64,000 bases of DNA from Oscillospiraceae bacterium (lineage in GTDB: Bacteria > Bacillota > Clostridia > Oscillospirales > Oscillospiraceae). The stretch is from positions 1 through 64,000 of the forward strand of contig JAFTVM010000069.1 in assembly GCA_017465745.1 (NCBI GenBank), written 5' to 3'. The position numbers and the translations under genes are program-made. The stretch's first letter is position 1. The number at the start of each line of letters is the position of its first letter. The notes under the pieces are model-generated. The model saw only the letters and a program-made list of their open reading frames with translations. It did not search any database and was not told where the DNA came from. Below are positions 1 through 64,000 of the stretch, piece by piece.

Positions 1-858
1 CACCCTGTGCTTGCTCGTGCTGTTTTCCATAAGTAACACCGCCAGAGAAAGCATGATAACAAACGGCAATGCCACAGGAGAAAATGTATCTTGGTATAAA
101 AGTGTCCAGGCGTTATCGGTGAGGGGAGGAAGTTCCGCCCCCTGTGTGTCTACCCGCACAAAATTACCCGGCGCAAAGATCAACACAGCCAAACCTAGAA
201 GGGACAGGACATACGCCACCCCATCACAGTTGGAAATTCTGCGTTTTTTAATCAGATCGAAGCAGTGGTGTAATGTCATCATTCCTACGAACATCAACGC
301 ATATTGTTCCACGCTGGAAGCGACGAAAAAGCACAGTAGATAAAACGCGATTTTCGATCTTCCGTTAAGCTCTCCTGACCGGGATTTTTGGAACATCAGG
401 TATGCCCATAGAAACAGAACTGCCGGAAACAGGTAGTTTAGCATTCCGGTGATCCAAAAGACGGTTTCTCTGAGGCACAAGATATCCAGACAGCAAAACA
501 GAACCATTCCTACGCGAACAAGTTCTTTTTCCTTGATCGAATCAGAATACCCCGCCATGATTCGTTGGATATTTTTTGATAATAATACAATAAACGCCAG
601 AACAATCCACGGCAAAACCATGATGAACCCGAAACGATCAAAATAAAGCAAAACAGAATCCAGAATATTGATCCAGAATCGACCGTTTCCGGAGAAATAG
701 TAGCTTGATACATTATTGAGAATACCAGTGCGGGCAAATGCGCCATACATAAAATCGTCACCATTAAGGTAAACGCAAGAGGAAACTCCGTACAAAACAA
801 GTACAAAGAGGGCAATTTCAGCGGCAAAACGATGGTCGATCTTACGCTGTTTACTCAT
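1..858 (-). CDS. DUF6056-like polytopic membrane protein, C-terminus beyond the window
   Basis: The frame is open from an ATG at 858 to position 1, so the first 286 residues are visible and the stop is outside. The start overlaps the stop of the upstream pyruvyl transferase gene by 4 nt (ATGA). The first membrane segment is at about residues 11-31, followed by an external loop with GDDFMYG (33-39) and an NGRFWIN motif, then many more hydrophobic helices; a RETVFWITG...NYLFP stretch lies around 125-140. I recognise this layout from DUF6056 proteins, which sit in surface-glycan loci. The acidic first loop is reminiscent of GT-C glycosyltransferases, but a transferase role is inference. It is probably a late gene of the glycan operon. 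Confidence 0.75.
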   Translation of the reverse strand, partial: MSKQRKIDHRFAAEIALFVLVLYGVSSCVYLNGDDFMYGAFARTGILNNVSSYYFSGNGRFWINILDSVLLYFDRFGFIMVLPWIVLAFIVLLSKNIQRIMAGYSDSIKEKELVRVGMVLFCCLDILCLRETVFWITGMLNYLFPAVLFLWAYLMFQKSRSGELNGRSKIAFYLLCFFVASSVEQYALMFVGMMTLHHCFDLIKKRRISNCDGVAYVLSLLGLAVLIFAPGNFVRVDTQGAELPPLTDNAWTLLYQDTFSPVALPFVIMLSLAVLLMENSTSKHRV

Positions 859-2027
859 AACATTACTATTTCCTTTATCTTTTCAAGCGTAACTGTATTC
901 TTTGAATATTCCGGCATATGTGCCATCAGATGTGCACGGATGGTTTCTTCATGTTCTTTCAGCCAGATGAATGCATCCGTCAGTTGTTTAGGGGTAGTCA
1001 GCTTCTGTACAGGCAGGACATAGTTCCCCTCCGTGCCGAACAGATCCCGGGCGATGCCCCTGGCCTTGACGGAGTAGCCCACCACCAGGGTGGGGACGCA
1101 GCTGGAATAAGCGGCGATGGTGGCATGGGTACGGGCGCCGATGAACATCCGGCAATGGGAAATGATATATTTCAGCTCCGGCGCGCTGTGATCTTCCACC
1201 AGAATCAGCCGGGGATCCCGGTCAAAATCCTCGTAAAGCCGCCGCAGGACCGTCCGGTCGTCGTTGGAGGCCCACACCACATGGGGGATCAAGGCCACAC
1301 AGGCATCGGTGGTCTGCAGGATATGGGCGATCAGGCTCCTGTAATTTTCGTAGGCCATACCTGCCGCCTTTTCGGCGGAAATGATCATGGGACTGATATT
1401 GATACCGATGACATTTCCCGTTTTCAGGCGATCGTCGAGGGGGCATTCCTGAGGTTCCATAAAAAATGCGGGATCGGGAGCAAGTACGGTGTTTTTCTGT
1501 ACCTTGCGGATCGCCTCATAGGAAATACTCTCCCGGGTGACGATCATGTCATAACTTGCCAGATCCTTCGCGACCTGGGGTTTCGCCACAATCTCCGGCT
1601 CAATAGAACATCCCCATAACACGGTCTTTACACCGTGCTTCCGGTATTCCCGGTTCAGCCAGCCATAAATTTCCGTTCCGGGATAGCAATAATTATCTCC
1701 GCCCACAGAGAGGGCGAGTTTGTGCGCCTGGGCGGCACGCCGGATCCCGGGCACATAATTCAGGCCATCCATGTCAGTATAGGCACCCAGTATTTTCATC
1801 TTCAGATATGCTGCCACAAAGCGGAGATCGTGTTTTGCGGTACAGGTCGCGGTCCTGATTTCTGCCAGGTTATCCAGTCCGTAGCGGATATCATCCGCGG
1901 GCTGTACACTTTGAATGGTGTATTTATGGTCACTGCCCAGCACCGCAACGGTTCCTCTGGTAATGGCCTCACATCCGTGATTTCCGGAAGAGCCGTTTCC
2001 GTACAGCAGAATATTCATAGTAATCAC
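855..2027 (-). CDS. polysaccharide pyruvyl transferase family protein
   Basis: 390 residues, the usual size for the CsaB/WcaK/EpsO-type family, which transfers pyruvate from phosphoenolpyruvate to a sugar of a surface polymer. The glycine-rich N-terminal motif YGNGSSGNHGCEA, the SVGGDNY motif near residue 105 and the late GARTHATIAAYSS segment near 300 are family hallmarks. The first start is GTG at 2027, overlapping the upstream stop as GTGA; an ATG three codons later (2018) is an alternative. The 4-nt overlap pattern, shared by most neighbours, favours GTG and translational coupling. It probably adds a negatively charged ketal to the glycan made by this locus. Confidence 0.85.
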   Translation of the reverse strand: MITMNILLYGNGSSGNHGCEAITRGTVAVLGSDHKYTIQSVQPADDIRYGLDNLAEIRTATCTAKHDLRFVAAYLKMKILGAYTDMDGLNYVPGIRRAAQAHKLALSVGGDNYCYPGTEIYGWLNREYRKHGVKTVLWGCSIEPEIVAKPQVAKDLASYDMIVTRESISYEAIRKVQKNTVLAPDPAFFMEPQECPLDDRLKTGNVIGINISPMIISAEKAAGMAYENYRSLIAHILQTTDACVALIPHVVWASNDDRTVLRRLYEDFDRDPRLILVEDHSAPELKYIISHCRMFIGARTHATIAAYSSCVPTLVVGYSVKARGIARDLFGTEGNYVLPVQKLTTPKQLTDAFIWLKEHEETIRAHLMAHMPEYSKNTVTLEKIKEIVML

Positions 2028-3052
2028 TTCTTTTCGTTAATATGGAAGTTCCATAATATTTTATCAAGCTTCAGCCGCTTGAAAATTTCAATCACAAGCC
2101 AGGTCAGCACAAAGTCCAGAATCAGCCAGCACAGCGCGAAGGTAATTTCGCCCAGGGGCAGGTGCGACAATACTTTACCGGCCATTTTCCCGATCACCGG
2201 TTCATGCAGCAGGAAAAGAGGATACGAGATCGCGCCCATCCATTGCAGGAACCGATTTGCCTTCCACTGAATGCTGACCGCGAAAAACACAGCCGTACCG
2301 GCGAAGTAATATACGATATACTTGGTCAATCCGTCCGCGGCAATTGCGGGCAGTTTCCAGGCCAGCAGGATGACTGCCAGGATGTACGCGGCCCCTGCAG
2401 CAGCGCTTGCCGTACCTGAAATCCTGTTTCTCCAGTTTGTCTCACAAGCCAGTACACCCATCTCAAAGAATACCGGATAGGAGATAAATCGGATCGGATA
2501 TGCGGCCAATACAGGAATACCCGCTTCCAGCACACGCTGTGTAATGCCGACAACCGCATACAGGAGAAAACGCAGTCCGGCGGAAGGGATGATACGCCGT
2601 ACCAGAGGGCAGAGAATCAGCACAAAGCAATACATGGGAACATACCATAGCTGATACGCCACAGAATATCCCATCCAACTGTGCAGATAGGTTTTAAGAA
2701 GCAGCACCGGATCAAGGGATTCCATGTACTTTATAGAATCCAGAAGCCAGAAAAACGTATTGATAACAGCAAAAGATATGATTACACGGAGAAGTCTTTT
2801 CTTTAGGAATGTAGGATAGTGGGTATCTGCATCATTCAGTGCGTATTTGTATCCTGAAACGAACAAAAACATCGGAACCGCAGGTGCCACCAGATTGCTG
2901 AATGCACGCAGCCAAATTCCTGTCTGCGCATAACCTGTAGTTCCCGGGTAGAATCTGGCCAATGCGCTGGAACAGCCATGAATTCCAAGCACGAACAGAA
3001 TGGCGATTCCACTCATGACCGTCAATGCACTGCACAATTGCTTTTGTTTCAT
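2024..3052 (-). CDS. membrane acyltransferase, acyltransferase-3 family (sugar O-acylation)
   Basis: 342 residues, almost entirely hydrophobic with roughly ten membrane helices. The N-terminal helix ends in the LGIHGCSS region, which holds the conserved histidine expected of the acyltransferase-3 family; a WLLDSIKYMES loop and an SYPLFLLHEPVIG motif near the C-terminus also fit. Such enzymes move acetyl or succinyl groups across the membrane onto sugars of exported glycans. The gene overlaps both neighbours by 4 nt, so it is an integral operon member. Acyl donor and sugar position cannot be read from the sequence. Confidence 0.85.
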   Translation of the reverse strand: MKQKQLCSALTVMSGIAILFVLGIHGCSSALARFYPGTTGYAQTGIWLRAFSNLVAPAVPMFLFVSGYKYALNDADTHYPTFLKKRLLRVIISFAVINTFFWLLDSIKYMESLDPVLLLKTYLHSWMGYSVAYQLWYVPMYCFVLILCPLVRRIIPSAGLRFLLYAVVGITQRVLEAGIPVLAAYPIRFISYPVFFEMGVLACETNWRNRISGTASAAAGAAYILAVILLAWKLPAIAADGLTKYIVYYFAGTAVFFAVSIQWKANRFLQWMGAISYPLFLLHEPVIGKMAGKVLSHLPLGEITFALCWLILDFVLTWLVIEIFKRLKLDKILWNFHINEKK

Positions 3053-4212
3053 ATCCTTGCCTCCAGCAAGTCATCGATTTTCTTCATAACCGCCTCCGGA
3101 CAGAACTGCTCCGGGCAGCGCGCATTGTCTTTGAGATGACTGCATAGTTCCGTATTCTGCAGAACCATCAGAACTTTCTCGGTCAGATCCTCCGGGCATT
3201 GCTCCGTCAGGACGGCATTCTCGCCGTCAGAAAGAAAATCCATGACTCCAGAGGATCTTGTGATGACGCAGGGAACCCCCAGTGCCAGGGCCTCCGTCAC
3301 CACGATGCCGAAGGACTCCACATAGGACGGATGCACAAACAGGTCGGCATGCTTCATATAGGGATAGGGATTGACCTGATTGCCCTCAAAAATGAAGCAG
3401 TCCGTCACATCCAGCTCCACCGCCTTCCTCCGTAGGTCGTCACGCAGCACACCGTCGCCCACCAGATGCCACCGGAACCGGAAGCCCCGGTCCTTCAGCT
3501 GCCGCGCGGCATAAATGGCATTGTCGAAATGCTTTTCGGGCACCAGACCACCCACAGACACAACATGGAGGATACTTTTATCAGGGTACGGATCGAAAGC
3601 ATTTGCTTTGTCCCACACGCGGTTGGCATCCAGCATGTTGTGGATGGTGACCAACCGGTCCTCCAGGGTGGGCATGACCTCAGCAAGCATACGTCGGCAG
3701 CCCTCGGAAACCGCCACGATCTGATGGCAATTGCTGACTTCTTCCAGATAGGCGGCGGGCTCCACGTTTACACAGCCGTGATGCCACCAGGTGATGCGGT
3801 AATCAGCCTTGACCGCATGAGCTGCAATCTGTGTGCAAAATCCCCGACGGAAGCCGATGACACAATCATAAACCTTTCCGTCTGTCAGCATCTTCCCGGC
3901 CAGGGCAATCTTGTTATTGCCGAACCAGCGCATGAGTAGGAATATCAGCCGCATCTTCAGGCTGAACCAGTCGCGGTTACGGATGCTTTTCAGGATGACT
4001 TTGGGGAGGAAACCATAGGTGCCTTCAATGCTTCGAAGCAGCACATGGACCTGTCCGGGGAGCTGCGGGGTGTAGTCACCCAGCTTTTCCATCAGAAGCA
4101 GATCCACCTCGTATTTTTCGTAATCCAAATGGTTCAGAAAGTCCAGCAGCGCTTTTTCCACACCGCCGGTATTCAGATGGCCATTGATAAAAAGAAGCTT
4201 CTTCTTTTTCAT
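3049..4212 (-). CDS. glycosyltransferase family 4 (GT-B)
   Basis: 387 residues from the ATG at 4212, which overlaps the wecB stop as ATGA; an in-frame TTG at 4245 lies inside wecB and is unlikely. The protein opens with the GT-B signature KKLLFINGHLNTGGVEKALLDF and carries GGLVPEKHFDNAI near residue 200 and the nucleotide-sugar E-x7-E motif in SYVESFGIVVTEALALGVP near 310. It should be a cytosolic retaining transferase acting on the lipid-linked repeat unit. Donor and acceptor are unknown; since wecB is directly upstream, UDP-ManNAc or UDP-GlcNAc is an attractive but unproven donor. Confidence 0.88.
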   Translation of the reverse strand: MKKKKLLFINGHLNTGGVEKALLDFLNHLDYEKYEVDLLLMEKLGDYTPQLPGQVHVLLRSIEGTYGFLPKVILKSIRNRDWFSLKMRLIFLLMRWFGNNKIALAGKMLTDGKVYDCVIGFRRGFCTQIAAHAVKADYRITWWHHGCVNVEPAAYLEEVSNCHQIVAVSEGCRRMLAEVMPTLEDRLVTIHNMLDANRVWDKANAFDPYPDKSILHVVSVGGLVPEKHFDNAIYAARQLKDRGFRFRWHLVGDGVLRDDLRRKAVELDVTDCFIFEGNQVNPYPYMKHADLFVHPSYVESFGIVVTEALALGVPCVITRSSGVMDFLSDGENAVLTEQCPEDLTEKVLMVLQNTELCSHLKDNARCPEQFCPEAVMKKIDDLLEARI

Positions 4213-5303
4213 TCCTTCTCCAGAATATCCGCAATCCGCTTGCAAGCGAAACCATCGCCGTAGGGATTGCTGGCGCTGCTCATCTTCGCGTACGCATCAG
4301 TATCTTCCAGCAACAGCTTGAAGTTCTGATAAATCACTTTCTCGTCGGTACCCACCAGCTTCAGGGTGCCGGCGGCGATGCCTTCGGGACGCTCCGTCGT
4401 ATCGCGCATCACCAGAACGGGCTTGCCCAGAGAAGGGGCCTCCTCCTGGATGCCGCCGGAGTCGGTGAGGATCATGTAGCTACGGGCCAGGAAATTATGG
4501 AAATCCAGGACTTCCAGAGGCTCGATGATTCGGATCCGTTCCTCACCGCCCAGGATCTCATCAGCAGTCCGACGCACCACAGGATTCATGTGAATCGGAT
4601 AAATTGCCTTCACATCGGGATGCTCAGCCATCACACGGCGAATGGCCCGGAACATATTCTTCATGGGCTCGCCCAGATTCTCCCGGCGGTGGGCCGTGAT
4701 CATGATCAGGCGGCTGCCCTTCGCCCATTCCAGTTCCGGGTGGGTGTAATCCCCCCGGACGGTGGTTTTCAAAGCATCGATGGCAGTGTTGCCAGTGATA
4801 TGAATGGTATCAGCTTTCTTGCCCTCGTTCAGCAGATTCTGCCTGGACAGCTCCGTGGGAGCAAAATTATACCGACTGATGATACCCACAGCCTGACGGT
4901 TGAACTCCTCGGGATAGGGGCTGCAAATATTGTAGGTCCGCAGACCAGCCTCCACATGCCCCACCGGGATCTGCAGATAGAAGCAGGCGAGGGCTGTCAC
5001 AAATGTGGTGGAAGTGTCACCGTGAACCAGTACAACATCCGGCTTTGCCTGTTCCAGCACTTCCTTGATCCGGTTCAGGATATTGGTGGTAATGTCGAAC
5101 AGGGTCTGTTTATCCTTCATAATGGACAGATCATAATCCGGTACCACCTGGAACGCATGAAGTACCTGGTCCAGCATCTGGCGGTGCTGACCGGTGACAC
5201 ATACGATGGTTTCGATATTGTCTCTGGTCTTCAGTTCGTTGACCAGGGGGCACATTTTGATTGCTTCGGGTCTTGTGCCAAAGACCAGCATGATTCTTTT
5301 CAC
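4209..5303 (-). CDS. wecB: UDP-N-acetylglucosamine 2-epimerase (non-hydrolysing)
   Basis: 364 residues, the typical WecB/MnaA length. It interconverts UDP-GlcNAc and UDP-ManNAc. Family motifs in order are FGTRPEAIKMCPLV at the N-terminus, HGDTSTTF and GHVEAGLRT around residues 95-120, HRRENLGEP near 205, and LTDSGGIQEEAPSLGKPVLV near 285. The start has a GGAGA-type ribosome site. It is the only nucleotide-sugar-converting enzyme in the visible cluster, which implies that ManNAc or a derivative is part of the glycan. A gap of 37 nt separates it from the glycosyltransferase gene upstream. Confidence 0.93.
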   Translation of the reverse strand: MKRIMLVFGTRPEAIKMCPLVNELKTRDNIETIVCVTGQHRQMLDQVLHAFQVVPDYDLSIMKDKQTLFDITTNILNRIKEVLEQAKPDVVLVHGDTSTTFVTALACFYLQIPVGHVEAGLRTYNICSPYPEEFNRQAVGIISRYNFAPTELSRQNLLNEGKKADTIHITGNTAIDALKTTVRGDYTHPELEWAKGSRLIMITAHRRENLGEPMKNMFRAIRRVMAEHPDVKAIYPIHMNPVVRRTADEILGGEERIRIIEPLEVLDFHNFLARSYMILTDSGGIQEEAPSLGKPVLVMRDTTERPEGIAAGTLKLVGTDEKVIYQNFKLLLEDTDAYAKMSSASNPYGDGFACKRIADILEKE

Positions 5304-5340
5304 GATTTTCTGCTCTCCTCACGGTTGAATTAGCGATCTG

Positions 5341-6570
5341 TCAGAACAGTTGCGCCACAACTTCTTTAGGAGAAAACTCCGCAACAGGACTCCAGGTCTT
5401 ACCCGAACAAATATCTGACTGAATGTTTCGAATCGCAGATAGAATAGACTCTTCTCTGTTTTCACAAAAATAATAGCGGTTAAACTGTCCAAAATAAGAT
5501 CGCAGAATATCCTGTTCTTCCTGGGTGCCGTCCAGAATAAAGAGGATTGGCTTGCCAGTGGCCGAATAATGATAGATTTTCCCCGGGATCTGACCGCCCT
5601 TTAGATTACTTAAATGTATCAGTACTTCTGTTTTCGCCTGAACCTGTGCAAGGACATCTAGAGTGACACGACCGCTGACCACAATCTGTTCAGTTGAAGC
5701 CAAATTCAAGTTGGAGTTTCCGTAAATGTAGCCTTGCATACCAGATTTCTTCAATGCATCATAAAATGGCTCTAAGTTTCTGGTTTGACTGTAATAATCA
5801 CCGAAATATCCGAAACTACCACTTTTTTTTGCAGAACCTGGATCATTTTTTACAAAATTCAGGAAAGGAAGCGGAACATGTTTCATCTTGTGCGCGCAAT
5901 CCGGATAGAATTGTTTCTGATAATCTAATGTCAACGGACTGACATAATAGACCTCATGGGCTGCACGCAGCAAAGAATGCTCTTCCTCTCCAACGATGTC
6001 AGGATACTCCGCGTATAAGTCAAGAAACCAGGGATCTTCCCAGATCTGGATCCAGCGATCACATTTTATTTGCCTCTTTTCCAACAGCAGTCCCACCATC
6101 TTATGACTAGCAGCCGGTGAAGAATTTGATATTACCAGGTCATATTTCGTTATATTCCGAAAATTGGCTGCTTTTTTCAGCCAGGTGTGCTCCAGAGAAT
6201 ACAGCGGATCAGTAGGAAAACAATAATAAAATAACTTCTTTGCAGCAGCGCGCAGATTGCTTTTAACGTTGCCCTTTGCAGCAGCAACGCCGATATTCCC
6301 GCCGGACTGCATAGATACTGTAGATGTGGAACCAAAACACCCGCGAAGCTTTTTCTGCAATCTATCTTGAAGTGATGTGGATTCGTACGAAAAATAGTTT
6401 GCCTGAGGCCAGATTGGCAGCCCTGCGTCTTCCTGGCCCCAACTATCTTTTGCCATTAGGATATCTACATGACACCCATTTTCCAGCAGGCCTTGAACAT
6501 AGCCATTATGACTCATGTTGGCCGAAGTATTTTTTGTCAGGCAAGCTCCGGTTACGTATAGTACATTCAT
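5341..6570 (-). CDS. glycosyltransferase, GT-B-like
   Basis: 409 residues with a GT-B-type N-terminus (NVLYVTGACLTKNTSANMSHNGYVQGLLENG) and a C-terminal half reading SGRVTLDVLAQVQAKTEVLIHLSN, then GKIYHYSATGKPILFI. This resembles CAZy GT4-like enzymes, but the usual E-x7-E motif is not clear, so the family call is loose. The ATG at 6570 overlaps the stop of the upstream GT2 gene by 4 nt. Its neighbours make a role in glycan assembly near certain; sugar specificity is unknown. Confidence 0.75.
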   Translation of the reverse strand: MNVLYVTGACLTKNTSANMSHNGYVQGLLENGCHVDILMAKDSWGQEDAGLPIWPQANYFSYESTSLQDRLQKKLRGCFGSTSTVSMQSGGNIGVAAAKGNVKSNLRAAAKKLFYYCFPTDPLYSLEHTWLKKAANFRNITKYDLVISNSSPAASHKMVGLLLEKRQIKCDRWIQIWEDPWFLDLYAEYPDIVGEEEHSLLRAAHEVYYVSPLTLDYQKQFYPDCAHKMKHVPLPFLNFVKNDPGSAKKSGSFGYFGDYYSQTRNLEPFYDALKKSGMQGYIYGNSNLNLASTEQIVVSGRVTLDVLAQVQAKTEVLIHLSNLKGGQIPGKIYHYSATGKPILFILDGTQEEQDILRSYFGQFNRYYFCENREESILSAIRNIQSDICSGKTWSPVAEFSPKEVVAQLF

Positions 6571-7487
6571 TGATTTACCTCACGATATTGTATTCTCCTG
6601 CGATACGACAGAAGCCATCCGGGAATCAATGTCAATAACGACATGAGTAAAGCATTACTTTGGAAAATATACTGTGGGTAGCCTCCCACGAAGCACAACG
6701 CATTGCACTGCATCGCAGCTTTCATCCGTTGCTTTATGCCTCGCAGATACTTTAACTTTTGATTATACATCATGGCATACCCCATTGGATTCTGCTTCTC
6801 TAATTTACTGGCACCCAAAGTCAAGCCGCCTTCCTGGTACTCGCATATTAACATGGCAACCGGGAACCAGCGGATTTTCCAGCCTTCCAGGGCAATATCA
6901 AAAAAAACAATTTGCTCCGGTGCAAATTTTTCTCCGTCCCACACAGGGAATGGATGCTGCCGAAGTACGTCGGTTCTCCACGATTCACACATATCCGCAT
7001 CCAAATTGTATGCAGCTCGTTCCAAATCTGTGGCATCTACATAATCCGAATCATCAGGCATTTGGGGCCAACTCCCCTTCAAAGGAATACCTTCGGGGGA
7101 TACACGAACACCTGATACACCATACACTTTTTCCTCATTTCTGATTTGATTGATCCAGGTAATCATTTTTTCAGAAAAATCATCCACAACATAATCGTCA
7201 GAATCAATTTTTGCAAAGTACTCGCCCTGTGCCAATTCAATGCCCAGATTCAGTGCACGGATTAATCCTTGATTAGGCTGATAATAGTACCGTATTGTAA
7301 ACGGGTTATCGGCATTGAGCCATTCTGAAAACAATTCTTTAGTATTATCTTCAGAACCGTCGTCAATAACCAACCATTCGAAATCAAAACAGGATTGACG
7401 AAGCAATGACCGGTACAGCCGCTCAATCAAATGACCCCTGTTATATGTAGCTGTGAAAACAGTAAGTGTTTTCTTTCTTTCGGGCAT
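6567..7487 (-). CDS. glycosyltransferase family 2 (GT-A)
   Basis: 306 residues. The N-terminal GT-A fold is clear: LTVFTATYNRGHLIERLYRSL, then WLVIDDGSEDNT around residues 38-49, and the metal-binding DxD in YFAKIDSDDYVV near 95. The C-terminal part has an amphipathic or weakly hydrophobic tail (YIFQSNALLMSLLTLIPGWLL), perhaps for membrane association. Inverting transfer of one sugar to the lipid-linked glycan is the likely role. A short gap with the next upstream gene holds a GAGG-type ribosome site. Confidence 0.88.
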   Translation of the reverse strand: MPERKKTLTVFTATYNRGHLIERLYRSLLRQSCFDFEWLVIDDGSEDNTKELFSEWLNADNPFTIRYYYQPNQGLIRALNLGIELAQGEYFAKIDSDDYVVDDFSEKMITWINQIRNEEKVYGVSGVRVSPEGIPLKGSWPQMPDDSDYVDATDLERAAYNLDADMCESWRTDVLRQHPFPVWDGEKFAPEQIVFFDIALEGWKIRWFPVAMLICEYQEGGLTLGASKLEKQNPMGYAMMYNQKLKYLRGIKQRMKAAMQCNALCFVGGYPQYIFQSNALLMSLLTLIPGWLLSYRRRIQYREVNQ

Positions 7488-7526
7488 TTTTTCACCGTCC
7501 TCACGAATGCATGATTGTTTATAGAA

Positions 7527-8075
7527 CTATTTCACTTTTACAGCTGGAACACCGGCAATGGTAATACCGGCTTCCGAAAAGGATTTGGTAACTACCGCAT
7601 TTGCACCGACACGGATTCCATCGGCGAGCGTAATCCCACCGATCACTTTAGCACCTATACCAAGTTCCACATTTTTCCCCAAAACCGGGCATCTATTATC
7701 CATGCCATTGTTTCCAACGCAATTATCACCATGGAACAGGCATCCATCACCAATCTGGCTGTTTGAATTAATGATGATTCCGCCTCTGTGATAAAGACGC
7801 ACACCTTTTCCCAACACACCAGGTGCAATGAAATAACCCAAGCGGTTTCCACAAATGTTACTTTTGCGAAGATAATATGTATATATCAGTTTGCTTTTCG
7901 ATTTATAAAACTCCGCCTTGCGCAGCGCGCGGATAAAGCGATATATTTCATACTCCTCGCTGTGTGTATACATGGCCATAATTTTGTTTTTCAGAGTTTT
8001 GATATGGGGAATATACAAGACTCTTTCGGCATGCAGAATCTCTTTCAACGCTTGATTCATCGTGCTCAACTCCAT
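7527..8075 (-). CDS. hexapeptide-repeat acyltransferase, serine acetyltransferase-like
   Basis: 182 residues (177 from the second ATG at 8060, which has a GGAG nine bases upstream and may be the true start). The C-terminal half is a left-handed beta-helix of hexapeptide repeats: IIINSNSQIGDGCLFHGDNCVG, then VELGIGAKVIGG and VRVGANAVVTKSF with a final GVPAVKV. The histidine in LFHGDNC occupies the position of the catalytic base. Serine acetyltransferases have this architecture, but in a glycan cluster an amino-sugar or sugar acetyltransferase (acetyl-CoA donor) is more likely. It lies between two glycosyltransferase genes. Confidence 0.8.
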   Translation of the reverse strand: MELSTMNQALKEILHAERVLYIPHIKTLKNKIMAMYTHSEEYEIYRFIRALRKAEFYKSKSKLIYTYYLRKSNICGNRLGYFIAPGVLGKGVRLYHRGGIIINSNSQIGDGCLFHGDNCVGNNGMDNRCPVLGKNVELGIGAKVIGGITLADGIRVGANAVVTKSFSEAGITIAGVPAVKVK

Positions 8076-9286
8076 TTATTAGAAGGATCCGGAGGAAGAA
8101 GGTTCTTCAACTCACGAGCAGCTGCACCATTGCTGTAGTTATGCAAACTGCAGTTTTTTGAAATCCTCAGCATGCATTCAACATCTTCCAGCAGTACCGC
8201 CATTGCCTCGGCACATCCAACATTATCCATTGGCACAACAATACCATCTACGCCATCTTCCAACTGGCTGGAGGCGGTGGCATAATCCGTAATCACAACA
8301 GGTTTTCCAAGCATCTGCGCTTCCCGGACGGTGACCGCTTTTCCCTCGTAGCGGCTGGGCTGTGCATACAGGTCACAGGCTTTAATATAGGGATAGGGAT
8401 TCTCCTTTTTACCCAACAGGATCACACGTTTCTCCATGCCAGCCTCTATGATTTTCCGGCGGATGAGGTTCTCATCAGGACCGAAGCCAATCAGATACCA
8501 GTACACATCCAGCCCCTTTTCCAGCAAACGGGCACAAATATCCGGCACATTATCAAAATTCTTCTGGTAGCAGAATCTTCCGATCGACAGGATTCGAATA
8601 CCCTTGGCAGGCATTTCATCTTCCACAGAAAACAATTCTGCCTGTCTTTTCACAAAGCGCTCCGGCAGAATATTCTCAATCAGAATGATCTTGTCTTCCA
8701 GACCCGGAAAGATTTTCAAAAAGCTCTCTGTCACGGCATCAGAAATGGACGCAATGTGATCATAGGCACTCCACATAGCCGTTTCAGACGAGATGTTTAC
8801 CTGGATACGGGTATAGTCCGTGTGGATCCACGCAATTTTCTTTTTTGCCCGAACTTTTTTCGCCACAAAATAGTGGGGTGTCAAAAAGCTGATTGCCAGA
8901 TCATATTCCTTTTCAGGTTGTATCTTCGGCATCAATGGGCAGGTAAATTTATGGCTGTATTCCAATCCCACTGCGCTTTCAATATGCTTGTGTTTTTTTG
9001 CATATCTTCCAGCGGTAATTTTTCCCACAAGTCTTGCGGCAGTCAACAAAAAATGACCTTCCCGCAGCGTATTCTTCATCGGTCTGCCCAGCACCGTATA
9101 TGCCGAAATCTGCGGCAGAAGGTTCACGTATGCAGGAACGGCATCCATCAGTTCACCTTCATGGCGCAGCAAAAACAGATCGATATTCCAGATCTCGGGA
9201 TCAAGTGCATCCAGCAATCCAACCAGGCTGCGTTCTGCGCCGCCAAGCTCCAGTGCATGGGATACAATCAGCAGGGACTTTTTCAT
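8066..9286 (-). CDS. glycosyltransferase family 4 (GT-B)
   Basis: 406 residues from the ATG at 9286, which overlaps the previous stop as ATGA; an upstream in-frame TTG at 9376 would lie inside the neighbouring gene. The N-terminus KSLLIVSHALELGGAERSLVGLLDAL is a classical GT4 start. The donor-binding half shows ILSIGRFCYQKNFDNV near 215, then KACDLYAQPSRYEGKAVTVREAQMLGKPVVITDYAT with the conserved E-x7-E. It is a cytosolic retaining transferase; specificity is unknown. Its stop lies within the start region of the hexapeptide acyltransferase gene, so the two are probably coupled. Confidence 0.9.
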   Translation of the reverse strand: MKKSLLIVSHALELGGAERSLVGLLDALDPEIWNIDLFLLRHEGELMDAVPAYVNLLPQISAYTVLGRPMKNTLREGHFLLTAARLVGKITAGRYAKKHKHIESAVGLEYSHKFTCPLMPKIQPEKEYDLAISFLTPHYFVAKKVRAKKKIAWIHTDYTRIQVNISSETAMWSAYDHIASISDAVTESFLKIFPGLEDKIILIENILPERFVKRQAELFSVEDEMPAKGIRILSIGRFCYQKNFDNVPDICARLLEKGLDVYWYLIGFGPDENLIRRKIIEAGMEKRVILLGKKENPYPYIKACDLYAQPSRYEGKAVTVREAQMLGKPVVITDYATASSQLEDGVDGIVVPMDNVGCAEAMAVLLEDVECMLRISKNCSLHNYSNGAAARELKNLLPPDPSNKWS

Positions 9287-9990
9287 CTTCTTAACCTCTT
9301 GAATGCATCGACTCCAAAAATCCTGTGGAGCGGCTTTGTTAATATGCTTCTGATGATTTTGCCTTTGCTCATCCAACTCTTGGAATACCAGTGGACAGAA
9401 ACCGAATTATTCGTCTTGTTCAGCCGGCCGGTGGGATCATCATAAGGGTTAAGCCAGTCAGCAGGAAGAATTTCAGCACCGGCAATATTCTGCCGTGTTC
9501 CGTCCAACCTCAAGCCAAAGGGCATCAGCGCTTCGGTGTTCAAGGCTGGACAGACAATCATGGGGTAGCTTCCATCAGCATTTGGCACGATCGCTTCATA
9601 TTTTCCCTTCATGGCCATAATGGTGGGATGCTTTGCTTCCGCGCCAAACCCCAGTCCAGTGGCAATATTATGGTCATTTTCAAAGCCATAAAACGCTTCA
9701 TATTGCAGCAGTTCGTCCGGCCTTTTCAGCAGTTCCACATCAGTATCAAAATAGACGCCGCCATGCTCCGCTACCACAAGCAGTCGGGCAAAATCACTCA
9801 GAAATGCCCACTTCCTGTTGTCATAGCAGTAACGGGTAAAGCTGTTGTAGTCCAGATCAAAATTATCCTCGTTCCACTCGATGATCTCGTAGTCAGGACA
9901 ATACTTTTTCCAGCTGGCTATGCACTTTTTAGCCAGTTTGGGCTTTTCGCCGCAGCCAAACCAGCAATAATGAATTTTCTTGGGAATCAT
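9283..9990 (-). CDS. glycosyltransferase family 32-like (DXD sugar transferase)
   Basis: 235 residues beginning MIPKKIHYCWFGCGEKPKLAKKCIASWKKYCPDYE, the recognisable start of the bacterial capsular GT32 / OCH1-like family, with the DXD motif in HGGVYFDTDVELLKRPDEL near residue 80. A later IVCPALNTEALMPFG segment and a C-terminal VHWYSKSWMS, a frequent ending in the family, support the call. It probably transfers a hexose using a divalent cation. The gene sits between a GT2 and a GT4 gene with a 4-nt overlap to the latter. Confidence 0.87.
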   Translation of the reverse strand: MIPKKIHYCWFGCGEKPKLAKKCIASWKKYCPDYEIIEWNEDNFDLDYNSFTRYCYDNRKWAFLSDFARLLVVAEHGGVYFDTDVELLKRPDELLQYEAFYGFENDHNIATGLGFGAEAKHPTIMAMKGKYEAIVPNADGSYPMIVCPALNTEALMPFGLRLDGTRQNIAGAEILPADWLNPYDDPTGRLNKTNNSVSVHWYSKSWMSKGKIIRSILTKPLHRIFGVDAFKRLRR

Positions 9991-10015
9991 ACTCGGCCCT
10001 CCGAATCGTATAGGG

Positions 10016-10816
10016 TTATACTTTGCGCTGCTGTTTCCGCATCCATTGTCTCAGTCTTGCAGGAACCAAACCGTTGATCATAGGGCTGCAGGCTTTCAGA
10101 TAACTCTTCGGTCCCAGCTTCAGCATCCTGCAGCCCTGCATGCGGACATAAACGGAATTAACCCGGTAGATATACTTCCGCCGATTCAATGCATTCTGGT
10201 CGTTTCTCATCCGGTAGAGCGGTTCCTGGATGTTATAGCCCCTATATCCGGCGGCATAGAGCTTGATCCAGAGATTGACATCTTCAACGCGAAGCATTCT
10301 TGGATCTTCTGTATAGCCGCCAACCGCATCCATGCATTCCTTTTTCATCAACACAGCGGCATGACAGAATGCAGTACCACCAACGGTATCCTCCGGTTGG
10401 GGGTATTCCGGACAGACAGCGCGTCCCCATTCACCGCTTTCATCAAACAATGTCATGGCGCTGCTGACAATCTGAAATTCCGGGTGGCTTTCAAGAAAAT
10501 GCAGTTGCTTTTCAAAGCGGTCCGGCATGCAATCGTCATCGCCATCCATCCGGGCAATGAATTCACCGGAGGCAACACGGAAGCAGCGGTTCAACGTTGC
10601 GTTCAGGCCCAGATTTTTCTCGTTGCGCAGCAGTACAATTCTGCTATCCTTAGATGCCAGCGTCTGTGCGACTTCGTATGTATTGTCCGAAGAACCGTCC
10701 TCGCAGAGGATCAGTTCCCAGTTCGAATAGGTTTGATTCTGAATGGATAAAACTGCCTGCTCAAGGGTGTCGGCGCAGTTGTAGATGCCCATCAGAATGG
10801 AGATTTTGCCACTCAT
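10016..10816 (-). CDS. glycosyltransferase family 2 (GT-A)
   Basis: 266 residues. GT-A motifs are ISILMGIYNCADTLEQAVLSIQNQTY, then LILCEDGSSDNT near residue 36-47, and RMDGDDDCMPDRF near 90, which supplies the DxD. The acceptor-side segment VEDVNLWIKLYAAGYRGYNI is typical of GT2 enzymes in capsule loci. The ATG at 10816 overlaps the licD-like stop by 4 nt, so the two genes are probably co-translated. Confidence 0.9.
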   Translation of the reverse strand: MSGKISILMGIYNCADTLEQAVLSIQNQTYSNWELILCEDGSSDNTYEVAQTLASKDSRIVLLRNEKNLGLNATLNRCFRVASGEFIARMDGDDDCMPDRFEKQLHFLESHPEFQIVSSAMTLFDESGEWGRAVCPEYPQPEDTVGGTAFCHAAVLMKKECMDAVGGYTEDPRMLRVEDVNLWIKLYAAGYRGYNIQEPLYRMRNDQNALNRRKYIYRVNSVYVRMQGCRMLKLGPKSYLKACSPMINGLVPARLRQWMRKQQRKV

Positions 10817-11649
10817 TTCTGAAGATTCAGCTCCTCATAATTATGCTCAAAATCAATGAGAATCGGATGATGCTTCCATACGCGCTCTTCCTCGGGCGGA
10901 AGCTGCATATAGTCGCCATATTCAGTTTTCAGGAAGGCATCATAGTCGGCAATACACCAATACTGTTTTCCGCAGTATCGAATCTGCTTCCTTTCTTCAA
11001 ACATGGTGGCAGCATGATATCTTCCGGCTGCAATGATCGTACTAGGAAAAAACCACTGCAAATCCTTCCTACCGTTCCATCTGCGGATAAACTTCTCACT
11101 GGCAGTACGTATTGTGGAACGAATTTCCTTGGGCATTGCCAGTAGAACTCGCTCTGCCATGCCGATCATACCTGTTGATCCGCTGGAGTACCCTCTGGTA
11201 TACAGCAGATTTACTGCGCAGGCAATATACTGTATCATCCGAGACAGCTTTCCGGGTGCAACACGATCCCCCGGGAAAATATCCACAAAAACACCTTTAT
11301 GGTATCCCTTCTCCCGCTCAGCCTCATCCTGAAGGAAAGTCGTATGATTCTTGCGAATCTTGGTGAATGTATTGGTATAGTCGGAATTTGTACGAATATT
11401 CTGAAGGATATACCCCTCCGGAGCAACATCATTCCAGATAGACAGCAGCTTTTCATAGTCCTCACGGGGCATCACAAGGTCGATATCATCATCCCAAGGA
11501 ATGAACCCGCCGTGACGTACCGCGCCGATTAGTGTTCCATAGGCAAGGGAGTAACGAAGACCATGCTCAGTGCAGACACAATGGATTACATCAAAAATTT
11601 CCTGCTCGACTTTCCAAACCTGTTCAATCTTTTGCTGGATATTTGACAA
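10813..11649 (-). CDS. LicD family protein (phosphocholine/phosphosugar transferase-like)
   Basis: 278 residues from a TTG at 11649, chosen because GAGG lies eight bases upstream and the LicD homology begins directly after it; the frame stays open to another TTG at 11772. The LicD core reads HGLRYSLAYGTLIGAVRHGGFIPWDDDIDLVM, with the acidic cluster typical of the nucleotidyltransferase-like active site, then DYEKLLSIW. LicD enzymes attach phosphocholine, phosphoethanolamine or sugar phosphates to surface glycans. No choline kinase or cytidylyltransferase gene is visible here, so the transferred group is open. The poor start and 192-nt gap to the EpsG gene set it apart from its tightly packed neighbours. 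Confidence 0.85.
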   Translation of the reverse strand: MSNIQQKIEQVWKVEQEIFDVIHCVCTEHGLRYSLAYGTLIGAVRHGGFIPWDDDIDLVMPREDYEKLLSIWNDVAPEGYILQNIRTNSDYTNTFTKIRKNHTTFLQDEAEREKGYHKGVFVDIFPGDRVAPGKLSRMIQYIACAVNLLYTRGYSSGSTGMIGMAERVLLAMPKEIRSTIRTASEKFIRRWNGRKDLQWFFPSTIIAAGRYHAATMFEERKQIRYCGKQYWCIADYDAFLKTEYGDYMQLPPEEERVWKHHPILIDFEHNYEELNLQK

Positions 11650-11841
11650 AATCAAAACCTCACTTTGTGATGAATTGCCCCCAAACGGAGCACCTATGTA
11701 GAAAATGGAACGACAAGCAAAACAATGATGATTCATCGCATTATAACCTGTCACCACTTCAATCTCAACCAAGATCCCACACGCATCCCGCAGGCTGCGC
11801 GGGCAGTCTATGCACCTTATTTCTTACAACACGAACAAGAA

Positions 11842-12993
11842 TTAACCAAACAGGCTCTGAATAAACTGCCACATGGTAATTGCAGCATAGTCATTGTTAA
11901 AGTTCTTGGATACAGTGAATTCGAACATAAAGTATGCAAAATATAGAATAACCGCAAGTGTTGTGATCATTTGCGCAGACTGTTTCGTAAACAGTTTTTT
12001 GATCATCCACGGCAGTGCAACTGCAGTTGCGATCTCAAAGTACGCTGCCATTCGTGCATACAGATTGGCACCCTGTACCAGTCCAATGGTCAGGATAAAT
12101 GCACTGACCAGGCTCATATTCACAAACAAATTCTCGGTTCGTGTAGAGTCAGTGAACAATCTGCGGTGTAGCACCAATGCCACTATGGCAGGAACCCAAT
12201 ATACAAGCACTCTCAGTATATTGATCTGATGGTCATCAAATACCTCAATTTCCGCCACCAGTGCGCCAATAGACTGGGCATACTCCATGAAGGCACCCAA
12301 TGTAGCATCATAGGTTGCCATGGCGAACAGCGTTGCTCCCAGCAAAATCCAGGTAACCTTTCCCCAGGGCTTTTCCAAAAGCAACGGCACGATCGCAAAC
12401 ATAAACGCATGGGTATGAAACATGATTGCCACGAAAACCAGAAGATAGAACTGCACATATTTCCTGTCAATTGCATAAGGCAGCGCCAGCAGTAGGAAAA
12501 ACATTGCAAGACACTGTTTCAGTGCCGCAACATACATGACATAAGTTCCTATGGAAAAGAAAATCAGCAAGCTGAACGCCGGATTAACAGAATATCTTTT
12601 GCATAACTTTACAACAGCAAAGCTGCTTAAAACAGCCGGAAATAAAAAATAAATATGATAATTTTCCGTTAGGTCGTGTATCAGGCTCCGGTAAAACATG
12701 GACCATGGATTGCCTGTCCAATCGGTAAATGTTCCGTTTGCAAGTCCCTCCGCAACCGACTCAGCTTCTTGAAAGGTTGTTATATATGTGTATGTGTCAT
12801 TATACGAAACTCTCAAAAAACTGAATGCAGAAAGCCAGAAAATAACAATCATTGTGAAAAAGTCAGTTTTCTTCCGCATAAAATGGTATCTACCGCTCTG
12901 ACTTCCCTGAATTTGGCTTCTAACAGGATAATACACCTGAGACAGGTACATCAGAAAAACTGTACCCCAATATAGCATAATGAGTTTCTGCAT
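11842..12993 (-). CDS. EpsG family membrane protein (probable glycan polymerase)
   Basis: 383 residues, strongly hydrophobic with about ten membrane spans. The first extracytoplasmic loop holds the family hallmark RVSYNDTYTYITTFQEAES near residue 60. EpsG-type proteins are thought to act as Wzy-like polymerases for exopolysaccharides; that is family knowledge, not shown here. It is the first gene of the glycan operon, with the ATG at 12993 preceded by GAGG nine bases upstream and a consensus promoter at 13057-13085. Confidence 0.85.
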   Translation of the reverse strand: MQKLIMLYWGTVFLMYLSQVYYPVRSQIQGSQSGRYHFMRKKTDFFTMIVIFWLSAFSFLRVSYNDTYTYITTFQEAESVAEGLANGTFTDWTGNPWSMFYRSLIHDLTENYHIYFLFPAVLSSFAVVKLCKRYSVNPAFSLLIFFSIGTYVMYVAALKQCLAMFFLLLALPYAIDRKYVQFYLLVFVAIMFHTHAFMFAIVPLLLEKPWGKVTWILLGATLFAMATYDATLGAFMEYAQSIGALVAEIEVFDDHQINILRVLVYWVPAIVALVLHRRLFTDSTRTENLFVNMSLVSAFILTIGLVQGANLYARMAAYFEIATAVALPWMIKKLFTKQSAQMITTLAVILYFAYFMFEFTVSKNFNNDYAAITMWQFIQSLFG

Positions 12994-13056
12994 TACAACG
13001 TCCTCTTACATAATAATCTCAAGCAATCGAAAGCGCACAACTTCCCTTTTAACTTT

Positions 13057-13085
13057 ATTATATATTGCTTCAAACGAATTGTAAA
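13057..13085 (-). promoter_or_regulatory. sigma-A-type promoter of the glycan operon
   Basis: On the minus strand TTTACA (13085-13080) is followed after exactly 17 bp by TATAAT (13062-13057). Transcription should start near 13050, giving a leader of about 57 nt before the EpsG-like gene. It is the only strong promoter I see for the 13 genes down to position 1. Confidence 0.7.
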
Positions 13086-13234
13086 CCCGGAAATCAAAGA
13101 AATGGACGAAGGACGATGCTATTATAATGCGACTCATTGCCAAAAGGCCCACAGGAGTCATGACAAAGGCACCTTCGTAATGGCAACGGCATGCAATTTC
13201 AGCTTTTGCGCCAATCGCGCCGCCATTTCCAAAA

Positions 13235-13641
13235 CTACACGCTCATTAAATTATGCCTTGCTCTCCCAATAAACCCGACAGCTCGGAAATACTCCATTCT
13301 ATCCAATATCTTTGCAATTTCTCTTGGACAGAAATTCTCCATTTCATCACACAAAACAACATCCGCTTCAAACGGGAATTCTCTCTGTTTTCTTCTGTAT
13401 TTTCCTGCAATTGCGGGATCCGATCGTGCAGTTTGCGCACAATTTATCTGCATTGCATCTGCACATCCAGGGCGGGTTCCGTTTGTTTACAGCAAGCCCA
13501 GTCAGAAAACGGATAAAGACCATGCTTTTTTCTTGGCGTACCCGTTTTTCTCGCAACAAACGGTCCGATCCCCAATCTGGATAACATATCGTCTGGGTAA
13601 AATACTCCGGACTGCGTTCGGAAAGCACAGGACTCTCCCAC
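13235..13641 (-). pseudogene. possible decayed coding remnant, unassigned
   Basis: Between the glycan promoter and the MFS gene there is about 750 bp without an intact gene. On the minus strand coding-like sequence appears in pieces in different frames: a GESCAF...GIGPFVARKTG stretch, then FIRFLTGLAVNKRNPPW, and finally FEADVVLCDEMENFCPREIAKILDRM ending at a stop at 13235. The pieces could be one gene broken by frameshifts. I do not recognise the family, and the case rests only on residue composition. Confidence 0.2.
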
Positions 13642-13694
13642 GGACTAAAAAAGTGTCCACCGGACTGGTGACGCCCTTTACAATCCTCTATTCC

Positions 13695-13744
13695 GCCAAT
13701 AAGAAAGCCACCCCGTTGGGGTGGCTTTCTTATTGGCCTTTTTT
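13695..13744. terminator. long perfect hairpin terminator
   Basis: A 20-bp perfect stem (13695-13714 with 13718-13737, loop GTT) is followed on the plus strand by C and six T. On the minus strand the upper stem is followed by TTTCTTATT, so it can also end the MFS transcript. The strong plus-strand U-tract is odd because no plus-strand gene is evident upstream. Confidence 0.85.
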
Positions 13745-13827
13745 GATCACTTTAGATGCAGCCGCGTAAGTTCCCCGCAAAAGTTTCGATTATTCTTCTC
13801 CGCGTCATGAACTTATACAGTTGAGAA

Positions 13828-14991
13828 CTATGCTTTCTTACGAAATGCCACCGCAAGAGCAAACATGGATGCAACAAGCAGTACCGGCGTAATCACCAGG
13901 GCGGGCACATAGGTGCCGAACATGTCGTAGACCATGCCCCAGGCGGGGGTCGCCACGAAGGACGTCACGGAGCTGCAGCTGAGAACCACCGACCAGATGG
14001 CGGTGTAGTCCCGTCCGCCGAAGATCTCACGGATGACGATGGGCATCAGCGTGCTGACAGCGCCGAAGCCCATGGTCAGGCAGATCAGCGCAGGATACAC
14101 CCACACCCCCAGCGCCAGCATACAGTAGCCCGCGGCGTAGAGAACGAGGATGACGAGCATGGTCTTTCGGATGCCCAGCTTGCTGCACACCAGACCCTCG
14201 ATGACGGTTGCCGCGGCACCGAGGGCGGTCATGACGGAGATCATCAGGCTGATCTGCTCCGTGCCGTGCCCCATGCCACCCAGCAGGGAGGGCAGATGCT
14301 GGGAAACACAGCTGGCAGTGATCATGATGCACATGGTCAGCGCCACCAGGATAAAGGGCAGGCTGCGGAAGGCTTCCTTCTTGGAAGTGCCTTCAACCTC
14401 GGCTTTTGCATCACTGCTGGCGGCGGAGATTTTCTGCCTGCCCAGGATCAGTGCAGCAAGAATTGCCAGCACCAGCCAGCACAGACCCAGCAGCCGGTAG
14501 CCGAACCGCCAGCCCAGATTTTCGATGAGCTTGGGGAACGCCATGCTCCAGATCACGCCGCCGATGCCGGAGCCGGTCATGACCAGACCCAGGATCGCCG
14601 CCGCGTCGCTGCTGCGGTAGGAGTGCTGGACGATGACATTGGCAGCCAGATACACGCAGGTGGATCCGAAGAAGCCCATGGCGGCGCCCGTCAGATAGAA
14701 CATCCACAGGGAAGTGGAGAAGGACAGCCCCAGCGCACCGGCTGCGACCCAGAAGGCACTGACCAGGATCACGCCCCGGACACCGTGCTTATTCATGTAG
14801 CTGCCGAGAATGGAAGTGCTGATGGCTCCGGCAGCCACCATCAGACTGTAATACAGCGTGAAACTGCCCCGGCCGAAGCCCAGATCCGAGCAGACAGGCT
14901 CCACGAAGAATGCCAGCGCCGTGGACTGCAGGCTCATGGTGATCATCAGAAAAAAGGCGGCCACCGCCGGACGAAGATTGCGTTTTGACAT
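13828..14991 (-). CDS. MFS transporter, oxalate/formate-antiporter-like (OFA) subfamily
   Basis: 387 residues with twelve predicted membrane helices. The N-terminal half begins RPAVAAFFLMITMSLQSTALAFFVEPVCSDLGFGRGSFTLYYSL, reminiscent of OFA and monocarboxylate carriers; the GSGIGGVIWSMAFP segment near 140 and the GRDYTAIWSVVLSCSSV segment near 330 are also typical. It should be a proton- or anion-coupled carrier of a small organic acid, but the substrate is not readable. It is monocistronic. The upstream region carries an inverted repeat at 15098-15130 that may be its operator. Confidence 0.8.
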   Translation of the reverse strand: MSKRNLRPAVAAFFLMITMSLQSTALAFFVEPVCSDLGFGRGSFTLYYSLMVAAGAISTSILGSYMNKHGVRGVILVSAFWVAAGALGLSFSTSLWMFYLTGAAMGFFGSTCVYLAANVIVQHSYRSSDAAAILGLVMTGSGIGGVIWSMAFPKLIENLGWRFGYRLLGLCWLVLAILAALILGRQKISAASSDAKAEVEGTSKKEAFRSLPFILVALTMCIMITASCVSQHLPSLLGGMGHGTEQISLMISVMTALGAAATVIEGLVCSKLGIRKTMLVILVLYAAGYCMLALGVWVYPALICLTMGFGAVSTLMPIVIREIFGGRDYTAIWSVVLSCSSVTSFVATPAWGMVYDMFGTYVPALVITPVLLVASMFALAVAFRKKA

Positions 14992-15097
14992 AGGATTTCC
15001 TCCACTTTACTTCACTTATGACATTATAAGGAAATCCATAAATGATGTCAATGAGCCATGAAGCATAACTGTATTTCGGATTTTATGCTTGACAAAA

Positions 15098-15130
15098 AGT
15101 TGACAAGCTTCTTGTCGAAACTTGTCAACT
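15098..15130. promoter_or_regulatory. inverted-repeat operator upstream of the MFS gene
   Basis: AGTTGACAAG (15098-15107) and CTTGTCAACT (15121-15130) form a perfect 10-bp inverted repeat with a 13-bp spacer. Extra half-sites TTGACAA (15089-15095) and CTTGTC lie on both sides. It is about 110-140 bp upstream of the MFS start, and no regulator gene is adjacent. The rest of 14992-15322 is AT-rich and I see no gene in it. Confidence 0.5.
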
Positions 15131-15322
15131 TATCTTGTCTTGTATGTACACTATAGATATTTTCTATTCAGAAAATTTGAAAAATAAATATTTTCGAAAA
15201 AAGTATCGTTTTTGTACCCAGGAAAGTTCGAGGAAATTTTTGGTATTTTTTGCTTTTGAGATACCTTTTTAGACACTTGAATTCGCAATCGAAGGCACTC
15301 AAACTCAACAATATCTCCTCTT

Positions 15323-16006
15323 CTATTGATAATATTCTAACATATCTTCCAACCGAATGCAAGCCAATTTCTTGATTGGCATCTCATAACCGCAGCCACA
15401 GTCGATATCGATGAAGCCTGGACCGTGATAGATCTTCAGGTGATCTCCTCTGTTCTCCAAATCCGTGGCGAAGGCGATTCTTTCTTTCTCCGGCTTGATC
15501 AGGCTCAGCACCTTGGTATGGCCGACGATTACCTGAAATCCGGGCTTCGGGTTGGGAGCATCCATGCTTGGTCGGAGCCATACTTCGTCATGGACATTCT
15601 CAGCCGGGAATCCATGCACAAGGTAGAAGTTCCGTCCATTGATCGTCAGCTCCAGGTGAGTAGGGAGCGTCTGCAGGTATTCCAGAATTGCCCGCTGCTC
15701 TCTGGCCTTGCGTTTCAGATACGATGCCTTGGTTGGTGCGTTGCCGTTTCGGTTCCAGCGGCGGATTTCCTCGCCGGAGGCATCCGGGCTGAAATACTGC
15801 AGCATCATATACTCATGGTTGCCCAGAAGCATCACCATGTTCGGAGTCTGCATGATTTCCTGGAGGAGCGTGATTCCATCCGGACCACGGTCAACAACGT
15901 CACCCAATATGTACATCGTATCGTCTGCACAGAAGCGGATCTTCTCTAACATCGCATGGAAGCGATCTGCTTCGCCATGGACATCGGCCACCACATAGTG
16001 CGCCAT
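15323..16006 (-). CDS. metallophosphoesterase / serine-threonine protein phosphatase-like
   Basis: 227 residues from the ATG at 16006, chosen for the AGGGGAGGAG ribosome site just upstream. The calcineurin-like phosphoesterase motifs are complete: VVADVHGEAD (metal-binding D-x-H) at residues 5-14, ILGDVVDRGPDG near 40, LGNHEYMML near 70, a histidine in VHGFPAE and IVGHTKVLS near 170. The protein resembles PrpA/B or symmetrical Ap4A hydrolase-type enzymes and is cytosolic. Substrate is unknown. The start lies inside the 3' end of the DUF1016 gene. Confidence 0.88.
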   Translation of the reverse strand: MAHYVVADVHGEADRFHAMLEKIRFCADDTMYILGDVVDRGPDGITLLQEIMQTPNMVMLLGNHEYMMLQYFSPDASGEEIRRWNRNGNAPTKASYLKRKAREQRAILEYLQTLPTHLELTINGRNFYLVHGFPAENVHDEVWLRPSMDAPNPKPGFQVIVGHTKVLSLIKPEKERIAFATDLENRGDHLKIYHGPGFIDIDCGCGYEMPIKKLACIRLEDMLEYYQ

Positions 16007-16581
16007 GGTACTCCTCCCCTCTTTGGTCTTCCCCGGCATTGTCGCAACAGCAGCACACGCTGTTCGACGTGCTGGTTAAAATATGCAACAGCGTTCCGGA
16101 TGGAACCGCTGATTGTTTCTGCTTCATTGGTGCCATTATCGCATACTTCCTGCTCAATATCCAGAACAATTTCCAGATGAGCCAGCTCTGCGATTCTGGC
16201 AGTCAGCTCGGTCTTGGACCAGCCGAACTGCCGGGCAGCCCGGAGATACCATTCCCGGAGCTCCATCGTCAGATCGGCTTCCATGATCACAACGTTCTGC
16301 GTCCAACTGAGATTCATAGCCAGGGACAGCAGAACAGGATGATTTTCATAGGTGCGGCAGAAATCCCGCATCCGGCGCAGATTTCTGGGAGAGAACCCCT
16401 GAACATCCGAGTAGCGCTTACGCAGATACTCCGCGGCAGCAACGGCGGCACCCTTTTCGGTTCGCCGGCACACAGCCTGACCGATCAGAGTATACAGTTC
16501 CATCTGCTCCTTGCCGGTTGCCATGGCAGCATCGAGTGCCGCATACATTTCGCTGTAGTCGATGTTCTTTCGGATGTTCAT
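15946..16581 (-). CDS. DUF1016 N-terminal domain protein (YhcG-like, no nuclease domain)
   Basis: 211 residues from the ATG at 16581, preceded by AGAAGGAGG. The segment YSEMYAALDAAMATGKEQMELYTLIGQAVCRRT followed by YLRKRYSDVQGFSPRNLRRMRDFCRTYENHPVL and LSWTQNVVIM is the helical DUF1016_N domain (residues about 10-130). In the YhcG family this precedes a PD-(D/E)XK nuclease domain that is missing here; the tail after 130 is short, and its last 20 residues overlap the phosphatase gene by 61 nt and look non-native. It is either a stand-alone domain or a truncated relic. Confidence 0.65.
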   Translation of the reverse strand: MNIRKNIDYSEMYAALDAAMATGKEQMELYTLIGQAVCRRTEKGAAVAAAEYLRKRYSDVQGFSPRNLRRMRDFCRTYENHPVLLSLAMNLSWTQNVVIMEADLTMELREWYLRAARQFGWSKTELTARIAELAHLEIVLDIEQEVCDNGTNEAETISGSIRNAVAYFNQHVEQRVLLLRQCRGRPKRGGVPWRTMWWPMSMAKQIASMRC

Positions 16582-16618
16582 TTCATTGCCTCCTTCTGCA
16601 TTTTTATGCACCGTATAT

Positions 16619-16655
16619 GAAAAGCCGCCCTACTGTCATTAGAACAGCAGGGCGG
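16619..16655 (-). terminator. terminator of the duplicated ABC operon
   Basis: CCGCCCTACTGT (16625-16636) pairs with ACAGCAGGGCGG (16644-16655), one mismatch, followed on the minus strand by CTTTTCATATAC. It lies downstream of the ABC permease stop and just upstream of the DUF1016 ribosome site, so it could also attenuate that gene. A close relative is at 29979-30005. Confidence 0.75.
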
Positions 16656-16702
16656 TCTCTTCTGAGAATTAATTAGTACTTTTCAAGCCTCTCATTTGCT
16701 TA

Positions 16703-17494
16703 TTAAACCAAACTTGTCTTTTTAAGGATCTGGCAGCTGATAGCACCTAAGCCAATGCTAAGCACCACACCGCCAGCAAGGCAGCCCAGGACATGGACGA
16801 TTCCTGCGTCCAGGGGCGTCAGCATGGGGATCATCATAAACAGGAACATCCCTGTCATCATGGAACCCACCAGGCTCAGCCACAGCTTCTGCTTGGCACC
16901 CACGCTCCACAGCAGATACAGGGGCACGAATACCAGCGCCAGCAGCAGCTTGGATGCCATACACAGCATCAGGTTGGCATCCTCCCGCAGGTCGAAGGGC
17001 AGGCCGGAGATTGCACCGCCCAGCATGGTGCCCAGGAAGAAGGCCAGAAGCATCAGCACGCTGCCCGCAAAGCAGACCAGTGTTTTGGAAATCACATAAT
17101 CCGCCTTCTTCGCCCGGACGGTGAACAGATTCTTGGCGTAGCCGCTGCGGAAATCCGCCGCTACGAAGCAGCCCACCAGCACCGCCGCGAAGAAGTACAA
17201 AAGGTTGATATTGCACATGGTGGTCATATCCATGGCCATAGGATTGTAATCGGCGCTGCCCACCGCGATGATCTGCCAGGCGCTGTCGAAGGCCTCCATG
17301 ACCGTCTCCACGCCGGTCTGGGGATTGATGGAAACACTGCCGTCCATCATGGTGGTCATCACCAGGATCAGAATTGGGATCACCAGGCAGGAACCAGCCA
17401 TGATGTAAAGCAGGGGCTGGGTGAACATCCGGCGGAAATCCACATGGAGCATGGTTCTCAGCCGCTTGCCGAAACCGATATGTTCAAATTTCAT
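16703..17494 (-). CDS. ABC-2 type permease (copy 2 of a tandem pair)
   Basis: 263 residues with six hydrophobic segments, the BcrB/lantibiotic-immunity permease layout. The N-terminus FEHIGFGKRLRTMLHVDFRRMFTQPLLYIM closely parallels that of the permease at 18408-19235, so the two came from a duplication. The large loop after the first helix (residues 50-90) includes SAWQIIAVGSADYN. With the adjacent ATPase it should form an exporter, perhaps for an antimicrobial peptide or lipid; the substrate is unknown. It is the last gene before the terminator at 16619-16655. Confidence 0.85.
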   Translation of the reverse strand: MKFEHIGFGKRLRTMLHVDFRRMFTQPLLYIMAGSCLVIPILILVMTTMMDGSVSINPQTGVETVMEAFDSAWQIIAVGSADYNPMAMDMTTMCNINLLYFFAAVLVGCFVAADFRSGYAKNLFTVRAKKADYVISKTLVCFAGSVLMLLAFFLGTMLGGAISGLPFDLREDANLMLCMASKLLLALVFVPLYLLWSVGAKQKLWLSLVGSMMTGMFLFMMIPMLTPLDAGIVHVLGCLAGGVVLSIGLGAISCQILKKTSLV

Positions 17495-17495
17495 A

Positions 17496-18395
17496 TTACC
17501 GTCCCTCCTTCATCAGGTCGATGTAGTATTCTTCCAGACCGACCTTTTCCGTCATGACTTCGCTGACGAGAATGCCGTTTTCGTACAGATAAGAGACGAT
17601 TTCTTCTGCCCCAACGGCGTCGTAGACCCGGATGCGGTCCTGGTCGTCTTCCTCCACCCGGCTGTATTTGCAGGCCAGCAATGCTTTTGCCCGGCTCTGC
17701 TCTCTGGCTTTCAGCGCCACGAAGGTGCGGCAGTCCGCATCCAGTTCGGCGGCGGTCATCTCCCGGATCATTCTGCCGCCCCGGACAATGCCGTAGTGGG
17801 TGGCGACCTTTTCCAGCTCCCCCAGCACATGGGAGGAGATGACCACGGTGCAGCCCAGATTCTTCGTAATATCCACCAGGACTTCCCGCATGATCCGCAT
17901 ACCGTCCACGTCCAAACCGTTGATGGGCTCGTCCAGGATCAGCAGCCTGGGATCACCCAGCAGGGCAAAGGCGATGCCGATACGCTGCTTCATGCCCAAA
18001 GAGCAATTTTTGAATTTATTGGATGCCGCACCCTCCATGCGGACCAGCTTCAGCACCTTCCGCACTTCCGTTTCCGCGTTTTGGATGCCCAGATTCGCCG
18101 CCTGCAGCAGCATATTGTTCCACACCGTATCATTGGGGAAGCAGCCGGGGGCTTCGATCAGAACACCCATCTTTGCACGGACGTCCGCATCGGTATGGGG
18201 ACGGTCAAACAGCCTGATGCTGCCGCTGTCTGCGTGGATCAAGCCGCAGATCAGCTTTTCCGTGGTGGACTTGCCGGAGCCGTTCTCACCGATCAGACCA
18301 TAGATGGCGCCCACGGGAACGGTCATATTCAGCCCCGCAAGGGCCTGCTTTTCCTTGTAGCTTTTGGTCAGGCCTTTGATTTCAATCGCATTCAT
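17496..18395 (-). CDS. ABC transporter ATP-binding protein, BcrA-like (copy 2)
   Basis: 299 residues. Walker A is GENGSGKSTTEK (about residues 36-47), the signature is CSLGMKQRIGIAFALLG (near 135) and Walker B is LLILDEPINGLD (near 153), followed by the switch histidine in VVISSHVLGELEK. The C-terminal extension of about 80 residues is that of BcrA-type ATPases. It is the same length as the copy at 19239-20138 and alignable over its whole length. One nucleotide separates it from its permease gene. Confidence 0.92.
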   Translation of the reverse strand: MNAIEIKGLTKSYKEKQALAGLNMTVPVGAIYGLIGENGSGKSTTEKLICGLIHADSGSIRLFDRPHTDADVRAKMGVLIEAPGCFPNDTVWNNMLLQAANLGIQNAETEVRKVLKLVRMEGAASNKFKNCSLGMKQRIGIAFALLGDPRLLILDEPINGLDVDGMRIMREVLVDITKNLGCTVVISSHVLGELEKVATHYGIVRGGRMIREMTAAELDADCRTFVALKAREQSRAKALLACKYSRVEEDDQDRIRVYDAVGAEEIVSYLYENGILVSEVMTEKVGLEEYYIDLMKEGR

Positions 18396-18407
18396 CTCGC
18401 CGCCTCC

Positions 18408-19235
18408 TTAATAGACATCGCAGGTATTCAGCACCCGGGTACCTGCCGCATTGTATACAACTGCCCAGAAAACAGAGCAAACCAGACATACCAGCACCGT
18501 CGCCAGGTTACTGCTCAGGCAGGCATAGACGGAGGAACCGTACAGGAAGATGTTCAGGATGCTGCTGTTGCCCAGGATTGCTGCCGCACCGATGATCAGA
18601 ATGCCGGTGCCGAAAAAGAAAGAGGAAACGATGGACACGCCGAAGAACTTCCGGAAAATCACATTCAGGAAGGTGTACAGGCTGGCCCAGCCAAGGCTCA
18701 TGACCAGTTTGCCAAGAATGGCGCAGATCAGGCTGCCCGCATTCACGGAGAAATCCAGCCCTACCAGCGCACCGGCGGCCACGCTTCCCATCAGATAGGT
18801 CATGCACATACATGCCATGGCAAACGCACAGGTCACGGTCTTGGAGAGCATATAATCCTGCTTCTTTGCGTGGGTGGTGAAGAGCTGCTTGACGTAGCCG
18901 CTGCGGTAGTCGTTGCCGATGAAGACGGAAACCATGATGCCGCCGAAGATGAAGACCATGTTCATATTGGCGTACTCACCGATGTCGGACACCACATACA
19001 GCGGCGTATCCGCGGCAACAGCGTTCCACACATTGGTGTAGAGCATGGCGCCGACTTCTCCGGTCTGGGGATTGGTCATGCCGCCGGTGCCCAGGATCAG
19101 GGCAGGGATCATGGCGGCGATAGCGAGGAAGATGTAATACATGGGGGTATGGAACAGGCGGTAGAAGTCCACGCCAAGCATACCCTTCAGGCGTCTTCCA
19201 AAGCTGGGGGATTCAAATTTCAGTTCGTGTGCCAT
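18408..19235 (-). CDS. ABC-2 type permease (copy 1 of a tandem pair)
   Basis: 275 residues, six hydrophobic helices; the N-terminus FESPSFGRRLKGMLGVDFYRLFHTPMYYIF matches the second permease. Helix 2 begins NMVFIFGGIMVSVFIGNDYRSGYVKQLFTTHAKKQDYMLSK, the same motif as SGYAKNLFTVRAKKADYVISK in copy 2. It is the second gene of the four-gene operon and pairs with the ATPase directly upstream. Whether the four proteins form one heteromeric exporter or two homologous ones is not decidable here. Confidence 0.85.
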   Translation of the reverse strand: MAHELKFESPSFGRRLKGMLGVDFYRLFHTPMYYIFLAIAAMIPALILGTGGMTNPQTGEVGAMLYTNVWNAVAADTPLYVVSDIGEYANMNMVFIFGGIMVSVFIGNDYRSGYVKQLFTTHAKKQDYMLSKTVTCAFAMACMCMTYLMGSVAAGALVGLDFSVNAGSLICAILGKLVMSLGWASLYTFLNVIFRKFFGVSIVSSFFFGTGILIIGAAAILGNSSILNIFLYGSSVYACLSSNLATVLVCLVCSVFWAVVYNAAGTRVLNTCDVY

Positions 19236-19238
19236 GAT

Positions 19239-20138
19239 TTACGCCTCCTTCTTGCTCATCAGCTCGATGTAGTATTCTTCCAGACCGATCTTGTTCTTTT
19301 TGATTTCGCTGACCACATGACCGTTCCGGATCAGATGCTCTACGATGCTTTCCACATCCTCCACATCGTAGACCCGGAGATGCTCCCCATCCAGCCGGAC
19401 ATCCGAAAACTTCTTCTGCAAAACTGCCTTTGCGCCCTGCATATCCTTTGTTTTCAGGGAAACGAACACCTGGGCCCGGCCCTCCAGTTCGGCGGCAGAC
19501 AGCTCCACGATCATCTTCCCCTGACGGATGATACCGTAATGGGTAGCGATCTTCTCCAGCTCGCCCAGCAGGTGGGAGGAGATCAGCACCGTACATCCAT
19601 AGTTCTTCGTAATATCCACCAGAATCTCCCGCATGAGCCGCATACCGTCGGCATCCAGGCCGTTGATGGGCTCGTCCAGGATCAGCAGAGCGGGATCACC
19701 CAGCAGCGCCATGGCGATGCCCACACGCTGCTTCATGCCCAGGGAACACTTCTTGAATTTCAGCTGGGCATTTTCCTCCATACGGACGATCTTCAGTACC
19801 CGGTTGATCTCGTCGTCAGGGTTCTCCAGATTCAGATTGATGGCCTGCATCCGCAGATTGTGGTACACAGAGGAGCCGGGGAAGCAGCCTGCATTCTCAA
19901 TCAGCGCTCCCACCCGGACCCGGACGCCGGGATCGGTATATTCCTTATCAAAGAGTTTCATCTCTCCGCCATCTGCCACCAGATGACCGCACAGCAGCTT
20001 CATGGTGGTGGACTTGCCGGAGCCGTTTTCGCCGATGAAGCCGTAAATGGCCCCCACGGGCACGGTCATGTTCAGGTCATCCAGAGCATACAGGCCCCGG
20101 AAGCTTTTGGATAGATTGCGGATCTCAATTGCGTTCAT
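19239..20138 (-). CDS. ABC transporter ATP-binding protein, BcrA-like (copy 1)
   Basis: 299 residues with Walker A GENGSGKSTTMK, signature CSLGMKQRVGIAMALLG, Walker B LLILDEPINGLD and SSHLLGELEK. It is the first gene of the operon; its promoter at 20172-20225 carries a direct-repeat response-regulator-type box. BcrA-type ATPases serve bacitracin or lantibiotic exporters and sometimes other lipid-linked cargo. No histidine kinase or regulator gene is adjacent. Confidence 0.92.
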   Translation of the reverse strand: MNAIEIRNLSKSFRGLYALDDLNMTVPVGAIYGFIGENGSGKSTTMKLLCGHLVADGGEMKLFDKEYTDPGVRVRVGALIENAGCFPGSSVYHNLRMQAINLNLENPDDEINRVLKIVRMEENAQLKFKKCSLGMKQRVGIAMALLGDPALLILDEPINGLDADGMRLMREILVDITKNYGCTVLISSHLLGELEKIATHYGIIRQGKMIVELSAAELEGRAQVFVSLKTKDMQGAKAVLQKKFSDVRLDGEHLRVYDVEDVESIVEHLIRNGHVVSEIKKNKIGLEEYYIELMSKKEA

Positions 20139-20171
20139 TGCGATATCTCCTTTTCCGCATGATATGTGTGC

Positions 20172-20225
20172 ATTATAACGGGGATTTGTTTACGCAACGA
20201 TTCCCTTATGTTAGAGAAATGTTAA
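20172..20225 (-). promoter_or_regulatory. promoter with direct-repeat activator box (ABC operon)
   Basis: Read on the minus strand, the box TTAACATTTCTCTAACATAA (20225-20206) contains two TAACAT units with an 11-bp period. The -10 hexamer TATAAT is at 20177-20172, 28 bp below the box, with a poor -35 (TCGTTG). The arrangement recurs at 20245-20298 and 22847-22900. Confidence 0.65.
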
Positions 20226-20244
20226 AGTCAGAAAAAATTCGAAA

Positions 20245-20298
20245 TTAATATTTCTCTAACATAATATAAGCAACTCCCAAACACGTCCCTGCTAGGAT
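20245..20298 (+). promoter_or_regulatory. promoter with direct-repeat activator box (small membrane protein gene)
   Basis: TTAATATTTCTCTAACATAA (20245-20264) differs by one base from the divergent box at 20206-20225, with which it forms a 15-bp perfect inverted repeat. The -10 TAGGAT is at 20293-20298, again 28 bp from the box, and the -35 region is weak. The start codon is 40 bp further. Confidence 0.6.
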
Positions 20299-20337
20299 AG
20301 CACCAGAAAATGAAAAACCATACAGAGGTGAATCCAC

Positions 20338-20721
20338 ATGAAACACAATGACCAGATATTCTGCTACACTTATTCAGCAACGCGAAATGATGAAGTAAAA
20401 AAGATCCGGGAGAAATATATGCCCAAGCCGGAAAGCAAGATAGAGCAGCTTCGCCGCCTGGACGAGAGCTCCACGAAGAAAGGGCTTGCCTGCTCCCTGA
20501 CCCTTGGTATCATCAGCAGTCTGATCCTCGGGATCGGCATGTGCTGTACGATGCTGTGGGGCAATGCACTGTTTATTCCGGGCGTTATCGTTGGACTCGC
20601 AGGCATTGCCGGTATTGCCCTCGCCTATCCGCTGAATCACTATCTCACGAAGAAGGAAAGGGAGCGGCTTGCCCCGGAGATCCTGAAGCTGACCAGCGAG
20701 CTGCTGAACGGCGCCGCATAA
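20338..20721 (+). CDS. small two-helix membrane protein, function unknown
   Basis: 127 residues preceded by AGAGGTGAATCC. The cytosolic N-terminal half ends in KYMPKPESKIEQLRRLDESSTKKG; two membrane helices follow (about 50-70 and 78-98), then a charged YPLNHYLTKKERERLAPEILKLTSELL tail. I recognise this as a small Clostridia family whose members are sometimes labelled dihydropteridine reductase, but no cofactor-binding or catalytic motif is present, so that label is not supported. It is transcribed divergently from the ABC operon and shares its regulatory box, hinting at a common envelope-stress role. Confidence 0.7.
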   Translation: MKHNDQIFCYTYSATRNDEVKKIREKYMPKPESKIEQLRRLDESSTKKGLACSLTLGIISSLILGIGMCCTMLWGNALFIPGVIVGLAGIAGIALAYPLNHYLTKKERERLAPEILKLTSELLNGAA

Positions 20722-20760
20722 AAAAGATCGCATGAGCAACTGCGCCCATGCGATCTTTTT
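20721..20760. terminator. bidirectional terminator
   Basis: AAAAAGATCGCATG (20721-20734) pairs perfectly with CATGCGATCTTTTT (20747-20760). A-tract and T-tract lie on both sides, so it serves both the plus-strand membrane protein gene and the convergent cardiolipin synthase gene. Confidence 0.9.
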
Positions 20761-20763
20761 ATT

Positions 20764-22326
20764 TTACAACATTGGGGTAAACACCCGCAGCACGGCCCGG
20801 ACAAATCGCTGGGGCAGCGTCCATTTGATCTTAGCTTCATCCATGCGGGTGCACCGTTCCAGGGTAGCTTCAAAATCGGTCTTGATATCCTTCAGGCAAT
20901 CGCATTTGTACATCCACACACCGTTCTCAAAGTGATGGACCAGGCTGCGGTAGTCCAGGTTGATGGTACCCACCATGGCATATTCATCATCGGCCAGGTA
21001 CACCTTGGCATGGACAAAGCCCGGTTCATACTCGTAAACTTCCACGCCGGAGTCGATCAGCCGCTGATAATAGCTCCTTGCCATTTCCAGAATGATCTTC
21101 TTATCAGGCACATGAGGCAGGATCAGCTTGACCGATACGCCCCGGAGGGCGGCATTCTCGATGGTCTGGAACAGCTCATTATCCACGATCAGATACGGGG
21201 ACATGATGTACATATAGCGGTCTGCCTGATTGAGCATATTTTCGATGACGCTCTTGCCCACTCGGCGCTTGTAGATCGGCGCGGGGCCGTCGCCGAAGGG
21301 GATCATGAAGCCGCCCTCCGGCACGGTATATTCCGGGAAATAGTTCTGCTCTGCTTTGGGCATTTTGCGGACATTGATGCCGTAATCGATGAGGAACAAA
21401 TTGGTCAGTTCCTTGACGGCATCACCCTCCAGCCGCAGGCCCACATCCTTCCAGTGTCCGAATTTCACCATTTCGTTGATGTACTCGTCGGCAATATTCA
21501 CGCCGCCGGTGTACCCGATTTTGCCGTCAATGACCGTGATCTTCCGGTGGGAGCGGTTATTGAATTCCGAATCCGCATTGCCTTTCAGGGCTGAGAAGGG
21601 CGTTGCATCGATGCCGAAGCTCCGCAGGGTTCGGTAATAGTCGCCGGGGAGGGTCATCATGCAGCCGATGTCATCATAGACCACCTTCACTTCCACCCCG
21701 GCAGCGGCCTTTTCCTTCAGGATCTCCAGAATGGAATTCCAGAAGTGGCCTTCCTCAATGATAAAATACTCCATAAAGATGAAATGCTCGGCGCCGCGCA
21801 GATCCTCCAGCAGCCGCCGGAACATATCCTCACCCAGCGGAAAGTATTCCTGCTTCGTGCCCGAATAGAGGTGAGATTCGCTGATATTACAGATCATCTT
21901 CGCCTGATTATGGGCTTCCAGGGATTCTGCCGCCAGAGCAGAGAACAAATGCAGATCATTCGGCTTGTGTCCAACGGACTTCATGGCCTTCAGGCGTTTG
22001 ACGTAACGTTTATGCAGCTTCCGGTCATAGAACAGGAAATACATCATAAATCCGGCCACCGGGATCAGCAGGACTACCATCAGCCAGGGGATCTTATAAT
22101 CCGGGTTATCATCGGAGGAGATGATCTTGATGACCACAGCGATCTCCGTCGCCCAGACCAGCAGATAAAAATAGGGTATGTAGTAGCTGCAAACCATAAC
22201 AGCCGCGATCACCGCCGCCGTTTCCAGCACCGCCAGGATAATCGCCAGAATAAATCGTACCGGGATATAGTCGACCTCTTTTTCAACCATGCGCCCTTCC
22301 GCCTGATAGCGAAGTTTTCTTTTCAT
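20764..22326 (-). CDS. cls: cardiolipin synthase
   Basis: 520 residues, usual for bacterial Cls. Two N-terminal membrane helices (about 24-47 and 50-70) and a third near 80-100 precede two phospholipase-D-type catalytic motifs: HRKITVIDGKIGYTGG starting at His260 and HAKVYLADDEYAMVGT starting at His439, each with the downstream N-x-D element. It joins two phosphatidylglycerol molecules to cardiolipin at the membrane. The gene is monocistronic; 56 nt to the next gene upstream hold that gene's terminator. Confidence 0.95.
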   Translation of the reverse strand: MKRKLRYQAEGRMVEKEVDYIPVRFILAIILAVLETAAVIAAVMVCSYYIPYFYLLVWATEIAVVIKIISSDDNPDYKIPWLMVVLLIPVAGFMMYFLFYDRKLHKRYVKRLKAMKSVGHKPNDLHLFSALAAESLEAHNQAKMICNISESHLYSGTKQEYFPLGEDMFRRLLEDLRGAEHFIFMEYFIIEEGHFWNSILEILKEKAAAGVEVKVVYDDIGCMMTLPGDYYRTLRSFGIDATPFSALKGNADSEFNNRSHRKITVIDGKIGYTGGVNIADEYINEMVKFGHWKDVGLRLEGDAVKELTNLFLIDYGINVRKMPKAEQNYFPEYTVPEGGFMIPFGDGPAPIYKRRVGKSVIENMLNQADRYMYIMSPYLIVDNELFQTIENAALRGVSVKLILPHVPDKKIILEMARSYYQRLIDSGVEVYEYEPGFVHAKVYLADDEYAMVGTINLDYRSLVHHFENGVWMYKCDCLKDIKTDFEATLERCTRMDEAKIKWTLPQRFVRAVLRVFTPML

Positions 22327-22349
22327 GGAAGTCTCCTTTCCTGACCCAA

Positions 22350-22378
22350 AACCCGTGAGAGCACTGCTCCCACGGGTT
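22350..22378 (-). terminator. terminator of the repeat-protein gene
   Basis: AACCCGTG and GAGC pair with GCTC and CACGGGTT (22350-22378), followed on the minus strand by TTTTGGGTC. It stands between the repeat-protein gene and cls. Confidence 0.75.
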
Positions 22379-22382
22379 CGTT

Positions 22383-22802
22383 TTACTTGTTGATCTTCCC
22401 TGCGTTTCTGGAACCTTCCAGGCTGGCTTCGATCATGGCCTTCTGATCGGCGGTACGCTTTGCGGCGTCAGCCTTCATCTGCTCGTCACGAGCAGCCTGT
22501 TCGGCAGCCATACGGGCCTTGGCATCCTCGACGGACTCGCCTTCCTTGGCCATGAAGGTATTCACGAAGGCGTTCTCCACCTTCTGATAAGCACCGACAA
22601 CAGCATCGCCGATCTTGCCGGTCTTCAGGGAACCTTCCTCGTTCAGCATCGCGCCGGAGCAGGCATCGGTGATCTTGCCGAAGCCTTCCACAACGCCACT
22701 CTCGATCTTCTTGTAACCACCGACAACGCCGTCCTCGATCTTCTGATAACCTTCGGTAACGCCCTGGGCGATCTTATCCATGTGGTCCGCAAACTTAGCC
22801 AT
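22383..22802 (-). CDS. soluble repeat protein, function unknown
   Basis: 139 residues, no signal peptide and no membrane helix. The first 60 residues hold imperfect repeats of about 11 residues: GVTEGYQKIED, GVVGGYKKIES, GVVEGFGKITD, later DAVVGAYQKVEN. These predict amphipathic helices that could lie on a membrane surface or associate with each other. The C-terminal half is alanine- and charge-rich (KARMAAEQAARDEQMKADAAKR) and likely helical. I do not recognise a named family; phasin- or apolipoprotein-like behaviour is only a structural analogy. Its promoter shares the direct-repeat box with the ABC operon, so it may belong to an envelope response. Confidence 0.7.
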   Translation of the reverse strand: MAKFADHMDKIAQGVTEGYQKIEDGVVGGYKKIESGVVEGFGKITDACSGAMLNEEGSLKTGKIGDAVVGAYQKVENAFVNTFMAKEGESVEDAKARMAAEQAARDEQMKADAAKRTADQKAMIEASLEGSRNAGKINK

Positions 22803-22846
22803 AACAAATTTCTCCTTTAAGTCGTGTTGTTTGATTTGATGGCCTT

Positions 22847-22900
22847 ATTCTACAGTCCAAATAATTATGAATTGCTTATTTTATGTTTGCGAAATGTTAA
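22847..22900 (-). promoter_or_regulatory. promoter with direct-repeat activator box (repeat-protein gene)
   Basis: On the minus strand TTAACATTTCGCAAACATAA (22900-22881) matches the box at 20206-20225 in 18 of 20 positions. The -10 hexamer TAGAAT (22852-22847) is 28 bp below it, the same distance as at the other two promoters; the -35 is poor (GCAATT). Confidence 0.6.
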
Positions 22901-22956
22901 TTGTTACATTGAAAACTGCGAATGAACTGTCCATAACCGAAACTTAATTGCATAAT

Positions 22957-23439
22957 TCACCTTTCTGCCTGCATAATCTGCAGGCTTTCCTCCTGCTTCT
23001 GTTCGGGCTGGATGCCCATAAGCTGTCTTACATCCCAAACCTCCACCTTTGAAAAGCGAAGGTCTCCCCGGTAGCCGATCTTCAGCTCAGAGAATTCTCT
23101 TGCCTGATCTTTGACTTCCGGGGACGCATTTGCTGGAACCTCCTGGTTCCATTGGTACCACTTGTCCTCCCATTTACTGGGGGTCAGCTTCAGAAGCACA
23201 TAATCCTCCGGGACGAACTTCGGATACCGCTGGATCCGTCCCCCCGTGGCGATGTAGGGCTTCCCCTCACACAGAACCGTGTACTCCATATACCGCAGCA
23301 TATCCTCCGGGGACCGGCAGAACCAGCACTCGGTATCACCGAAGCGCCGAATACGTTTATCTGCCAAGATGCTTTCCAGGTTCTCCCGCTTCGTCAGGTG
23401 ATAAACCTCTGTCGGGATCCGTACCTTTGAATATGCCAT
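22957..23439 (-). CDS. hypothetical mobile-element protein, possibly ADP-ribosyltransferase-like
   Basis: 160 residues from the ATG at 23439, which overlaps the upstream stop by one base (TAATG). The N-terminal segment TEVYHLTKRENLESILADKRIRRF resembles the start of DarT/ART-fold proteins (H-x-T, then NL-x-x-IL), but no catalytic glutamate motif is obvious and the match is by eye. The middle part (GKPYIATGGRIQRYPKFVPEDYVLLKLTPSKWEDKWYQWN) is rich in aromatics. It ends the gene string of the serine-recombinase element and is probably co-transcribed with the next gene upstream. Function is not assigned. Confidence 0.6.
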   Translation of the reverse strand: MAYSKVRIPTEVYHLTKRENLESILADKRIRRFGDTECWFCRSPEDMLRYMEYTVLCEGKPYIATGGRIQRYPKFVPEDYVLLKLTPSKWEDKWYQWNQEVPANASPEVKDQAREFSELKIGYRGDLRFSKVEVWDVRQLMGIQPEQKQEESLQIMQAER

Positions 23440-23762
23440 TATTTCACCCGGCGGGGATTGTCCAGCAGGATCACGCTGCGGACACACAGGGTTCCTGCGT
23501 TATTGAGGCGATACCCGATCCGGATCCGGGAGCCGACCATCATATCCGCCAATCCCTCGTATCGGCTTCTTGGCCAGGTCGGTGCCACGATTCTGCGGCC
23601 GTCCTCGAAGGTCATGTAGGTAATCAGCTTCTTCCGCTTCCCCCACCGCTTGCAGTCGATGACTGCCACGAATTCGCCGGGCTGTTCATTGAATACATAC
23701 CCGTCGGGATCGAAGCTGGATGCGGCAAACTGCCGCCTGGATAGTCCTCTTTGCTCTGTCAT
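23439..23762 (-). CDS. hypothetical mobile-element protein
   Basis: 107 residues with a GGTACAACA leader containing GGAGG upstream of the ATG at 23762. Beta-rich pattern: YVFNEQPGEFVAVIDCKRWGKRKKLITYMTFEDGRRIVAP, then MMVGSRIRIGYRLNNAGTLCVRSVILLD. It has no recognised catalytic motif; a small OB-like or SH3-like fold would fit but is a guess. Coupled by TAATG to the following gene. Confidence 0.6.
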   Translation of the reverse strand: MTEQRGLSRRQFAASSFDPDGYVFNEQPGEFVAVIDCKRWGKRKKLITYMTFEDGRRIVAPTWPRSRYEGLADMMVGSRIRIGYRLNNAGTLCVRSVILLDNPRRVK

Positions 23763-23889
23763 TGTTGTACCTCCAAATTATTCAAGAAAAATTAGGGCGG
23801 GTGTTGCCAGCCGCCCGGCTGGTCCTTCCCACCCGATATGTGGACCGCCCGGAAAGGAAGAAAGAGGCGGTATCGTTCATAATTAATTT

Positions 23890-23916
23890 GGCCGGAGAAC
23901 ATTGCGTTCTCCGGCC
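23890..23916. terminator. hairpin after the methyltransferase gene
   Basis: GGCCGGAGAAC (23890-23900) pairs perfectly with GTTCTCCGGCC (23906-23916). The T-rich side (TTGCTTTATT) is on the plus strand; the minus-strand side is AAATTAATT. It probably ends the methyltransferase transcript. Confidence 0.6.
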
Positions 23917-23935
23917 TTGCTTTATTCGCAGATCT

Positions 23936-25444
23936 TCAAGCTGCCCACTGGTACACGGTCATGTTCCAGTGTCGCCTCCTTCTGCGGTTTTCAGCTTCCG
24001 ATCTGAGGACCAGCGCGATGCCGTGCATCACATGCTCCACGCAGGGGATGGCCACACTGTTCCCCAGGGCTTTGTAACGGGCCGAATCAGACGCCCCCTC
24101 TATGTTTGTCCACCCGTCCGGGAAACCCTGCAAGCGCTCGCACTCAAGGGGCGTCAGGCGGCGAATCAGATTGGTGCCGCCGACGATACACTTATCGTCG
24201 TTGACATACTGGTTGCTGATGCCCTTATGGTCAGAGCAAACCAGGGTGCCCACGGTCTGCTGGTAGGGCTGCATCAACAGATCTGTGGCGTCCTTGTGCT
24301 GCCGAGCGCTCTCGGTGCTGACCACATCATTCTCCTGGAACACATCGGTTCTCTGCCGTGAGAAGATGGCATGGCGGTCAGAGGTGGTTAGGCTATACGC
24401 AATGTCCCTTTGGTAGCCAATTCCATTCCCGCCATTGTGGGGTTCCCGGTCAATGGCATTTCCCATGATACAGAACACATCGGCTCCTCCACCGATCAAT
24501 GGAACATTATTTCCGCCTGTACCGCATCGGGCTGAAATGGTCGGCACCACTTCGTGGGGGCCGGTGTATCTGGAATCAATGCCGTGATTCTCATAGACCA
24601 TTGGCACATAGCCGCCGCCCATTCCCATGGATGCAGGGAGTGTGGGCGATACGCCATCCTCCCGCACCACCGCATGGTCCTGGTTTGATTCCAGGATCAG
24701 AGGCTGGTGCGCGTTCATCTGGGCACGCAGGGTTCCGGTGATGTTTTCAGAGCAGTTCATAAACTGACCGCCCTGATCGTTCAGGCAGAGAACACAGGGA
24801 TACCCCTGCCCCGCCTGTCCGCCTCCCGCCGAAAGGGATGTATGAACATCCTCCGTCAGGAAGCACTCGCCGTTGCCTTTGGTGACCACACCGGAGGCAA
24901 CAAAGGTCTGCTGCTTCATTCCGGGCTGGGCAACCAGGGCGCCTGCTACATCGTGGAGGTCCCGGACTTCATCCCGCTGGTTGGCTGCGAATGCCATTGG
25001 CTGGGAATCGTCCCCCTCCCCTCTCAGGCCTGCCTGAATTTCAAGGGCCTGCTGGAGTTGGGGCGGTAAGGGCTTGTCCCGTTCGGATGCCCGGCGAATA
25101 ATCCCGGCACAGGCTTTCCTGGTCAAAAAGTATCGTGGGTGCGGTTGTGCCTCCAAAATCGACCACAAGGTAGATCCGGCGGCGCCGCTGCGGGGTGCCG
25201 GGCCAGTATTGAGTATCAAAGACTCGCCACGCCAGGGAGAAAGAATCTCCCAATAGAATTCGTCCAGCAGATTCCCAGCGCCCGGTGTAAGGTCGAGGGA
25301 CATAAACGGAATCGAACGCAATTCGGACGAATTCTTCGAGGACGATCCGGAAGTCTTCCCCCTTCGGGGTTCCGCTGGAGAAGGCTCCCGGAACATTTTC
25401 CCACACTCCATATCGAGGTCGGATATGCTCAGTTGTTCTTCCAC
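23936..25444 (-). CDS. cytosine methyltransferase C-terminal part, separate reading frame
   Basis: 502 codons from the ATG at 25444; the first 404 bp overlap the end of the 25041-25760 gene in the +1 frame. In the overlap the frame encodes AAGSTLWSILEAQPHPRYFL and RKACAGIIRRASERDKPLP, a segment I recognise from phage and mobile-element proteins. Further on come low-complexity target-recognition-like stretches and, near the end, methyltransferase motifs IX/X: RLTPLECERLQGFPDGWT (about 430) and ARYKALGNSVAIPCVEHV (about 455). It lacks motifs I, IV, VI and VIII, which are in the upstream frame. Either a split enzyme, a programmed-frameshift product or a frameshift mutation. Confidence 0.7.
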   Translation of the reverse strand: MEEQLSISDLDMECGKMFREPSPAEPRRGKTSGSSSKNSSELRSIPFMSLDLTPGAGNLLDEFYWEILSPWRGESLILNTGPAPRSGAAGSTLWSILEAQPHPRYFLTRKACAGIIRRASERDKPLPPQLQQALEIQAGLRGEGDDSQPMAFAANQRDEVRDLHDVAGALVAQPGMKQQTFVASGVVTKGNGECFLTEDVHTSLSAGGGQAGQGYPCVLCLNDQGGQFMNCSENITGTLRAQMNAHQPLILESNQDHAVVREDGVSPTLPASMGMGGGYVPMVYENHGIDSRYTGPHEVVPTISARCGTGGNNVPLIGGGADVFCIMGNAIDREPHNGGNGIGYQRDIAYSLTTSDRHAIFSRQRTDVFQENDVVSTESARQHKDATDLLMQPYQQTVGTLVCSDHKGISNQYVNDDKCIVGGTNLIRRLTPLECERLQGFPDGWTNIEGASDSARYKALGNSVAIPCVEHVMHGIALVLRSEAENRRRRRHWNMTVYQWAA

Positions 25445-25760
25445 GCCGTAAGTCAGCTGCTCTCATCTCCCTAATTACTCTGATTTGTTCCATAAACAAG
25501 CCGGAGCGATCTCCGGCGAGACCAGCTCTCGCTCCGGCGACGGAAAGATCCTGACAGGGACTGCCCCCGGTGATAATATCCACCGGGGGCAGCTCCGCGC
25601 CATTCAGCTTTGTAATATCACCGACATGGATCATGCCGGGAAAACGCAGGTTTGTTACCGCAATAGGAAAGGCTTCGATCTCACTGGCCCACACAGGCTG
25701 GATGCCGTTTCGCACCGCAGCCAGAGGAAAGCCGCCGATCCCATCGAAGAGACTGCCCAT
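25041..25760 (-). CDS. dcm: DNA (cytosine-5) methyltransferase N-terminal catalytic part
   Basis: 239 residues. Motifs in order are GSLFDGIGGFPLAA (motif I, SAM binding, residues 2-15), GGSPCQDLSVAG (motif IV with the catalytic cysteine, near 66), VWENVPGAFSS (motif VI, near 117) and QRRRRIYLVVDFGG (motif VIII, near 200). The protein stops at 25041 before the GNSV motif X, which is encoded in the overlapping frame. A homologous single-chain enzyme would need a +1 shift inside 25041-25444. The gene starts 20 bp after the recombinase stop; the ribosome site is weak, so coupling to the recombinase is likely. It probably modifies element or host DNA; the target sequence is unknown. Confidence 0.85.
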   Translation of the reverse strand: MGSLFDGIGGFPLAAVRNGIQPVWASEIEAFPIAVTNLRFPGMIHVGDITKLNGAELPPVDIITGGSPCQDLSVAGARAGLAGDRSGLFMEQIRVIREMRAADLRRGRTTEHIRPRYGVWENVPGAFSSGTPKGEDFRIVLEEFVRIAFDSVYVPRPYTGRWESAGRILLGDSFSLAWRVFDTQYWPGTPQRRRRIYLVVDFGGTTAPTILFDQESLCRDYSPGIRTGQALTAPTPAGP

Positions 25761-25779
25761 CGTCAGTTCGTGTTGTTCC

Positions 25780-27405
25780 TTATTGCTTACGCACCTCCTG
25801 ATCTATTTCCGTTCCGTCGGTCAGGATCACCTTGATCCGTTCGGCGGAGATTACTTTCACGGTATGTATGACCTGGCGAATCGTGTTCTCATCCCACTGT
25901 GTCATGTGGTGGTCCAGCTGCTCCATCGCGTTTACCGCTCTGTGCAGTCTCAAATTCGCCCGGCTGTTAGTGCGGAGCTGAGAAGCCAGTTCTTCCTGCT
26001 GTTTCTCCAGTTCATTCATCTCCGTGGACAGGGCGCTGACTCGTTCTTTGTACGCGTCGATGCCCTGATTGGCCACAGCCGTCAGCAGTTGCGTGAACTC
26101 AGCTTCACGCTCCTCCAGCCTTCGCTTGACCTCTCCCAGGGTCATTGCGGATCCTGGCATCTTTATCATTTCCTGCTGCATTGCGTCTGCGATCTTTTCA
26201 GCCAGCACATCTTTCGGACTGACTACCGAATTGATGGCGGCCATGATTGCGTTTTGCAGCACGGTTTCTTCCATGGTCGGTGACTCTTTGCAATACCTCT
26301 TTCCATAGTCCAGCCTGCTGACACAGCGCCACACGATCTTCTTCTGTCCCCGGATCGACCAGGTGCATCTGCGGTAGAGCGTACCGCATTCGCCGCACAC
26401 CAGCCGTTCAGACAAGGCATATTTGCTTGCATAGGATGTTCGTCCCGTGGATGCCTTTTTCACTGAAGGACTTTCTGCGGCAGATCTTCTGGCCATCTCA
26501 GCCTGGACAGCTCCGAACTGCTCCCGGCTCACGATTGCCGGGTGATTGTTTTCCACAAGGTACATCGGAAGCTGTCCGGTATTTTGAACGCGCTTTTTGC
26601 TGATGCAGTCCTGTACAAAGGTCTTCTGCATCAAGACGTCACCGCAATATTTCTCATTGCAAAGAATTGCTTTGACGGTCGATATACTCCATTTCACTTC
26701 GCCTGCCAGATTGGGGATTCCCTTGCTTTCCAGGTCATCCTTAATCATGCGCAGACTGAGTCCCGTCAAGTATAGCGCAAAAATTCTGCGAACAATCTCA
26801 GCCTTTTCTTCATCGATGCACGGCTGGTTGTTCTCATCCAGGTAATAGCCATATGTTCTATTGAAATTCACAAATGTCTTTCCTGACTTCATGGCCTGCC
26901 GTCTGCCCCACTTGACATTGGCGCTGATGGACTCGCTTTCCGACTGGGCAAAGGCGCCCATAAAGGTGAGGATCAGCTCTGTATCCATATCCAGGGTGTT
27001 GATGTTTTCCTTTTCAAAATAGACGCCGATGCCCATTTCTTTCAGTGCCCTGACATAACGTAAGCAATCCAGTGTATTTCTGGCGAACCGGGAAATGGAC
27101 TTTGTGAGGATCAGATCGATCTTCTTCTGCCGGCACTTTCGGATCATACGGTTGAAGCTGTCACGCTTCTTGGTGGAGGTTCCTGAAATGCCCTCGTCCG
27201 CAAAAATGCCTGCCATATTCCAGTCTGGATTCGTCATGATTTTGTCCGTATAGTAGGCGCACTGGGCTTCGTAGCTGGACTGCTGCTCCTCTTCCTCCGT
27301 GGACACACGGCAGTAGGCCGCCACACTCAGGCGTCGCTTGGCTTCCTGCTGGAGCATCTGCGGCTTTGCAGGAATGACAGTTACTTTTCTTTGGAGATCG
27401 CTCAT
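25780..27405 (-). CDS. large serine recombinase (site-specific integrase)
   Basis: 541 residues. The N-terminal resolvase domain shows SVAAYCRVSTEEEEQ with the nucleophilic serine (about residue 35), GIFADEGISGTSTKKRDSF and TKSISRFARNTLD; the recombinase domain follows (GYYLDENNQPCIDEEKAEIVRRIFALYL) and a zinc ribbon reads CGECGTLYRRC...RCVSRLDYGKRYC near 345-375. The C-terminal coiled coil spans about 410-500. It catalyses integration or excision of the element. It is the third gene in a recombinase triplet, 1 bp from the second. Confidence 0.93.
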   Translation of the reverse strand: MSDLQRKVTVIPAKPQMLQQEAKRRLSVAAYCRVSTEEEEQQSSYEAQCAYYTDKIMTNPDWNMAGIFADEGISGTSTKKRDSFNRMIRKCRQKKIDLILTKSISRFARNTLDCLRYVRALKEMGIGVYFEKENINTLDMDTELILTFMGAFAQSESESISANVKWGRRQAMKSGKTFVNFNRTYGYYLDENNQPCIDEEKAEIVRRIFALYLTGLSLRMIKDDLESKGIPNLAGEVKWSISTVKAILCNEKYCGDVLMQKTFVQDCISKKRVQNTGQLPMYLVENNHPAIVSREQFGAVQAEMARRSAAESPSVKKASTGRTSYASKYALSERLVCGECGTLYRRCTWSIRGQKKIVWRCVSRLDYGKRYCKESPTMEETVLQNAIMAAINSVVSPKDVLAEKIADAMQQEMIKMPGSAMTLGEVKRRLEEREAEFTQLLTAVANQGIDAYKERVSALSTEMNELEKQQEELASQLRTNSRANLRLHRAVNAMEQLDHHMTQWDENTIRQVIHTVKVISAERIKVILTDGTEIDQEVRKQ

Positions 27406-27406
27406 T

Positions 27407-28159
27407 TCATTCCCCCCTTTCGATCACCTGTTCATTTTTCAGTTTGATACTTACATTGCCGCTGCTGTCCACCAGCACGGCTGATATGTTCATCGCAATC
27501 AGATTTGCGTCCAGTTCCATTCTGGGTTCTTCCCGACGGAAAACCTCCCTCATGCGGTATGTTTCGTATTCCCGCGGATCTATCACCTCATACATGGCTA
27601 CCGCTATCTCCATCAGCTTTTCCCGTGTACGCTTCTCATCCACAGGAAACTGGGCAAGCATGTCTTCGAGGTTCGTCTTCAGGCCATCCAGCCTGTCCGC
27701 TGTTACCTTGATATCCTTCGGTGTCTCAATCTGCTCCGGGTTCTGTGCCAGACAATTAAGCAGGTACAGCACCTCGCATTCAATGTGCCGTGTCAGCGGA
27801 AACCCGCTTTTTCTGCGCAGCATCTTCTGGGCTTCCGTTTTCTGTACGGAGGCGGTCTTGGTGCTTCGCTTCTCTGCGACTCTCTGGAACATATCCGCAG
27901 TGATGATTGCCGGAAAGCCACTTGCCCCCTGGTATCTGGGATCCTCCAGCATCCGCGCAATCATATTCTTGTTCCAAAGCTTATCCGCTTCGTAGGTTAT
28001 TCCCGTCTGCTTCATGTAGTCCGTCAGTTCCCGAAAGGAAGCACCTGAAGCGTACTCCGCGAATATGTATCGAACCCACTTCGCTTCCTCCGGATAGCTC
28101 ACGACACTTCCGGATTGCATTTGGTATCCAAATGGGAGCTTTCTGTTTTTTCCCATCAC
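27407..28159 (-). CDS. recombinase-domain protein without the catalytic resolvase domain
   Basis: 250 residues. It begins directly with the second domain of large serine recombinases: KLPFGYQMQSGSVVSYPEEAKWVRYIFAEYASGASFRELTDYM, then MIARMLEDPRYQGASGFPAIITADMFQRVAEKR. The N-terminal nucleophile domain (YCRVS) and the zinc-ribbon cysteines are absent, so it cannot cut DNA by itself. The rest is helical with a coiled-coil-like region (DRLDGLKTNLEDML). The 4-nt overlap with the upstream recombinase and 1-bp gap downstream suggest stoichiometric co-expression, for example as an accessory or directionality subunit; that role is inference. Confidence 0.8.
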   Translation of the reverse strand: MMGKNRKLPFGYQMQSGSVVSYPEEAKWVRYIFAEYASGASFRELTDYMKQTGITYEADKLWNKNMIARMLEDPRYQGASGFPAIITADMFQRVAEKRSTKTASVQKTEAQKMLRRKSGFPLTRHIECEVLYLLNCLAQNPEQIETPKDIKVTADRLDGLKTNLEDMLAQFPVDEKRTREKLMEIAVAMYEVIDPREYETYRMREVFRREEPRMELDANLIAMNISAVLVDSSGNVSIKLKNEQVIERGE

Positions 28160-29727
28160 CTGACCGTCCTCTCTATGGATTCCGGCAATTCCAGTCCGTT
28201 CTTCAGCCGGAATCTGATTCTTGTATTGCTTTCCACTACGATTTTGTCAATCAGTTCGCAGAACAGCTCCTCATCGAATTCATCCAGACACTCCGGGCCG
28301 TCAGCGACGATCCCCAGCAGTATTCTGGTTTGTTCGATGGTATCATCATCCTCCTCTTCAAGGAGTTTCTCTTTCTGTTGCTTGGCTTGGCGAAGCCGCT
28401 CTGCCAGCTGATTGCTCATGGATACATATGTTCCAGATCTCACAGCCCCCTGCTTTTGCAGTAAAGACAGTGTGTGGATCTGATTGGAAATATCGGATAT
28501 TGTCTTGTTCAGCTCGATCACACCGGGACTCCAGAGCATCCGCCTCCGGCGAACCAGATTCAGATTTTTCAGCATCTGGGACAGGACCTCCGGGTGATGG
28601 CGCAGATTGAAGTACAACCGCAGAAAGGCAGAATACAGTTCAATCTCCTGTACCGGCTGAATGGGGCAATCCTCTCCCCTGTTGTGTTTATTGCATACCC
28701 AGTACGCATTTCCTCTGACGATTGTCCTACGAAATAGTGTGCCGCAGGAACCGCATACTACCTTTTGGGTCAGATTATGTTGGTGCTTGGATCGCCCAAC
28801 GATCTGGGGCCGCTTGGAATTGTAAAGCTGCTGAACCGCATCGAATGTTTCCCGGTCGATGATGGCAGGATGAGAGTTCTCAACATAGTATTGTGGCATC
28901 TCACCCTTATTGCGCCTTTTGACAGGGGGAAACGCTTCAGTAGAATAACGCTTCTGAAGGAGGGCATCTCCAACATATTTCTCATTGAGGAGAATGCACC
29001 TGACAGATGTAAAGCCCCAGGCATCCAGCCCGTCCCTGGTGGTGACACCCATTCTGGTCAGCTCTTTGGCTATTTCAATGGTATTCCAGCCTGATAGGAA
29101 CAGGCGAAAGATCATGCGGACGATCTCCGCTTCTTCCTCATGCACCACCAGCTGGCGGTCGACCAGGCGATAGCCCATGGGCGCCTTGCAGGTAATGAAC
29201 TGCCCTGACTCCATGCGCTTCTGGTAACTCCAGCGCATATTCCTGGAAATGGATTCACTCTCTGCCTGGGCGCATGCCGCAAGGACTGCCGTTAGCATCT
29301 CGCTGGACACCATGCTGGTGTCGATGTTGTGCTCCTCGAAGAAGATGCTGATTCCCAACGCTTTCAGTTCCCGGATGGCTGCCAGACACTCAGCGGTGTT
29401 TCTTGCGAACCGGGAAATGGACTTGACTAGGACTTTATCGATCTTGCCTTTCCTGCAGTCACTCAGCAATCTCTGGAAATCATCCCGCTTCTTGGCGGAC
29501 CGGCCGCTGATACCCTCATCGGCATAAATATCGACCATTTCCCATCTTTCATGGGCATTGATTATTTCAACATAATGCTCGTTCTGTGCCGCGAAACTGT
29601 TCAGCTGATCTTCCGAATCCGTACTGACACGGCAATAGGCGGCGACCCGCAGGCAGAGCTCGGTTTCCGGCTGCGTTGCGGGAATGAATATTTGCTTTCG
29701 AGCCAGATTGTCTCTTGCCGTTGCCAT
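28156..29727 (-). CDS. large serine recombinase (site-specific integrase)
   Basis: 523 residues with all domains: resolvase (VAAYCRVSTDSEDQLNSFAAQ, IYADEGISGRSAKKRDDF, VKSISRFARNTAE), recombinase (GYRLVDRQLVVHEEEAEIVRMIFRLFL), zinc ribbon (VCGSCGTLFRR...VCNKHNRGEDC, about 300-330) and a C-terminal coiled coil (LAERLRQAKQQKEKLLEEEDDD). It is the first gene of the triplet and related to, but clearly diverged from, the 541-residue copy, so the pair may act as a heteromer. GAGG lies in the GGAGGTGACACACG leader. Confidence 0.93.
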   Translation of the reverse strand: MATARDNLARKQIFIPATQPETELCLRVAAYCRVSTDSEDQLNSFAAQNEHYVEIINAHERWEMVDIYADEGISGRSAKKRDDFQRLLSDCRKGKIDKVLVKSISRFARNTAECLAAIRELKALGISIFFEEHNIDTSMVSSEMLTAVLAACAQAESESISRNMRWSYQKRMESGQFITCKAPMGYRLVDRQLVVHEEEAEIVRMIFRLFLSGWNTIEIAKELTRMGVTTRDGLDAWGFTSVRCILLNEKYVGDALLQKRYSTEAFPPVKRRNKGEMPQYYVENSHPAIIDRETFDAVQQLYNSKRPQIVGRSKHQHNLTQKVVCGSCGTLFRRTIVRGNAYWVCNKHNRGEDCPIQPVQEIELYSAFLRLYFNLRHHPEVLSQMLKNLNLVRRRRMLWSPGVIELNKTISDISNQIHTLSLLQKQGAVRSGTYVSMSNQLAERLRQAKQQKEKLLEEEDDDTIEQTRILLGIVADGPECLDEFDEELFCELIDKIVVESNTRIRFRLKNGLELPESIERTVR

Positions 29728-29809
29728 CGTGTGTCACCTCCTGCGGGGCAACGCAACGATACCACACTTTTGTTTGCAAAGCTATTGACCGAAATGGACA
29801 ATCAAACGC

Positions 29810-29956
29810 TCAGACAATTGGCAAGTTTATATCTACGCCGCTCTGTCTTGCGACCCGTGCGGCGATCCTTGCTGCTTCCTTACTTGTGCAGTGTCCTGTT
29901 TCCACCAGCTGTCGAAGCAACTGTACAACACCGCAATAATCTGCAATCTTACTCAT
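29810..29956 (-). CDS. 48-residue protein upstream of the recombinases
   Basis: A short frame from ATG 29956 to TGA 29810, with CAGGAG seven bases upstream. The product begins MSKIADYCGVVQLLRQL and continues VETGHCTSKEAARIAARVARQ, a two-helix, possibly DNA-binding design with the second helix resembling HTH recognition helices. It sits 83 bp before the first recombinase and just after the terminator-like hairpin at 29979-30005, so it is probably the first gene of that transcript. Codon use and ribosome site look genuine; the function is unknown, an excisionase-like or regulatory role being one option. Confidence 0.6.
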   Translation of the reverse strand: MSKIADYCGVVQLLRQLVETGHCTSKEAARIAARVARQSGVDINLPIV

Positions 29957-29978
29957 TTCATACTCCTGTATGTGAAAA

Positions 29979-30005
29979 GCCGCCCTGCCACATAAGCAGG
30001 GCGGC
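29979..30005 (-). terminator. terminator or leader attenuator before the recombinase operon
   Basis: GCCGCCCTGC (29979-29988) pairs perfectly with GCAGGGCGGC (29996-30005), followed on the minus strand by TTTTCACATAC. It lies only 23 bp above the start of the 48-residue gene. Sequence and flanks resemble the hairpin at 16619-16655. Confidence 0.75.
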
Positions 30006-30023
30006 TCCTTCTGAAATTTGATT

Positions 30024-30464
30024 GGTTAATCGCTGTTGCCTGTATTCGACACCACTTCCCCAGGCGTGGAATGACTTTCGCCATTCCGGGCAGAAACTGA
30101 AACCGCGTCTGGCACACGCATCACGGGACTCTCACCCCTCCGAGGAACTCTCCGAGCTGCCCTTTTCAGGACAGGTGAATCAACGCTGGTGCTGTCATCG
30201 CGAGACAGATCGCCACGATCTGCTTTCTGGACGGTCGGACCCGCTCCCCACCTTCATTGCCGCGTTCATGCAGATGACCTGCACAGGTGGATCTCCGCGC
30301 TCCCTCCAATGTCGCTGCCCTGCTCTGTCTTTACGAGGCACACCAACGGATGTATTTCAGTTTCTGGATATTCACTTGGGAAGGTTCACTCGGAGGCTTA
30401 TTCCTAACCCCGGAACAGTCCCTCCTCACTACTTTTCCAGTTTCGCAAGTCCATCAGGAACAAA
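30024..30464 (-). ncRNA. candidate structured RNA, unidentified
   Basis: About 440 bp without a plausible gene between the sigma-like gene and the recombinase leader, more GC-rich than the flanking AT-rich spacers. Hairpins visible: GGAATG/CATTCC (30068-30073 with 30082-30087), CTGCCCT/AGGACAG with a GAAA tetraloop on the minus strand (30157-30163, 30168-30174), CAGATCG/CGATCTG (30206-30212, 30216-30222), and TGCAG/CTGCA (30269-30273, 30279-30283) nested inside CCACCT/AGGTGG (30248-30253, 30285-30290). I compared it from memory with RNase P, tmRNA and group II intron domain V and found no match. Strand is uncertain; minus is assumed from the tetraloop and neighbours. Confidence 0.4.
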
Positions 30465-30899
30465 TTAGCAAAAACTTCCTATAAAGTCCAAAAACATTCT
30501 AAGCCTCGACAATACTTTCTTCCGCTGTTTATTGACACCCCTGTGGGTCATCCCCACCTGATCGGCATAGTCCGCTGCCGAAATATCCTCAAAGTAGAGC
30601 GCATGAATCAGCTCCCGTTCGGCCTTGGGAAGCGCTGCGATTGCGTGATGCAGCCGGTCTTTCAACTCCTTTGCGATAGTCAAATCCTCCGGGCTGGGAG
30701 CATCCACATCAGTTACGCTCTCTGCGCCCACCACTTCACCGTTGTCCAGCGCGTCATAAGACACAACTCCGTGTTCCAGCTGCTTTTCTTCCTGCCACCT
30801 CTCCTGCCGCTCCATGCGGAAATAGGCGTAGTAAACGTCCTCCGAAACCTCAATCAGCTTACCCTGAATATTGATCATGTACTTTTCCTTGTCTGCCAT
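30465..30899 (-). CDS. sigma-70-like (region 4) protein of the mobile element
   Basis: 144 residues from ATG 30899, chosen for the AAGGAGG nine bases upstream rather than the longer frame to 30944. The N-terminal half (MINIQGKLIEVSEDVYYAYFRMERQERWQEEK) is the form found in element-borne sigma-like proteins; the C-terminal LPKAERELIHALYFEDISAADYADQVGMTHRGVNKQRKKVLSRL is sigma region 4 with its helix-turn-helix (about 95-135). Region 2 is missing, so it is probably a regulator rather than a full sigma factor. It is the most upstream gene of the element and likely controls it. Confidence 0.8.
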   Translation of the reverse strand: MADKEKYMINIQGKLIEVSEDVYYAYFRMERQERWQEEKQLEHGVVSYDALDNGEVVGAESVTDVDAPSPEDLTIAKELKDRLHHAIAALPKAERELIHALYFEDISAADYADQVGMTHRGVNKQRKKVLSRLRMFLDFIGSFC

Positions 30900-31066
30900 A
30901 TCACAGACCTCCTTATTTGAAATTTGATGGTATGATGGATTCAAATTTCAGAAGGAGGCCCTCGGATTCTTGCTAAAAATACTGCTGCTTTTTTAGGCAA
31001 TATGCAGATTTTTCCATTATCCGCATATAATCCCATGAAACGAGTCGTTTTTCTCCAGAAAAAGCA

Positions 31067-31120
31067 ACACCGTTCTGCCAAAGCCGCTATTTTTTGATAG
31101 CGGTTCTCGCAGAACGGTGT
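31067..31120. other. nested hairpin at the probable element end
   Basis: An outer 12-bp perfect stem (ACACCGTTCTGC 31067-31078 with GCAGAACGGTGT 31109-31120) encloses an inner 7-bp stem (CCGCTAT 31084-31090, ATAGCGG 31097-31103). T-rich sequence follows on the minus strand (TTGCTTTTTC). It could be a terminator or part of the recombination site. The remaining spacer 30900-31297 contains no gene I can support. Confidence 0.5.
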
Positions 31121-31297
31121 CGAAAAAATTAAGGGTGCAGACAACCTACTGGCCATCTGCACCCACAATGAATCATTCAGTTTTAGGTACACCTGCTTCC
31201 TACACGCAGAGACATATTTGGTGTGAGATCATTGCTGGTATATCCTATCTACATTTCTATACTACAGTAGCTGTTGCAAACTCCTGAGATTATCTAC

Positions 31298-31684
31298 TCA
31301 ACGCTCAACTTCCGTGACACACTCGTTTTTCAATTTGCCCACAAGAAATTGCAGAGCATCCACCACACGGGGGCGGATATCGCCGCCGATGAGGACGTAC
31401 ATGATGTCGTCACCCAGTGCCAGCTCGCCCTCATTCAGCCAGGCACGGACGTAGTAGATGCCGTCCATCTGATAGGTTTCAGCAATGGATGCATCGACTT
31501 TCTGCTGATCGTAGGTGAAATACATACCGCTGACATCGGGGGCATCTGCACCCTGACGGACTTTGGCCTTGGCGGTCTGGCGGACAGTACCGTTGTGGGT
31601 CAGGTACATGCCCACCTTGGCTGCGCTCTCATGGGACTTGGCCTCTTTCAGCCACTGGTCAATGGACGGAGGATTCTTCGCCAT
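31298..31684 (-). CDS. moaE: MoaE-like protein (molybdopterin synthase large-subunit family)
   Basis: 128 residues. The central VGMYLTHNGTVRQTAKAKVRQG and the C-terminal DGIYYVRAWLNEGELALGDDIMYVLIGGDIRPRVVDALQFLVGKLK match the MoaE pattern (…GEL.pGD.iv.v.v...R..af.A..f.id.lK). In E. coli MoaE two lysines (K119, K126) are essential; by my alignment the first is kept in GKLK, while the region of the second reads NECVTEVER without it. No MoaD-like gene is in the window. It is the last gene of the mod/moa operon, 3 bp after mogA. Confidence 0.65.
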   Translation of the reverse strand: MAKNPPSIDQWLKEAKSHESAAKVGMYLTHNGTVRQTAKAKVRQGADAPDVSGMYFTYDQQKVDASIAETYQMDGIYYVRAWLNEGELALGDDIMYVLIGGDIRPRVVDALQFLVGKLKNECVTEVER

Positions 31685-31687
31685 GTC

Positions 31688-32182
31688 TCAACCTCCGCAA
31701 TTTGCGCTGCCGGAGCTGCCCAGCATTTCCAAACCGTGGTCCACGGCGTCAATAACCGCCAGAATATTCTCCTGGGATGCCTTCTTACTGCCGGGGAGAT
31801 TGATGATCAGGGTACCCTTGCGAATACCGGCAGCGGAGCGGGACAGGCAGCCTTTGGGTGTGATCTTCATGGATGCAGCCCGCATGGCTTCCGGGATACC
31901 GGGCGTGGGACGTTCCACCACTGCCATGGTAGCTTCGGGGGTAATATCCCGGGGAGAGAATCCGGTGCCGCCGGTGGTCAGAACCAGGGCGATACCCTTT
32001 TCGTCGGCACACTTGCACAGCTCTGCCTTGATGGTTTCAAAATCGTCAGGAATGATGGTAGTGTAGACTACCTCATAGCCCTTGTTCTTCAATAACTCCA
32101 CCAGTGCGGGGCCGCTGGTGTCGATGCGTTCTCCGATGGCACCCTTGTCGCTGACGGTGATGACTGCTGCGGTATAGCTCAT
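31688..32182 (-). CDS. mogA: molybdopterin adenylyltransferase (MogA/MoaB family)
   Basis: 164 residues from ATG 32182, overlapping the moaC stop as ATGA. It carries YTAAVITVSDKGAIGERIDTSGPAL, then ALVLTTGGTGFSPRDITPEAT (about 67-87), the MPT-binding GGTG motif, and IINLPGSKKASQENI near 130. It adenylylates molybdopterin before molybdenum insertion. Family members are named MogA or MoaB; the sequence alone does not separate them. Confidence 0.9.
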   Translation of the reverse strand: MSYTAAVITVSDKGAIGERIDTSGPALVELLKNKGYEVVYTTIIPDDFETIKAELCKCADEKGIALVLTTGGTGFSPRDITPEATMAVVERPTPGIPEAMRAASMKITPKGCLSRSAAGIRKGTLIINLPGSKKASQENILAVIDAVDHGLEMLGSSGSANCGG

Positions 32183-32664
32183 ACTTCTTCCTCCCTGAAA
32201 TAATCTCCGTGGACGCCGCCGGTCTTGCTGACCAGACGAATATCCGTAATCGTCATGTCCTTCTGGACTGCCTTGCACATATCGTAGACCGTCAATGCGG
32301 CAGTGGAAACCGCTGTCAGTGCCTCCATCTCCACGCCGGTTCTGCCGTCGCAGGACACGGTAGCTTTGATCTCAATAGACTTACGGTTTTCGTCCATGCT
32401 CAGTTCCAGATTGATGCCATCCATCAGAATCGGATGGCACATAGGGATAATGTCCGGCGTGCGCTTGGCACCCATGACGCCTGCGATCTGGGCAACGGTC
32501 AGTACGTCGCCCTTTTTCATACCGCCGCTTTTGATGAGAGCGAATGTGTGTTCATTCACCAGTACCCTGCCTGCAGCCACGGCGGTGCGCTGGGATACAG
32601 GCTTTTCGCCCACATCTACCATCTTCGCCCGGCCCTGTTCATTGAAATGGGTAAAATCGGACAT
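32179..32664 (-). CDS. moaC: cyclic pyranopterin monophosphate synthase accessory/catalytic protein MoaC
   Basis: 161 residues, the standard MoaC length, from ATG 32664. Diagnostic stretches are MVDVGEKPVSQRTAVAAGRV (residues 15-34), IAGVMGAKRTPDIIPMCHPI (about 60-80) and TVSCDGRTGVEMEALTAVSTAALTVYDMCKAVQKDM (about 105-140), including the catalytic lysine. With MoaA it converts GTP to cyclic pyranopterin monophosphate. It begins 2 bp after the moaA stop. Confidence 0.95.
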   Translation of the reverse strand: MSDFTHFNEQGRAKMVDVGEKPVSQRTAVAAGRVLVNEHTFALIKSGGMKKGDVLTVAQIAGVMGAKRTPDIIPMCHPILMDGINLELSMDENRKSIEIKATVSCDGRTGVEMEALTAVSTAALTVYDMCKAVQKDMTITDIRLVSKTGGVHGDYFREEEV

Positions 32665-32666
32665 GG

Positions 32667-33620
32667 TTAACCTCCGATTTGATTCATGTTGCGGCCTGCT
32701 TTGCTGCGGTTGACGGCATCGAGATCGCCGTGCCACTGGGGCTTGTTCCAGATAGCTTGTTCAAGAACCGCTTTCATGTCGTCGAAGTCCAATCCCTTGA
32801 GGGAATACTCGTCGCCGGAGTGCAGGCATGGCTTGACCTTACCGTCAGCGGTGAGCCGGATACGGTTGCAGGTGCCGCAGAAATGGGCATTGAGAGGACT
32901 GATAAGACCGATATTGCCCTGTGCCCCGGGGAGCCGGTACAGTTTCGCCACACCGCCGTCAGCCGGTACAGGTTCCGCATCGGGCAGAGCTTCCAGCACC
33001 CGGGTATACGGCACGAAGGAAGCTTCCGGGAAGTCGCCGCTGTCATACATGGGCATCATCTCGATGAAGCGCATATCCACAGGATACTGCCTGGTCAGCT
33101 CCGCCAAAGGCAGAATTTCATCATCATTGAAGCCACCAATGAGGACGGCATTGATCTTCACCTTTTCGAAGCCTGCATCCAGAGCGGCATGAAATCCTGC
33201 CCGAAAATCTTCCAGTGTGCCAATCCGAGTAATATAGGCATACTTTTCAGGATTCAGGGTATCCAGACTCAGGTTAATCCGCTTGACTCCGGCGGCTTTC
33301 AGGGGCTCTGCCAGCTTGGGGAGGAAGATACCGTTGGTGGTCAGGCACACTTCCTCGATCCCTTCCATCATCGCCGCCCGGCGACAGATGGAGACGATGT
33401 TCCGCTTGACCAGCGGCTCTCCGCCGGTGATGCGGAGCTTGCGGATGCCGAGAGCCGCCGCCGCTTCCACGGCAGTGATCATTTCCTCCTCCGTCAGCAT
33501 TTCCCGATGTTCTTTCAGGCACACACCTTCTTCGGGCATACAGTAGCGGCAGCGGAGGTTGCAGCGATCCGTCACCGACAGGCGCATATATGTAACGTTT
33601 CTTCCGTATTGATCGATCAT
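32667..33620 (-). CDS. moaA: GTP 3',8-cyclase MoaA (radical SAM)
   Basis: 317 residues from ATG 33620; longer versions would run into the upstream gene. The radical-SAM cluster motif is in LSVTDRCNLRCRYCMPEEG (cysteines at about 20, 24, 27), followed by RITGGEPLVKRNI (SAM contact, GGEP). The C-terminal second 4Fe-4S cluster is bound by HFCGTCNRIRLTADGKVKPCL (about 250-270). It performs the first step of molybdenum-cofactor synthesis. Confidence 0.96.
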   Translation of the reverse strand: MIDQYGRNVTYMRLSVTDRCNLRCRYCMPEEGVCLKEHREMLTEEEMITAVEAAAALGIRKLRITGGEPLVKRNIVSICRRAAMMEGIEEVCLTTNGIFLPKLAEPLKAAGVKRINLSLDTLNPEKYAYITRIGTLEDFRAGFHAALDAGFEKVKINAVLIGGFNDDEILPLAELTRQYPVDMRFIEMMPMYDSGDFPEASFVPYTRVLEALPDAEPVPADGGVAKLYRLPGAQGNIGLISPLNAHFCGTCNRIRLTADGKVKPCLHSGDEYSLKGLDFDDMKAVLEQAIWNKPQWHGDLDAVNRSKAGRNMNQIGG

Positions 33621-33622
33621 AA

Positions 33623-34639
33623 TCAGTACCGTCCAAAGGTGCAGTTGGGCCAGTGGCAGACCTTGCACATCTGGCACAGGCCGCCGTCCGCAAGACCCGT
33701 CAGTTCTTCCTTGGTGATCTTCTGTCCTGCAAAAATCTGGGGCAGCAGGACGTCAAAAATGGTGGTAGGCAGGCTGATGGCAGCGCCGGGAACGCCCAGA
33801 ACAGGAATATCACCCAGATACGCAACCAGGGTCATGTTGCCGGGCTGGGAAGGAACGCCGTGAGTCACAATGTCAGCGCCCAGCTGTCGGACGGCGGTGG
33901 GGGTCAGGTCGTCGGGGTCCACGCTCATACCGCCAGTGAAAATCAGGAAATCCGCACCGTTTTCCAGATGCTTCTTTGCGGCACCTACGATCATGTCCAG
34001 ATCATCATCGCAGATGGTCACGCCCACGATCTCGCAGGGATACTGCTTCATCTTGGCACGAACCACAGGCTCGAACTTGTCCTTGATCCGGCCGGTGTAG
34101 ACCTCGCTGCCGGTGATAACCACGCCCAGCTTCTTGTTCTGATAAGGCAGCAGGTCGAGAAGCTTTTCTTCGGCACAGAGCCGCTCTGCCTCGATGATCT
34201 GTTCCTCCTTGGTCACCAGAGGAACGATCCGCATGGAAGCGAGACGGGCACCAACTTCAACGGGATAGTGGTCAGGCAGGGTACAGATGGTAATGTCACC
34301 GATGGAATCGATCTTACGCAGCAGTTCCCGGTTCACACGGAACATCCCCCGCTGATCCGCAAACAGCAGCACCTTACCTTCGGAAGGCTCGGTGTAATGG
34401 GCACCCTCCACGGGAGCCATAGCCGCCATGCGGCGTGCGCAGTCATCCTCGTGAATCTCTCCGGCATCAGCTTCCCAGACGAAGATCGTCCGCTTACCGA
34501 TGTCCAGCAGATGGGGAATGTCGGCTTCCTGAATGATATGGCCCCGCTTGAAGGCAGCACCCTTGAAGCCGTCCTTCATCTCGGTAATATCGTGGCACAG
34601 CTCCATGCCCACGGCGTTTTCGACGTTGATTTTTTTCAT
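33623..34639 (-). CDS. MoeA/MogA-like molybdopterin-binding protein
   Basis: 338 residues. The N-terminal NAVGMELCHDITEMKDGFKGAAFKRGHIIQEADIPHLLDIGK and the C-terminal MoCF domain (KKLGVVITGSEVYTGRIKDKFEPVV, then FLIFTGGMSVDPDDLTPTAVRQLGA and VLGVPGAAISLP) fit the shortened MoeA-like family of Clostridia. The last residues CQMCKVCHWPNCTFG form a four-cysteine cluster that may bind metal or an iron-sulfur cluster. It should act in molybdate insertion into adenylylated molybdopterin. It lies between modC and moaA in one operon. Confidence 0.82.
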   Translation of the reverse strand: MKKINVENAVGMELCHDITEMKDGFKGAAFKRGHIIQEADIPHLLDIGKRTIFVWEADAGEIHEDDCARRMAAMAPVEGAHYTEPSEGKVLLFADQRGMFRVNRELLRKIDSIGDITICTLPDHYPVEVGARLASMRIVPLVTKEEQIIEAERLCAEEKLLDLLPYQNKKLGVVITGSEVYTGRIKDKFEPVVRAKMKQYPCEIVGVTICDDDLDMIVGAAKKHLENGADFLIFTGGMSVDPDDLTPTAVRQLGADIVTHGVPSQPGNMTLVAYLGDIPVLGVPGAAISLPTTIFDVLLPQIFAGQKITKEELTGLADGGLCQMCKVCHWPNCTFGRY

Positions 34640-34652
34640 ATTCTACCTCTCT

Positions 34653-35699
34653 TTATTTGTCCCGCAGCAGCAGAATGGCTTCGGCGGGGATGTGAATGGT
34701 CACTTCGTCAGAACGAAGTGCTTCCCAGTCTTTTTTCAGAAGCTCCCAGCCAATGGGAACGGTACATTGGGAATACATAGGTTCCAGCATGATGGTGTAG
34801 GAGAAGGGGTTCTCGATCTCCTCCACTACCCGGCAGCGGTAACCGTTCTCGCCGGGGCCGGGCTTGATGGTCTTCATGCGGACGCCCACGGCAGTGGTAT
34901 CCAAAGGCGCATTTTGAACGGTCAGGACCATGTCCCAATCCGTAGCCCAGAGCTGGCCGTTCTCCAGCCGCTCGATGGAGGATACATTTTTGCAGCCTGT
35001 CAGAATCGCACCCTTTCGGGTCTGAGGATCAGCAAAGACTTCGCCACGGCTGCCGATCCGCTCGATTCTGCCGCCGTCCATAACGGCGATGGAATCGGAC
35101 ATCCGGAACACCTCGTCCCGGTCATGGGACACCAGAACAACGGTTTTTCCAAAGTCACGGATCACATGGCGGACTTCCCGTTCCAGCTTGAACCGCAGAT
35201 GGCTGTCCAGGGCGGAAAAGGGTTCATCCAGCAGCAGAATCCGTGGGCTGGACACCAGAATCCGTGCCAACGCCACACGCTGCTGCTGACCGCCGGAAAG
35301 CTGGTGGGGGTAGCGGTTTGCAAACTCCGTCAGGCCGAAGCTGTCCATGACGGACTCCACCATATCATTGCGCTTTTGGGCATTCTTCTCCCGTTTCGCT
35401 CCGGCACGGATATTCTGCAGCACCGTCATATTGGGAAACAGGGCATAATTCTGGAACATCAGTCCCGTCCGCCGTTCTTGGGGTGTGAGGTTAATCTTCT
35501 TTTCTGAATCAAACAGTGTTACGCCATCGACAATGATTTTTCCTTTATCGGGCGTTTCAATACCGGCAATGCACTTGAGGGTCAGGCTCTTGCCGCAGCC
35601 GGAAGCGCCCAGCAGGGAGATGGTTTCATCCCCGGCTTCAAATTTGACTTTCAGGCAGAAGGAACCCAAATTCTTCTCAATATCCACATAGAGTGACAT
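34653..35699 (-). CDS. modC: molybdate ABC transporter ATP-binding protein ModC
   Basis: 348 residues. Walker A is GASGCGKSLTLK (about 31-42), Q-loop and signature LSGGQQQRVALARILVSSP (about 130), Walker B ILLLDEPFSALD, then VVLVSHDRDEVFRM. The C-terminal third (KNVSSIERLENGQLWATDWDMVLTV and after) is a TOBE-like domain. The stop/start junction with modB is one base, so the two are co-translated. It powers molybdate import; control should come from the modA promoter. Confidence 0.92.
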   Translation of the reverse strand: MSLYVDIEKNLGSFCLKVKFEAGDETISLLGASGCGKSLTLKCIAGIETPDKGKIIVDGVTLFDSEKKINLTPQERRTGLMFQNYALFPNMTVLQNIRAGAKREKNAQKRNDMVESVMDSFGLTEFANRYPHQLSGGQQQRVALARILVSSPRILLLDEPFSALDSHLRFKLEREVRHVIRDFGKTVVLVSHDRDEVFRMSDSIAVMDGGRIERIGSRGEVFADPQTRKGAILTGCKNVSSIERLENGQLWATDWDMVLTVQNAPLDTTAVGVRMKTIKPGPGENGYRCRVVEEIENPFSYTIMLEPMYSQCTVPIGWELLKKDWEALRSDEVTIHIPAEAILLLRDK

Positions 35700-36371
35700 T
35701 CAGATTCCTCCCTTCTTGCCGTTCTTCTTTTCCAGCATATTCACCGCCAGCAGCACCACAAAGGAGATCGCCAGATTCACCATGACCCATTTTAAGGCCA
35801 AGCCATCGTCATTGGTGCGCCAAAGCTGGTAGACCGTGGTGGAAATTGTGGCTGTCCGTCCGGGCGTGTAGCCGCAGATCATGCTCGTTGCACCATACTC
35901 TCCCAAGGCTCTTGCAAAAGCCAGAACAGTACCGGCCAGAATACCTTGACGGCAATAGGGCATCCGTACACGCCAGAAGATGTATGTATTGCTCAGTCCC
36001 AAGGACTGGGCAGAGTAAGCCAGCGTCTCGTCAAAGGATTCGAAAGCACCCCGGGCAGTGCGATACATCAGCGGGAAGATTACCACGGTGGTGGCAAAGA
36101 TGGCAGACCACCAGGTCATGGTCAGCTTCAGGTCGAAGTTTTCCAGAAACCAGGCACCAATAATCCGCTTGGGACCAAGCACCCGGAGCAGCAGATAGCC
36201 CACAACCGTGGGCGGCAGCACCAGCGGCAGCGTCAGGATCACATCCAGCACGCCTTTCACCAGTCGGGGGGCTTTGGCGATATAGTAAGCGGAAAAAATG
36301 CCTACGAAGAAGATAATGACCGTGCTGATCAGGGCAATTCGGATTGAGTTAAGAAGTGGAAACCAGTCCAT
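35700..36371 (-). CDS. modB: molybdate ABC transporter permease ModB
   Basis: 223 residues with about five to six membrane helices. The cytosolic coupling motif is EYGATSMICGYTPGRTATIST (about 155-175), following FARALG, the EAA loop of this family. The N-terminus PLLNSIRIALISTVIIFFVGIFSAYYIAKAP is typical for ModB. It sits between modA and modC. Confidence 0.92.
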   Translation of the reverse strand: MDWFPLLNSIRIALISTVIIFFVGIFSAYYIAKAPRLVKGVLDVILTLPLVLPPTVVGYLLLRVLGPKRIIGAWFLENFDLKLTMTWWSAIFATTVVIFPLMYRTARGAFESFDETLAYSAQSLGLSNTYIFWRVRMPYCRQGILAGTVLAFARALGEYGATSMICGYTPGRTATISTTVYQLWRTNDDGLALKWVMVNLAISFVVLLAVNMLEKKNGKKGGI

Positions 36372-36395
36372 ATTTGTTTCTCCTTGAATATGCGA

Positions 36396-36426
36396 TTTAG
36401 GCGGGCGGAAGATCCGCTCGCCTAAA
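36396..36426 (-). terminator. intra-operon hairpin after modA
   Basis: TTTAGGCGGGCGG (36396-36408) pairs with CCGCTCGCCTAAA (36414-36426) with one mismatch. It stands between modA and modB without a good U-tract on the minus strand, so it more likely stabilises or partly attenuates the mRNA, giving excess binding protein. Confidence 0.6.
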
Positions 36427-36448
36427 CCGGGTAAGAGAGGTGATTTTC

Positions 36449-37324
36449 TTATGCAACAGGGGTGAAGCCCACGTTTTCAAAGACAGCGTCAGCAGCGTCG
36501 CTGGTCAGGAACTCCAGGAAAGCCTTGGCAGCTTCCACATTCTTGGAGACGTTCATGACAGCGGCAGGGTAAATGACCTGACCGCACATTTCGGCGGTGG
36601 CAGTGTCCACGACGGTCAGACCGGCAGAGAAGGCGTCCGTCTGGTAGATAATGCCGCAGTCAACGGTGGCTTCAGAAACCTGAGTGGTGACTTCCTTGAC
36701 GTTGGAGCCATAGGTGATGGAACCGGCAGCGGCCAGATCAGCTTCGACCAGTTCGAAGTAGGTCAGGATCTTCTGGGTGTACTGGCCAACGGGAACGTCG
36801 GCGTTGCCCATAGCCAGCATAATGGAAGCATCCTTCAGACCGGCAATCAGATCGTCATAAGAGTTGATGCCAGCAGGGTTGCCTTCGGGAACAGCCAGGG
36901 CAACCTTGTTCTCCAGAATGTTGAAGCGAGTGCCTTCCAGAACGAAGTCCAGACCTTCGGTGTTGACAGCAGCGTCAGCAGTGATGTCCAGCTGGTTCAT
37001 CTGCTTCTGACCGGCGGAGATGAAGATGTCCACATCAGCACCTTCCTGGATCTGAGTCTTCAGGGTACCGGAAGAGTCGAAGTTGAAAACGATGGTCACT
37101 TCGGGATGGTCGGCCATGTACTGGTTGCCCAGCTCGGTCAGAGTTTCGGTCATGGAAGCAGCAGCAAAGACGATCAGTTCCACGGAATCTTCCTGGACGG
37201 TGTTCTGGTCTTCGGTCTGGTTGTCGGCGGGTTCGCTGGGCTCGGTGGGGGTCTCGGTGTTGCCGCAAGCGGTGAAGCTGAACACCAGGGTCAGCGCCAG
37301 CAGCAGTGCAAGAATCTTTTTCAT
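36449..37324 (-). CDS. modA: molybdate-binding lipoprotein ModA
   Basis: 291 residues. The lipoprotein signal is KKILALLLALTLVFSFTACGN (cysteine near residue 20), followed by an acidic, proline- and threonine-rich linker. The ModA fold begins SVELIVFAAASMTETLTELGNQYM (about 47-70), with FNFDSSGTLKTQIQEGADVDIFISAGQKQMNQL (anion-binding serines) and later TVDCGIIYQTDAF. It binds molybdate or tungstate outside the membrane. First gene of the operon running to moaE; two Crp-type sites precede it. Confidence 0.93.
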   Translation of the reverse strand: MKKILALLLALTLVFSFTACGNTETPTEPSEPADNQTEDQNTVQEDSVELIVFAAASMTETLTELGNQYMADHPEVTIVFNFDSSGTLKTQIQEGADVDIFISAGQKQMNQLDITADAAVNTEGLDFVLEGTRFNILENKVALAVPEGNPAGINSYDDLIAGLKDASIMLAMGNADVPVGQYTQKILTYFELVEADLAAAGSITYGSNVKEVTTQVSEATVDCGIIYQTDAFSAGLTVVDTATAEMCGQVIYPAAVMNVSKNVEAAKAFLEFLTSDAADAVFENVGFTPVA

Positions 37325-37373
37325 GTTGGTTCCTCCTCATTGTGTGTTGCGATATTGCATCGCCATGGCACCC

Positions 37374-37415
37374 ATGATACGACATTTCGCCAGAAAATGT
37401 CGTTGTTTCTGCAAC
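37374..37415 (-). promoter_or_regulatory. modA promoter-proximal Crp-type site and -10
   Basis: GTTGTTTCTGCAAC (37402-37415) is centred at 37408.5; TATCAT on the minus strand (37379-37374) is centred exactly 32 bp below it. The start should be near 37367, 43 nt before the modA ATG. This is the class II activator arrangement seen at the other sites of the set. Confidence 0.65.
37379..37403. promoter_or_regulatory. inverted repeat in the modA promoter
   Basis: ACGACATTT (37379-37387) and AAATGTCGT (37395-37403) form a perfect 9-bp inverted repeat with a 7-bp spacer. It fills the space between the proximal Crp-type site and its -10 hexamer, a good place for a repressor such as a ModE- or TunR-like oxyanion sensor. 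No candidate repressor gene is in the window. Confidence 0.5.
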
Positions 37416-37432
37416 ACCGCTAATCTTTTTTC

Positions 37433-37477
37433 TTTATAAGTTGCGAAAAAAGATAGCGAAGTTGTAAATGCAACTTC
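37433..37477 (-). promoter_or_regulatory. modA distal Crp-type site and -10
   Basis: GAAGTTGTAAATGCAACTTC (37458-37477) is a palindrome around the core GTTG-N6-CAAC; TATAAA on the minus strand (37438-37433) is centred 32 bp away. The two sites before modA are 59 bp apart, the same distance as the two before the first Crp/Fnr gene. Confidence 0.65.
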
Positions 37478-37553
37478 ACCATAGACAAATGTATGATAAT
37501 ATACGCCTGGTAGCGCGCTTTTGTGGAGAGAGGCGCCTTCCTCCTTTCAAGCA

Positions 37554-37584
37554 GATCCCCCGGCACTCACCGTGCCGGGGGATC
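37554..37584. terminator. terminator after the Mop gene
   Basis: GATCCCCCGGCAC (37554-37566) pairs perfectly with GTGCCGGGGGATC (37572-37584), loop of five. It separates the crp/xdhC/mop transcript from the modA promoter, although the U-tract on the minus strand is poor. Confidence 0.7.
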
Positions 37585-37600
37585 CATGTTTTATCACATA

Positions 37601-37813
37601 TCAATCATCCACAGCCACCATGACGGAGGTGGCCTTTACCACGGCGTAGGCTTCGCCGCCGATCTTCAGGCCCAGCTCCTCAATGGCGCCCATGGAAATG
37701 GTGGCGCTCATGACGTTGCCGCCGCCGATGTCGATCTTGACGATGCCGTTGACCGCACCGGAGATAATCTCCAGAACGGTACCCTTGAACTGATTTCTTG
37801 CGCTTATTTTCAT
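37601..37813 (-). CDS. Mop-type molybdate-binding TOBE protein
   Basis: 70 residues, a single TOBE/Mop domain: MKISARNQFKGTVLEIISGAVNGIVKIDIGGGNVMSATIS then AIEELGLKIGGEAYAVVKATSVMVAVDD. Molbindins of this size form hexamers that store molybdate or tungstate in the cytosol. It is 24 bp downstream of xdhC and ends the transcript that begins with the first Crp/Fnr gene. Confidence 0.93.
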   Translation of the reverse strand: MKISARNQFKGTVLEIISGAVNGIVKIDIGGGNVMSATISMGAIEELGLKIGGEAYAVVKATSVMVAVDD

Positions 37814-37837
37814 AGTATTATCTCCTTATAAAAAATG

Positions 37838-38869
37838 TTAGTGCATCGGACAGCCGTGGACCGTTACGCCGGTGGCTTCCCGTCGCAGGGCACGGACATA
37901 AATCATCTCGCCGGTGATGCTGACAGCAATCTCTTCAGGTGTCACAGCCTTGATGGATACGCCCACAGGGGTGTGGACCCTTGCGATGGCCTCCTCCGGC
38001 ACGCCCCGGTCACGGAGCCGCTGATTGACGGTGGCCGTCTTTTTCCGGGAGCCGATGACGCCCACATAGGCAAAACCGCCCCGCAGCACCTGATCCTGAA
38101 CTTCCAGATCGTAGCTGTGGCCGCTGGTCATCACAACGATGTAGTCATCTTCGGTAAAGCTGATATAGTCAGCCAGCCGGGTGTAATCACCTGCAATGAT
38201 GTTCTCTGCCGTGGGGAAATTCTCCCGGTTGGCGTATTCCTCGCGCTCATCAAAGACTGTCACCCGGAATCCCACACTATTCAGCAAAGGAGCCAGTGCC
38301 TGGGCGCAGTGACCGCAGCCGAAGATAAAGGCACGTTCGCCGATGGGCAGAGGCAGGCAGAAATGGTCGGCGCTCTGGAACGGAATCCAGCCATTGCGGG
38401 TCAGAGAACCGGGTACGGTATCGCCCAGAATCTCTCCGCCATTTCCATCCAGCAGGGCAGGCTCGCTGCCGTCGGTCTTCAGCACCAGCCAGCCGGGCTG
38501 ACGCTTGGCCACCCGGTCCAGGATAGTGCCTGCCAGAGCCACCCAGGCTTCACTGTTACCGGGGATATACTGGAACAGCACCTTCACATCGCCGCCACAG
38601 ACCATGCCGATATCTTCCTTGGCCCGCTCATGGAGCTGGAACAGATGGCAGGCCGACTTCTTTTGCTGAATCAGCTCCAGGGCCATGGCTTCTGCACGCT
38701 CCTCCACCGCGCCGCCGCCGATGGTGCCCAGAATCCGTCCGTCGGTACCCACCAGCATCTGAGAGCCTGCACCTCTGGGGGTGGAGCCCTTGTCAGCAAT
38801 GATCGTTACCAGAACCGTATCACGGTTTTTCTCCATCTCGTATAAAAGCTTCGCAAAAATTCGATCCAT
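37838..38869 (-). CDS. XdhC family molybdenum-hydroxylase maturation protein
   Basis: 343 residues. XdhC N-terminal signature VLVTIIADKGSTPRGAGSQMLVGTDGRILGTIGGGAVEERA (about 18-58) with MVCGGDVKVLFQYI; the C-terminal Rossmann part starts AFIFGCGHCAQALAPLL (about 195) and continues YVGVIGSRKKTATVNQRLRDRG and TPVGVSIKAVTPEEIAVSITGEMI. XdhC proteins bind, sulfurate or insert the molybdenum cofactor into xanthine-dehydrogenase-type enzymes. No such hydroxylase is in the window, so its client is elsewhere. Confidence 0.92.
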   Translation of the reverse strand: MDRIFAKLLYEMEKNRDTVLVTIIADKGSTPRGAGSQMLVGTDGRILGTIGGGAVEERAEAMALELIQQKKSACHLFQLHERAKEDIGMVCGGDVKVLFQYIPGNSEAWVALAGTILDRVAKRQPGWLVLKTDGSEPALLDGNGGEILGDTVPGSLTRNGWIPFQSADHFCLPLPIGERAFIFGCGHCAQALAPLLNSVGFRVTVFDEREEYANRENFPTAENIIAGDYTRLADYISFTEDDYIVVMTSGHSYDLEVQDQVLRGGFAYVGVIGSRKKTATVNQRLRDRGVPEEAIARVHTPVGVSIKAVTPEEIAVSITGEMIYVRALRREATGVTVHGCPMH

Positions 38870-38873
38870 GATA

Positions 38874-39593
38874 TTACTCCTTTATGTCTGCCGTATGGAA
38901 TTTCAGAATTGCCAGATTCCGCAAATGGGGCATATAATACGGGAATTGCGGGTGTTCAATCTTGACCAGCCTGCCGAGAAGAAATTCATCCGTGATGTCA
39001 GACTTATCCTCATCCTTGCTGTAGATCTCAAAGAATCGCCGGGCATCCTCCAGACTGCGGAAGGGCTGGCCAAACTCCAACGCCAATCTGGTTTCCTCAT
39101 AAGGGATCCCCAAATCACGCAGCACTTCCTGGGAGCTTCGGTAGCCATAGCTGCCTGTAGGATGGTGGCCCACAGAGAAACGGTGGGAGGTGTAGGTCCG
39201 GGTGATGATAAATACATTGCCTTTGCACTGCCGCTTTGCCACATCAAGGATTTCATGGATCCTGCCGAAGAAGCAGAACACCATGGCATCATACTTCTCC
39301 TGGGGTGCCATGTTCTGAATGGCGCCGTTGCGGATGGAGATATTGGTGATCCCTCTTGCGCGGCAATTCTCCTCCAGAACCCGGAGCGGTTCCGCATTCT
39401 TTTCCACAGCGCTGATCCTGCCAACATAGGGTGCCAATTCCAAAGACAGATAGCCCAGACCGCAGCCGGCGTCGCAGATGTGCATATCCTTTGTCATATC
39501 AGGCGCCAGCCGCTTTACCAGTTCCTGATTGTATGTCCCATATTCCGAGGCATCCCGCATGAAGCGGATCATGTCCTCAAACCATAATTGCAT
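38874..39593 (-). CDS. SAM-dependent methyltransferase, class I
   Basis: 239 residues from ATG 39593, which has GGGGAG ten bases upstream; an ATG at 39611 lies inside the preceding gene. SAM-binding motif I is HICDAGCGLGYLSLELAP (about 38-55), followed by ISAVEKNAEPLRVLEENCRARG and YDAMVFCFFGRIHEIL. The fold resembles CbiT-like and small-molecule methyltransferases. It is locked between the first Crp/Fnr gene and xdhC, so a role connected with molybdenum or tungsten cofactors is possible; the substrate is unknown. Confidence 0.8.
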   Translation of the reverse strand: MQLWFEDMIRFMRDASEYGTYNQELVKRLAPDMTKDMHICDAGCGLGYLSLELAPYVGRISAVEKNAEPLRVLEENCRARGITNISIRNGAIQNMAPQEKYDAMVFCFFGRIHEILDVAKRQCKGNVFIITRTYTSHRFSVGHHPTGSYGYRSSQEVLRDLGIPYEETRLALEFGQPFRSLEDARRFFEIYSKDEDKSDITDEFLLGRLVKIEHPQFPYYMPHLRNLAILKFHTADIKE

Positions 39594-39597
39594 CAAT

Positions 39598-40281
39598 TTA
39601 ATACTCCCCATTCTTTTGATCCCAGTTGAGCAGTGTAAATGTATTCCGGTTGAACTTGATGATCCCTTCCTTCTCCATCTGACTCAGCTCATGGGAAAGA
39701 CAAGTCCGGTTCACACAAAGATAGGAAGCCATTTCCTCTCTTGTAAATGGCACAGAGAACGTGGCCGAATGCCGCTTATTTGCCTGCATGATCAGATAGG
39801 TCATGATCCGGTCCCGGATACCCTTCTGGAACAGAATCGCCAGACGGTATTCCTTGCGGATATTTTCATCAGAAATCAGCATCAGAAGCTTACCCAGAAT
39901 GGCCAGCCTGGTGGATTGCGGAATAATTCCGGCTTCCAGAAGCAGCTTGCAAGGAAACAGCAGCACCTGCGTCTGCTGCATGGCCTGGGCATAGTAGGGC
40001 GAAACCCTGCTCCCGGTGTAGATTAGATCCGCACCGAAATGGTCTCCGGCCTCCAGAACGCCCACAATGCCGTAATTTCCATTGCCGTAAATGTGGATCA
40101 GATTCAGCCGTCCTTCCATCACAACACCAAAATAATCAAGCTTCTCCTGAAAAGAAATCAGGTAATTTCCTTTCGGAATGTCCTGGATCCTTCCATGGGG
40201 CAGGATCTCATATTCAATTGTTTTCTCAGACAGGTCTGAGAATAAAAAGGATTCCTTCAGAATCCGCACAAGTTGATCCAT
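39598..40281 (-). CDS. Crp/Fnr family transcriptional regulator (first of two)
   Basis: 227 residues. Cyclic-nucleotide-binding-like domain at residues 10-125 (KGNYLISFQEKLDYFGVVMEGRLNLIHIY, then GVLEAGDHFGADLIYTG), long dimer helix, and a C-terminal HTH (EEMASYLCVNRTCLSHELSQMEKEGIIKFNRNTFTLL, about 185-220). There are no N-terminal cysteines for an iron-sulfur cluster. The recognition helix is nearly the same as in the second regulator at 45932. Its promoter has two GTTG-N6-CAAC sites, suggesting autoregulation. It is the first gene of the crp-methyltransferase-xdhC-mop operon. Confidence 0.92.
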   Translation of the reverse strand: MDQLVRILKESFLFSDLSEKTIEYEILPHGRIQDIPKGNYLISFQEKLDYFGVVMEGRLNLIHIYGNGNYGIVGVLEAGDHFGADLIYTGSRVSPYYAQAMQQTQVLLFPCKLLLEAGIIPQSTRLAILGKLLMLISDENIRKEYRLAILFQKGIRDRIMTYLIMQANKRHSATFSVPFTREEMASYLCVNRTCLSHELSQMEKEGIIKFNRNTFTLLNWDQKNGEY

Positions 40282-40313
40282 AGCGTATCCTCAACACAGT
40301 ATAATCTTGGTAA

Positions 40314-40355
40314 ATCATAGCATACTCTGCCGAAAATTGCGGTTGTTAAAGCAAC
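40314..40355 (-). promoter_or_regulatory. Crp-type site and -10 before the first Crp/Fnr gene
   Basis: GTTGTTAAAGCAAC (40342-40355), centre 40348.5, and TATGAT on the minus strand (40319-40314), centre 40316.5, are 32 bp apart. Transcription would begin about 26 nt before the ATG at 40281. Confidence 0.65.
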
Positions 40356-40400
40356 GATATGTTGAAGTTGGCGTACAAACTTTTCAAATATTTACCCAAA

Positions 40401-40414
40401 GTTGCCAATGCAAC
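40401..40414 (-). promoter_or_regulatory. upstream Crp-type site before the first Crp/Fnr gene
   Basis: GTTGCCAATGCAAC lies 59 bp upstream of the proximal site. The hexamer 32 bp below it is only TTGTAC, so it may be a secondary promoter or an auxiliary site. The rest of 40282-40605 holds a terminator and no gene. Confidence 0.55.
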
Positions 40415-40563
40415 TGCACCGCAAGTTTTTTTCGCTGTAATCAGTTCAGCTGAACAGAAAGGATTCCAGGCCCCTTTTCCTGGCGTGGTTCATGGGACCC
40501 GGCATCCTTTGGTCCGCCATTTGAGTAGTGCGTACTGTAAGGTTCCTTCTAAGTGCCAGAACG

Positions 40564-40593
40564 AATGCCCCGGTACTTCTGTACAGGGGCATT
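40564..40593. terminator. hairpin after the cytidylate-kinase-like gene
   Basis: AATGCCCC plus GTAC (40564-40576) pairs with GTAC plus GGGGCATT (40581-40593) around a TTCT loop, with one G-A mismatch. T-rich sequence (TGTTTTC) follows on the plus strand. Confidence 0.6.
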
Positions 40594-40605
40594 TGTTTTC
40601 ATCTG

Positions 40606-41184
40606 TTAATACAGTTCCGTAATCAGGTCAACACATTTGTCAATTCCCAGTTCACCGCTGTCCAGGGTGATGTGGTAATTTTGAGCGCGTCCCCACTTCA
40701 TGTTGGTGTAGAACCGGTGGTAAGCCGCCCGGCGCTTATCCTTGTCCTTCAGACGCTGCTCAGGGGATACTTCCCGCTCGCCGTATTCTCTGACAATGCG
40801 CTCGGCCCGGAATTCCATACTGGCATGGATGAACACCTTCAGGCAGTCGGCCTTGTCCTGCAGAATGTAATCGGCACACCGCCCCACAATGACACAGGGG
40901 CCTTTTTCAGCCAGTTCCTCAATGATCTGATACTGGATATTCCAGAGATAGTCTTCGTTGGTGGGACCAAAGGAGCGGTTACCGAAGGCGGAAGCCAGGA
41001 AGCCGCCGGGGGCATATTCTCCCGCATCCTTTATGTAGGTTTCCGCAAAGCCGCTTTCCTGGGCGATCTTCTGAATGAGCTCGCTGTCATAGCAGGGAAT
41101 GCCCAGCTTCTGGGCCACCTTTCTGCCGATGGTGCGCCCACCGCTGCCGAATTCACGGCTGATGGTAATGACTCTGTTACCCAT
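40606..41184 (-). CDS. cytidylate kinase-like family protein
   Basis: 192 residues. The N-terminal nucleotide-binding loop is ITISREFGSGGRTIGRKVAQKLGIPCYDSELI (about 5-36), where GSGGRTIG replaces the usual GxxGxGK(S/T) of true Cmk. Later VSLWG-like nuclease-free segments: VIVGRCADYILQDKADCLKVFIHASMEFRAERIVREYGE and KDKRRAAYHRFYTNMKWG (LID-type arginines). Members of this family in gut Clostridia are common and their substrate is unsettled. It begins right after the MATE gene stop, so the two are co-transcribed. Confidence 0.85.
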   Translation of the reverse strand: MGNRVITISREFGSGGRTIGRKVAQKLGIPCYDSELIQKIAQESGFAETYIKDAGEYAPGGFLASAFGNRSFGPTNEDYLWNIQYQIIEELAEKGPCVIVGRCADYILQDKADCLKVFIHASMEFRAERIVREYGEREVSPEQRLKDKDKRRAAYHRFYTNMKWGRAQNYHITLDSGELGIDKCVDLITELY

Positions 41185-42588
41185 TTATTGATCCTCCTTC
41201 AGTTCCTGATAGGTTCTGCGGATCAGGAATGCCGCAATCACAAATGTCAGAATATCGGACACAGGCATGGAATATATCACGCCGTCCAGCCCGAAGAAAA
41301 GGGGCAGAACGATCGCAAAGCCCACACCGAACACCACTTCCCGGATCATGGACAGCGCCGTGGATGCCGCTGCCTTGCCCATGGCCTGCAGGAAGATGAA
41401 GCATGCCTTATTCACACAGGCAAAGATCATCATGCACAAATAGATCCGGAATGCCTTGATGGCAAACTCCGTATAGTAGACGCTTTCGTTGGCTGCGCCG
41501 AAGATGTTGATGAGCTGCTGGGGGAAGAACTCCACCAGGATCAGCGCCACCGCACCGACGGCTGCTTCCGCAATCAGCAGCTTGGTGAACAGCTCCTTGA
41601 CCCGCAGCTTCTTGCCTGCACCCATGTTAAAGCCCACAATGGGAATACAGCCTGCTGCCATGCCAACCACGATGGAAATGACAATCTGGAAGAACTTCAT
41701 GACGATGCCCACCACCGCCATGGGGATCTGGGCGTACTGCTCCTGGCCAAAGATGGCATCCAGTGCGCCGTATTTGCGGAGCATATTGTTGATAGCCGCC
41801 ATGGCAGCAACCAGGCTGATCTGGGACAGGAAGCTGGTAATGCCCAGAATCAGGGTTCTGCCGCACACCTGTCCGCTGAGCGCGTAATCTGCTTTGGCAG
41901 GCTTGATAATCTTCATGTTCAGCAGATACCACACGGCCAGAAGCGCCGTTGCCGCCTGGCCGATGACCGTTGCCACGGCAGCGCCCATCATGCCCCACCG
42001 GAAGGTAAAAATGAAGATGGGATCGAGAATGATGTTGATGACCGCACCAGCCAGGGTGGAAACCATGGCAAATTTCGGATTGCCATCGGCACGGATGATG
42101 GGATTCATCGCCTGTCCGAACATGTAGAACGGAATACCCATGGAGATGTAGAAGAAGTATTCTTTGGAATGATGGAAGGTTTCTTCGTTAACCGTTCCGC
42201 CAAACATAGCGATGATGGGATCTGCAAAAATCAGATAGACAGCCGTCAGCACCAGACTGCTGACCAACGTCATGATGACGGAGTTGCCCACGCTCTTTTT
42301 TGCTGTGTCGGAATCCCGTCTGCCCAGGCTGATGCTAACATAGGCACAGCAGCCGTCACCGATCATGACCGCAATCGCCAAGGCAACCACCGTCAACGGA
42401 AATACGACTGTATTTGCCGCATTGCCGTAGGAGCCGAGATAACTGGCGTTGGCGATGAAGATCTGGTCAACGATGTTATACAGGGCGCCCACCAGCAATG
42501 AGATGATGCAGGGAACGGCGTACTGCCCCATCAGCTTGCCGATGCGCTCCGTTCCCAGGAATTGATTGGAATGTTCCATTGGATTCAC
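41185..42588 (-). CDS. MATE family efflux transporter
   Basis: 467 residues with twelve membrane helices. N-terminal RIGKLMGQYAVPCIISLLVGALYNIVDQIFIA and VVFPLTVVALAIAVMIGDGCCAYVSISLGRRD are typical of the DinF/NorM-like MATE family; the second half repeats the topology from GQEQYAQIPMAVVGIVMKFFQIVISIVVGMAAGCIPIVGFNMGAG. It exports cationic drugs or metabolites in exchange for sodium or protons. It is followed by the cytidylate-kinase-like gene with no gap. Confidence 0.92.
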   Translation of the reverse strand: MNPMEHSNQFLGTERIGKLMGQYAVPCIISLLVGALYNIVDQIFIANASYLGSYGNAANTVVFPLTVVALAIAVMIGDGCCAYVSISLGRRDSDTAKKSVGNSVIMTLVSSLVLTAVYLIFADPIIAMFGGTVNEETFHHSKEYFFYISMGIPFYMFGQAMNPIIRADGNPKFAMVSTLAGAVINIILDPIFIFTFRWGMMGAAVATVIGQAATALLAVWYLLNMKIIKPAKADYALSGQVCGRTLILGITSFLSQISLVAAMAAINNMLRKYGALDAIFGQEQYAQIPMAVVGIVMKFFQIVISIVVGMAAGCIPIVGFNMGAGKKLRVKELFTKLLIAEAAVGAVALILVEFFPQQLINIFGAANESVYYTEFAIKAFRIYLCMMIFACVNKACFIFLQAMGKAAASTALSMIREVVFGVGFAIVLPLFFGLDGVIYSMPVSDILTFVIAAFLIRRTYQELKEDQ

Positions 42589-42678
42589 CTTTCCTTTACA
42601 AAAAATGCGTGCAGTCTGACGAAGCTGGATTTACGCCGTCAGGCTACACGCTGTTGAGAATATTGCGAGCAAACAAAA

Positions 42679-42712
42679 AAGTGCGTAAGTCCGCATCCGG
42701 ACTTACGCACTT
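42679..42712 (-). terminator. terminator of the FecBCD-like importer operon
   Basis: AAGTGCGTAAGTCCG (42679-42693) pairs perfectly with CGGACTTACGCACTT (42698-42712), and TTTTTTGTTT follows on the minus strand. A strong rho-independent terminator. Confidence 0.9.
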
Positions 42713-42770
42713 CGTGCTACTCGATGGTTGGATTATATCACATGATCCGCCGAAAAATCAAGCAGAAAAA

Positions 42771-43898
42771 TCAGTCAGCCAAGAAGGCGTTGACGGTCAG
42801 AGCGGAATACTGCTCCTCGGTCAGCTGGCAGTTATAGAACAGCTCGTAGTACTCGTAGATCTCAGCCTTGACGTCATAGTCGCAGTACTCAGGGTACAGC
42901 TCGGCGGTCAGCCAGATCAGGCCCAGATAACGCTGGACAGCAGGAGGAGAGCCCATCCAGTTGTGGGGGCCTTCGGGAACCTCGATGTAGTTGTTGTTGG
43001 CGATTGCATTGATGCCGGTCCAGGTGTCGGTCTCGGCGGCAGTCTCGAAAATGCTGTCAGGCGCGAACAGGACGAAATCGGGGTTCCACAGGGCGATCTG
43101 CTCCATGGTGACTTCGTTGCCGGTACCCTTGCCCACGGGATTCTCAACAACAGCCAGGTTGTTGGTCAGCATATCAATCAGCTCGGCATGGTAGGAGTCC
43201 TTGGCCAGAACATTCAGGCCCTGCTCGCCCAGGACATACAGGGCATTGACTTTGTTATCGCCCACCTGCTCCATGATGGAGACGGTACGGTTATAGACAC
43301 GCTCACAGAACTGAGCCAGCTCCTCGCCCTTCTCCTCACGGCCCAGCAGCGCGCCCAGGGTGCGGAAGGTCTGGGGCATGGTCTCCAGGGTTGCAGAAAT
43401 GAAGACGGCAGGAATAGTGGTCTGCTCTTCCAGAGCGTTCAGATCTTCAACGGCGTTCTTCTTGGCCTCGCCGATGTCGATGATAATCTGAGGATCAGCC
43501 AGAGCCAGCTCTTCCACGTTCAGGTCGGCAGAGCCGTAGAGCTGACCGAAGAAGGGCAGATTGCGGTACTCTTCGGGGACAAAGCCCTCAGCGGAGTCAT
43601 ACCACTTGGCGGACAGGCCCACGAACATATCGGGGGCGATGGCATACAGCACGATCTGTGCCAGAGGGCCGGTGGACACAATCCGGGTGATCTCAGAGGG
43701 GATCTCCACCTCACGGCCCAGGTCATCGGTGAAAACCACAGTCTCAGGGGTCTCCGGCTGGTTCTGGGTCTCGTTTTCGTTGTCAGCCACGGTAGGAGGC
43801 TCGGTCTGACCGTCGGTGGGGTCAGCGGGGGTGGTGCCGCAGGCGATCAGGCTGAACATCATAGCCAGAACCAGCAGCAGGGAAATCAGTTTCTTCAT
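42771..43898 (-). CDS. FecB/BtuF/MolA-type substrate-binding lipoprotein
   Basis: 375 residues. Lipoprotein signal KKLISLLLVLAMMFSLIACGT (cysteine at 20) and a long acidic linker precede the class III binding-protein fold: VVFTDDLGREVEIPSEITRIVSTGPLAQIVLYAIAPDMFVGLSAKW, then ADPQIIIDIGEAK and WNPDFVLFAPDSIFE. Such proteins bind siderophores, cobalamin, haem or, in the MolA group, molybdate/tungstate. The shared Crp-type promoter with modA and the second ModA-like importer makes molybdate or tungstate the best guess. It is the last of three genes of its operon. Confidence 0.85.
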   Translation of the reverse strand: MKKLISLLLVLAMMFSLIACGTTPADPTDGQTEPPTVADNENETQNQPETPETVVFTDDLGREVEIPSEITRIVSTGPLAQIVLYAIAPDMFVGLSAKWYDSAEGFVPEEYRNLPFFGQLYGSADLNVEELALADPQIIIDIGEAKKNAVEDLNALEEQTTIPAVFISATLETMPQTFRTLGALLGREEKGEELAQFCERVYNRTVSIMEQVGDNKVNALYVLGEQGLNVLAKDSYHAELIDMLTNNLAVVENPVGKGTGNEVTMEQIALWNPDFVLFAPDSIFETAAETDTWTGINAIANNNYIEVPEGPHNWMGSPPAVQRYLGLIWLTAELYPEYCDYDVKAEIYEYYELFYNCQLTEEQYSALTVNAFLAD

Positions 43899-43913
43899 GC
43901 TTCTTTTCTCCTT

Positions 43914-44693
43914 TTACTTATGAATATTCGCCGGGACGCAGACGCGAATCTCGTCACCGCGCATACTGCAAACCTCAACATCCACGCCATACAGGGTGGA
44001 GATGAGGGAATTGCTGATGGTTTCCTGGGGCGTTCCCCAGGCCAGAACCTTGCCACCGTAGAGGGCCAGGTTCTTGTCGGAATAGAGGTAGGCCTGATCC
44101 GGGTCATGGGTGGACTGGATGATGGTATAGCCGTCAGCGGTTAGGCTTTTTACCGTCTTCATCACTCGCAGCTTGTTGCCGAAGTCCAGATTGGCGGAGG
44201 GTTCGTCCATGACCAGGATCTTCGCCTGCTGGGCAATGGCTCTGGCGATCAGCACTAGCTGACGCTCACCGCCGCTGATGTTGCCGCAGCCCCGGTCACG
44301 CAGATGAGAAATGCCCATCCGTTCCAGAGCCGCTTCCGCCAGGGCGTGCTGCGCCTTGCCGGGAGAGGCAAACCGGCCCAGCTGGGCCGTGGTGCCCATC
44401 AGAACCATATCAAAGACAGTGAAATTGAACACAGGATTGTGGGACTGGGGAATGTAGGCCACATGACGGGACAGTTCCGCTGCCGTCATATCCTGAATAT
44501 TTCTTCCGTCAATGGTAACACTGCCGGATGTAGGTTCCAGCAGGCCCAGCATACACCGGAACAGGGTACTCTTGCCCACACCGTTGGGGCCCAGCACGGA
44601 AATAAACTCGCCCAACTGGGCTTCGTAGGAAACGCCCTTCAGCACCTCATGACTGCCGTAGGAAAACTGAAGATCTTGAATGTTCATACTCAC
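43914..44693 (-). CDS. FecE/MolC-type ABC transporter ATP-binding protein
   Basis: 259 residues. Walker A GPNGVGKSTLFR (about 34-45), signature NISGGERQLVLIARAIAQQ (about 136), Walker B ILVMDEPSANLDFGNK, then IIQSTHDPDQAYLYSD. The overlap with the permease gene is 4 nt. It energises the importer formed with 44690-45712 and 42771-43898. Confidence 0.92.
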   Translation of the reverse strand: MSMNIQDLQFSYGSHEVLKGVSYEAQLGEFISVLGPNGVGKSTLFRCMLGLLEPTSGSVTIDGRNIQDMTAAELSRHVAYIPQSHNPVFNFTVFDMVLMGTTAQLGRFASPGKAQHALAEAALERMGISHLRDRGCGNISGGERQLVLIARAIAQQAKILVMDEPSANLDFGNKLRVMKTVKSLTADGYTIIQSTHDPDQAYLYSDKNLALYGGKVLAWGTPQETISNSLISTLYGVDVEVCSMRGDEIRVCVPANIHK

Positions 44694-45712
44694 AGCCGCT
44701 CACCATCCCTTGTAATCAGATAGATAAAGAAAGGCGCACCGATGAAGGAGGTCAGGATACCAATGGGAATCTCGGTGGCAAACAGATTGCGGGACACATT
44801 ATCCACCATCAGCAGGAAGATGGCGCCGAACAGCATGGAAGCCGGCATCAGATGACGGTAGTTGTTGCCCACCATCCGCCGGGTCAGGTGCGGGATCACC
44901 AGACCTACCCACCCGATGACACCGCTGACAGAAACGGCGGCGGCAGTGACCAGGGTGGCGCAGAGAATGGTCACGGTGCGAAGCTGCTTTGCATTGACAC
45001 CCATGGTTCTGGCTTCCTCATCGCCCAGGGTCAGAATGTTGATCCGCCAGCGCAGCAAAAGCAGCGGAACCAGACCGATGGCCATGGGCACGATGGCAAA
45101 CCAGACATCCTCCGGCCGGGTGCCGTTGAGGCTGCCCATGAGCCAGTAAGTAATGGCAGGCAGCTGGTCTTCGGGGTCTGCCACCAGCTTAATGAGGGAG
45201 GTGCCTGAGGAGATCAGCGAACCAATCATAATGCCCGCCAGAATCAGACCTAGCACCCGCTTACCCTTGGCCCGGCTGCCCACATACATGACAAGCAATA
45301 CTGTACCGATACTGCCGATAAAGGCGAAGACCATGATGAACGTTCCGCCCAAGTTCAGCAGGATCGCCAGTGCCGCACCAAAAGCGGCACCGGAGGAAGC
45401 GCCCAGAATATCGGGGGCCGCCATGGGATTCTGGAACACACCCTGATAGGATGCACCGGCGGAAGCCAGACAGCAGCCCACCAGACAGGCCAGAATGATC
45501 CGTGGCAAGCGATGGTTCATCAGCAGGGATTCCTGGGTTTTCGACCAGAAGGGTTCCATCTCAACGAACTTGGAACCGATGATGCCGCACAGTTCCCGAA
45601 TACCAATGGGATACCGTCCCAGGGTCACAGAACCCACCACCGTTGCAAACAGCACCACGATCAGTATGACAATGATCGTACCGTATGATAATCTTTGTTT
45701 CTTCGCTGTCAT
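44690..45712 (-). CDS. FecCD/MolB-type ABC importer permease
   Basis: 340 residues with about ten helices, the usual BtuC/FecD architecture. Landmarks are RLPRIILACLVGCCLASAGASYQGVFQNPMAAPDILGASSGAAFGAALAI (about 70-120) and the C-terminal GVIGWVGLVIPHLTRRMVGNNYRHLMPAS (about 265-295) that contacts the ATPase. First gene of the importer operon; a Crp-type site with a -10 at the set distance lies upstream at 45772-45813. Confidence 0.93.
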   Translation of the reverse strand: MTAKKQRLSYGTIIVILIVVLFATVVGSVTLGRYPIGIRELCGIIGSKFVEMEPFWSKTQESLLMNHRLPRIILACLVGCCLASAGASYQGVFQNPMAAPDILGASSGAAFGAALAILLNLGGTFIMVFAFIGSIGTVLLVMYVGSRAKGKRVLGLILAGIMIGSLISSGTSLIKLVADPEDQLPAITYWLMGSLNGTRPEDVWFAIVPMAIGLVPLLLLRWRINILTLGDEEARTMGVNAKQLRTVTILCATLVTAAAVSVSGVIGWVGLVIPHLTRRMVGNNYRHLMPASMLFGAIFLLMVDNVSRNLFATEIPIGILTSFIGAPFFIYLITRDGERL

Positions 45713-45771
45713 ATTGACTAATCTCCTTACCAGATGAGCCTCGGATATTCACCTGTATGATTGTTTCGATA

Positions 45772-45813
45772 ATTGTACAATACATTCTCCAAAAAGTCGG
45801 TTGTATCCCCAAC
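45772..45813 (-). promoter_or_regulatory. Crp-type site and -10 before the FecCD-like operon
   Basis: GTTGTATCCCCAAC (45800-45813), centre 45806.5, and TACAAT on the minus strand (45777-45772), centre 45774.5, are 32 bp apart. The site is the least regular of the set (no G before CAAC). Expected leader about 53 nt. Confidence 0.6.
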
Positions 45814-45865
45814 CAGTTCTTTTATTTTTCGTAATAAAAAATTTGCTCGAATAGTGAAAAACAAT

Positions 45866-45911
45866 ACGCCGCGCCGGACTGCCGATACTCACGGCATCTC
45901 CAGCGCGGCGT
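45866..45911 (-). terminator. terminator of the second Crp/Fnr gene
   Basis: ACGCCGCGC (45866-45874) pairs with GCGCGGCGT (45903-45911), with an inner TGCCG/CGGCA stem; ATTGTTTTTC follows on the minus strand. Confidence 0.8.
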
Positions 45912-45931
45912 TATTCATGTTGATGGTACTA

Positions 45932-46609
45932 TCATGTTTGCCAGCTTTGGTAATCATGCAACGTAAACTGATTCTTGTGGAAAGAGATCAGCCCATCCTT
46001 CTCCATCATACTCAGTTCGTGAGACAGACAGCTTCGATTAACGCAGAGGATCTCAGCCATCTCTTCTCTTGACAGCGGGATCTCAAATATTTTGCAGCGG
46101 TAATGGTCTGCCATCCGCATCAGATACATCACAACGCGTTCCCGCAGGCCATTCAGCGAAAGCAATGCGTAATGATACTGCTGCCCGATACAGTTCTCTG
46201 ACAGCAGACGCAGCAGCCGGTTCAGGAGTTCCTGCCTGCAGTCTTCGTCAATCATTCCCTTCTCAGCAATCATCTGATTCGGAAAAGATATGACCGTTGC
46301 AGCTGAAACAGCCTCGGCACTCTGGGATGTCATCATCTGGTCAGAACAGATCCATTCGGCACCCAAAATGTCTCCGCAGGTGGCCACACGCTGCAGTGTG
46401 CTTCCTCCGAAAGGCAGGCTGTACTCGATATGGATCCTGCCCGACAGAACTACCGCAAATGCAGTCATGTCCTGATGGGGAACGATAAACTGATGCTTCC
46501 GCGCCAGCTTCAGGATCTGCCCCAGGGGCAGAATATCCCGTTCAATGACTTCTTCAGGCAGTGTTTTGAATAATTCAGACTGTTTAAGAATTTGCAGCAC
46601 ATCACGCAT
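45932..46609 (-). CDS. Crp/Fnr family transcriptional regulator (second of two)
   Basis: 225 residues from ATG 46609 with GGAAG upstream; the frame continues to 46690 but that would include the promoter. Sensor domain KHQFIVPHQDMTAFAVVLSGRIHIEYSLPFGGSTLQRVATCGDILGAEW, then the HTH EEMAEILCVNRSCLSHELSMMEKDGLISFHKNQFTL (about 180-215). The recognition helix CVNRSCLSHELS differs from that of the first regulator by one residue, so both should read the same operator. It is monocistronic, divergent from fmdE, and has its own GTTG-N6-CAAC site. Confidence 0.92.
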   Translation of the reverse strand: MRDVLQILKQSELFKTLPEEVIERDILPLGQILKLARKHQFIVPHQDMTAFAVVLSGRIHIEYSLPFGGSTLQRVATCGDILGAEWICSDQMMTSQSAEAVSAATVISFPNQMIAEKGMIDEDCRQELLNRLLRLLSENCIGQQYHYALLSLNGLRERVVMYLMRMADHYRCKIFEIPLSREEMAEILCVNRSCLSHELSMMEKDGLISFHKNQFTLHDYQSWQT

Positions 46610-46649
46610 AATCTTCCAACTCTCTGTGTCATACTTTGGATTTGACTCG

Positions 46650-46691
46650 ATTATACAGCAATGGTTTTCTATTTGCGGTTGCTTCAGCAAC
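46650..46691 (-). promoter_or_regulatory. Crp-type site and -10 before the second Crp/Fnr gene
   Basis: GTTGCTTCAGCAAC (46678-46691), centre 46684.5, and TATAAT on the minus strand (46655-46650), centre 46652.5, are 32 bp apart. Expected start near 46643, leader about 34 nt. The same site is about 77 bp upstream of the divergent fmdE start point. Confidence 0.7.
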
Positions 46692-46726
46692 TGCCGGAAA
46701 AATAAAGTGAACAGAAGTTACAGGCA

Positions 46727-46755
46727 TTGCATCATAAGTCTGCCTGCGGTATAAT
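46727..46755 (+). promoter_or_regulatory. sigma-A-type promoter of the FmdE gene
   Basis: TTGCAT (46727-46732) and TATAAT (46750-46755) are 17 bp apart. Start near 46762, leader about 30 nt. Unlike its neighbours it has a fair -35 and may not need the activator. Confidence 0.65.
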
Positions 46756-46791
46756 AGACCGAAACGATTTTGAAACGGAGTTGAATCAATC

Positions 46792-47313
46792 ATGACTGCA
46801 TGGGAAAAATGTGTGGATTTCCACGGCCATAGCTGCGGCGGACTGCGGATCGGCTATGCGGCAGCGGAATATGCCATGGAACTGCTGGATATCACCTTCA
46901 GCGATAACGAGCAGGTGGTCTGCATCTCGGAAAACGATGCCTGCGGCGTGGACGCCATTCAGGTCATGCTGGGCTGCAGCATCGGCAAGGGAAACCTGCT
47001 GTTCCACATGACCGGAAAACAGGCCTTTTCCTTCTACAACCGGGCAACGGGCGATTCCGTCCGTCTGGTCCTGAAGCCCAAGCCACTGAATATGACCCCG
47101 GAGGAATCCAAAGGCTATTACTTCAGCCGCAGCAGCCGAGAGCTGTTCGATGCCATGGAAACCAAGATCCCCCTGCCTGCTCCGGCCCGGATCTTCGACA
47201 ATTACTACTGCGAATGCTGCGGCGAAAAGACGGGCGGCAACTGGATCAGACTGGCAGACAACAAAAAACTGTGTCTGGATTGCTACGAAAGCTATAACCG
47301 ATTTGACGTATAA
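46792..47313 (+). CDS. FmdE family protein with C-terminal zinc ribbon
   Basis: 173 residues. The FmdE domain covers about residues 3-120: EKCVDFHGHSCGGLRIGYAAAEYAM with the conserved H-x-C, then SENDACGVDAIQVMLGCSIGKGNL and a YNRATGDSVRLVLKP segment. A C-terminal ribbon CECCGEKTGGNWIRLADNKKLCLDCY binds zinc. FmdE was named from formylmethanofuran dehydrogenase, a Mo/W enzyme, but in bacteria it is found beside ModABC-like genes and may act in metal or cofactor handling. The context here fits that. Confidence 0.9.
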   Translation: MTAWEKCVDFHGHSCGGLRIGYAAAEYAMELLDITFSDNEQVVCISENDACGVDAIQVMLGCSIGKGNLLFHMTGKQAFSFYNRATGDSVRLVLKPKPLNMTPEESKGYYFSRSSRELFDAMETKIPLPAPARIFDNYYCECCGEKTGGNWIRLADNKKLCLDCYESYNRFDV

Positions 47314-47320
47314 GATAAAT

Positions 47321-47349
47321 GACCACTGCTCCGTTGCGGTGGTCTTTTT
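47321..47349 (+). terminator. terminator of the FmdE gene
   Basis: GACCACTGC (47321-47329) pairs with GCGGTGGTC (47336-47344), including one G-T pair, followed by TTTTTC. Confidence 0.8.
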
Positions 47350-47397
47350 CTACATGATATTGACTTACTCAAGGAATTCAAATTAATAAATTGCCTT

Positions 47398-47439
47398 GTT
47401 GCCAACGCAACTACATTTTTGTAGGTATTGTGATATGAT
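47398..47439 (+). promoter_or_regulatory. Crp-type site and -10 before the second ModABC-like operon
   Basis: GTTGCCAACGCAAC (47398-47411), centre 47404.5, and TATGAT (47434-47439), centre 47436.5, are 32 bp apart. Start near 47446, leader about 30 nt. This is the only plus-strand member of the set with a target gene. Confidence 0.7.
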
Positions 47440-47475
47440 TCCTTTGCACAATACAATTGCGAGAGGAGATACAAT

Positions 47476-48315
47476 ATGAAAAAAGTATTTGCACTGCTGT
47501 TGGCTGCCGTCATGCTGCTGAGTATGACTGCCTGCAGCCAGAGTGGCGAGGTCCCCGAAGCCACCGATGATTCCGGCGCACAAACAGAGAATACCGCCGA
47601 AGCAGATCAGAATGAAACGGTGGAAAACGAAAGTGTCAGCCTTGAGGGTCACTCCCTGATGATCTACTGTGGTGCCGGCATGAAGCAGCCTTTCCAGGAG
47701 ATCGTCAACGCGTTCCAGGAAAAGACCGGATGCGAAATGAATGTGACCTTTGCCAACGCCGCACAGATCCAGACCCAGATTACCGAAGCACAGGAAGGCG
47801 ATTTCTTCATCGCCGGTGCAGCAGGCGAGCTGAAACCCGTGGCAGACTATGTAGAAAGCTCTGTCAACCTTGTCAAGCACATTCCTGTTCTGGCTGTGGC
47901 CGCAGGCAACCCCAAGAACATCACTTCCATTACCGATCTGGCGAACGAGGAGATCATAACCGTCATCGGTGATGCCCAGTCCACTCCCATCGGCAAGATA
48001 GCCATGCAGATCTTCCAGGATCACGAGATCACCGACCAGGTCAATCTGGCCGCCACCACTACCACCGCCCCCCAGTTGGCTACCCTGATCGCGCTGAGCG
48101 AAGCTGATGCCGCCATCATCTGGAAGGAAAACTGCAACGTAGAGGGCGTGGAGATCTGTGCCCTGACTGAGATGGAAGCCTATATCAAGACCATTCCTGC
48201 CGCACACCTGAACTTCGGCACCAACACCAAAGCCGCTGAGGTTTTCCTGGAATACCTGAATGCCGAAGAGGTACAGGCGATCTGGATGTCCTACGGCTAC
48301 GAACTGGCAGAATGA
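47476..48315 (+). CDS. ModA-like molybdate/tungstate-binding lipoprotein (second copy)
   Basis: 279 residues after a GAGAGGAG ribosome site. Signal and lipobox KKVFALLLAAVMLLSMTACSQ (cysteine at 20), acidic linker, then the ModA-type fold SLMIYCGAGMKQPFQEIVNAFQEKTGCEMNVTFANAAQIQTQITEAQEGDFFIAGAAGELKPV. The TIGDAQSTPIGKIA-like segment (VIGDAQSTPIGKIAMQIF) and AAIIWKENC near 215 also fit. It is clearly diverged from the ModA at 36449, so it may prefer tungstate; that is inference. Confidence 0.85.
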   Translation: MKKVFALLLAAVMLLSMTACSQSGEVPEATDDSGAQTENTAEADQNETVENESVSLEGHSLMIYCGAGMKQPFQEIVNAFQEKTGCEMNVTFANAAQIQTQITEAQEGDFFIAGAAGELKPVADYVESSVNLVKHIPVLAVAAGNPKNITSITDLANEEIITVIGDAQSTPIGKIAMQIFQDHEITDQVNLAATTTTAPQLATLIALSEADAAIIWKENCNVEGVEICALTEMEAYIKTIPAAHLNFGTNTKAAEVFLEYLNAEEVQAIWMSYGYELAE

Positions 48316-49115
48316 GGCCCCGAAAAGGTACCGCTTTTCAGTTCCTCTGTGCATTATTAACCGCCCTCACAATTCTTCTGATTGGCAGCAATCTGGCGGT
48401 AATTACATTCCGGGGGCTGAAAAGCCTTCCGGAATGTTTTTTTACAAAGGAAACGCAGTTTGCCATCGGCCTGAGTCTGAAAAGCGCATGTATTTCTACC
48501 ATCCTTTGTTTCCTGCTGGCAATACCCACAGGCTATACCCTGACCAGAAGCAACCTTCCCGGTCGTGGGATCGTGGAGCTGGTCCTGGAGTTAACTATGA
48601 GCCTGCCGTACATCGTGATTGGTCTGAGCCTGCTGATTGTTTTTTCCTCCCCCTTTGGAAAATGGCTGAAAGCAAATGGCTTCCCGGTGGTATTGAACGC
48701 CAATGGCGTTATTATTGCTCAGTTGGTGGTCAATCTGCCCTTTGCAATTAAACTGGTTTCATCCGCATTCCAGAGTGTGGACCGGAAGCTGGAACGGGTA
48801 GCTGGTCTGCTGGGTGCAGATCCCGGACGGCAGTTCTGGACTATTCTGCTGCCGCTTTGCAGAAAGAGCCTGGTCAGTGCCGTCATTCTGATCTGGTCCC
48901 GGTCTTTGGGGGAGTTCGGTGCGACACTGATGCTGGTGGGTGTGACACGGATGAAAACAGAGACACTCCCAGCCAGCATTTATCTGGCAGTCAGCACCAA
49001 TGATTTGAGTAGCGCATTGGCCAGTGCCTTTATTTTGCTGGTGGTTTCAGGACTTTCGCTGGGCGTAGCCAACGGTGTGACCCGGCTGGACAGAAAAAGG
49101 AGCCGCCATGAATGA
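48312..49115 (+). CDS. ModB-like ABC permease (second importer)
   Basis: 267 residues with six helices: FQFLCALLTALTILLIGSNLAVITF at the start, then AIGLSLKSACISTILCFLLAIPTGYTL. The coupling loop is RSLGEFGATLMLVGVTRMKTETLPASIYL (about 195-225), equivalent to the EYGATSM loop of modB. It overlaps the binding-protein gene by 4 nt and the ATPase gene by 8 nt. Confidence 0.9.
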   Translation: MRPRKGTAFQFLCALLTALTILLIGSNLAVITFRGLKSLPECFFTKETQFAIGLSLKSACISTILCFLLAIPTGYTLTRSNLPGRGIVELVLELTMSLPYIVIGLSLLIVFSSPFGKWLKANGFPVVLNANGVIIAQLVVNLPFAIKLVSSAFQSVDRKLERVAGLLGADPGRQFWTILLPLCRKSLVSAVILIWSRSLGEFGATLMLVGVTRMKTETLPASIYLAVSTNDLSSALASAFILLVVSGLSLGVANGVTRLDRKRSRHE

Positions 49116-49830
49116 TATTCTGATAGTTGATCGTCTTACCCTGCGCAGAGGGAATTTCCTGTTGGAGGATGTGAGCCTTTCCGTGAGTGAACAGGAAATC
49201 GTTGCACTGATTGGCAAAACCGGTGCAGGCAAAACAGTATTGCTGGAAACCATCGCCGGTTTCAACAAACCGGACTGCGGCAGCGTTCTTTATCAGGGCA
49301 GAGAGATCGCATCGATTCCCATTGAACAACGTAACATCGGCTACCTCTACCAGGATTATAGCCTCTTTCCGTACATGACCGCCGGAAAAAATATCGGCTA
49401 CTGCCTGAAAATGCGGGGCTGTCCAAGGCAGGAGATCCGACGCCAGGTTCTGGAAATGGCGGAACGTTTCGGCATCACCGGAATTCTGCAACAGTATCCC
49501 GGTACATTAAGCGGCGGCGAGCAGCAGCGTGTAGCACTGGCCCGCGCACTGATGATGCGGCCACGGCTTCTGATCCTGGACGAGCCGTTTTCCGCACTGG
49601 ACCCGGTGACAAAACGGCGTCTGTATGGTATGATACGGGAAATCAGGGATCAATTCGAGTGTTCGATTCTATTTGTCACCCATGATTTTCAGGAGGCCCA
49701 GGAACTGGCTGACCGTGTGGGGGTGCTCATCGGCGGCAAGCTGCAGGGTATTGTGGCGAGCTCCGACCTGTTTCGGGCAGACTGGAATGATAACACCAGA
49801 GTTTTTCTCGGATTGGAGGAATCATCATGA
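49108..49830 (+). CDS. ModC-like ABC ATP-binding protein (second importer)
   Basis: 240 residues. Walker A GKTGAGKTVLLE (about 34-45), YQDYSLFPYMTAGKNI Q-loop, signature LSGGEQQRVALARALMMRP, Walker B LLILDEPFSALDP, and the switch in FVTHDFQEAQELAD. It is shorter than ModC at 34653 because it has no TOBE domain, so it is probably not feedback-regulated by bound oxyanion. Confidence 0.92.
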   Translation: MNDILIVDRLTLRRGNFLLEDVSLSVSEQEIVALIGKTGAGKTVLLETIAGFNKPDCGSVLYQGREIASIPIEQRNIGYLYQDYSLFPYMTAGKNIGYCLKMRGCPRQEIRRQVLEMAERFGITGILQQYPGTLSGGEQQRVALARALMMRPRLLILDEPFSALDPVTKRRLYGMIREIRDQFECSILFVTHDFQEAQELADRVGVLIGGKLQGIVASSDLFRADWNDNTRVFLGLEESS

Positions 49831-50582
49831 CAGCAAACGAGTTTTATAATACGCTAAAAGACCGGTTCCGGCAGGTTCTGAAGGATCATCAGATTGAAAA
49901 CGAACAGGTTACCATTATCTGCCGGGCCCTGACACCGGAGGAAACGATTGGAAAAACCAGACGTCAGGATTTCCCGATCATCTCCGGTAAGGACATTATG
50001 ATCGAAGCAGCCTTCCGAGGCAGCCGCGGCCAGGCGTTTACGGATGCTCCTTCAGCATTTTCCGGCCCCCTTTCGGAGATCCTGGAAGCTGACATTGCAG
50101 GCGATGCCCGCGCAAGAGGACTGTTTATCGCCACAGTCAATGCGGTGATGTGCCACCTGGGACTGTGCTGCGGCACCGTCCACTGCCGCACGGAAGGGCC
50201 GGAGCTCTGTGCCGGGGATCTGCTGTTGTTTCTGCGGAAAAGCTACGCAGACCGCAGACGCATCGCCCTCATCGGTTATCAGCCTGCCATGCTGGAAATG
50301 CTGTCGAACAGCGAATTTGATGTCCGGGTATTGGATCTGAATCCTGTCAATATCGGACAGATTCGCTATGGTGTGACCGTGGAACATGGTGTAGATGCCT
50401 ATGAAAGTGTAGTATCCGGCGGCACAGATCTGATTCTATGCACCGGCAGTACCGTGTGCAACGGCACCATCGTCAATTATCTGAATCTGGATACGGAGGT
50501 GCTGTTCTTTGGCACCACGCTGGCAGGCCCCGCTGTGCTGATGGAGCTTAACAGGGTATGTTTCGCCCAGAATTATTCATAA
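49827..50582 (+). CDS. DUF364-type putative heavy-metal-binding protein
   Basis: 251 residues, overlapping the ATPase gene by 4 nt. The N-terminal part (DUF4213-like, about 1-110) includes FIATVNAVMCHLGLCCGTVHC with four cysteines/histidines; the C-terminal Rossmann-like DUF364 domain reads RIALIGYQPAMLEML, then DLILCTGSTVCNGTIVNYLNL and VLFFGTTLAGPAVLMELNRVCF. DUF364 has been proposed to chelate metals and resembles corrinoid/tetrapyrrole-handling folds. Fourth gene of a Mo/W-type importer operon, so it may store or modify the imported oxyanion. Confidence 0.8.
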   Translation: MTANEFYNTLKDRFRQVLKDHQIENEQVTIICRALTPEETIGKTRRQDFPIISGKDIMIEAAFRGSRGQAFTDAPSAFSGPLSEILEADIAGDARARGLFIATVNAVMCHLGLCCGTVHCRTEGPELCAGDLLLFLRKSYADRRRIALIGYQPAMLEMLSNSEFDVRVLDLNPVNIGQIRYGVTVEHGVDAYESVVSGGTDLILCTGSTVCNGTIVNYLNLDTEVLFFGTTLAGPAVLMELNRVCFAQNYS

Positions 50583-50637
50583 CACCAGACTCCTATCTTG
50601 GAATTACTCAAAAGCAAGCGAAGTAAACTGAATAATA

Positions 50638-50680
50638 CAGCGCCAATTCTGAGTTGAAGTTCAAAATTGGCGCTGTTTCT
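50638..50680 (+). terminator. terminator of the second importer operon
   Basis: CAGCGCCAATT (50638-50648) pairs perfectly with AATTGGCGCTG (50665-50675), then TTTCTATTT. It marks the right end of the molybdenum/tungsten island. Confidence 0.85.
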
Positions 50681-50759
50681 ATTTAGTAAGCTCGTGATAG
50701 AACCGATAGACAGTAAGATCCCGATAACAGACATCTGTTGTAATGCTCTACAGATACCT

Positions 50760-51221
50760 TTAGATAATTGTTAAATCCGCTATGTTCCGAATCCTGATCA
50801 ACTGCTGCTTTTCTCTCCGAAACGCATAATCCAGGATCTTTCTCGAATTGCTGGCTCCGTGCCGCACATAACAGACCAACCAATCAACCGAATCAACCAT
50901 ATTCTGGTTTACTCGAACGATGGCATACCGTTTGGGTACATTCTCCAGCCCTTCCGGGTAATAGGTTCCGTCGAATCCCTCTGATGCTTCCAGGGGCCGT
51001 TCGGCCGGATGGTATGGCAATACCAGCATCAATGTGATTTCCGGGTGCCGCTGTTTGGCTGTTATCACAGAATGGGCAGCAATCCGGTCAAAGCCACCGT
51101 GGTTGCCTACATAGAAGTGTCTTACATCTTCCTCTATAATCAACCGTTCCACGGCTTCTTTGAGCCTGGGAAACAGTCTTTCGTCCGCCTCCCTGTGACC
51201 GATAAAGAAACAGCTTTTCAT
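50760..51221 (-). CDS. SLOG family protein
   Basis: 153 residues. The Rossmann-like start MKSCFFIGHREADERLFPRLKEAVERLI, then VRHFYVGNHGGFDRIAAHSVI (glycine-rich phosphate loop) and later MVDSVDWLVCYVRHGASNSRKILDYAFRR are typical of the SLOG (YspA/DprA-like) family found on mobile elements. SLOG proteins may sense or process nucleotide ligands such as those of effector systems. It is divergent from the XRE gene with a shared 109-bp spacer. Confidence 0.82.
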   Translation of the reverse strand: MKSCFFIGHREADERLFPRLKEAVERLIIEEDVRHFYVGNHGGFDRIAAHSVITAKQRHPEITLMLVLPYHPAERPLEASEGFDGTYYPEGLENVPKRYAIVRVNQNMVDSVDWLVCYVRHGASNSRKILDYAFRREKQQLIRIRNIADLTII

Positions 51222-51249
51222 CTATCCATCAACCTCTTTTCGTCTATGT

Positions 51250-51277
51250 ATAGCCTAATAGTAGCACGCATAGCCTA
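51250..51277. promoter_or_regulatory. direct-repeat operator between SLOG and XRE genes
   Basis: ATAGCCTA occurs at 51250-51257 and 51270-51277, 20 bp (about two helical turns) apart, in the divergent promoter region. It is a likely binding site for the adjacent XRE regulator. Confidence 0.45.
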
Positions 51278-51330
51278 TAAAGTCCAACCAAATCATTTAT
51301 GCTTTAGAAAACAGATTTGGGAGGTTGGCT

Positions 51331-51573
51331 ATGGACACCTTAACAGCAGTCAGAAACCGTATTCTTTCTCTTTGCGGAGAGCGCGAAATCAGTATCAATA
51401 AGCTGGCAACGATTTCCGCGCTTCCTCCGTCCAGCATCAAGAATATTCTGTATGGTAAGAGCCAGAATCCGAAGCTGCTCACCATCAAGATGATCTGCGA
51501 TGGTCTGAATATCACGCTGGGTGAGTTCTTTAATACCCCCGAATTCGATGCGCTGGATCAGGAGATCAAGTAA
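51331..51573 (+). CDS. XRE-type HTH regulator
   Basis: 80 residues from ATG 51331, preceded by GGGAGG six bases upstream. The protein is one HTH domain: AVRNRILSLCGEREISINKLATISALPPSSIKNILYGKSQNPKLLTIKMICDGLNITLGEFF. It probably represses its own promoter and the SLOG gene. It is the only plus-strand gene of the mobile element seen here. Confidence 0.9.
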   Translation: MDTLTAVRNRILSLCGEREISINKLATISALPPSSIKNILYGKSQNPKLLTIKMICDGLNITLGEFFNTPEFDALDQEIK

Positions 51574-51579
51574 GAATCG

Positions 51580-51831
51580 TTAAAGGGTAAACCGCAGCGA
51601 GCTGTTTCCTCCATTATCCCGGTACCTTTGCTCTGTCTTAACGAGTCCTGCTTTCCTCAGGTCTTTAAGTGCTCTCCGGGTGGTGGATTCGGACAGCTTC
51701 AGATCTCTTGAGATCGTGGAGATGGACGGCCAGCAGGTGTTATCCTTGTTGGCACGGTCGGACAGGTATATGTACACAGAGATCGCCCTGTGGGGCAGAT
51801 CCATTCGGTAGAGCTCTGCAAAATTTCTCAT
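51580..51831 (-). CDS. small winged-HTH protein
   Basis: 83 residues: LPHRAISVYIYLSDRANKDNTCWPSISTISRDLKLSESTTRRALKDLRKAGLVKTEQRYRDNGGNSSLRF is a complete HTH_36-type winged helix, as found in replication-initiator N-termini and element-borne regulators. It follows the VirD4 gene on the minus strand and converges with the XRE gene 6 bp away. Confidence 0.85.
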   Translation of the reverse strand: MRNFAELYRMDLPHRAISVYIYLSDRANKDNTCWPSISTISRDLKLSESTTRRALKDLRKAGLVKTEQRYRDNGGNSSLRFTL

Positions 51832-51849
51832 TCAATATTCCTCCGTTTC

Positions 51850-51873
51850 GGGTGGGGTCTTTGGACCCCACCC
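51850..51873. terminator. hairpin after the VirD4 gene
   Basis: GGGTGGGGTC (51850-51859) pairs perfectly with GACCCCACCC (51864-51873). The T-tract (TTTTGTTATT) is on the plus strand, so it would stop transcription entering from the XRE side better than the VirD4 transcript. Confidence 0.65.
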
Positions 51874-51878
51874 TTTTG

Positions 51879-53672
51879 TTATTCCGTATTGATCGTTACC
51901 TGCATGGGCATCGGCTTGGATGCCTGCTCCGGCTTGGTCTGCATTGGTGCAGAGCAGGCCGTGTTGATGTAGGGGTAGGCTTTCAGGATCGCTTCCTCCA
52001 GATCCGCTTTTCCGGCGTAGCGCACAGGACGGCTTCCCCGGTCGGGCATTTCCAGGGGCTTATCGAAGCGGATACCCCACTCAAAGAACAGCTTCAGCTT
52101 TGTCTTCATGGGGTGTGTGCCGGTCTTCATCACCACAAAGCTGCCCTTCGGCATAGACTTCAGTTCGTCCGCCGACATCAGTGGACGTTCCATCATCTGT
52201 AGGGACTGGGAATCATCATTCCGTCCCTTGGTCACCGTGCCGGACAACACGGTGCGGCTGCCCAGGTTTTGGGACAGGGACTCCGCCGTCTTGCTGTTGG
52301 GGGCAAAGCCGCCAAAGATGGTGTCCTGGCAATTATCACAAACAATTTCGCTGCCCTCCTTTCCGTAGTTTTTCTCCAGCTGGGCAAGGCTCTGGATGAT
52401 GGGCACCAGAGTCAGCCGCCGGGAGCGGCCCGCGGAGAACAGGGGCAGGATATCGAAGGGCGGCATGGTACCCAGCTCGTCGCAGAAAAACACCGCACGG
52501 TTGGGAAGCCTGCCGCCATACTCATTCGCCACCGAAAACAGCTCCCGCGCCAGGTTCTGGATCATCAGACTGGCGACGAAGTTCTTGGTGGCATCCTCCT
52601 CCGGCAGGATCAGAAAGATGGCACACCGTTCGTTGACAAACAGCTCCGCGTCGATGCTCCCGTCGAAGCAGAGAACCTGCTCCAGCTCCGTGTCCAGGAA
52701 GGCGTTCAGCTTGGAAAGCACCGTGGACATGATGGAATTCATGCTCTGATCCGATGCCGTCAGCGCCGAGCCTGCCAGCCACTTTGCCTTGTGGTCGGCA
52801 GGGATCAGCTGCATCAGGTCCTGGAACTGGTTGCCCCGCCGGGGTCCCTGCATCAGCAGTTCCTGCACCAGCTTGAACACGGAAGCGATGTGCCGCAGCT
52901 CGAAACCGTCCGTCTCCTCCCGCGGCAGGAATTCCGCCAGCAGCAAAACCACCGACGCCAGCAGCCCCTCCGCGGCATCGTAGAAGTAGGCGTTCTGGCC
53001 ACGGTCGGTATCTCCCTCCGGGTTGATGATAGTCTTTGCCAGGATCTTGGCGTACTTTTCCGCCTTGGCTTTGGCGCCGATGTCCCTGGGATCCTCCCGG
53101 TGCCGGTCCATATAGCGGTTGATGAGGGTCAGAAGGTTGTTGCCGTCGGACTTGGTAGGCTCCCGGAGATCCACCACGGAGATCCGGTATCCATACAGAT
53201 CTCTGGCAATAGCGCCGTAGTTCCGGGCGAGGTCACCCTTGGTATCCAGGGCCAGAAAGCTCATTCCGCTGGCGCAGGCATATTCCATATTGGGGTACAG
53301 GAAATATGCCGTTTTACCGATGCCGGAGGCTCCGATCATCATCACATGAATATCGTCCGAATCCACGATGGCGGTGGTCATTTTTCTCCCCCTGGATCCC
53401 AGTACGATGCCCTGGGGCAGGGGCTTTCCGTTGGCGGTGGGCTGCTGCCCCTCCCCTGCCGCCTGGCGCCATAGATCCGGGGTGAAGGGTACCATGTGGT
53501 ATGTCCGCTTGATCTCCTGCTGGGTCGCCCACCGTGCCGTACCGTGCTGACCATTGCCCACGGTCTTGTCCTTGATGCTGTTCAGGTTATGCCGCTGGGA
53601 CGAATAGGTCACGAAAAACAGCATCAGGATGATGCCCCCAGCCGAGAGGATCAGCATCGGGATCCCGCTCAT
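51879..53672 (-). CDS. VirD4/TraG-type conjugative coupling protein
   Basis: 597 residues. One N-terminal membrane helix (about 3-24), Walker A GASGIGKTAYFLYPN (about 112-126), ALDTKGDLARNY and SVVDLREPTKSDGNNLLT, Walker B in VFFCDELGTMPPFD (near 400) and the arginine/glutamine motif GRSRRLTLVPIIQSLAQLEKNYG. It is a hexameric ATPase that brings the relaxase-DNA complex to a type IV secretion channel. No channel genes (VirB4, VirB6) are visible, so either they are to the right or the element is mobilised by others. Confidence 0.93.
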   Translation of the reverse strand: MSGIPMLILSAGGIILMLFFVTYSSQRHNLNSIKDKTVGNGQHGTARWATQQEIKRTYHMVPFTPDLWRQAAGEGQQPTANGKPLPQGIVLGSRGRKMTTAIVDSDDIHVMMIGASGIGKTAYFLYPNMEYACASGMSFLALDTKGDLARNYGAIARDLYGYRISVVDLREPTKSDGNNLLTLINRYMDRHREDPRDIGAKAKAEKYAKILAKTIINPEGDTDRGQNAYFYDAAEGLLASVVLLLAEFLPREETDGFELRHIASVFKLVQELLMQGPRRGNQFQDLMQLIPADHKAKWLAGSALTASDQSMNSIMSTVLSKLNAFLDTELEQVLCFDGSIDAELFVNERCAIFLILPEEDATKNFVASLMIQNLARELFSVANEYGGRLPNRAVFFCDELGTMPPFDILPLFSAGRSRRLTLVPIIQSLAQLEKNYGKEGSEIVCDNCQDTIFGGFAPNSKTAESLSQNLGSRTVLSGTVTKGRNDDSQSLQMMERPLMSADELKSMPKGSFVVMKTGTHPMKTKLKLFFEWGIRFDKPLEMPDRGSRPVRYAGKADLEEAILKAYPYINTACSAPMQTKPEQASKPMPMQVTINTE

Positions 53673-54556
53673 CTTGGCTGCTCCTTCCGCAAACGCACGA
53701 GATCCTCGTTCCAGTCCTTGGCTTTCGGAACGAGGATCTCATTGCTGATATTCTGTTCGGTGAGCGCTCTGGAAATGCGCTGGGCAGCCTGCTGGCCGGG
53801 CTCGTCGTTATCGTAGCAGATGTACACCTTCTTGATCTGGGGACTGTCCTTCAGCATCTGCCACAGCACCTTGTCGGAGACGCCGCAGGATGCCGCATAG
53901 CTCTGGTTCTGCCAGTAGTGGCTGTACATCGTGATGAAAGACAGCATATCTACGGGGGCTTCAAAGAGGTACAGCACCTCCCCCTTACCCCGCCAGTGGA
54001 AGCTGTATTCCGGCTCGCTGCCTGCGGTATTTCCCTTGAAGCCCCCCTGGGCGGCAGTGCTTCGCTTGTGGATATGCCGGGGCTTTCCGGTCTTGTCTTT
54101 GCCCACAAACACCGCGTTGTGGTATTCGGCGCACTCGTAGACCAGCCCAAACCGGACGAACTGGTCCAGCACCGTCCGGTCGATTCCCCGCCGCTGCAGG
54201 TAGGCGTAAACCCGGCGCATGTTCACATATTTTGCGGGGATCTTCAGCGGTTTCGCGGGGAACGGCTCCACCGGCTCCCGGATGGTGGGCACCCCCATAT
54301 TGGTCAGGGTCAGCACCGCCTCCCGGTAGTCCAGGTTGTAGAAGCGGCAGGCAAAATCCACTGCATCGCCCCCCACCTGCTCGTACTGGTGGAACCACAG
54401 GTTGCCACGGATGGTAACCTTCTGACCGTGGTCCAGCCACATGTTCTCCGAGCCGCAGCGCTTCACTTCCTCCCCGCACTGCCGCAGGAATGCCGCCAGA
54501 TCCGTCATTCTGGCCTGTTCCCGCTGCTGCTCTGTAAACGGGATATAGCTTCCCAT
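53669..54556 (-). CDS. TOPRIM/DUF3991 primase-like protein
   Basis: 295 residues. N-terminal zinc-finger-like/DUF3991 part (about 10-110: DLAAFLRQCGEEVKRCGSENMWLDHGQKVTIRGNLWFHQYEQVGGDAVDFACRFY) and a C-terminal TOPRIM domain (VLYLFEAPVDMLSF with the glutamate, near 195, and KVYICYDNDEPGQQAAQRIS with D-x-D, near 250). It resembles element-borne DnaG-type primases acting in transfer replication. It overlaps the VirD4 start by 4 nt. Confidence 0.88.
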   Translation of the reverse strand: MGSYIPFTEQQREQARMTDLAAFLRQCGEEVKRCGSENMWLDHGQKVTIRGNLWFHQYEQVGGDAVDFACRFYNLDYREAVLTLTNMGVPTIREPVEPFPAKPLKIPAKYVNMRRVYAYLQRRGIDRTVLDQFVRFGLVYECAEYHNAVFVGKDKTGKPRHIHKRSTAAQGGFKGNTAGSEPEYSFHWRGKGEVLYLFEAPVDMLSFITMYSHYWQNQSYAASCGVSDKVLWQMLKDSPQIKKVYICYDNDEPGQQAAQRISRALTEQNISNEILVPKAKDWNEDLVRLRKEQPR

Positions 54557-54574
54557 AAACTCCTCCTGTTCTGC

Positions 54575-54618
54575 CTATCCCTTGTCAAGCTGAGATCATT
54601 TCTCCGAGCAAGGGATAG
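54575..54618. other. hairpin in the leader of the TOPRIM gene
   Basis: CTATCCCTTG (54575-54584) pairs perfectly with CAAGGGATAG (54609-54618) around a 24-nt loop, just before the ribosome site of the TOPRIM gene on the minus strand. TTTTTT follows on the plus strand. It may control translation or transcription at this point. Confidence 0.45.
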
Positions 54619-54798
54619 ATATATTTTTTGCTAAGTTTGTCGATATAGGACTTCTAACTTCTCCTTTCTGCCGTAAGATCTTCAGGTGAGAGGTTCTTTC
54701 CTGGTGTCATGATGACAGGGAGCTGGTGTCACCGTACAGGTAGACTCCCCCCTTGGCGGCAGGAAAGATTCTTAGAAAATCGGCCTACGCCACCGTGA

Positions 54799-57480
54799 TC
54801 AATCCCGGAGACCCATGGCCTGTTTCTTCTCCTCGATCTCCCGGCGGTGCTTCCGGTCCATGGTGGGTTTCTGCCGGATCTGCTTCTGCTCCTGGTAATG
54901 GTTCTGATCCTGGAAGATCCGCCCCAGCTGGGCAAACAGAGAGGCGGCGCATTGGGCTGCGACATAGGTATGCTGGTGCTGAATCGTCTGCAGCAGATTC
55001 TCCGCATACTCGTTGCCATGGGCCGCTGACTGCTTCAGGTAGTCCAGGCCACGCTCCCGGTCTGCCCGGACACCTGTGCCGAAATAGTAGATCTTACCGA
55101 GCTGGTACTCCGCATAGGAACTACCGTCCTCTGTCGCCTGTTTGAAGTATTGGATGGCTTTTTTGACGTCCCGCCAGCCATCCTCCTTCAGGTAAACCTT
55201 GCCGGCGAGATAGGCTGCAAAGGATACCCCAGCCCCTGCCAGCTCCTCCAGCATGGGCAGTCCTCTGGCAATATCCTTCTCCACCAGATCTCCCTGGCAG
55301 AGCAGTTTGCCCAGTTGATACTTGGCGAAGGTGTGTCCTTTCGCCGCCGCTTCTTCCAGATATACCACCGCTTTCTCTGAATCATTTCCGGGGAAGTCGG
55401 TCTTCAGGTACAGCTTCCCAAGACCGTACAGGGCATCCAGATTCCCCAGCTCCGCAGCCTTCTTGAAGTAGTATTCTGCCTTTTCCAGGTCAACTTCCGT
55501 GCCTGTTCCAGTCAGGTTCATGGAACCCAGGCGGTAGTATAGGCGGTCATCTGCCATGGTTTCCTCCATGGCCAGGAAGCCCTGATATGCCCTTTCGTAC
55601 CACTGCCGGGACGCTTCCAAATCTACCGCCGTTCCACTCCCCTCCCGGCACATTCTGCCGAGCTGGTACTGGGCGTAGGCATTGGGCTGTTTTTCGTGGG
55701 TAGCTGCCTTGAGATAAAGGTTATAGGCTTCCGTATCGCTCTGCTCCACGCCCTGTCCCCGGAGGTATTGCCCTGCCAGAGAATAGGCGGCGAAAGGACT
55801 TCCATCATCCACCGCCTGTCGGAACCAGCGAGCGGATTCCTCGTAGTTCTGCTCTGTACCGTGGCCATAGGCGTGGCACTTCCCGATGCGATATCGCAGG
55901 TATCCGGGCTTCTCTGCCGCCTGTTCTGCCTCGTAAAAGGCTTCCAGAGCGTCCCGGAACCACCGCTGTGCTTCCTCCTCATCTGCCTCGGAATCCAGTC
56001 CAAGGAGGTATATCCGCCCCAGGTCATAGCAGGAATAGCCGTTGCCCCGGTGGGCCTCCATAAGGAGCAGGGGTATAGCTTTCCTGGCGTCCGGCTTCTG
56101 GGTCTTGGTGCCGTAGAGGTGCTTCCGGGCAAGGCGGTAGTAGTCCGACCACCATTCTCTGCTGTCGGATACTCGGTAGGAGGGTTCTTCCTCCGGCTCA
56201 TATTCCATAGCTGGCTCTGGTTCTTCAGCCGCAAACCGGGGCTGAAACCGTTCCATCCAATAGGCAGGATCCTCCATCCGTTCTGTAGTTGGATCCTCCC
56301 CACGGGGCAGACCAAGCTCTACGGTATCCCGCTGCGGCTCTGCTTCTGCCGTCTGCCGGATCTGAATCTGGATCTTCATGGTTTCCTCAATCACGGCGTT
56401 GCGGATGGTCTTGAATTCCTTGTTCTGCTCCAGGGGGATTCGTTCCGGGAAGGTGTCGGTATAAGTCCGCAGCACATCTTCCCGCTGTTCATACCAGAGG
56501 TCGTAGAGCTGCTGGATCTGAACATCCCCTGCCAGCTCTGCCACGATCTGGTCCACAATGGCTTTGACATCTGCCTTCAGATAGCCGTAAACCTTCTTCC
56601 CGGAGGTGTGTGCAAGCCGTTCACTAAGCTCCACCAGCAGCTCCGCCATCCGGGGATTGTGATAGGTCTGGCTGTTGATCCTCGCCACGATTTCGGAGAT
56701 GCTCTCCCTCCCCTGCTGGCGCAGTTGTTCCCGGTAGTGGGTCTGCTGCTCGTAGGTGTGGAACAGCTCCTGATGGAAGATCTCTCTGGCAAAAGCAGAC
56801 CGCATCTTCTCCACACCCTGCTTGGTCAGATAACCTTCCCCCGGAACGGAGGAATAGGCGATCATGTGGACATGAGGGTGGTGGCCCTCGTTGTGGAAAG
56901 CCGCAAACCACCGCAGATGCTCCATGGGAATCTTCATATTATCCGAGAGAGTCTGGGTCTGGCTCCGCAGAAAATCCCGCCAGCGGCTTCCGTTATCGAA
57001 GCCCAGCCGGGCGGCATCCTCCCGGCGCAGAGAGAGAATGGCGGTATAAACATGGCCCTTGTATTCGTTCAGCTCCTTGGAGACCTGACCGAGCTGCACC
57101 TGTACGCCGTCATCCGTAAACAGGCCGTGACTGCCGAACCGCTCCGCTCTGGGACGGGTGGCAATATAGTCGGCATAGGTTTTGGAACTGGCCACGGCTT
57201 CCATGTTCTCTTCCAGGGTGCTGGTGATAAACTCCGTGGCATTTCCGACGGTCTTTTCCCGCTGGAAATCTTCGTATTCATGGCTGTTTTTCGCTTCCGG
57301 AAAGTCCCGGAGGAGCTTCTCGATCAGAGATGCCTGCTTCTTCGTAACGGGGGCATGGCGCTTGCTGTCATCGAGCTTCTCCACGCCCTCACGGGTGGCA
57401 ATATACCTGGCGTATCCGCCCATGGACTTCCCCTTTGCCCCCGGCTTCATGTATTTGAATTTGGTGACTAATCTCGGCAT
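54799..57480 (-). CDS. MobP-type relaxase fused to Sel1 repeats
   Basis: 893 residues. The relaxase domain (about 1-330) starts PRLVTKFKYMKPGAKGKSMGGYARYIATREG and carries the metal-binding triad in HNEGHHPHVHM (His196-His205); tyrosines in the first 30 residues or near 100 are possible nucleophiles. From about 465 to 860 there are about ten Sel1/TPR-like repeats (for example YDLGRIYLLGLDSEADEEEAQRWF, YSLAGQYLRGQGVEQSDTEAYNLY, YQLGKIYYFGTGVRADRERGLDYL). The relaxase nicks oriT and is carried into the recipient; the repeat tail may bind protein partners. The accessory RHH gene is 3 bp upstream. Confidence 0.9.
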   Translation of the reverse strand: MPRLVTKFKYMKPGAKGKSMGGYARYIATREGVEKLDDSKRHAPVTKKQASLIEKLLRDFPEAKNSHEYEDFQREKTVGNATEFITSTLEENMEAVASSKTYADYIATRPRAERFGSHGLFTDDGVQVQLGQVSKELNEYKGHVYTAILSLRREDAARLGFDNGSRWRDFLRSQTQTLSDNMKIPMEHLRWFAAFHNEGHHPHVHMIAYSSVPGEGYLTKQGVEKMRSAFAREIFHQELFHTYEQQTHYREQLRQQGRESISEIVARINSQTYHNPRMAELLVELSERLAHTSGKKVYGYLKADVKAIVDQIVAELAGDVQIQQLYDLWYEQREDVLRTYTDTFPERIPLEQNKEFKTIRNAVIEETMKIQIQIRQTAEAEPQRDTVELGLPRGEDPTTERMEDPAYWMERFQPRFAAEEPEPAMEYEPEEEPSYRVSDSREWWSDYYRLARKHLYGTKTQKPDARKAIPLLLMEAHRGNGYSCYDLGRIYLLGLDSEADEEEAQRWFRDALEAFYEAEQAAEKPGYLRYRIGKCHAYGHGTEQNYEESARWFRQAVDDGSPFAAYSLAGQYLRGQGVEQSDTEAYNLYLKAATHEKQPNAYAQYQLGRMCREGSGTAVDLEASRQWYERAYQGFLAMEETMADDRLYYRLGSMNLTGTGTEVDLEKAEYYFKKAAELGNLDALYGLGKLYLKTDFPGNDSEKAVVYLEEAAAKGHTFAKYQLGKLLCQGDLVEKDIARGLPMLEELAGAGVSFAAYLAGKVYLKEDGWRDVKKAIQYFKQATEDGSSYAEYQLGKIYYFGTGVRADRERGLDYLKQSAAHGNEYAENLLQTIQHQHTYVAAQCAASLFAQLGRIFQDQNHYQEQKQIRQKPTMDRKHRREIEEKKQAMGLRD

Positions 57481-57483
57481 CGG

Positions 57484-57912
57484 TTACCGTTTCTGGAGAT
57501 TATATGCGTCCTCAAAAGAGTAGGAGCCGTTGGTCTTTTTGACCTGAGAAACGCAGGTTGCCCGGAGCTTGTCCAGCTGTTCCCGGCTGATGCCGCAGGT
57601 TGCAGCTACCACATTCATGGTGATGGCCTGCTCCACCGCCATCTTGAACAGGATCCGGCTGATCTGATTGGTACTCTCCGCCGTGATTCCCTTGATGGTG
57701 GATGTGACGACCCGCGGCAGATAATCCTGTGACCGCTGGGAGTACAGATACCCCGCATAGAACTTGACCGCCTTCTCTATGAATTCACTTCTGCTGATGC
57801 AGTTATCACTTTCATAGAGTTCTTCTGCCATGTCCAGAACGGAAGGCTTCAGCCAGAGCTGAAACCGCCGCTTGATTTCTTTCTCTGGTGCTTGCTGTGC
57901 TTTTTCACTCAT
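57484..57912 (-). CDS. relaxosome accessory DNA-binding protein
   Basis: 142 residues. The N-terminal RRFQLWLKPSVLDMAEELYESDNCISRSEFIEKAVKFYAGYL is a ribbon-helix-helix-type segment (about 15-60), and the C-terminal part MNVVAATCGISREQLDKLRATCVSQVKKT adds a helical region. MobC-like proteins of this kind help the relaxase at oriT. It sits between the relaxase gene and the candidate oriT. Confidence 0.82.
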   Translation of the reverse strand: MSEKAQQAPEKEIKRRFQLWLKPSVLDMAEELYESDNCISRSEFIEKAVKFYAGYLYSQRSQDYLPRVVTSTIKGITAESTNQISRILFKMAVEQAITMNVVAATCGISREQLDKLRATCVSQVKKTNGSYSFEDAYNLQKR

Positions 57913-57929
57913 GCTTCCTCCGATTTTCT

Positions 57930-58032
57930 GATAGGCGCCGCCTGCATCACGCGAAAAACCCTTGCGGCTCTAGGAGAATTGCCTTCACAGGCACCGTCAC
58001 CTGGCACCAGGGTTCCAAAAGCGGCACCTATC
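57930..58032. other. candidate oriT region
   Basis: GATAGGCGCCGC (57930-57941) and GCGGCACCTATC (58021-58032) form a 12-bp inverted repeat with one mismatch. Between them on the minus strand is CCTGGTGCCAGG, itself a palindrome, with a GGTGCC direct repeat. The spot directly upstream of the relaxosome genes is the usual place for oriT. No known nic sequence was recognised. The whole 57913-58302 spacer otherwise has one hairpin and no gene. Confidence 0.4.
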
Positions 58033-58119
58033 CGTTTTCTTTGAAATAGTTGGGACAACTCCGAATATACGCTATAATCGTCCCCAAAAAGCGGCGGGCA
58101 CTGCCCGACGCCGTAACCT

Positions 58120-58143
58120 GGAACGGTGCCATAGCACCGTTCC
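58120..58143. terminator. hairpin upstream of the candidate oriT
   Basis: GGAACGGTGC (58120-58129) pairs perfectly with GCACCGTTCC (58134-58143). Plus-strand downstream sequence is TTTCTCCC. It probably separates the accessory operon (58303 and up) from the mobilisation operon. Confidence 0.6.
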
Positions 58144-58302
58144 TTTCTCCCGCTTCACTTTCGACCCTTCGATTTTTCCTTCAAGTCTGCCGAATCCGGC
58201 TTCCCCTTCTTCCGTCCACAGCGGTGCTTATCCGCCCCGGTCTTCCGAAGGGGCACATTCCTGGTTTCCGGCAGAAAATCCGACACAGGGCTTACAGCTT
58301 CC

Positions 58303-59040
58303 TCACTTGGGCTGCTTCCGCAGTTCCCAGCGGTGGGACTTCGCCGAATGTACGATCTCCCAGGCACCATTCCCGTAGACACGGCTGCTTCGCTTCAGCT
58401 CTGCCTGGTTTTGGTGGTAGCTGTCAGGGCACAGCTCGAAGTGGGCTGCAATCTCATCCGAGATACACGCAGCATCATCGACGCTGCTAAGATCCAGCGA
58501 GTATTTAGATCCCACAGAGCGCTGAACGATCAGCACCGCCAGACCATACTGCACAGCCATCTCCTTCAGTCTGCTGTAGTGGATCAGGGCTTCCCCCGCC
58601 ACGTAGAGCTTATCATCGGTATAGGCCACAGGACTGTCCAGCTCCACCACCAGCAGCGAGGCATTGGGGTGGGACTGCGTAAAGGCAGGCAGCGCGCTTA
58701 CCAACAGCTCCGGCGCGGTTTCCGTCATGACGCCCACGTACAGGTCATCCGGAACACGCTTGGTCATCTCCATCAGCCGGTTCCGCGTCACGAACAGCGT
58801 ATCCGCATGGATCATGTGCAGCACAGCACCCTGCTGGACCTTGCTGCCCCAGAGCATCTGTCCGGCAGACACACACAGGCTCATGTCCAGCGCCAGACCT
58901 CTTGCAGCGTCCTCCTTTGCACAGGTCAGCATACTCAGCCCCCTGGGGAGGATCCCTTCAATGCAGAACTGCTGCCGGGGCAGCTCCATCCGCATCAGTT
59001 CCCCACCGGACATCGTCTTGAATTCTTCTGAATCCATCAT
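58303..59040 (-). CDS. RepA-like AAA protein lacking Walker A
   Basis: 245 residues from ATG 59040 (GGGAG nine bases upstream). The layout is that of element RepA/RecA-fold ATPases: LMRMELPRQQFCIEGILPRGLSMLTCAKEDAARGLALDMSLCVSAGQMLWGSKVQQGAVLHMI. Where relatives have GxPKxGKS, this protein has TCAKEDAARG, so the phosphate-binding loop is lost. The Walker B-like strand LLVVELDSP and AVLIVQRSVGSKYS sensor-like segment remain. It is probably a regulatory or structural protein rather than an active ATPase. Confidence 0.7.
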   Translation of the reverse strand: MMDSEEFKTMSGGELMRMELPRQQFCIEGILPRGLSMLTCAKEDAARGLALDMSLCVSAGQMLWGSKVQQGAVLHMIHADTLFVTRNRLMEMTKRVPDDLYVGVMTETAPELLVSALPAFTQSHPNASLLVVELDSPVAYTDDKLYVAGEALIHYSRLKEMAVQYGLAVLIVQRSVGSKYSLDLSSVDDAACISDEIAAHFELCPDSYHQNQAELKRSSRVYGNGAWEIVHSAKSHRWELRKQPK

Positions 59041-59068
59041 TCTCAATTACTCCCTTCATTGGTTTTAC

Positions 59069-59410
59069 TCAATTTATTTTCATTCCGAACAGCTCCTCCG
59101 GACTCCAGCCGAAGGAGAAGGTCACATCCTCCACCCCATCGCAGCTGTGCCGTAGGAACTGTTCATTCATCTCCAGCCGCCGGGTCAGGTACGCCACTTC
59201 CTCCAGGGACGCCCGGAAGGTTTCCCCTTCGCCGTAGAGGTACACACCGGCACGGACAACCACATCGGTATCCGTGTCCAGTTCCTCCAGGAAGTCATCG
59301 AAGGCTTTCCAGCCGGACAGGTCATCGTACTCTCTGGGGATCCCGCTGACCAGGAACTCCGTTTCTGCGTCGCCCGCGGTGACCGTCACAGCAGAGAACA
59401 GCAGCGCCAT
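59069..59410 (-). CDS. hypothetical mobile-element protein
   Basis: 113 residues, acidic: LLFSAVTVTAGDAETEFLVSGIPREYDDLSGWKAFDDFLEELDTDTDVVVRAGVYLYGE, then EEVAYLTRRLEMNEQFLRHSC. Predicted soluble alpha/beta; no family recognised. Co-oriented and 1 bp from the next gene, so part of the accessory operon. Confidence 0.6.
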   Translation of the reverse strand: MALLFSAVTVTAGDAETEFLVSGIPREYDDLSGWKAFDDFLEELDTDTDVVVRAGVYLYGEGETFRASLEEVAYLTRRLEMNEQFLRHSCDGVEDVTFSFGWSPEELFGMKIN

Positions 59411-59411
59411 A

Positions 59412-60515
59412 TCACATACCTCCCCACTGCATCTGCTGCCGCTGGTCAGCTTCCTTCAGGGCAGCACAGACCGTTTCCTGGAACTTCTGCGGCGCCTGGC
59501 ACAGTTCCCTGAACCGGCTACCCAGATCCTCCAGCACAGACAGGTCTTCACTGTAGCAGTAGAACCCGCCTGCCTCACTGTCGAACCGCACAGCCTTCAG
59601 CCGCGGATCCGACTCGAACGCCTTCTGGAACACACTCTCCCAGTCGTAACCGCTGCCGCGGACGAACAAGCCATTCTGCTGGGCCGGCGCACCGCCCAGC
59701 TCCGCATAGGCGTCGAAGGCCTGCTGACCGTAGTTGGTATAGGGCGGCACCAGGAAACTGATGTTCAGGCTCAGGCTGTAGTGGCCGTCCTCGAAGTCCA
59801 TCAGCCGGAAGGGTGCGTTGGCTGCGTTGAACTCCGCGACACGCTGTACAGCAGGCTTCCCCAGCTGGTCTGAACAGCAGTAGTCAGGTGCCTCCAGCGG
59901 GATCTCCCGTCCGGCGATGAATTCCCTGAACACTTCATCCCGCTGGGAGAAGGTTCTGCCCTCCTTCCGCTTGGCATGGTAGATGGCTGTGGAGAGATCC
60001 TTCAGCTTATACTGGTGCCAGCTGTCATCTCCGCTGGCCTGCACCATGCACACGCCCTTGTCCGCATCCAGCTCCACCAGCATAGTGATCCGGGGATCAT
60101 AGCCCAGACCAACAGCGCGGTCTGTGTAGGCTGGATAGGACAGTGTCTGCTTGTGGTTGAAGCAGTCACACAGCAGAGACTGCCCACCCGCCTGCAGGTA
60201 ACCCCGGCACACACAGGCGGTCTGGTAGAGGTCCTTCTGCAGTTCGCTGGTAAAATAACAGTCCTCACCCTGTTCCCGGATATGGAACACACCGAACCGC
60301 CGGGAGGCTTCCGCGTCTGCAGTGGTCTGTGCTTCTTCCTGCCGGATCCGCTGCTCGATCTCATTGCGCTCCTGCAGGGGAACTGTCTTCTGATACAGCT
60401 CATCCAGCAGCTCTGCCACAGCAGAATCCAGGGTCGTCCCCTGCTCGCCCAGGATCCGTTCCAAGGCTTCCGTCCGCAGGGTACTGTAATACACCGTAAT
60501 ATCAATTGCTCTCAT
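59412..60515 (-). CDS. hypothetical mobile-element protein
   Basis: 367 residues from ATG 60515, chosen for AAGGGA upstream. N-terminal RAIDITVYYSTLRTEALERILGEQGTTLDSAVAELLDELYQKTVP then a coiled-coil-like stretch (LQERNEIEQRIRQEEAQTTADAEASRRFG), a middle domain with DCYFTSELQKDLYQTACVCRGYL, and a C-terminal NISFLVPPYTNYGQQAFDAYAELGG and FCYSEDLSVLEDLGSRFREL. No catalytic motif recognised. Its length and conservation-like composition suggest a real, element-specific protein. Confidence 0.65.
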   Translation of the reverse strand: MRAIDITVYYSTLRTEALERILGEQGTTLDSAVAELLDELYQKTVPLQERNEIEQRIRQEEAQTTADAEASRRFGVFHIREQGEDCYFTSELQKDLYQTACVCRGYLQAGGQSLLCDCFNHKQTLSYPAYTDRAVGLGYDPRITMLVELDADKGVCMVQASGDDSWHQYKLKDLSTAIYHAKRKEGRTFSQRDEVFREFIAGREIPLEAPDYCCSDQLGKPAVQRVAEFNAANAPFRLMDFEDGHYSLSLNISFLVPPYTNYGQQAFDAYAELGGAPAQQNGLFVRGSGYDWESVFQKAFESDPRLKAVRFDSEAGGFYCYSEDLSVLEDLGSRFRELCQAPQKFQETVCAALKEADQRQQMQWGGM

Positions 60516-60534
60516 AAATATATCCCTTACTTGA

Positions 60535-60930
60535 CTACTTTTTTGAATCGGATCCATCCAGCCGGGGGAAGCGGCAGACCGTATAGTTCAGCCCCAGCCG
60601 CGCCACAGCCCGGTCCAGCACCTGAAACATCTCCCGTTCCAAATTCCGTCCGTAGTAGCGCACCGGATCCGGGATGTTCTCGTAACAGATCCAGTCCGGA
60701 CTGTCCGGCGTATCTTTCACCATGAGGTCATATCCCAGTGCGTACTTGCCGTTGTGCCAGTAGATCACCGCCTCCAGCTTCACAACCCCGACAGTGAGAC
60801 TGGCCGCAATCAGGAAGTGGTTGCTGCCGTCCAGATCAGCCAGAAGGTTCTTCACCACCGCACCCGACAGCCGCTGTTCGAAGAAGTAGCGCTCTCCCAG
60901 CAGCCTCTTGATTCGCTTCTGTCTCAGCAC
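60535..60930 (-). CDS. hypothetical mobile-element protein
   Basis: 131 residues: IKRLLGERYFFEQRLSGAVVKNLLADLDGSNHFLIAASLTVGVVKLEAVIYWHNGKYALGYDLMVKDTPDSPDW and a basic C-terminus. Mixed alpha/beta, soluble. Unknown family; sits between the 367-residue protein and the cyclotransferase-like gene. Confidence 0.6.
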   Translation of the reverse strand: MLRQKRIKRLLGERYFFEQRLSGAVVKNLLADLDGSNHFLIAASLTVGVVKLEAVIYWHNGKYALGYDLMVKDTPDSPDWICYENIPDPVRYYGRNLEREMFQVLDRAVARLGLNYTVCRFPRLDGSDSKK

Positions 60931-60941
60931 AGCCCTTCCCC

Positions 60942-61424
60942 CTAGTACATCTGCATCTCAGAGGATGCCATTCTCTGCTGTGCCAGTTCCATGCTGCTCT
61001 TCACCGCCTGATCCAGCACAGCCGTATCCAGACCGCAGTCACGGTATCCCTGACGAACAGTAGCGTAGTATTCCGGATGCGGCCGGCCAAAATCGTTCTT
61101 CAGATCCATGATGTAGACCATTCCGGTCAATGTACTTCCATCGTTCATCTTTACGGGAACCTGCTCCTTGAAGTAGAATCCCTGACGAACACCTTCATAC
61201 ACATCCAGCCGGGCTTCATCCTGTTTCTGGATCGTCCAGATACCAACAGGCACCGACGCGCCCTCCTTCAGTGCAATCGTTGCGTAGGCGCCATGGAGTG
61301 AACCCTTGAACTGAAGCTCATGGTTCTCCACGATGCCTGTCCCAACGAATTCCGCTTCGGGACAGCGGCCTTTCATCTGCCCCATATTGAGATTGCTGCC
61401 GTAGGCAACATACAGTTTTGACAT
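60942..61424 (-). CDS. gamma-glutamylcyclotransferase-like (AIG2/GGCT fold) protein
   Basis: 160 residues. The family start LYVAYGSNLNMGQMKGRCP (residues 4-22, with YGSNL binding the glutamyl group) and a glutamate in QDEARLDVYEGVRQGFYFK (about 67-85) are present. GGCT-fold enzymes release pyroglutamate from gamma-glutamyl amides. It is 9 bp after the amidoligase gene; such pairs are known from mobile elements, where one forms and the other breaks an amide bond. Confidence 0.87.
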   Translation of the reverse strand: MSKLYVAYGSNLNMGQMKGRCPEAEFVGTGIVENHELQFKGSLHGAYATIALKEGASVPVGIWTIQKQDEARLDVYEGVRQGFYFKEQVPVKMNDGSTLTGMVYIMDLKNDFGRPHPEYYATVRQGYRDCGLDTAVLDQAVKSSMELAQQRMASSEMQMY

Positions 61425-61433
61425 GATTCCTCC

Positions 61434-62447
61434 TTAACACATTTCCATGGTTTCTTCCTGCCGGGATTCCTGAACAGGTTCAGCCTCCACAGCAGAAACA
61501 CAGGGTTCGGGTTGACCCCGCGCCTGCTCCATTCTCTGCTGGAGCTGCCGTTCCCTCTGCTGCTGTGCCTGAGCCGGATCCTTCCAGGCGATATTCCCGT
61601 CCAGATTCTTCAGCAGATGCTGACGGGCAGACTTGAACTCCTCTCCGATCATCCCCAGCCGCAGGAGCCAGGTGCGGAAGGTGTACTTCTCGTTGCTGCT
61701 CTGGGTACGGCTCCGGGATGCTGACTTCTGCACCAGCGCCTGATGGGAGATGGCCAGACACAGCTGGATGTAGGACTTCACCTCCCCTGCGTGGAGAGTG
61801 GAGTTGAACATCCGGAACTCGATAGTCCCTTTCGAGAACACACTGTGCAGATTCAGCGCGTGATACCGGCTGCTGTGGTAGTGGGTGTGGCGGCCGGACT
61901 CGCCGTTGTACCAGATGGTCTCGAACTCGGACATGGACTTGGGCCGCTTCAGGTTCACATCATCCAGGAAGCGAAGATCCGCTTTCTGGCAGTAATACTC
62001 TCGGCCGATATTGACTCCCAGGGTCTTGTACAGCAGATCCTCCTTGGAAGCCATGATATTGACCACATTGCGAAGGGTCTTCGGATCATGCCGGGAGGCA
62101 TCCACGTGGACATGGATGCCGCAGCTGTCATTGACCATGGCTCCCGCGTGCCGAAGCTCCCGCACCAGCTCCTGGATCGTCGGGATATCCTCGTATTTGC
62201 AGACTGGGGACACGAATTCCACGGAATGCAGACGGCTGGCAGACCGCTGTCCTCTGGCCTGACAGCGGATGCTGGCATCCCGGACCACCTTCCACCGTCT
62301 GTCCTGACCGTCGGGGACGGTATAGGTATCGTAGGTGCCGCCCACATGAATCGCTTCCGTGCCGAAATGCTTGGCGATGACCTTGGCGGCAGCGCACCGG
62401 GTAATGCCGGTCATCTCGATCTCAATGCCGAAATTCTGCTCCCTCAT
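61434..62447 (-). CDS. amidoligase (COOH-NH2 ligase) family protein
   Basis: 337 residues. Amidoligase motifs: FGIEIEMTGITRCAAAKVIAKHFG (residues 6-29, with the E-x-E metal ligands), VVRDASIRC, SVEFVSPVCKYEDIPTIQELVRELRHAGAMVNDSCGIHVHVDAS (about 80-125) and GTIEFRMFNSTLHAGEVKSYIQLCLAI (about 205-230). It is a glutamine-synthetase-fold ligase that should join a carboxylate to an amine using ATP. Substrate unknown. The low-complexity Q/E/R-rich C-terminus may be a docking tail. Confidence 0.9.
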   Translation of the reverse strand: MREQNFGIEIEMTGITRCAAAKVIAKHFGTEAIHVGGTYDTYTVPDGQDRRWKVVRDASIRCQARGQRSASRLHSVEFVSPVCKYEDIPTIQELVRELRHAGAMVNDSCGIHVHVDASRHDPKTLRNVVNIMASKEDLLYKTLGVNIGREYYCQKADLRFLDDVNLKRPKSMSEFETIWYNGESGRHTHYHSSRYHALNLHSVFSKGTIEFRMFNSTLHAGEVKSYIQLCLAISHQALVQKSASRSRTQSSNEKYTFRTWLLRLGMIGEEFKSARQHLLKNLDGNIAWKDPAQAQQQRERQLQQRMEQARGQPEPCVSAVEAEPVQESRQEETMEMC

Positions 62448-62526
62448 CCGCTATCACCTCCCTGCTTCAGAAACTGTGCCGTTTTGGGGGTGGTTTTGGG
62501 CAGAAACTCTGCGGATGCTCGTCTAT

Positions 62527-62748
62527 TCACGGCGAACCCTCCCCCGGTTGTGCCGCTGCCCTACCGGGGAGGCTGGCTTTCAAACCCGCCGCATCCGTGC
62601 CATTTTCCGCCCGGATCTCCCTGCCCAGACGGTATCTCCACAGGGGACAATCGCTGGATTCGCAGCGGCGCACCTCGAAGGCGCTTCCGCAGCAGCAGTC
62701 CAGACACTTCAGCCGTATGGCTTTTCCTCTGGTGACCCGCTTCGTCAA
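62527..62748 (-). CDS. small zinc-binding mobile-element protein
   Basis: 73 residues. IRLKCLDCCCGSAFEVRRCESSDCPLWRYRLG holds the cysteines of a compact treble-clef-like motif (C-x2-CCC and C-x4-C), a form I know from phage and integrative elements. A basic N-terminus KRVTRGKAIR suggests nucleic-acid binding. The 4-nt overlap with the gene upstream couples them. Confidence 0.8.
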   Translation of the reverse strand: MTKRVTRGKAIRLKCLDCCCGSAFEVRRCESSDCPLWRYRLGREIRAENGTDAAGLKASLPGRAAAQPGEGSP

Positions 62749-62993
62749 TTGCCCGCCTCTTCGGTACCCTGGTCCACAGCAGAGGAAGCAGATTTCTTTT
62801 TCTCTTTCTTGCCGTTCATGGCTTCGGTCTGCATCTGCACAAACGCCTTGACCGTGGCCGGCACCAGCTTCTGGTACATGGACTCCGCTGCCTGCGCCAG
62901 CTCCGTTTCAACGGAAATGCCTCTCTGCTCCGCATGCTGGCGAAGGGCCAGCAGCTTCAGTTCATCATAGGTGACTGTAATACACTTTTTCAT
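62745..62993 (-). CDS. small helical mobile-element protein
   Basis: 82 residues from ATG 62993 with GGAGG eight bases upstream; the longer frame to 63110 would run through the terminator hairpin. KKCITVTYDELKLLALRQHAEQRGISVETELAQAAESMYQKLVPATVKAFVQMQTEAM predicts helices with a hydrophobic stripe, followed by a lysine-rich tail. Family not recognised; possibly RHH-like. Confidence 0.7.
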   Translation of the reverse strand: MKKCITVTYDELKLLALRQHAEQRGISVETELAQAAESMYQKLVPATVKAFVQMQTEAMNGKKEKKKSASSAVDQGTEEAGN

Positions 62994-63020
62994 TGCGATT
63001 CCTCCGAAATAAACAGAAAA

Positions 63021-63049
63021 ACCGCCGGAGGATCGGATCCTCCGGCGGT
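63021..63049 (-). terminator. terminator
   Basis: ACCGCCGGAGGATC (63021-63034) pairs with GATCCTCCGGCGGT (63036-63049); TTTTCTGTTT follows on the minus strand. It ends the 63088-63528 transcript. Confidence 0.85.
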
Positions 63050-63087
63050 ATCGGTAGTTGAATGTAGCGTTCGTTTGTAATGAAATG

Positions 63088-63528
63088 TCATGCGGGATCA
63101 CAGAAGTCAAGGCGGGGGCCTTTGAGAATATCGATCCCCTGTTCCAGCGCTTCCAGATCCTCTTTCACATCCCGCAGGCCTTCATCGAGATACCCACCCT
63201 GAAAGTATTTCCAGCGGTTGTCCTGATCGAAGATATACACAAATTCGATCATGCCTCCCGAACTGCCGAGTGTTTCTAGGGTGTTGATCTCAGGCTCCGT
63301 ATCGGCACATTGCCGGTCTCTGCGGAGGGCCACGGTGACCCCCGGTTCCAGCTTCGTTCCCAGCCGATGCAGGTCCCCCAGATCAAGCAGCTGATCCACC
63401 TGATCCGGGGTGGTGTAGTGTTCCGCCAATATGGCGCCCTGACATTCCAGGTGACCCTCCGTCTGGCAGAACACCGTGCGGTATTCGTCCGGTCCGGTCT
63501 GCCGGGCGATCAGGCTTCGTGTTCCCAA
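63088..63528 (-). CDS. hypothetical mobile-element protein
   Basis: 146 residues: MGTRSLIARQTGPDEYRTVFCQTEGHLECQGAILAEHYTTPDQVDQLLDLGDLHRLGTKL then MIEFVYIFDQDNRWKYFQGG. I know the arrangement (RTVFCQ-x-GH then a W-x-Y-F segment) from element-encoded proteins of unknown role. Soluble. Starts 3 bp after the preceding gene's stop, so co-transcribed. Confidence 0.7.
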   Translation of the reverse strand: MGTRSLIARQTGPDEYRTVFCQTEGHLECQGAILAEHYTTPDQVDQLLDLGDLHRLGTKLEPGVTVALRRDRQCADTEPEINTLETLGSSGGMIEFVYIFDQDNRWKYFQGGYLDEGLRDVKEDLEALEQGIDILKGPRLDFCDPA

Positions 63529-63531
63529 GCC

Positions 63532-63867
63532 TTATGCCTGCTCCGCGGCGCCCTGAGTTCCGGCGTCGTACTCGTCCAGGGCCTTGACGATCAGGCCGAC
63601 CACGAATTCCTTCTGGCTGACCTTCTTGCCGGTGCGTTCCTTCTCGGCGGCCAGGTAGCGCTTGATGCGGCGGTCCAGCTCCTCCGGAATCTGGAATGCC
63701 AGGGTCTTCATCTCATTCATGGGTGTTCTTCCTCCTTCAAAGTGTTCTTTCAGAATGTTGGTTACATACTCGCTGAGTGCCTGCCCCAGCTCTGCCTTCT
63801 CCTCCATGACCTTGGCATGGAGGGAGACGGGGATCTGGGCGCAGAGGTTACGGGTTCCTTCTGCCAT
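63532..63867 (-). CDS. ribbon-helix-helix-type DNA-binding protein
   Basis: 111 residues from ATG 63867 (AAAGGAG upstream). Two segments look alike: RNLCAQIPVSLHAKVMEEKAELGQALSEYVTNILKEHF and KTLAFQIPEELDRRIKRYLAAEKERTGKKVSQKEFVVGLIVKALDEYD, each with the strand-helix-helix pattern of RHH proteins, so this may be a tandem RHH. It probably regulates the element or acts at an origin. The remaining 133 bp to the window end hold no gene I can support. Confidence 0.8.
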   Translation of the reverse strand: MAEGTRNLCAQIPVSLHAKVMEEKAELGQALSEYVTNILKEHFEGGRTPMNEMKTLAFQIPEELDRRIKRYLAAEKERTGKKVSQKEFVVGLIVKALDEYDAGTQGAAEQA

Positions 63868-64000
63868 AGCTTCTTCTCCTTTCGTGATTTGCAAGGCAAG
63901 CATACTGCAATCCATGCCCGATAGCTATTCACAGTAAGCAACAAATATAGCCGCCGCAAACGAAGCAGAAGCAACAATGTATCGGAGCATCAGTAACCTC

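What the first reader, a model, noticed from the sequence alone, without database searches (positions are those of the whole stretch)
37374..47439. Seven GTTG-N6-CAAC sites with a fixed distance to the -10 hexamer define a Mo/W regulon
Seven sites (37402, 37461, 40342, 40401, 45800, 46678, 47398) all fall in promoter regions of two Crp/Fnr genes and three oxyanion-type importers. In six of them a -10 hexamer (TATCAT, TATAAA, TATGAT, TACAAT, TATAAT, TATGAT) is centred exactly 32 bp from the site centre. That is the class II geometry (site centred near -41.5) of Crp-type activators, with leaders of 26-53 nt in five promoters. Six of seven read GTTGY-N3/4-GCAAC. I know of no described regulon with this operator.
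Basis: partly seen in the sequence, partly recalled or inferred. Interest (0 to 1): 0.93.

Follow-up and report, generated by a model that had tools for sequence, protein, structure and literature searches.

The report
Crp-type switch for molybdenum uptake genes
Seven copies of a short DNA palindrome stand upstream of this bacterium's molybdenum/tungsten uptake and regulator genes, six of them exactly 22 bases from a -10-like promoter box, and two Crp/Fnr-type proteins, relatives of putative nitric-oxide-response regulators, likely bind there and would switch these genes on; one of the operons carries a molybdenum riboswitch instead in many related bacteria.

Summary
GTTG-N6-CAAC occurs exactly 7 times in the window (1.09 expected), always upstream of genes, six with a -10-like hexamer 22 bp away (site centre at -41.5). 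Genome-wide 12 of 28 core sites have that spacing; 11 of these 12 are at Mo-linked genes or at the hcp regulator locus. The Mo/W reading holds: in 400 family genomes 16 regulators in 14 genomes form a distinct Crp/Fnr subfamily (helix NRxxLSH in 15 of 15 aligned and 120 of 120 listed database relatives), beside mod, FecCD/BtuF-type, xdhC or yqeC-yqeB-selD operons with the same site and spacing (one target cut off by a contig end). Of 29 other best modA loci none has the site upstream and 17 carry the Moco riboswitch; six Crp-site modA operons have no riboswitch match there. Correction: core and spacing are not Mo-specific. HcpR-like regulators across the class show them at their divergent promoter (35 of 38). 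The Mo subfamily differs in inner operator bases, recognition helix, and loss of four conserved Cys/His. Binding and class II activation are inferred; the signal (Mo/W or cofactor shortage) is predicted. Nothing was tested in cells.

The parts
37402..37415 (-). operator for modA1 operon, -10 TATCAT at 22 bp
37461..37474 (-). second, upstream operator of modA1 (59 bp away); TATAAA at 22 bp; also TAATAT at 22 bp on the + side, with no evident gene there
36449..37324 (-). ModA1, molybdate-binding protein (TIGR01256 over cut-off)
35700..36371 (-). ModB1 permease
   Evidence: BPD_transp_1; gene order
34653..35699 (-). ModC1 ATPase
   Evidence: ABC_tran; gene order
33623..34639 (-). MoeA-like molybdopterin-binding protein
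   Evidence: MoCF_biosynth
32667..33620 (-). MoaA
   Evidence: Radical_SAM, Mob_synth_C
32179..32664 (-). MoaC
31688..32206 (-). MogA/MoaB-type protein
   Evidence: MoCF_biosynth
31298..31684 (-). MoaE-family protein, last gene of the mod1-moa run (labelled MOSC in my scripts; Pfam says MoaE)
40342..40355 (-). operator for crp1-methyltransferase-xdhC-mop, -10 TATGAT at 22 bp
40401..40414 (-). second, upstream operator (59 bp away), no -10 at 22 bp
39598..40281 (-). Crp1, Crp/Fnr regulator of the Mo-type subfamily (helix NRTCLSH)
38874..39611 (-). SAM methyltransferase, CbiT-like, below the CbiT cut-off
37838..38869 (-). XdhC-family maturation factor (Pfam XdhC domains; TIGR02964 just over cut-off)
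37601..37813 (-). Mop/TOBE-domain protein, 70 aa
45800..45813 (-). operator for the FecCD-type importer, -10 TACAAT at 22 bp
44690..45712 (-). FecCD-type permease
43914..44693 (-). ATPase of the same importer (by eye and gene order)
   Evidence: no domain search of its own
42771..43898 (-). BtuF-type binding lipoprotein; weak partial match to H. influenzae HI_1472
46678..46691 (-). operator for crp2, -10 TATAAT at 22 bp
45932..46609 (-). Crp2, Mo-type regulator (helix NRSCLSH) with a diverged sensor domain
46792..47313 (+). FmdE-family protein, divergent from crp2; no -10 at 22 bp of its own
47398..47411 (+). operator for modA2 operon, -10 TATGAT at 22 bp
47476..48315 (+). ModA2 (TIGR01256 over cut-off)
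48312..49115 (+). ModB2 permease
49108..49830 (+). ModC2 ATPase
49827..50582 (+). DUF364 putative heavy-metal chelation protein, kept beside modA2-modB2 in G022, G350 and G280

Best explanation
The seven palindromes are likely operators of a distinct Crp/Fnr subfamily (Crp1 and Crp2 here), which is predicted to sit at -41.5 and switch on, as a class II activator, three importers, Moco synthesis genes, xdhC and the regulators' own genes, probably when molybdenum/tungsten or the molybdopterin cofactor is short. Shown by sequence: the sites; their fixed 22-bp spacing to the -10; no -35 better than 4 of 6 at these promoters; the recurrence of site plus spacing beside the same regulator subfamily in 13 other genomes, mostly at recognisable Mo-linked operons; and the Moco riboswitch on many orthologous modA operons that lack the site. 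Inferred: that Crp1/Crp2 bind these sites and activate. Predicted only: direction and identity of the signal. In ten divergent loci (nine relatives and the paralogous C58 locus) the same site also covers about -36 to -23 of the crp promoter (-10 at 10 bp in nine, 11 in one), which would give autorepression; in the window both crp genes instead have the 22-bp, self-activating geometry. The subfamily probably arose from HcpR-like regulators: it keeps the outer GTTG and the spacing, but has lost their four conserved Cys/His and changed helix positions 179 and 185.
For: Sites and chance. Genome test: 12 of 28 core sites have a -10-like hexamer at 22 bp, namely 10 of 11 sites that I had marked as regulon-type beforehand and 2 of the other 17; one of those two (C89:13060) is upstream of an EF2568-type cysteine desulfurase (TIGR01977 over cut-off), the other (C91:8585) has no Mo link. 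Relatives: 16 regulators over 240 bits in 14 of 400 family genomes, next match 168 bits; operons beside them are mod1(-moa), FecCD/FecE/BtuF, modA2-modB2-DUF364, xdhC or yqeC-yqeB-selD-yedF. Spacing over 21 Mo-type sites, 42 flanks: 23 at 22 bp, 9 at 10 bp, at most 4 at any other spacing from 0 to 49; 20 of 21 sites have one at 22. Best -35 match (spacer 16-18) is 3 of 6 or less in 23 of 25 such promoters and 4 of 6 in two. Subfamily mark NRxxLSH: 15 of 15 and 120 of 120 listed homologues. Riboswitch swap: 0 of 29 other modA1 loci have the site upstream, 17 of 29 have RF01055; six Crp-site modA operons (window, C55, G034, G647, G746, G719) have no RF01055 match in the DNA searched, and G000 has none at all. 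No ModE over the cut-off in 14 genomes. All 14 genomes hold xanthine-dehydrogenase-type Mo hydroxylases.
Against: No binding or expression data. Core and spacing are shared with HcpR-like regulators, one of which is in the same genome with its ferredoxin-hcp operon (C60), so cross-binding is possible. 40401 has no -10 at 22 bp. modA1 has ACGACA (4 of 6) at an 18-bp spacer, so it may not depend wholly on an activator. Crp2's sensor domain has diverged (no SPY, no RKEYR-type stretch), so it may not sense what Crp1 senses. Sequence does not fix the direction of the signal. C55, C58, C60 and C89 are other contigs of a bin with 7.08% estimated contamination and may belong to a close second strain. 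ModE N-domain-like proteins occur below the cut-off in 12 of 14 genomes. G746 and G030 have a Moco riboswitch elsewhere in the genome. The six Crp-site modA operons were picked by their regulator or site, so only the missing riboswitch there is independent evidence; and not every searched stretch reaches the start of a longer operon.
Confidence: 0.8

Rival explanations
1. The Mo sites are part of the nitrosative-stress (HcpR) response: the genome's HcpR-like protein, or Crp1/Crp2 acting as NO sensors, control Mo genes, for instance because nitrogen oxides damage molybdoenzymes.
For: Same GTTG core and 22-bp spacing at 35 of 38 HcpR-like loci; the same genome has such a locus with ferredoxin and hcp genes (C60); the Mo subfamily is a branch of the same tree; in one relative (G145) an hcp-like gene (by eye) with its own GTTG-N6-CAAC site lies a few kb from the Mo-type regulator.
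Against: Four residues that 36 of 38 HcpR-like proteins keep (a Cys near position 28 and C-x3-C-x-[FY]-H) are lost in all 15 Mo-type proteins, and Glu72 (38 of 38) is absent in 15 of 15. Half-sites differ: C60 reads GTTGAA, the window GTTGC or GTTGT in 13 of 14. None of the window proteins annotated here is Hcp.
Confidence: 0.1
2. The sites are bound by a ModE-like winged-helix protein, and the Crp genes are only neighbours.
For: ModE N-domain-like proteins score 54-63 bits in 10 of 14 genomes and 20-22 bits in two more (cut-off 98.5).
Against: 0 of 14 over the cut-off; an operator lies in the promoter of, or at the 3' end of, the Crp gene itself in all 16 loci of the subfamily, and the same core marks HcpR-like Crp/Fnr genes that have no Mo link. 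Inner operator bases change together with the Crp recognition helix.
Confidence: 0.04
3. The proteins repress rather than activate the importers (bound when Mo is ample, like ModE).
For: A dimer at -41.5 overlaps the -35 region; importers are usually shut off by Mo (recalled).
Against: 23 of 25 promoters have a -35 of 3 of 6 or less, which fits dependence on an activator; the spacing is exact to the base pair in 20 of 21 sites, as contact with polymerase would demand, while a repressor should tolerate variation.
Confidence: 0.1

Closest known systems
HcpR (Crp/Fnr regulator of hcp/frdX in anaerobes; Rodionov et al. 2005, PMC1274295, passages seen)
   Same: Crp/Fnr fold; core GTTG-N6-CAAC and -10 at 22 bp are found at HcpR-like loci across the class here; that paper too reports co-variation of helix residues 180/181 with the operator.
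   Different: Targets are Mo/W genes, not hcp; helix N179 and H185 instead of mostly D/E179 and A/R/S/N185; lost Cys/His set; inner operator bases T-C or T-T (relatives) or C/T (window). The published HcpR2 consensus is GTAACnnnnGTTAC; other motifs for C. difficile and C. thermocellum (Ser181) are mentioned but not printed in the text.
E. coli CRP, class II activation
   Same: Site centred at -41.5 (class II value recalled); Arg180 kept in 15 of 15.
   Different: Glu181 is Ser/Thr, Arg185 is His; Glu72 and Arg82 of the cAMP pocket are absent in 15 of 15; operator core GTTG-N6-CAAC instead of GTGA-N6-TCAC (recalled).
Moco (molybdenum/tungsten) riboswitch RF01055 (PMC2408646, search listing with start of abstract seen)
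   Same: Found upstream of the orthologous modA1 operon in 17 of 29 relatives.
   Different: An RNA element in the leader, not a DNA operator; no match in this genome.
ModE
   Same: Regulates modABC in proteobacteria (recalled).
   Different: Another protein family; no match over the cut-off in the 14 genomes.

Membership tests
Crp/Fnr superfamily | cNMP-binding-type sensor domain and Crp-type HTH | tested here: met
   Pfam PF13545 over cut-off for both; PF00027 over cut-off for Crp1, below it for Crp2 (23.8 against 27.5); AlphaFold model of Crp1 pLDDT 89.6, top PDB matches GlxR, CRP, HcpR, NtcA
cAMP-responsive CRP | Glu72 and Arg82 of the phosphate pocket | tested here: not met
   0 of 15 Mo-type proteins keep either
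HcpR | adjacent, divergent hcp/frdX target | tested here: not met
   targets are Mo/W or Se-Mo cofactor genes; of HcpR-like loci 34 of 38 show an hcp or ferredoxin motif
HcpR | Cys28 and C-x3-C-x-[FY]-H set (found here, not from the literature) | tested here: not met
   36 of 38 HcpR-like, 0 of 15 Mo-type; C-x(2-4)-C-x-[FY]-H in 0 of 120 listed homologues
HcpR | GTTG-N6-CAAC operator, -10 at 22 bp (as found here in HcpR-like loci) | tested here: met
HcpR | response to NO | not testable with these tools
   needs cells or protein
Class II Crp-type activation | site centred at -41.5 with a fixed distance to -10 | tested here: met
   20 of 21 sites at exactly 22 bp; transcription starts themselves are predicted
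Class II Crp-type activation | protein-polymerase contact and loss of expression without the protein | not testable with these tools
   -
ModE regulon | ModE over the curated cut-off in the genome | tested here: not met
   0 of 14 over cut-off
Moco riboswitch control | RF01055 in the modA leader | tested here: not met
   none in the window or in the genome

The most novel reading that the evidence does not exclude
A Crp/Fnr protein has taken over the post of the Moco riboswitch: descended from an HcpR-like regulator, it lost the ancestral Cys/His ligands, shifted its operator at the inner base pairs and became a direct sensor of molybdate/tungstate or of a molybdopterin intermediate (cPMP, itself a cyclic phosphate, is the most tempting candidate), so that a protein activator and an RNA aptamer do the same job on orthologous operons of related bacteria.
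Probability: 0.4. Interest if true: 0.88.

Novelty: new variant of a known kind. Interest (0 to 1): 0.74.

Why it matters
How bacteria without ModE control Mo/W uptake is little described as far as I know (recalled); these 14 genomes have no ModE over the cut-off, and this one has no Moco riboswitch match either. The finding names a candidate protein, its operator, its exact promoter geometry and its targets, all directly testable. It offers a natural comparison in which an RNA element and a protein operator occupy orthologous modA operons. It also gives, in one clade, matched sets of recognition helices and operators (R185 with GTTGCA in 8 of 8, G182 with GTTGAA in 5 of 5, Mo type with GTTGT in relatives), useful for the DNA-reading code of Crp/Fnr proteins. 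In one relative the same regulator type stands at genes of the selenium-dependent Mo cofactor, linking metal uptake with selenium use.

Tried and rejected
Core motif as a genome-wide mark: rejected, because GTTG-N6-CAAC alone is not enriched (28 against 54 backward); only the spacing separates. Strict GTTGTC-N2-GACAAC plus 22 plus TANNNT in 394 order genomes: 6 genomes, 5 of which carry a Mo-type regulator; the sixth (G253) has it at an HcpR-like gene with no Mo link. So the inner bases are a good but not absolute mark; G790 has a GTTGTC operator with Ala at position 185, so position 185 alone does not set it. Rfam on the window: only pemK RNA, no Moco RNA. Named relatives: one scan of genome contigs gave 2 weak loci, not used. 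Literature: searches listed no paper that I could recognise, by title and start of abstract, as describing a Crp/Fnr Mo/W regulon or this operator; listings are capped, the library lacks most subscription journals, and RegPrecise itself was not available. PMC1274295, PMC12915319, PMC12750200, PMC7759655 and PMC5322559 were seen by passages only, PMC2408646 only in the listing. Monophyly of the 15 Mo-type rows: the tree puts them together with G790 in one branch at 100/99, but the label needs 2 changes because G790 falls among them; 28% of 200 bootstrap trees have 1.

Rows dropped: A3 has 15 of the 16 regulators (G350, near-copy of G022, left out). The 21 sites leave out G350's site and two recognised later (C55:7264, C89:13060); one search includes those two. 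One search examined 45 HcpR-like or similar loci; 7 were not matched by my helix pattern (one of them G790) and are outside the count of 38. One search counts 13 relatives' sites, G790 included. In the modA comparison only 30 of 95 listed matches had loci (29 besides the window's own); 5 of the first 19 and 7 of the last 10 had no riboswitch match, some cut short by contig ends or lying inside a longer operon. In one search only part of each genome's first-look candidates was scored, so 16 is a lower bound. Of 465 database homologues the best 120 were listed and read.
Full report
OBSERVATION. GTTG-N6-CAAC occurs exactly seven times in the 64-kb window, at the coordinates given (expected 1.09). 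All seven lie upstream of genes, and six have a -10-like hexamer beginning exactly 22 bp from the palindrome on the side of the gene it would serve. That is a site centre at -41.5.

GENOME TEST. The bin holding the window (2.73 Mb, 122 contigs) has 28 core sites; the motif read backwards occurs 54 times, so the core alone is not enriched. I inspected all 28. Twelve have a -10-like hexamer at 22 bp on at least one side: six of the window's seven; two at a second mod-moa operon (C55:6195 and 7264; its proteins are 86-97% identical to the window's); one between a second xdhC and a third regulator (C58:3072); one between an HcpR-like regulator and a ferredoxin-hcp operon (C60:915); one upstream of an EF2568-type cysteine desulfurase (C89:13060; TIGR01977); and one other (C91:8585, GATAAT). 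Over the 56 flanks, spacing 22 has 14 hexamers and the next highest, spacing 10, has 6. With the stricter TANNNT the count at 22 bp is 12 of 56 flanks; the backward core gives 2 for its 54 places. Because estimated contamination is 7.08%, C55, C58, C60 and C89 may partly come from a close second strain.

THE REGULATOR SUBFAMILY. A profile of eight regulators searched in 400 family genomes gives 16 proteins above 240 bits in 14 genomes, then a gap to 168 bits (only part of the first-look candidates was scored). Fifteen were aligned (G350 omitted as a near-copy): Asn191, Arg192, Leu195, Ser196 and His197 are invariant, i.e. NRxxLSH. All 120 listed database homologues keep NRxxLSH.

WHERE THEY SIT. 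On the 22-bp side the loci hold: modABC1 with moeA/moa genes (G034, G746; cut by a contig end in G647; with a moeA-like gene first in G719), FecCD-FecE-BtuF importers (G137, G470, G726, G145), modA2-modB2-DUF364 (G022, G350, G280), xdhC (C58), and in G030 yqeC-yqeB-selD-yedF and a cysteine desulfurase, the genes of the selenium-dependent Mo cofactor. In G599 the contig ends after a lipoprotein start, so the target is not identified. In G030 xdhC follows the regulator. ModA1 and ModA2 of the window pass the curated modA cut-off. The BtuF-type protein has a partial, weak match to H. influenzae HI_1472, recalled as the molybdate-binding protein MolA; its substrate is not settled by this.

SPACING. 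Over 21 Mo-type sites (42 flanks) -10-like hexamers number 23 at 22 bp, 9 at 10 bp and at most 4 at any other spacing from 0 to 49; 20 of 21 sites have one at 22. The nine 10-bp hexamers all face the crp gene of divergent loci (9 of 10 such loci; in the tenth, G647, the distance is 11), which puts the same dimer over -36 to -23 of the crp promoter. I read this as autorepression combined with activation of the target; it is inference. In the window neither crp gene has it; both have the 22-bp geometry. The best -35 match with a spacer of 16-18 bp is 3 of 6 or less in 23 of 25 promoters and 4 of 6 in two, both at the modA1 region of the window. This fits need of an activator, less clearly so for modA1.

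HCPR-LIKE RELATIVES. The next group of regulators, across the class, has the same core and spacing: of 38 HcpR-like loci with a recognisable helix, 35 have GTTG-N6-CAAC and all 35 have TANNNT at 22 bp on the divergent side; 34 of 38 loci show a ferredoxin or hcp motif. So the core and geometry are probably ancestral, and not Mo-specific. Between the groups three things differ. First, inner operator bases: relatives' Mo sites have T at position 5 in 26 of 26 half-sites and C (18) or T (8) at position 6; window half-sites have C 9, T 4, G 1 at position 5. HcpR-like sites read GTTGGA, GTTGTA or GTTGTT, GTTGAA or GTTGCA according to the helix: R185 with GTTGCA in 8 of 8, the G182 helix with GTTGAA in 5 of 5, and the C60 regulator of this genome (DRSGLSAEI, GTTGAA) fits as well. 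Second, the helix: N179 and H185 in 15 of 15 Mo-type; D/E179 in 33 of 38 and H185 in 2 of 38 others. Third, the sensor: Glu72 38 of 38 against 0 of 15; a Cys near position 28 and C-x3-C-x-[FY]-H 36 of 38 against 0 of 15. The window's helices carry Cys at CRP position 182 (NR[ST]CLSH) where the other Mo types have Ala or Val, and their operators differ too. G790 (outside the family) has the GTTGTC operator with Ala185, and G253 has it at an HcpR-like gene without Mo genes, so the code is not strict. The third regulator (crp3, C58) has the common NRSALSH helix but GTTGG half-sites, another departure.

RIBOSWITCH SWAP. Thirty modA1 loci, the best of 95 matches in 250 family genomes, were read. 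Apart from the window's own, 0 of 29 have GTTG-N6-CAAC upstream of modA (one has a core inside the gene) and 17 of 29 have the Moco riboswitch RF01055 near modA. The six modA1 operons with the Crp site (window, C55, G034, G647, G746, G719) have no RF01055 match in the DNA searched, and this genome has none. In G022, G350 and G280, where the site serves modA2, and in G599, RF01055 lies just upstream of modA1. G746 and G030 have one elsewhere. This is the strongest independent hint that the Crp protein answers to Mo, W or the cofactor. ModE is over the cut-off in 0 of 14 genomes; N-domain-like proteins score below it in 12 of 14.

CLIENT ENZYMES. All 14 genomes have xanthine-dehydrogenase-type Mo hydroxylases (PF02738); six have tungsten-type aldehyde oxidoreductases (PF01314), this one included; six have the DMSO-reductase type (PF00384), this one not. 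This does not decide between Mo and W.

STRUCTURE. The model of Crp1 (pLDDT 89.6) matches GlxR, mycobacterial CRP, P. gingivalis HcpR and NtcA. It adds the fold only; no ligand is implied. Residues 72 and 82 of the cAMP pocket are not kept.

MECHANISM. Best reading: Crp1/Crp2 dimers occupy the sites and help polymerase at promoters with a weak -35, raising import and Moco synthesis when Mo, W or cofactor is short. Binding, activation and signal are inferred or predicted. Ligand candidates, from chemistry alone: molybdate/tungstate, or a molybdopterin intermediate such as cPMP; the loss of Glu72 and Arg82 speaks against a plain cyclic-nucleotide mode.

NOVELTY. None of the ten literature searches listed a paper recognisable as describing such a regulon. 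HcpR operator-helix co-variation is published (PMC1274295, passages). I rate it a new variant of a known kind.

Noticed in passing
L088-L143 (HcpR-like loci): Clostridial HcpR-like regulators share a Cys near position 28 and a C-x3-C-x-[FY]-H stretch (36 of 38), which looks like a metal or Fe-S ligand set; P. gingivalis HcpR is reported as a heme protein with Met68 as a likely ligand (PMC12750200, passages).
   Followed up: partly
L112 (C55) 1017-7215 against window 31298-37324: A second modABC-moeA-moa operon, proteins 86-97% identical, in the same bin, with two operators, one of them (6195) between modA and modB. Either a duplication or a second strain.
   Followed up: partly
L112:7264: By eye, the operator lies in the stem of a hairpin followed by a T run on the minus strand, so it may double as a terminator of the upstream gene.
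   Followed up: no
window 37402/37461 and 40342/40401: Both two-site promoters have the sites exactly 59 bp apart (centres at -41.5 and -100.5 of the downstream start); function of the distal site unknown.
   Followed up: no
L192:9002 and 9905 (G253): Two GTTGTC-N2-GACAAC sites, one near the start of and one downstream of an HcpR-like gene, the second with TATAAT at 22 bp before two membrane-protein genes (DUF308-like and TspO-like by eye): another regulon with the same inner bases.
   Followed up: partly
L191 (G790): A lone outgroup regulator with a GTTGTC operator 22 bp before its own -10, beside a methyltransferase 26% identical to the one in the crp1 operon; a MobB-like gene lies about 9 kb away (by eye).
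   Followed up: partly
L053:5625 (G145): GTTGTTATTACAAC with TAGGAT at 22 bp before an hcp-like gene (by eye), a few kb from the Mo-type regulator.
   Followed up: no
L048:3072 (C58): crp3 has the common Mo-type helix but a GTTGG-N4-CCAAC operator, with -10 hexamers at 22 bp on both sides and TATAAT at 10 bp towards crp3.
   Followed up: partly
window 30121-30182, minus strand: pemK RNA (RF02913) match over the gathering score.
   Followed up: no
window 49827-50582: DUF364 protein kept beside modA2-modB2 in three other genomes (G022, G350, G280): candidate new Mo/W handling protein.
   Followed up: no
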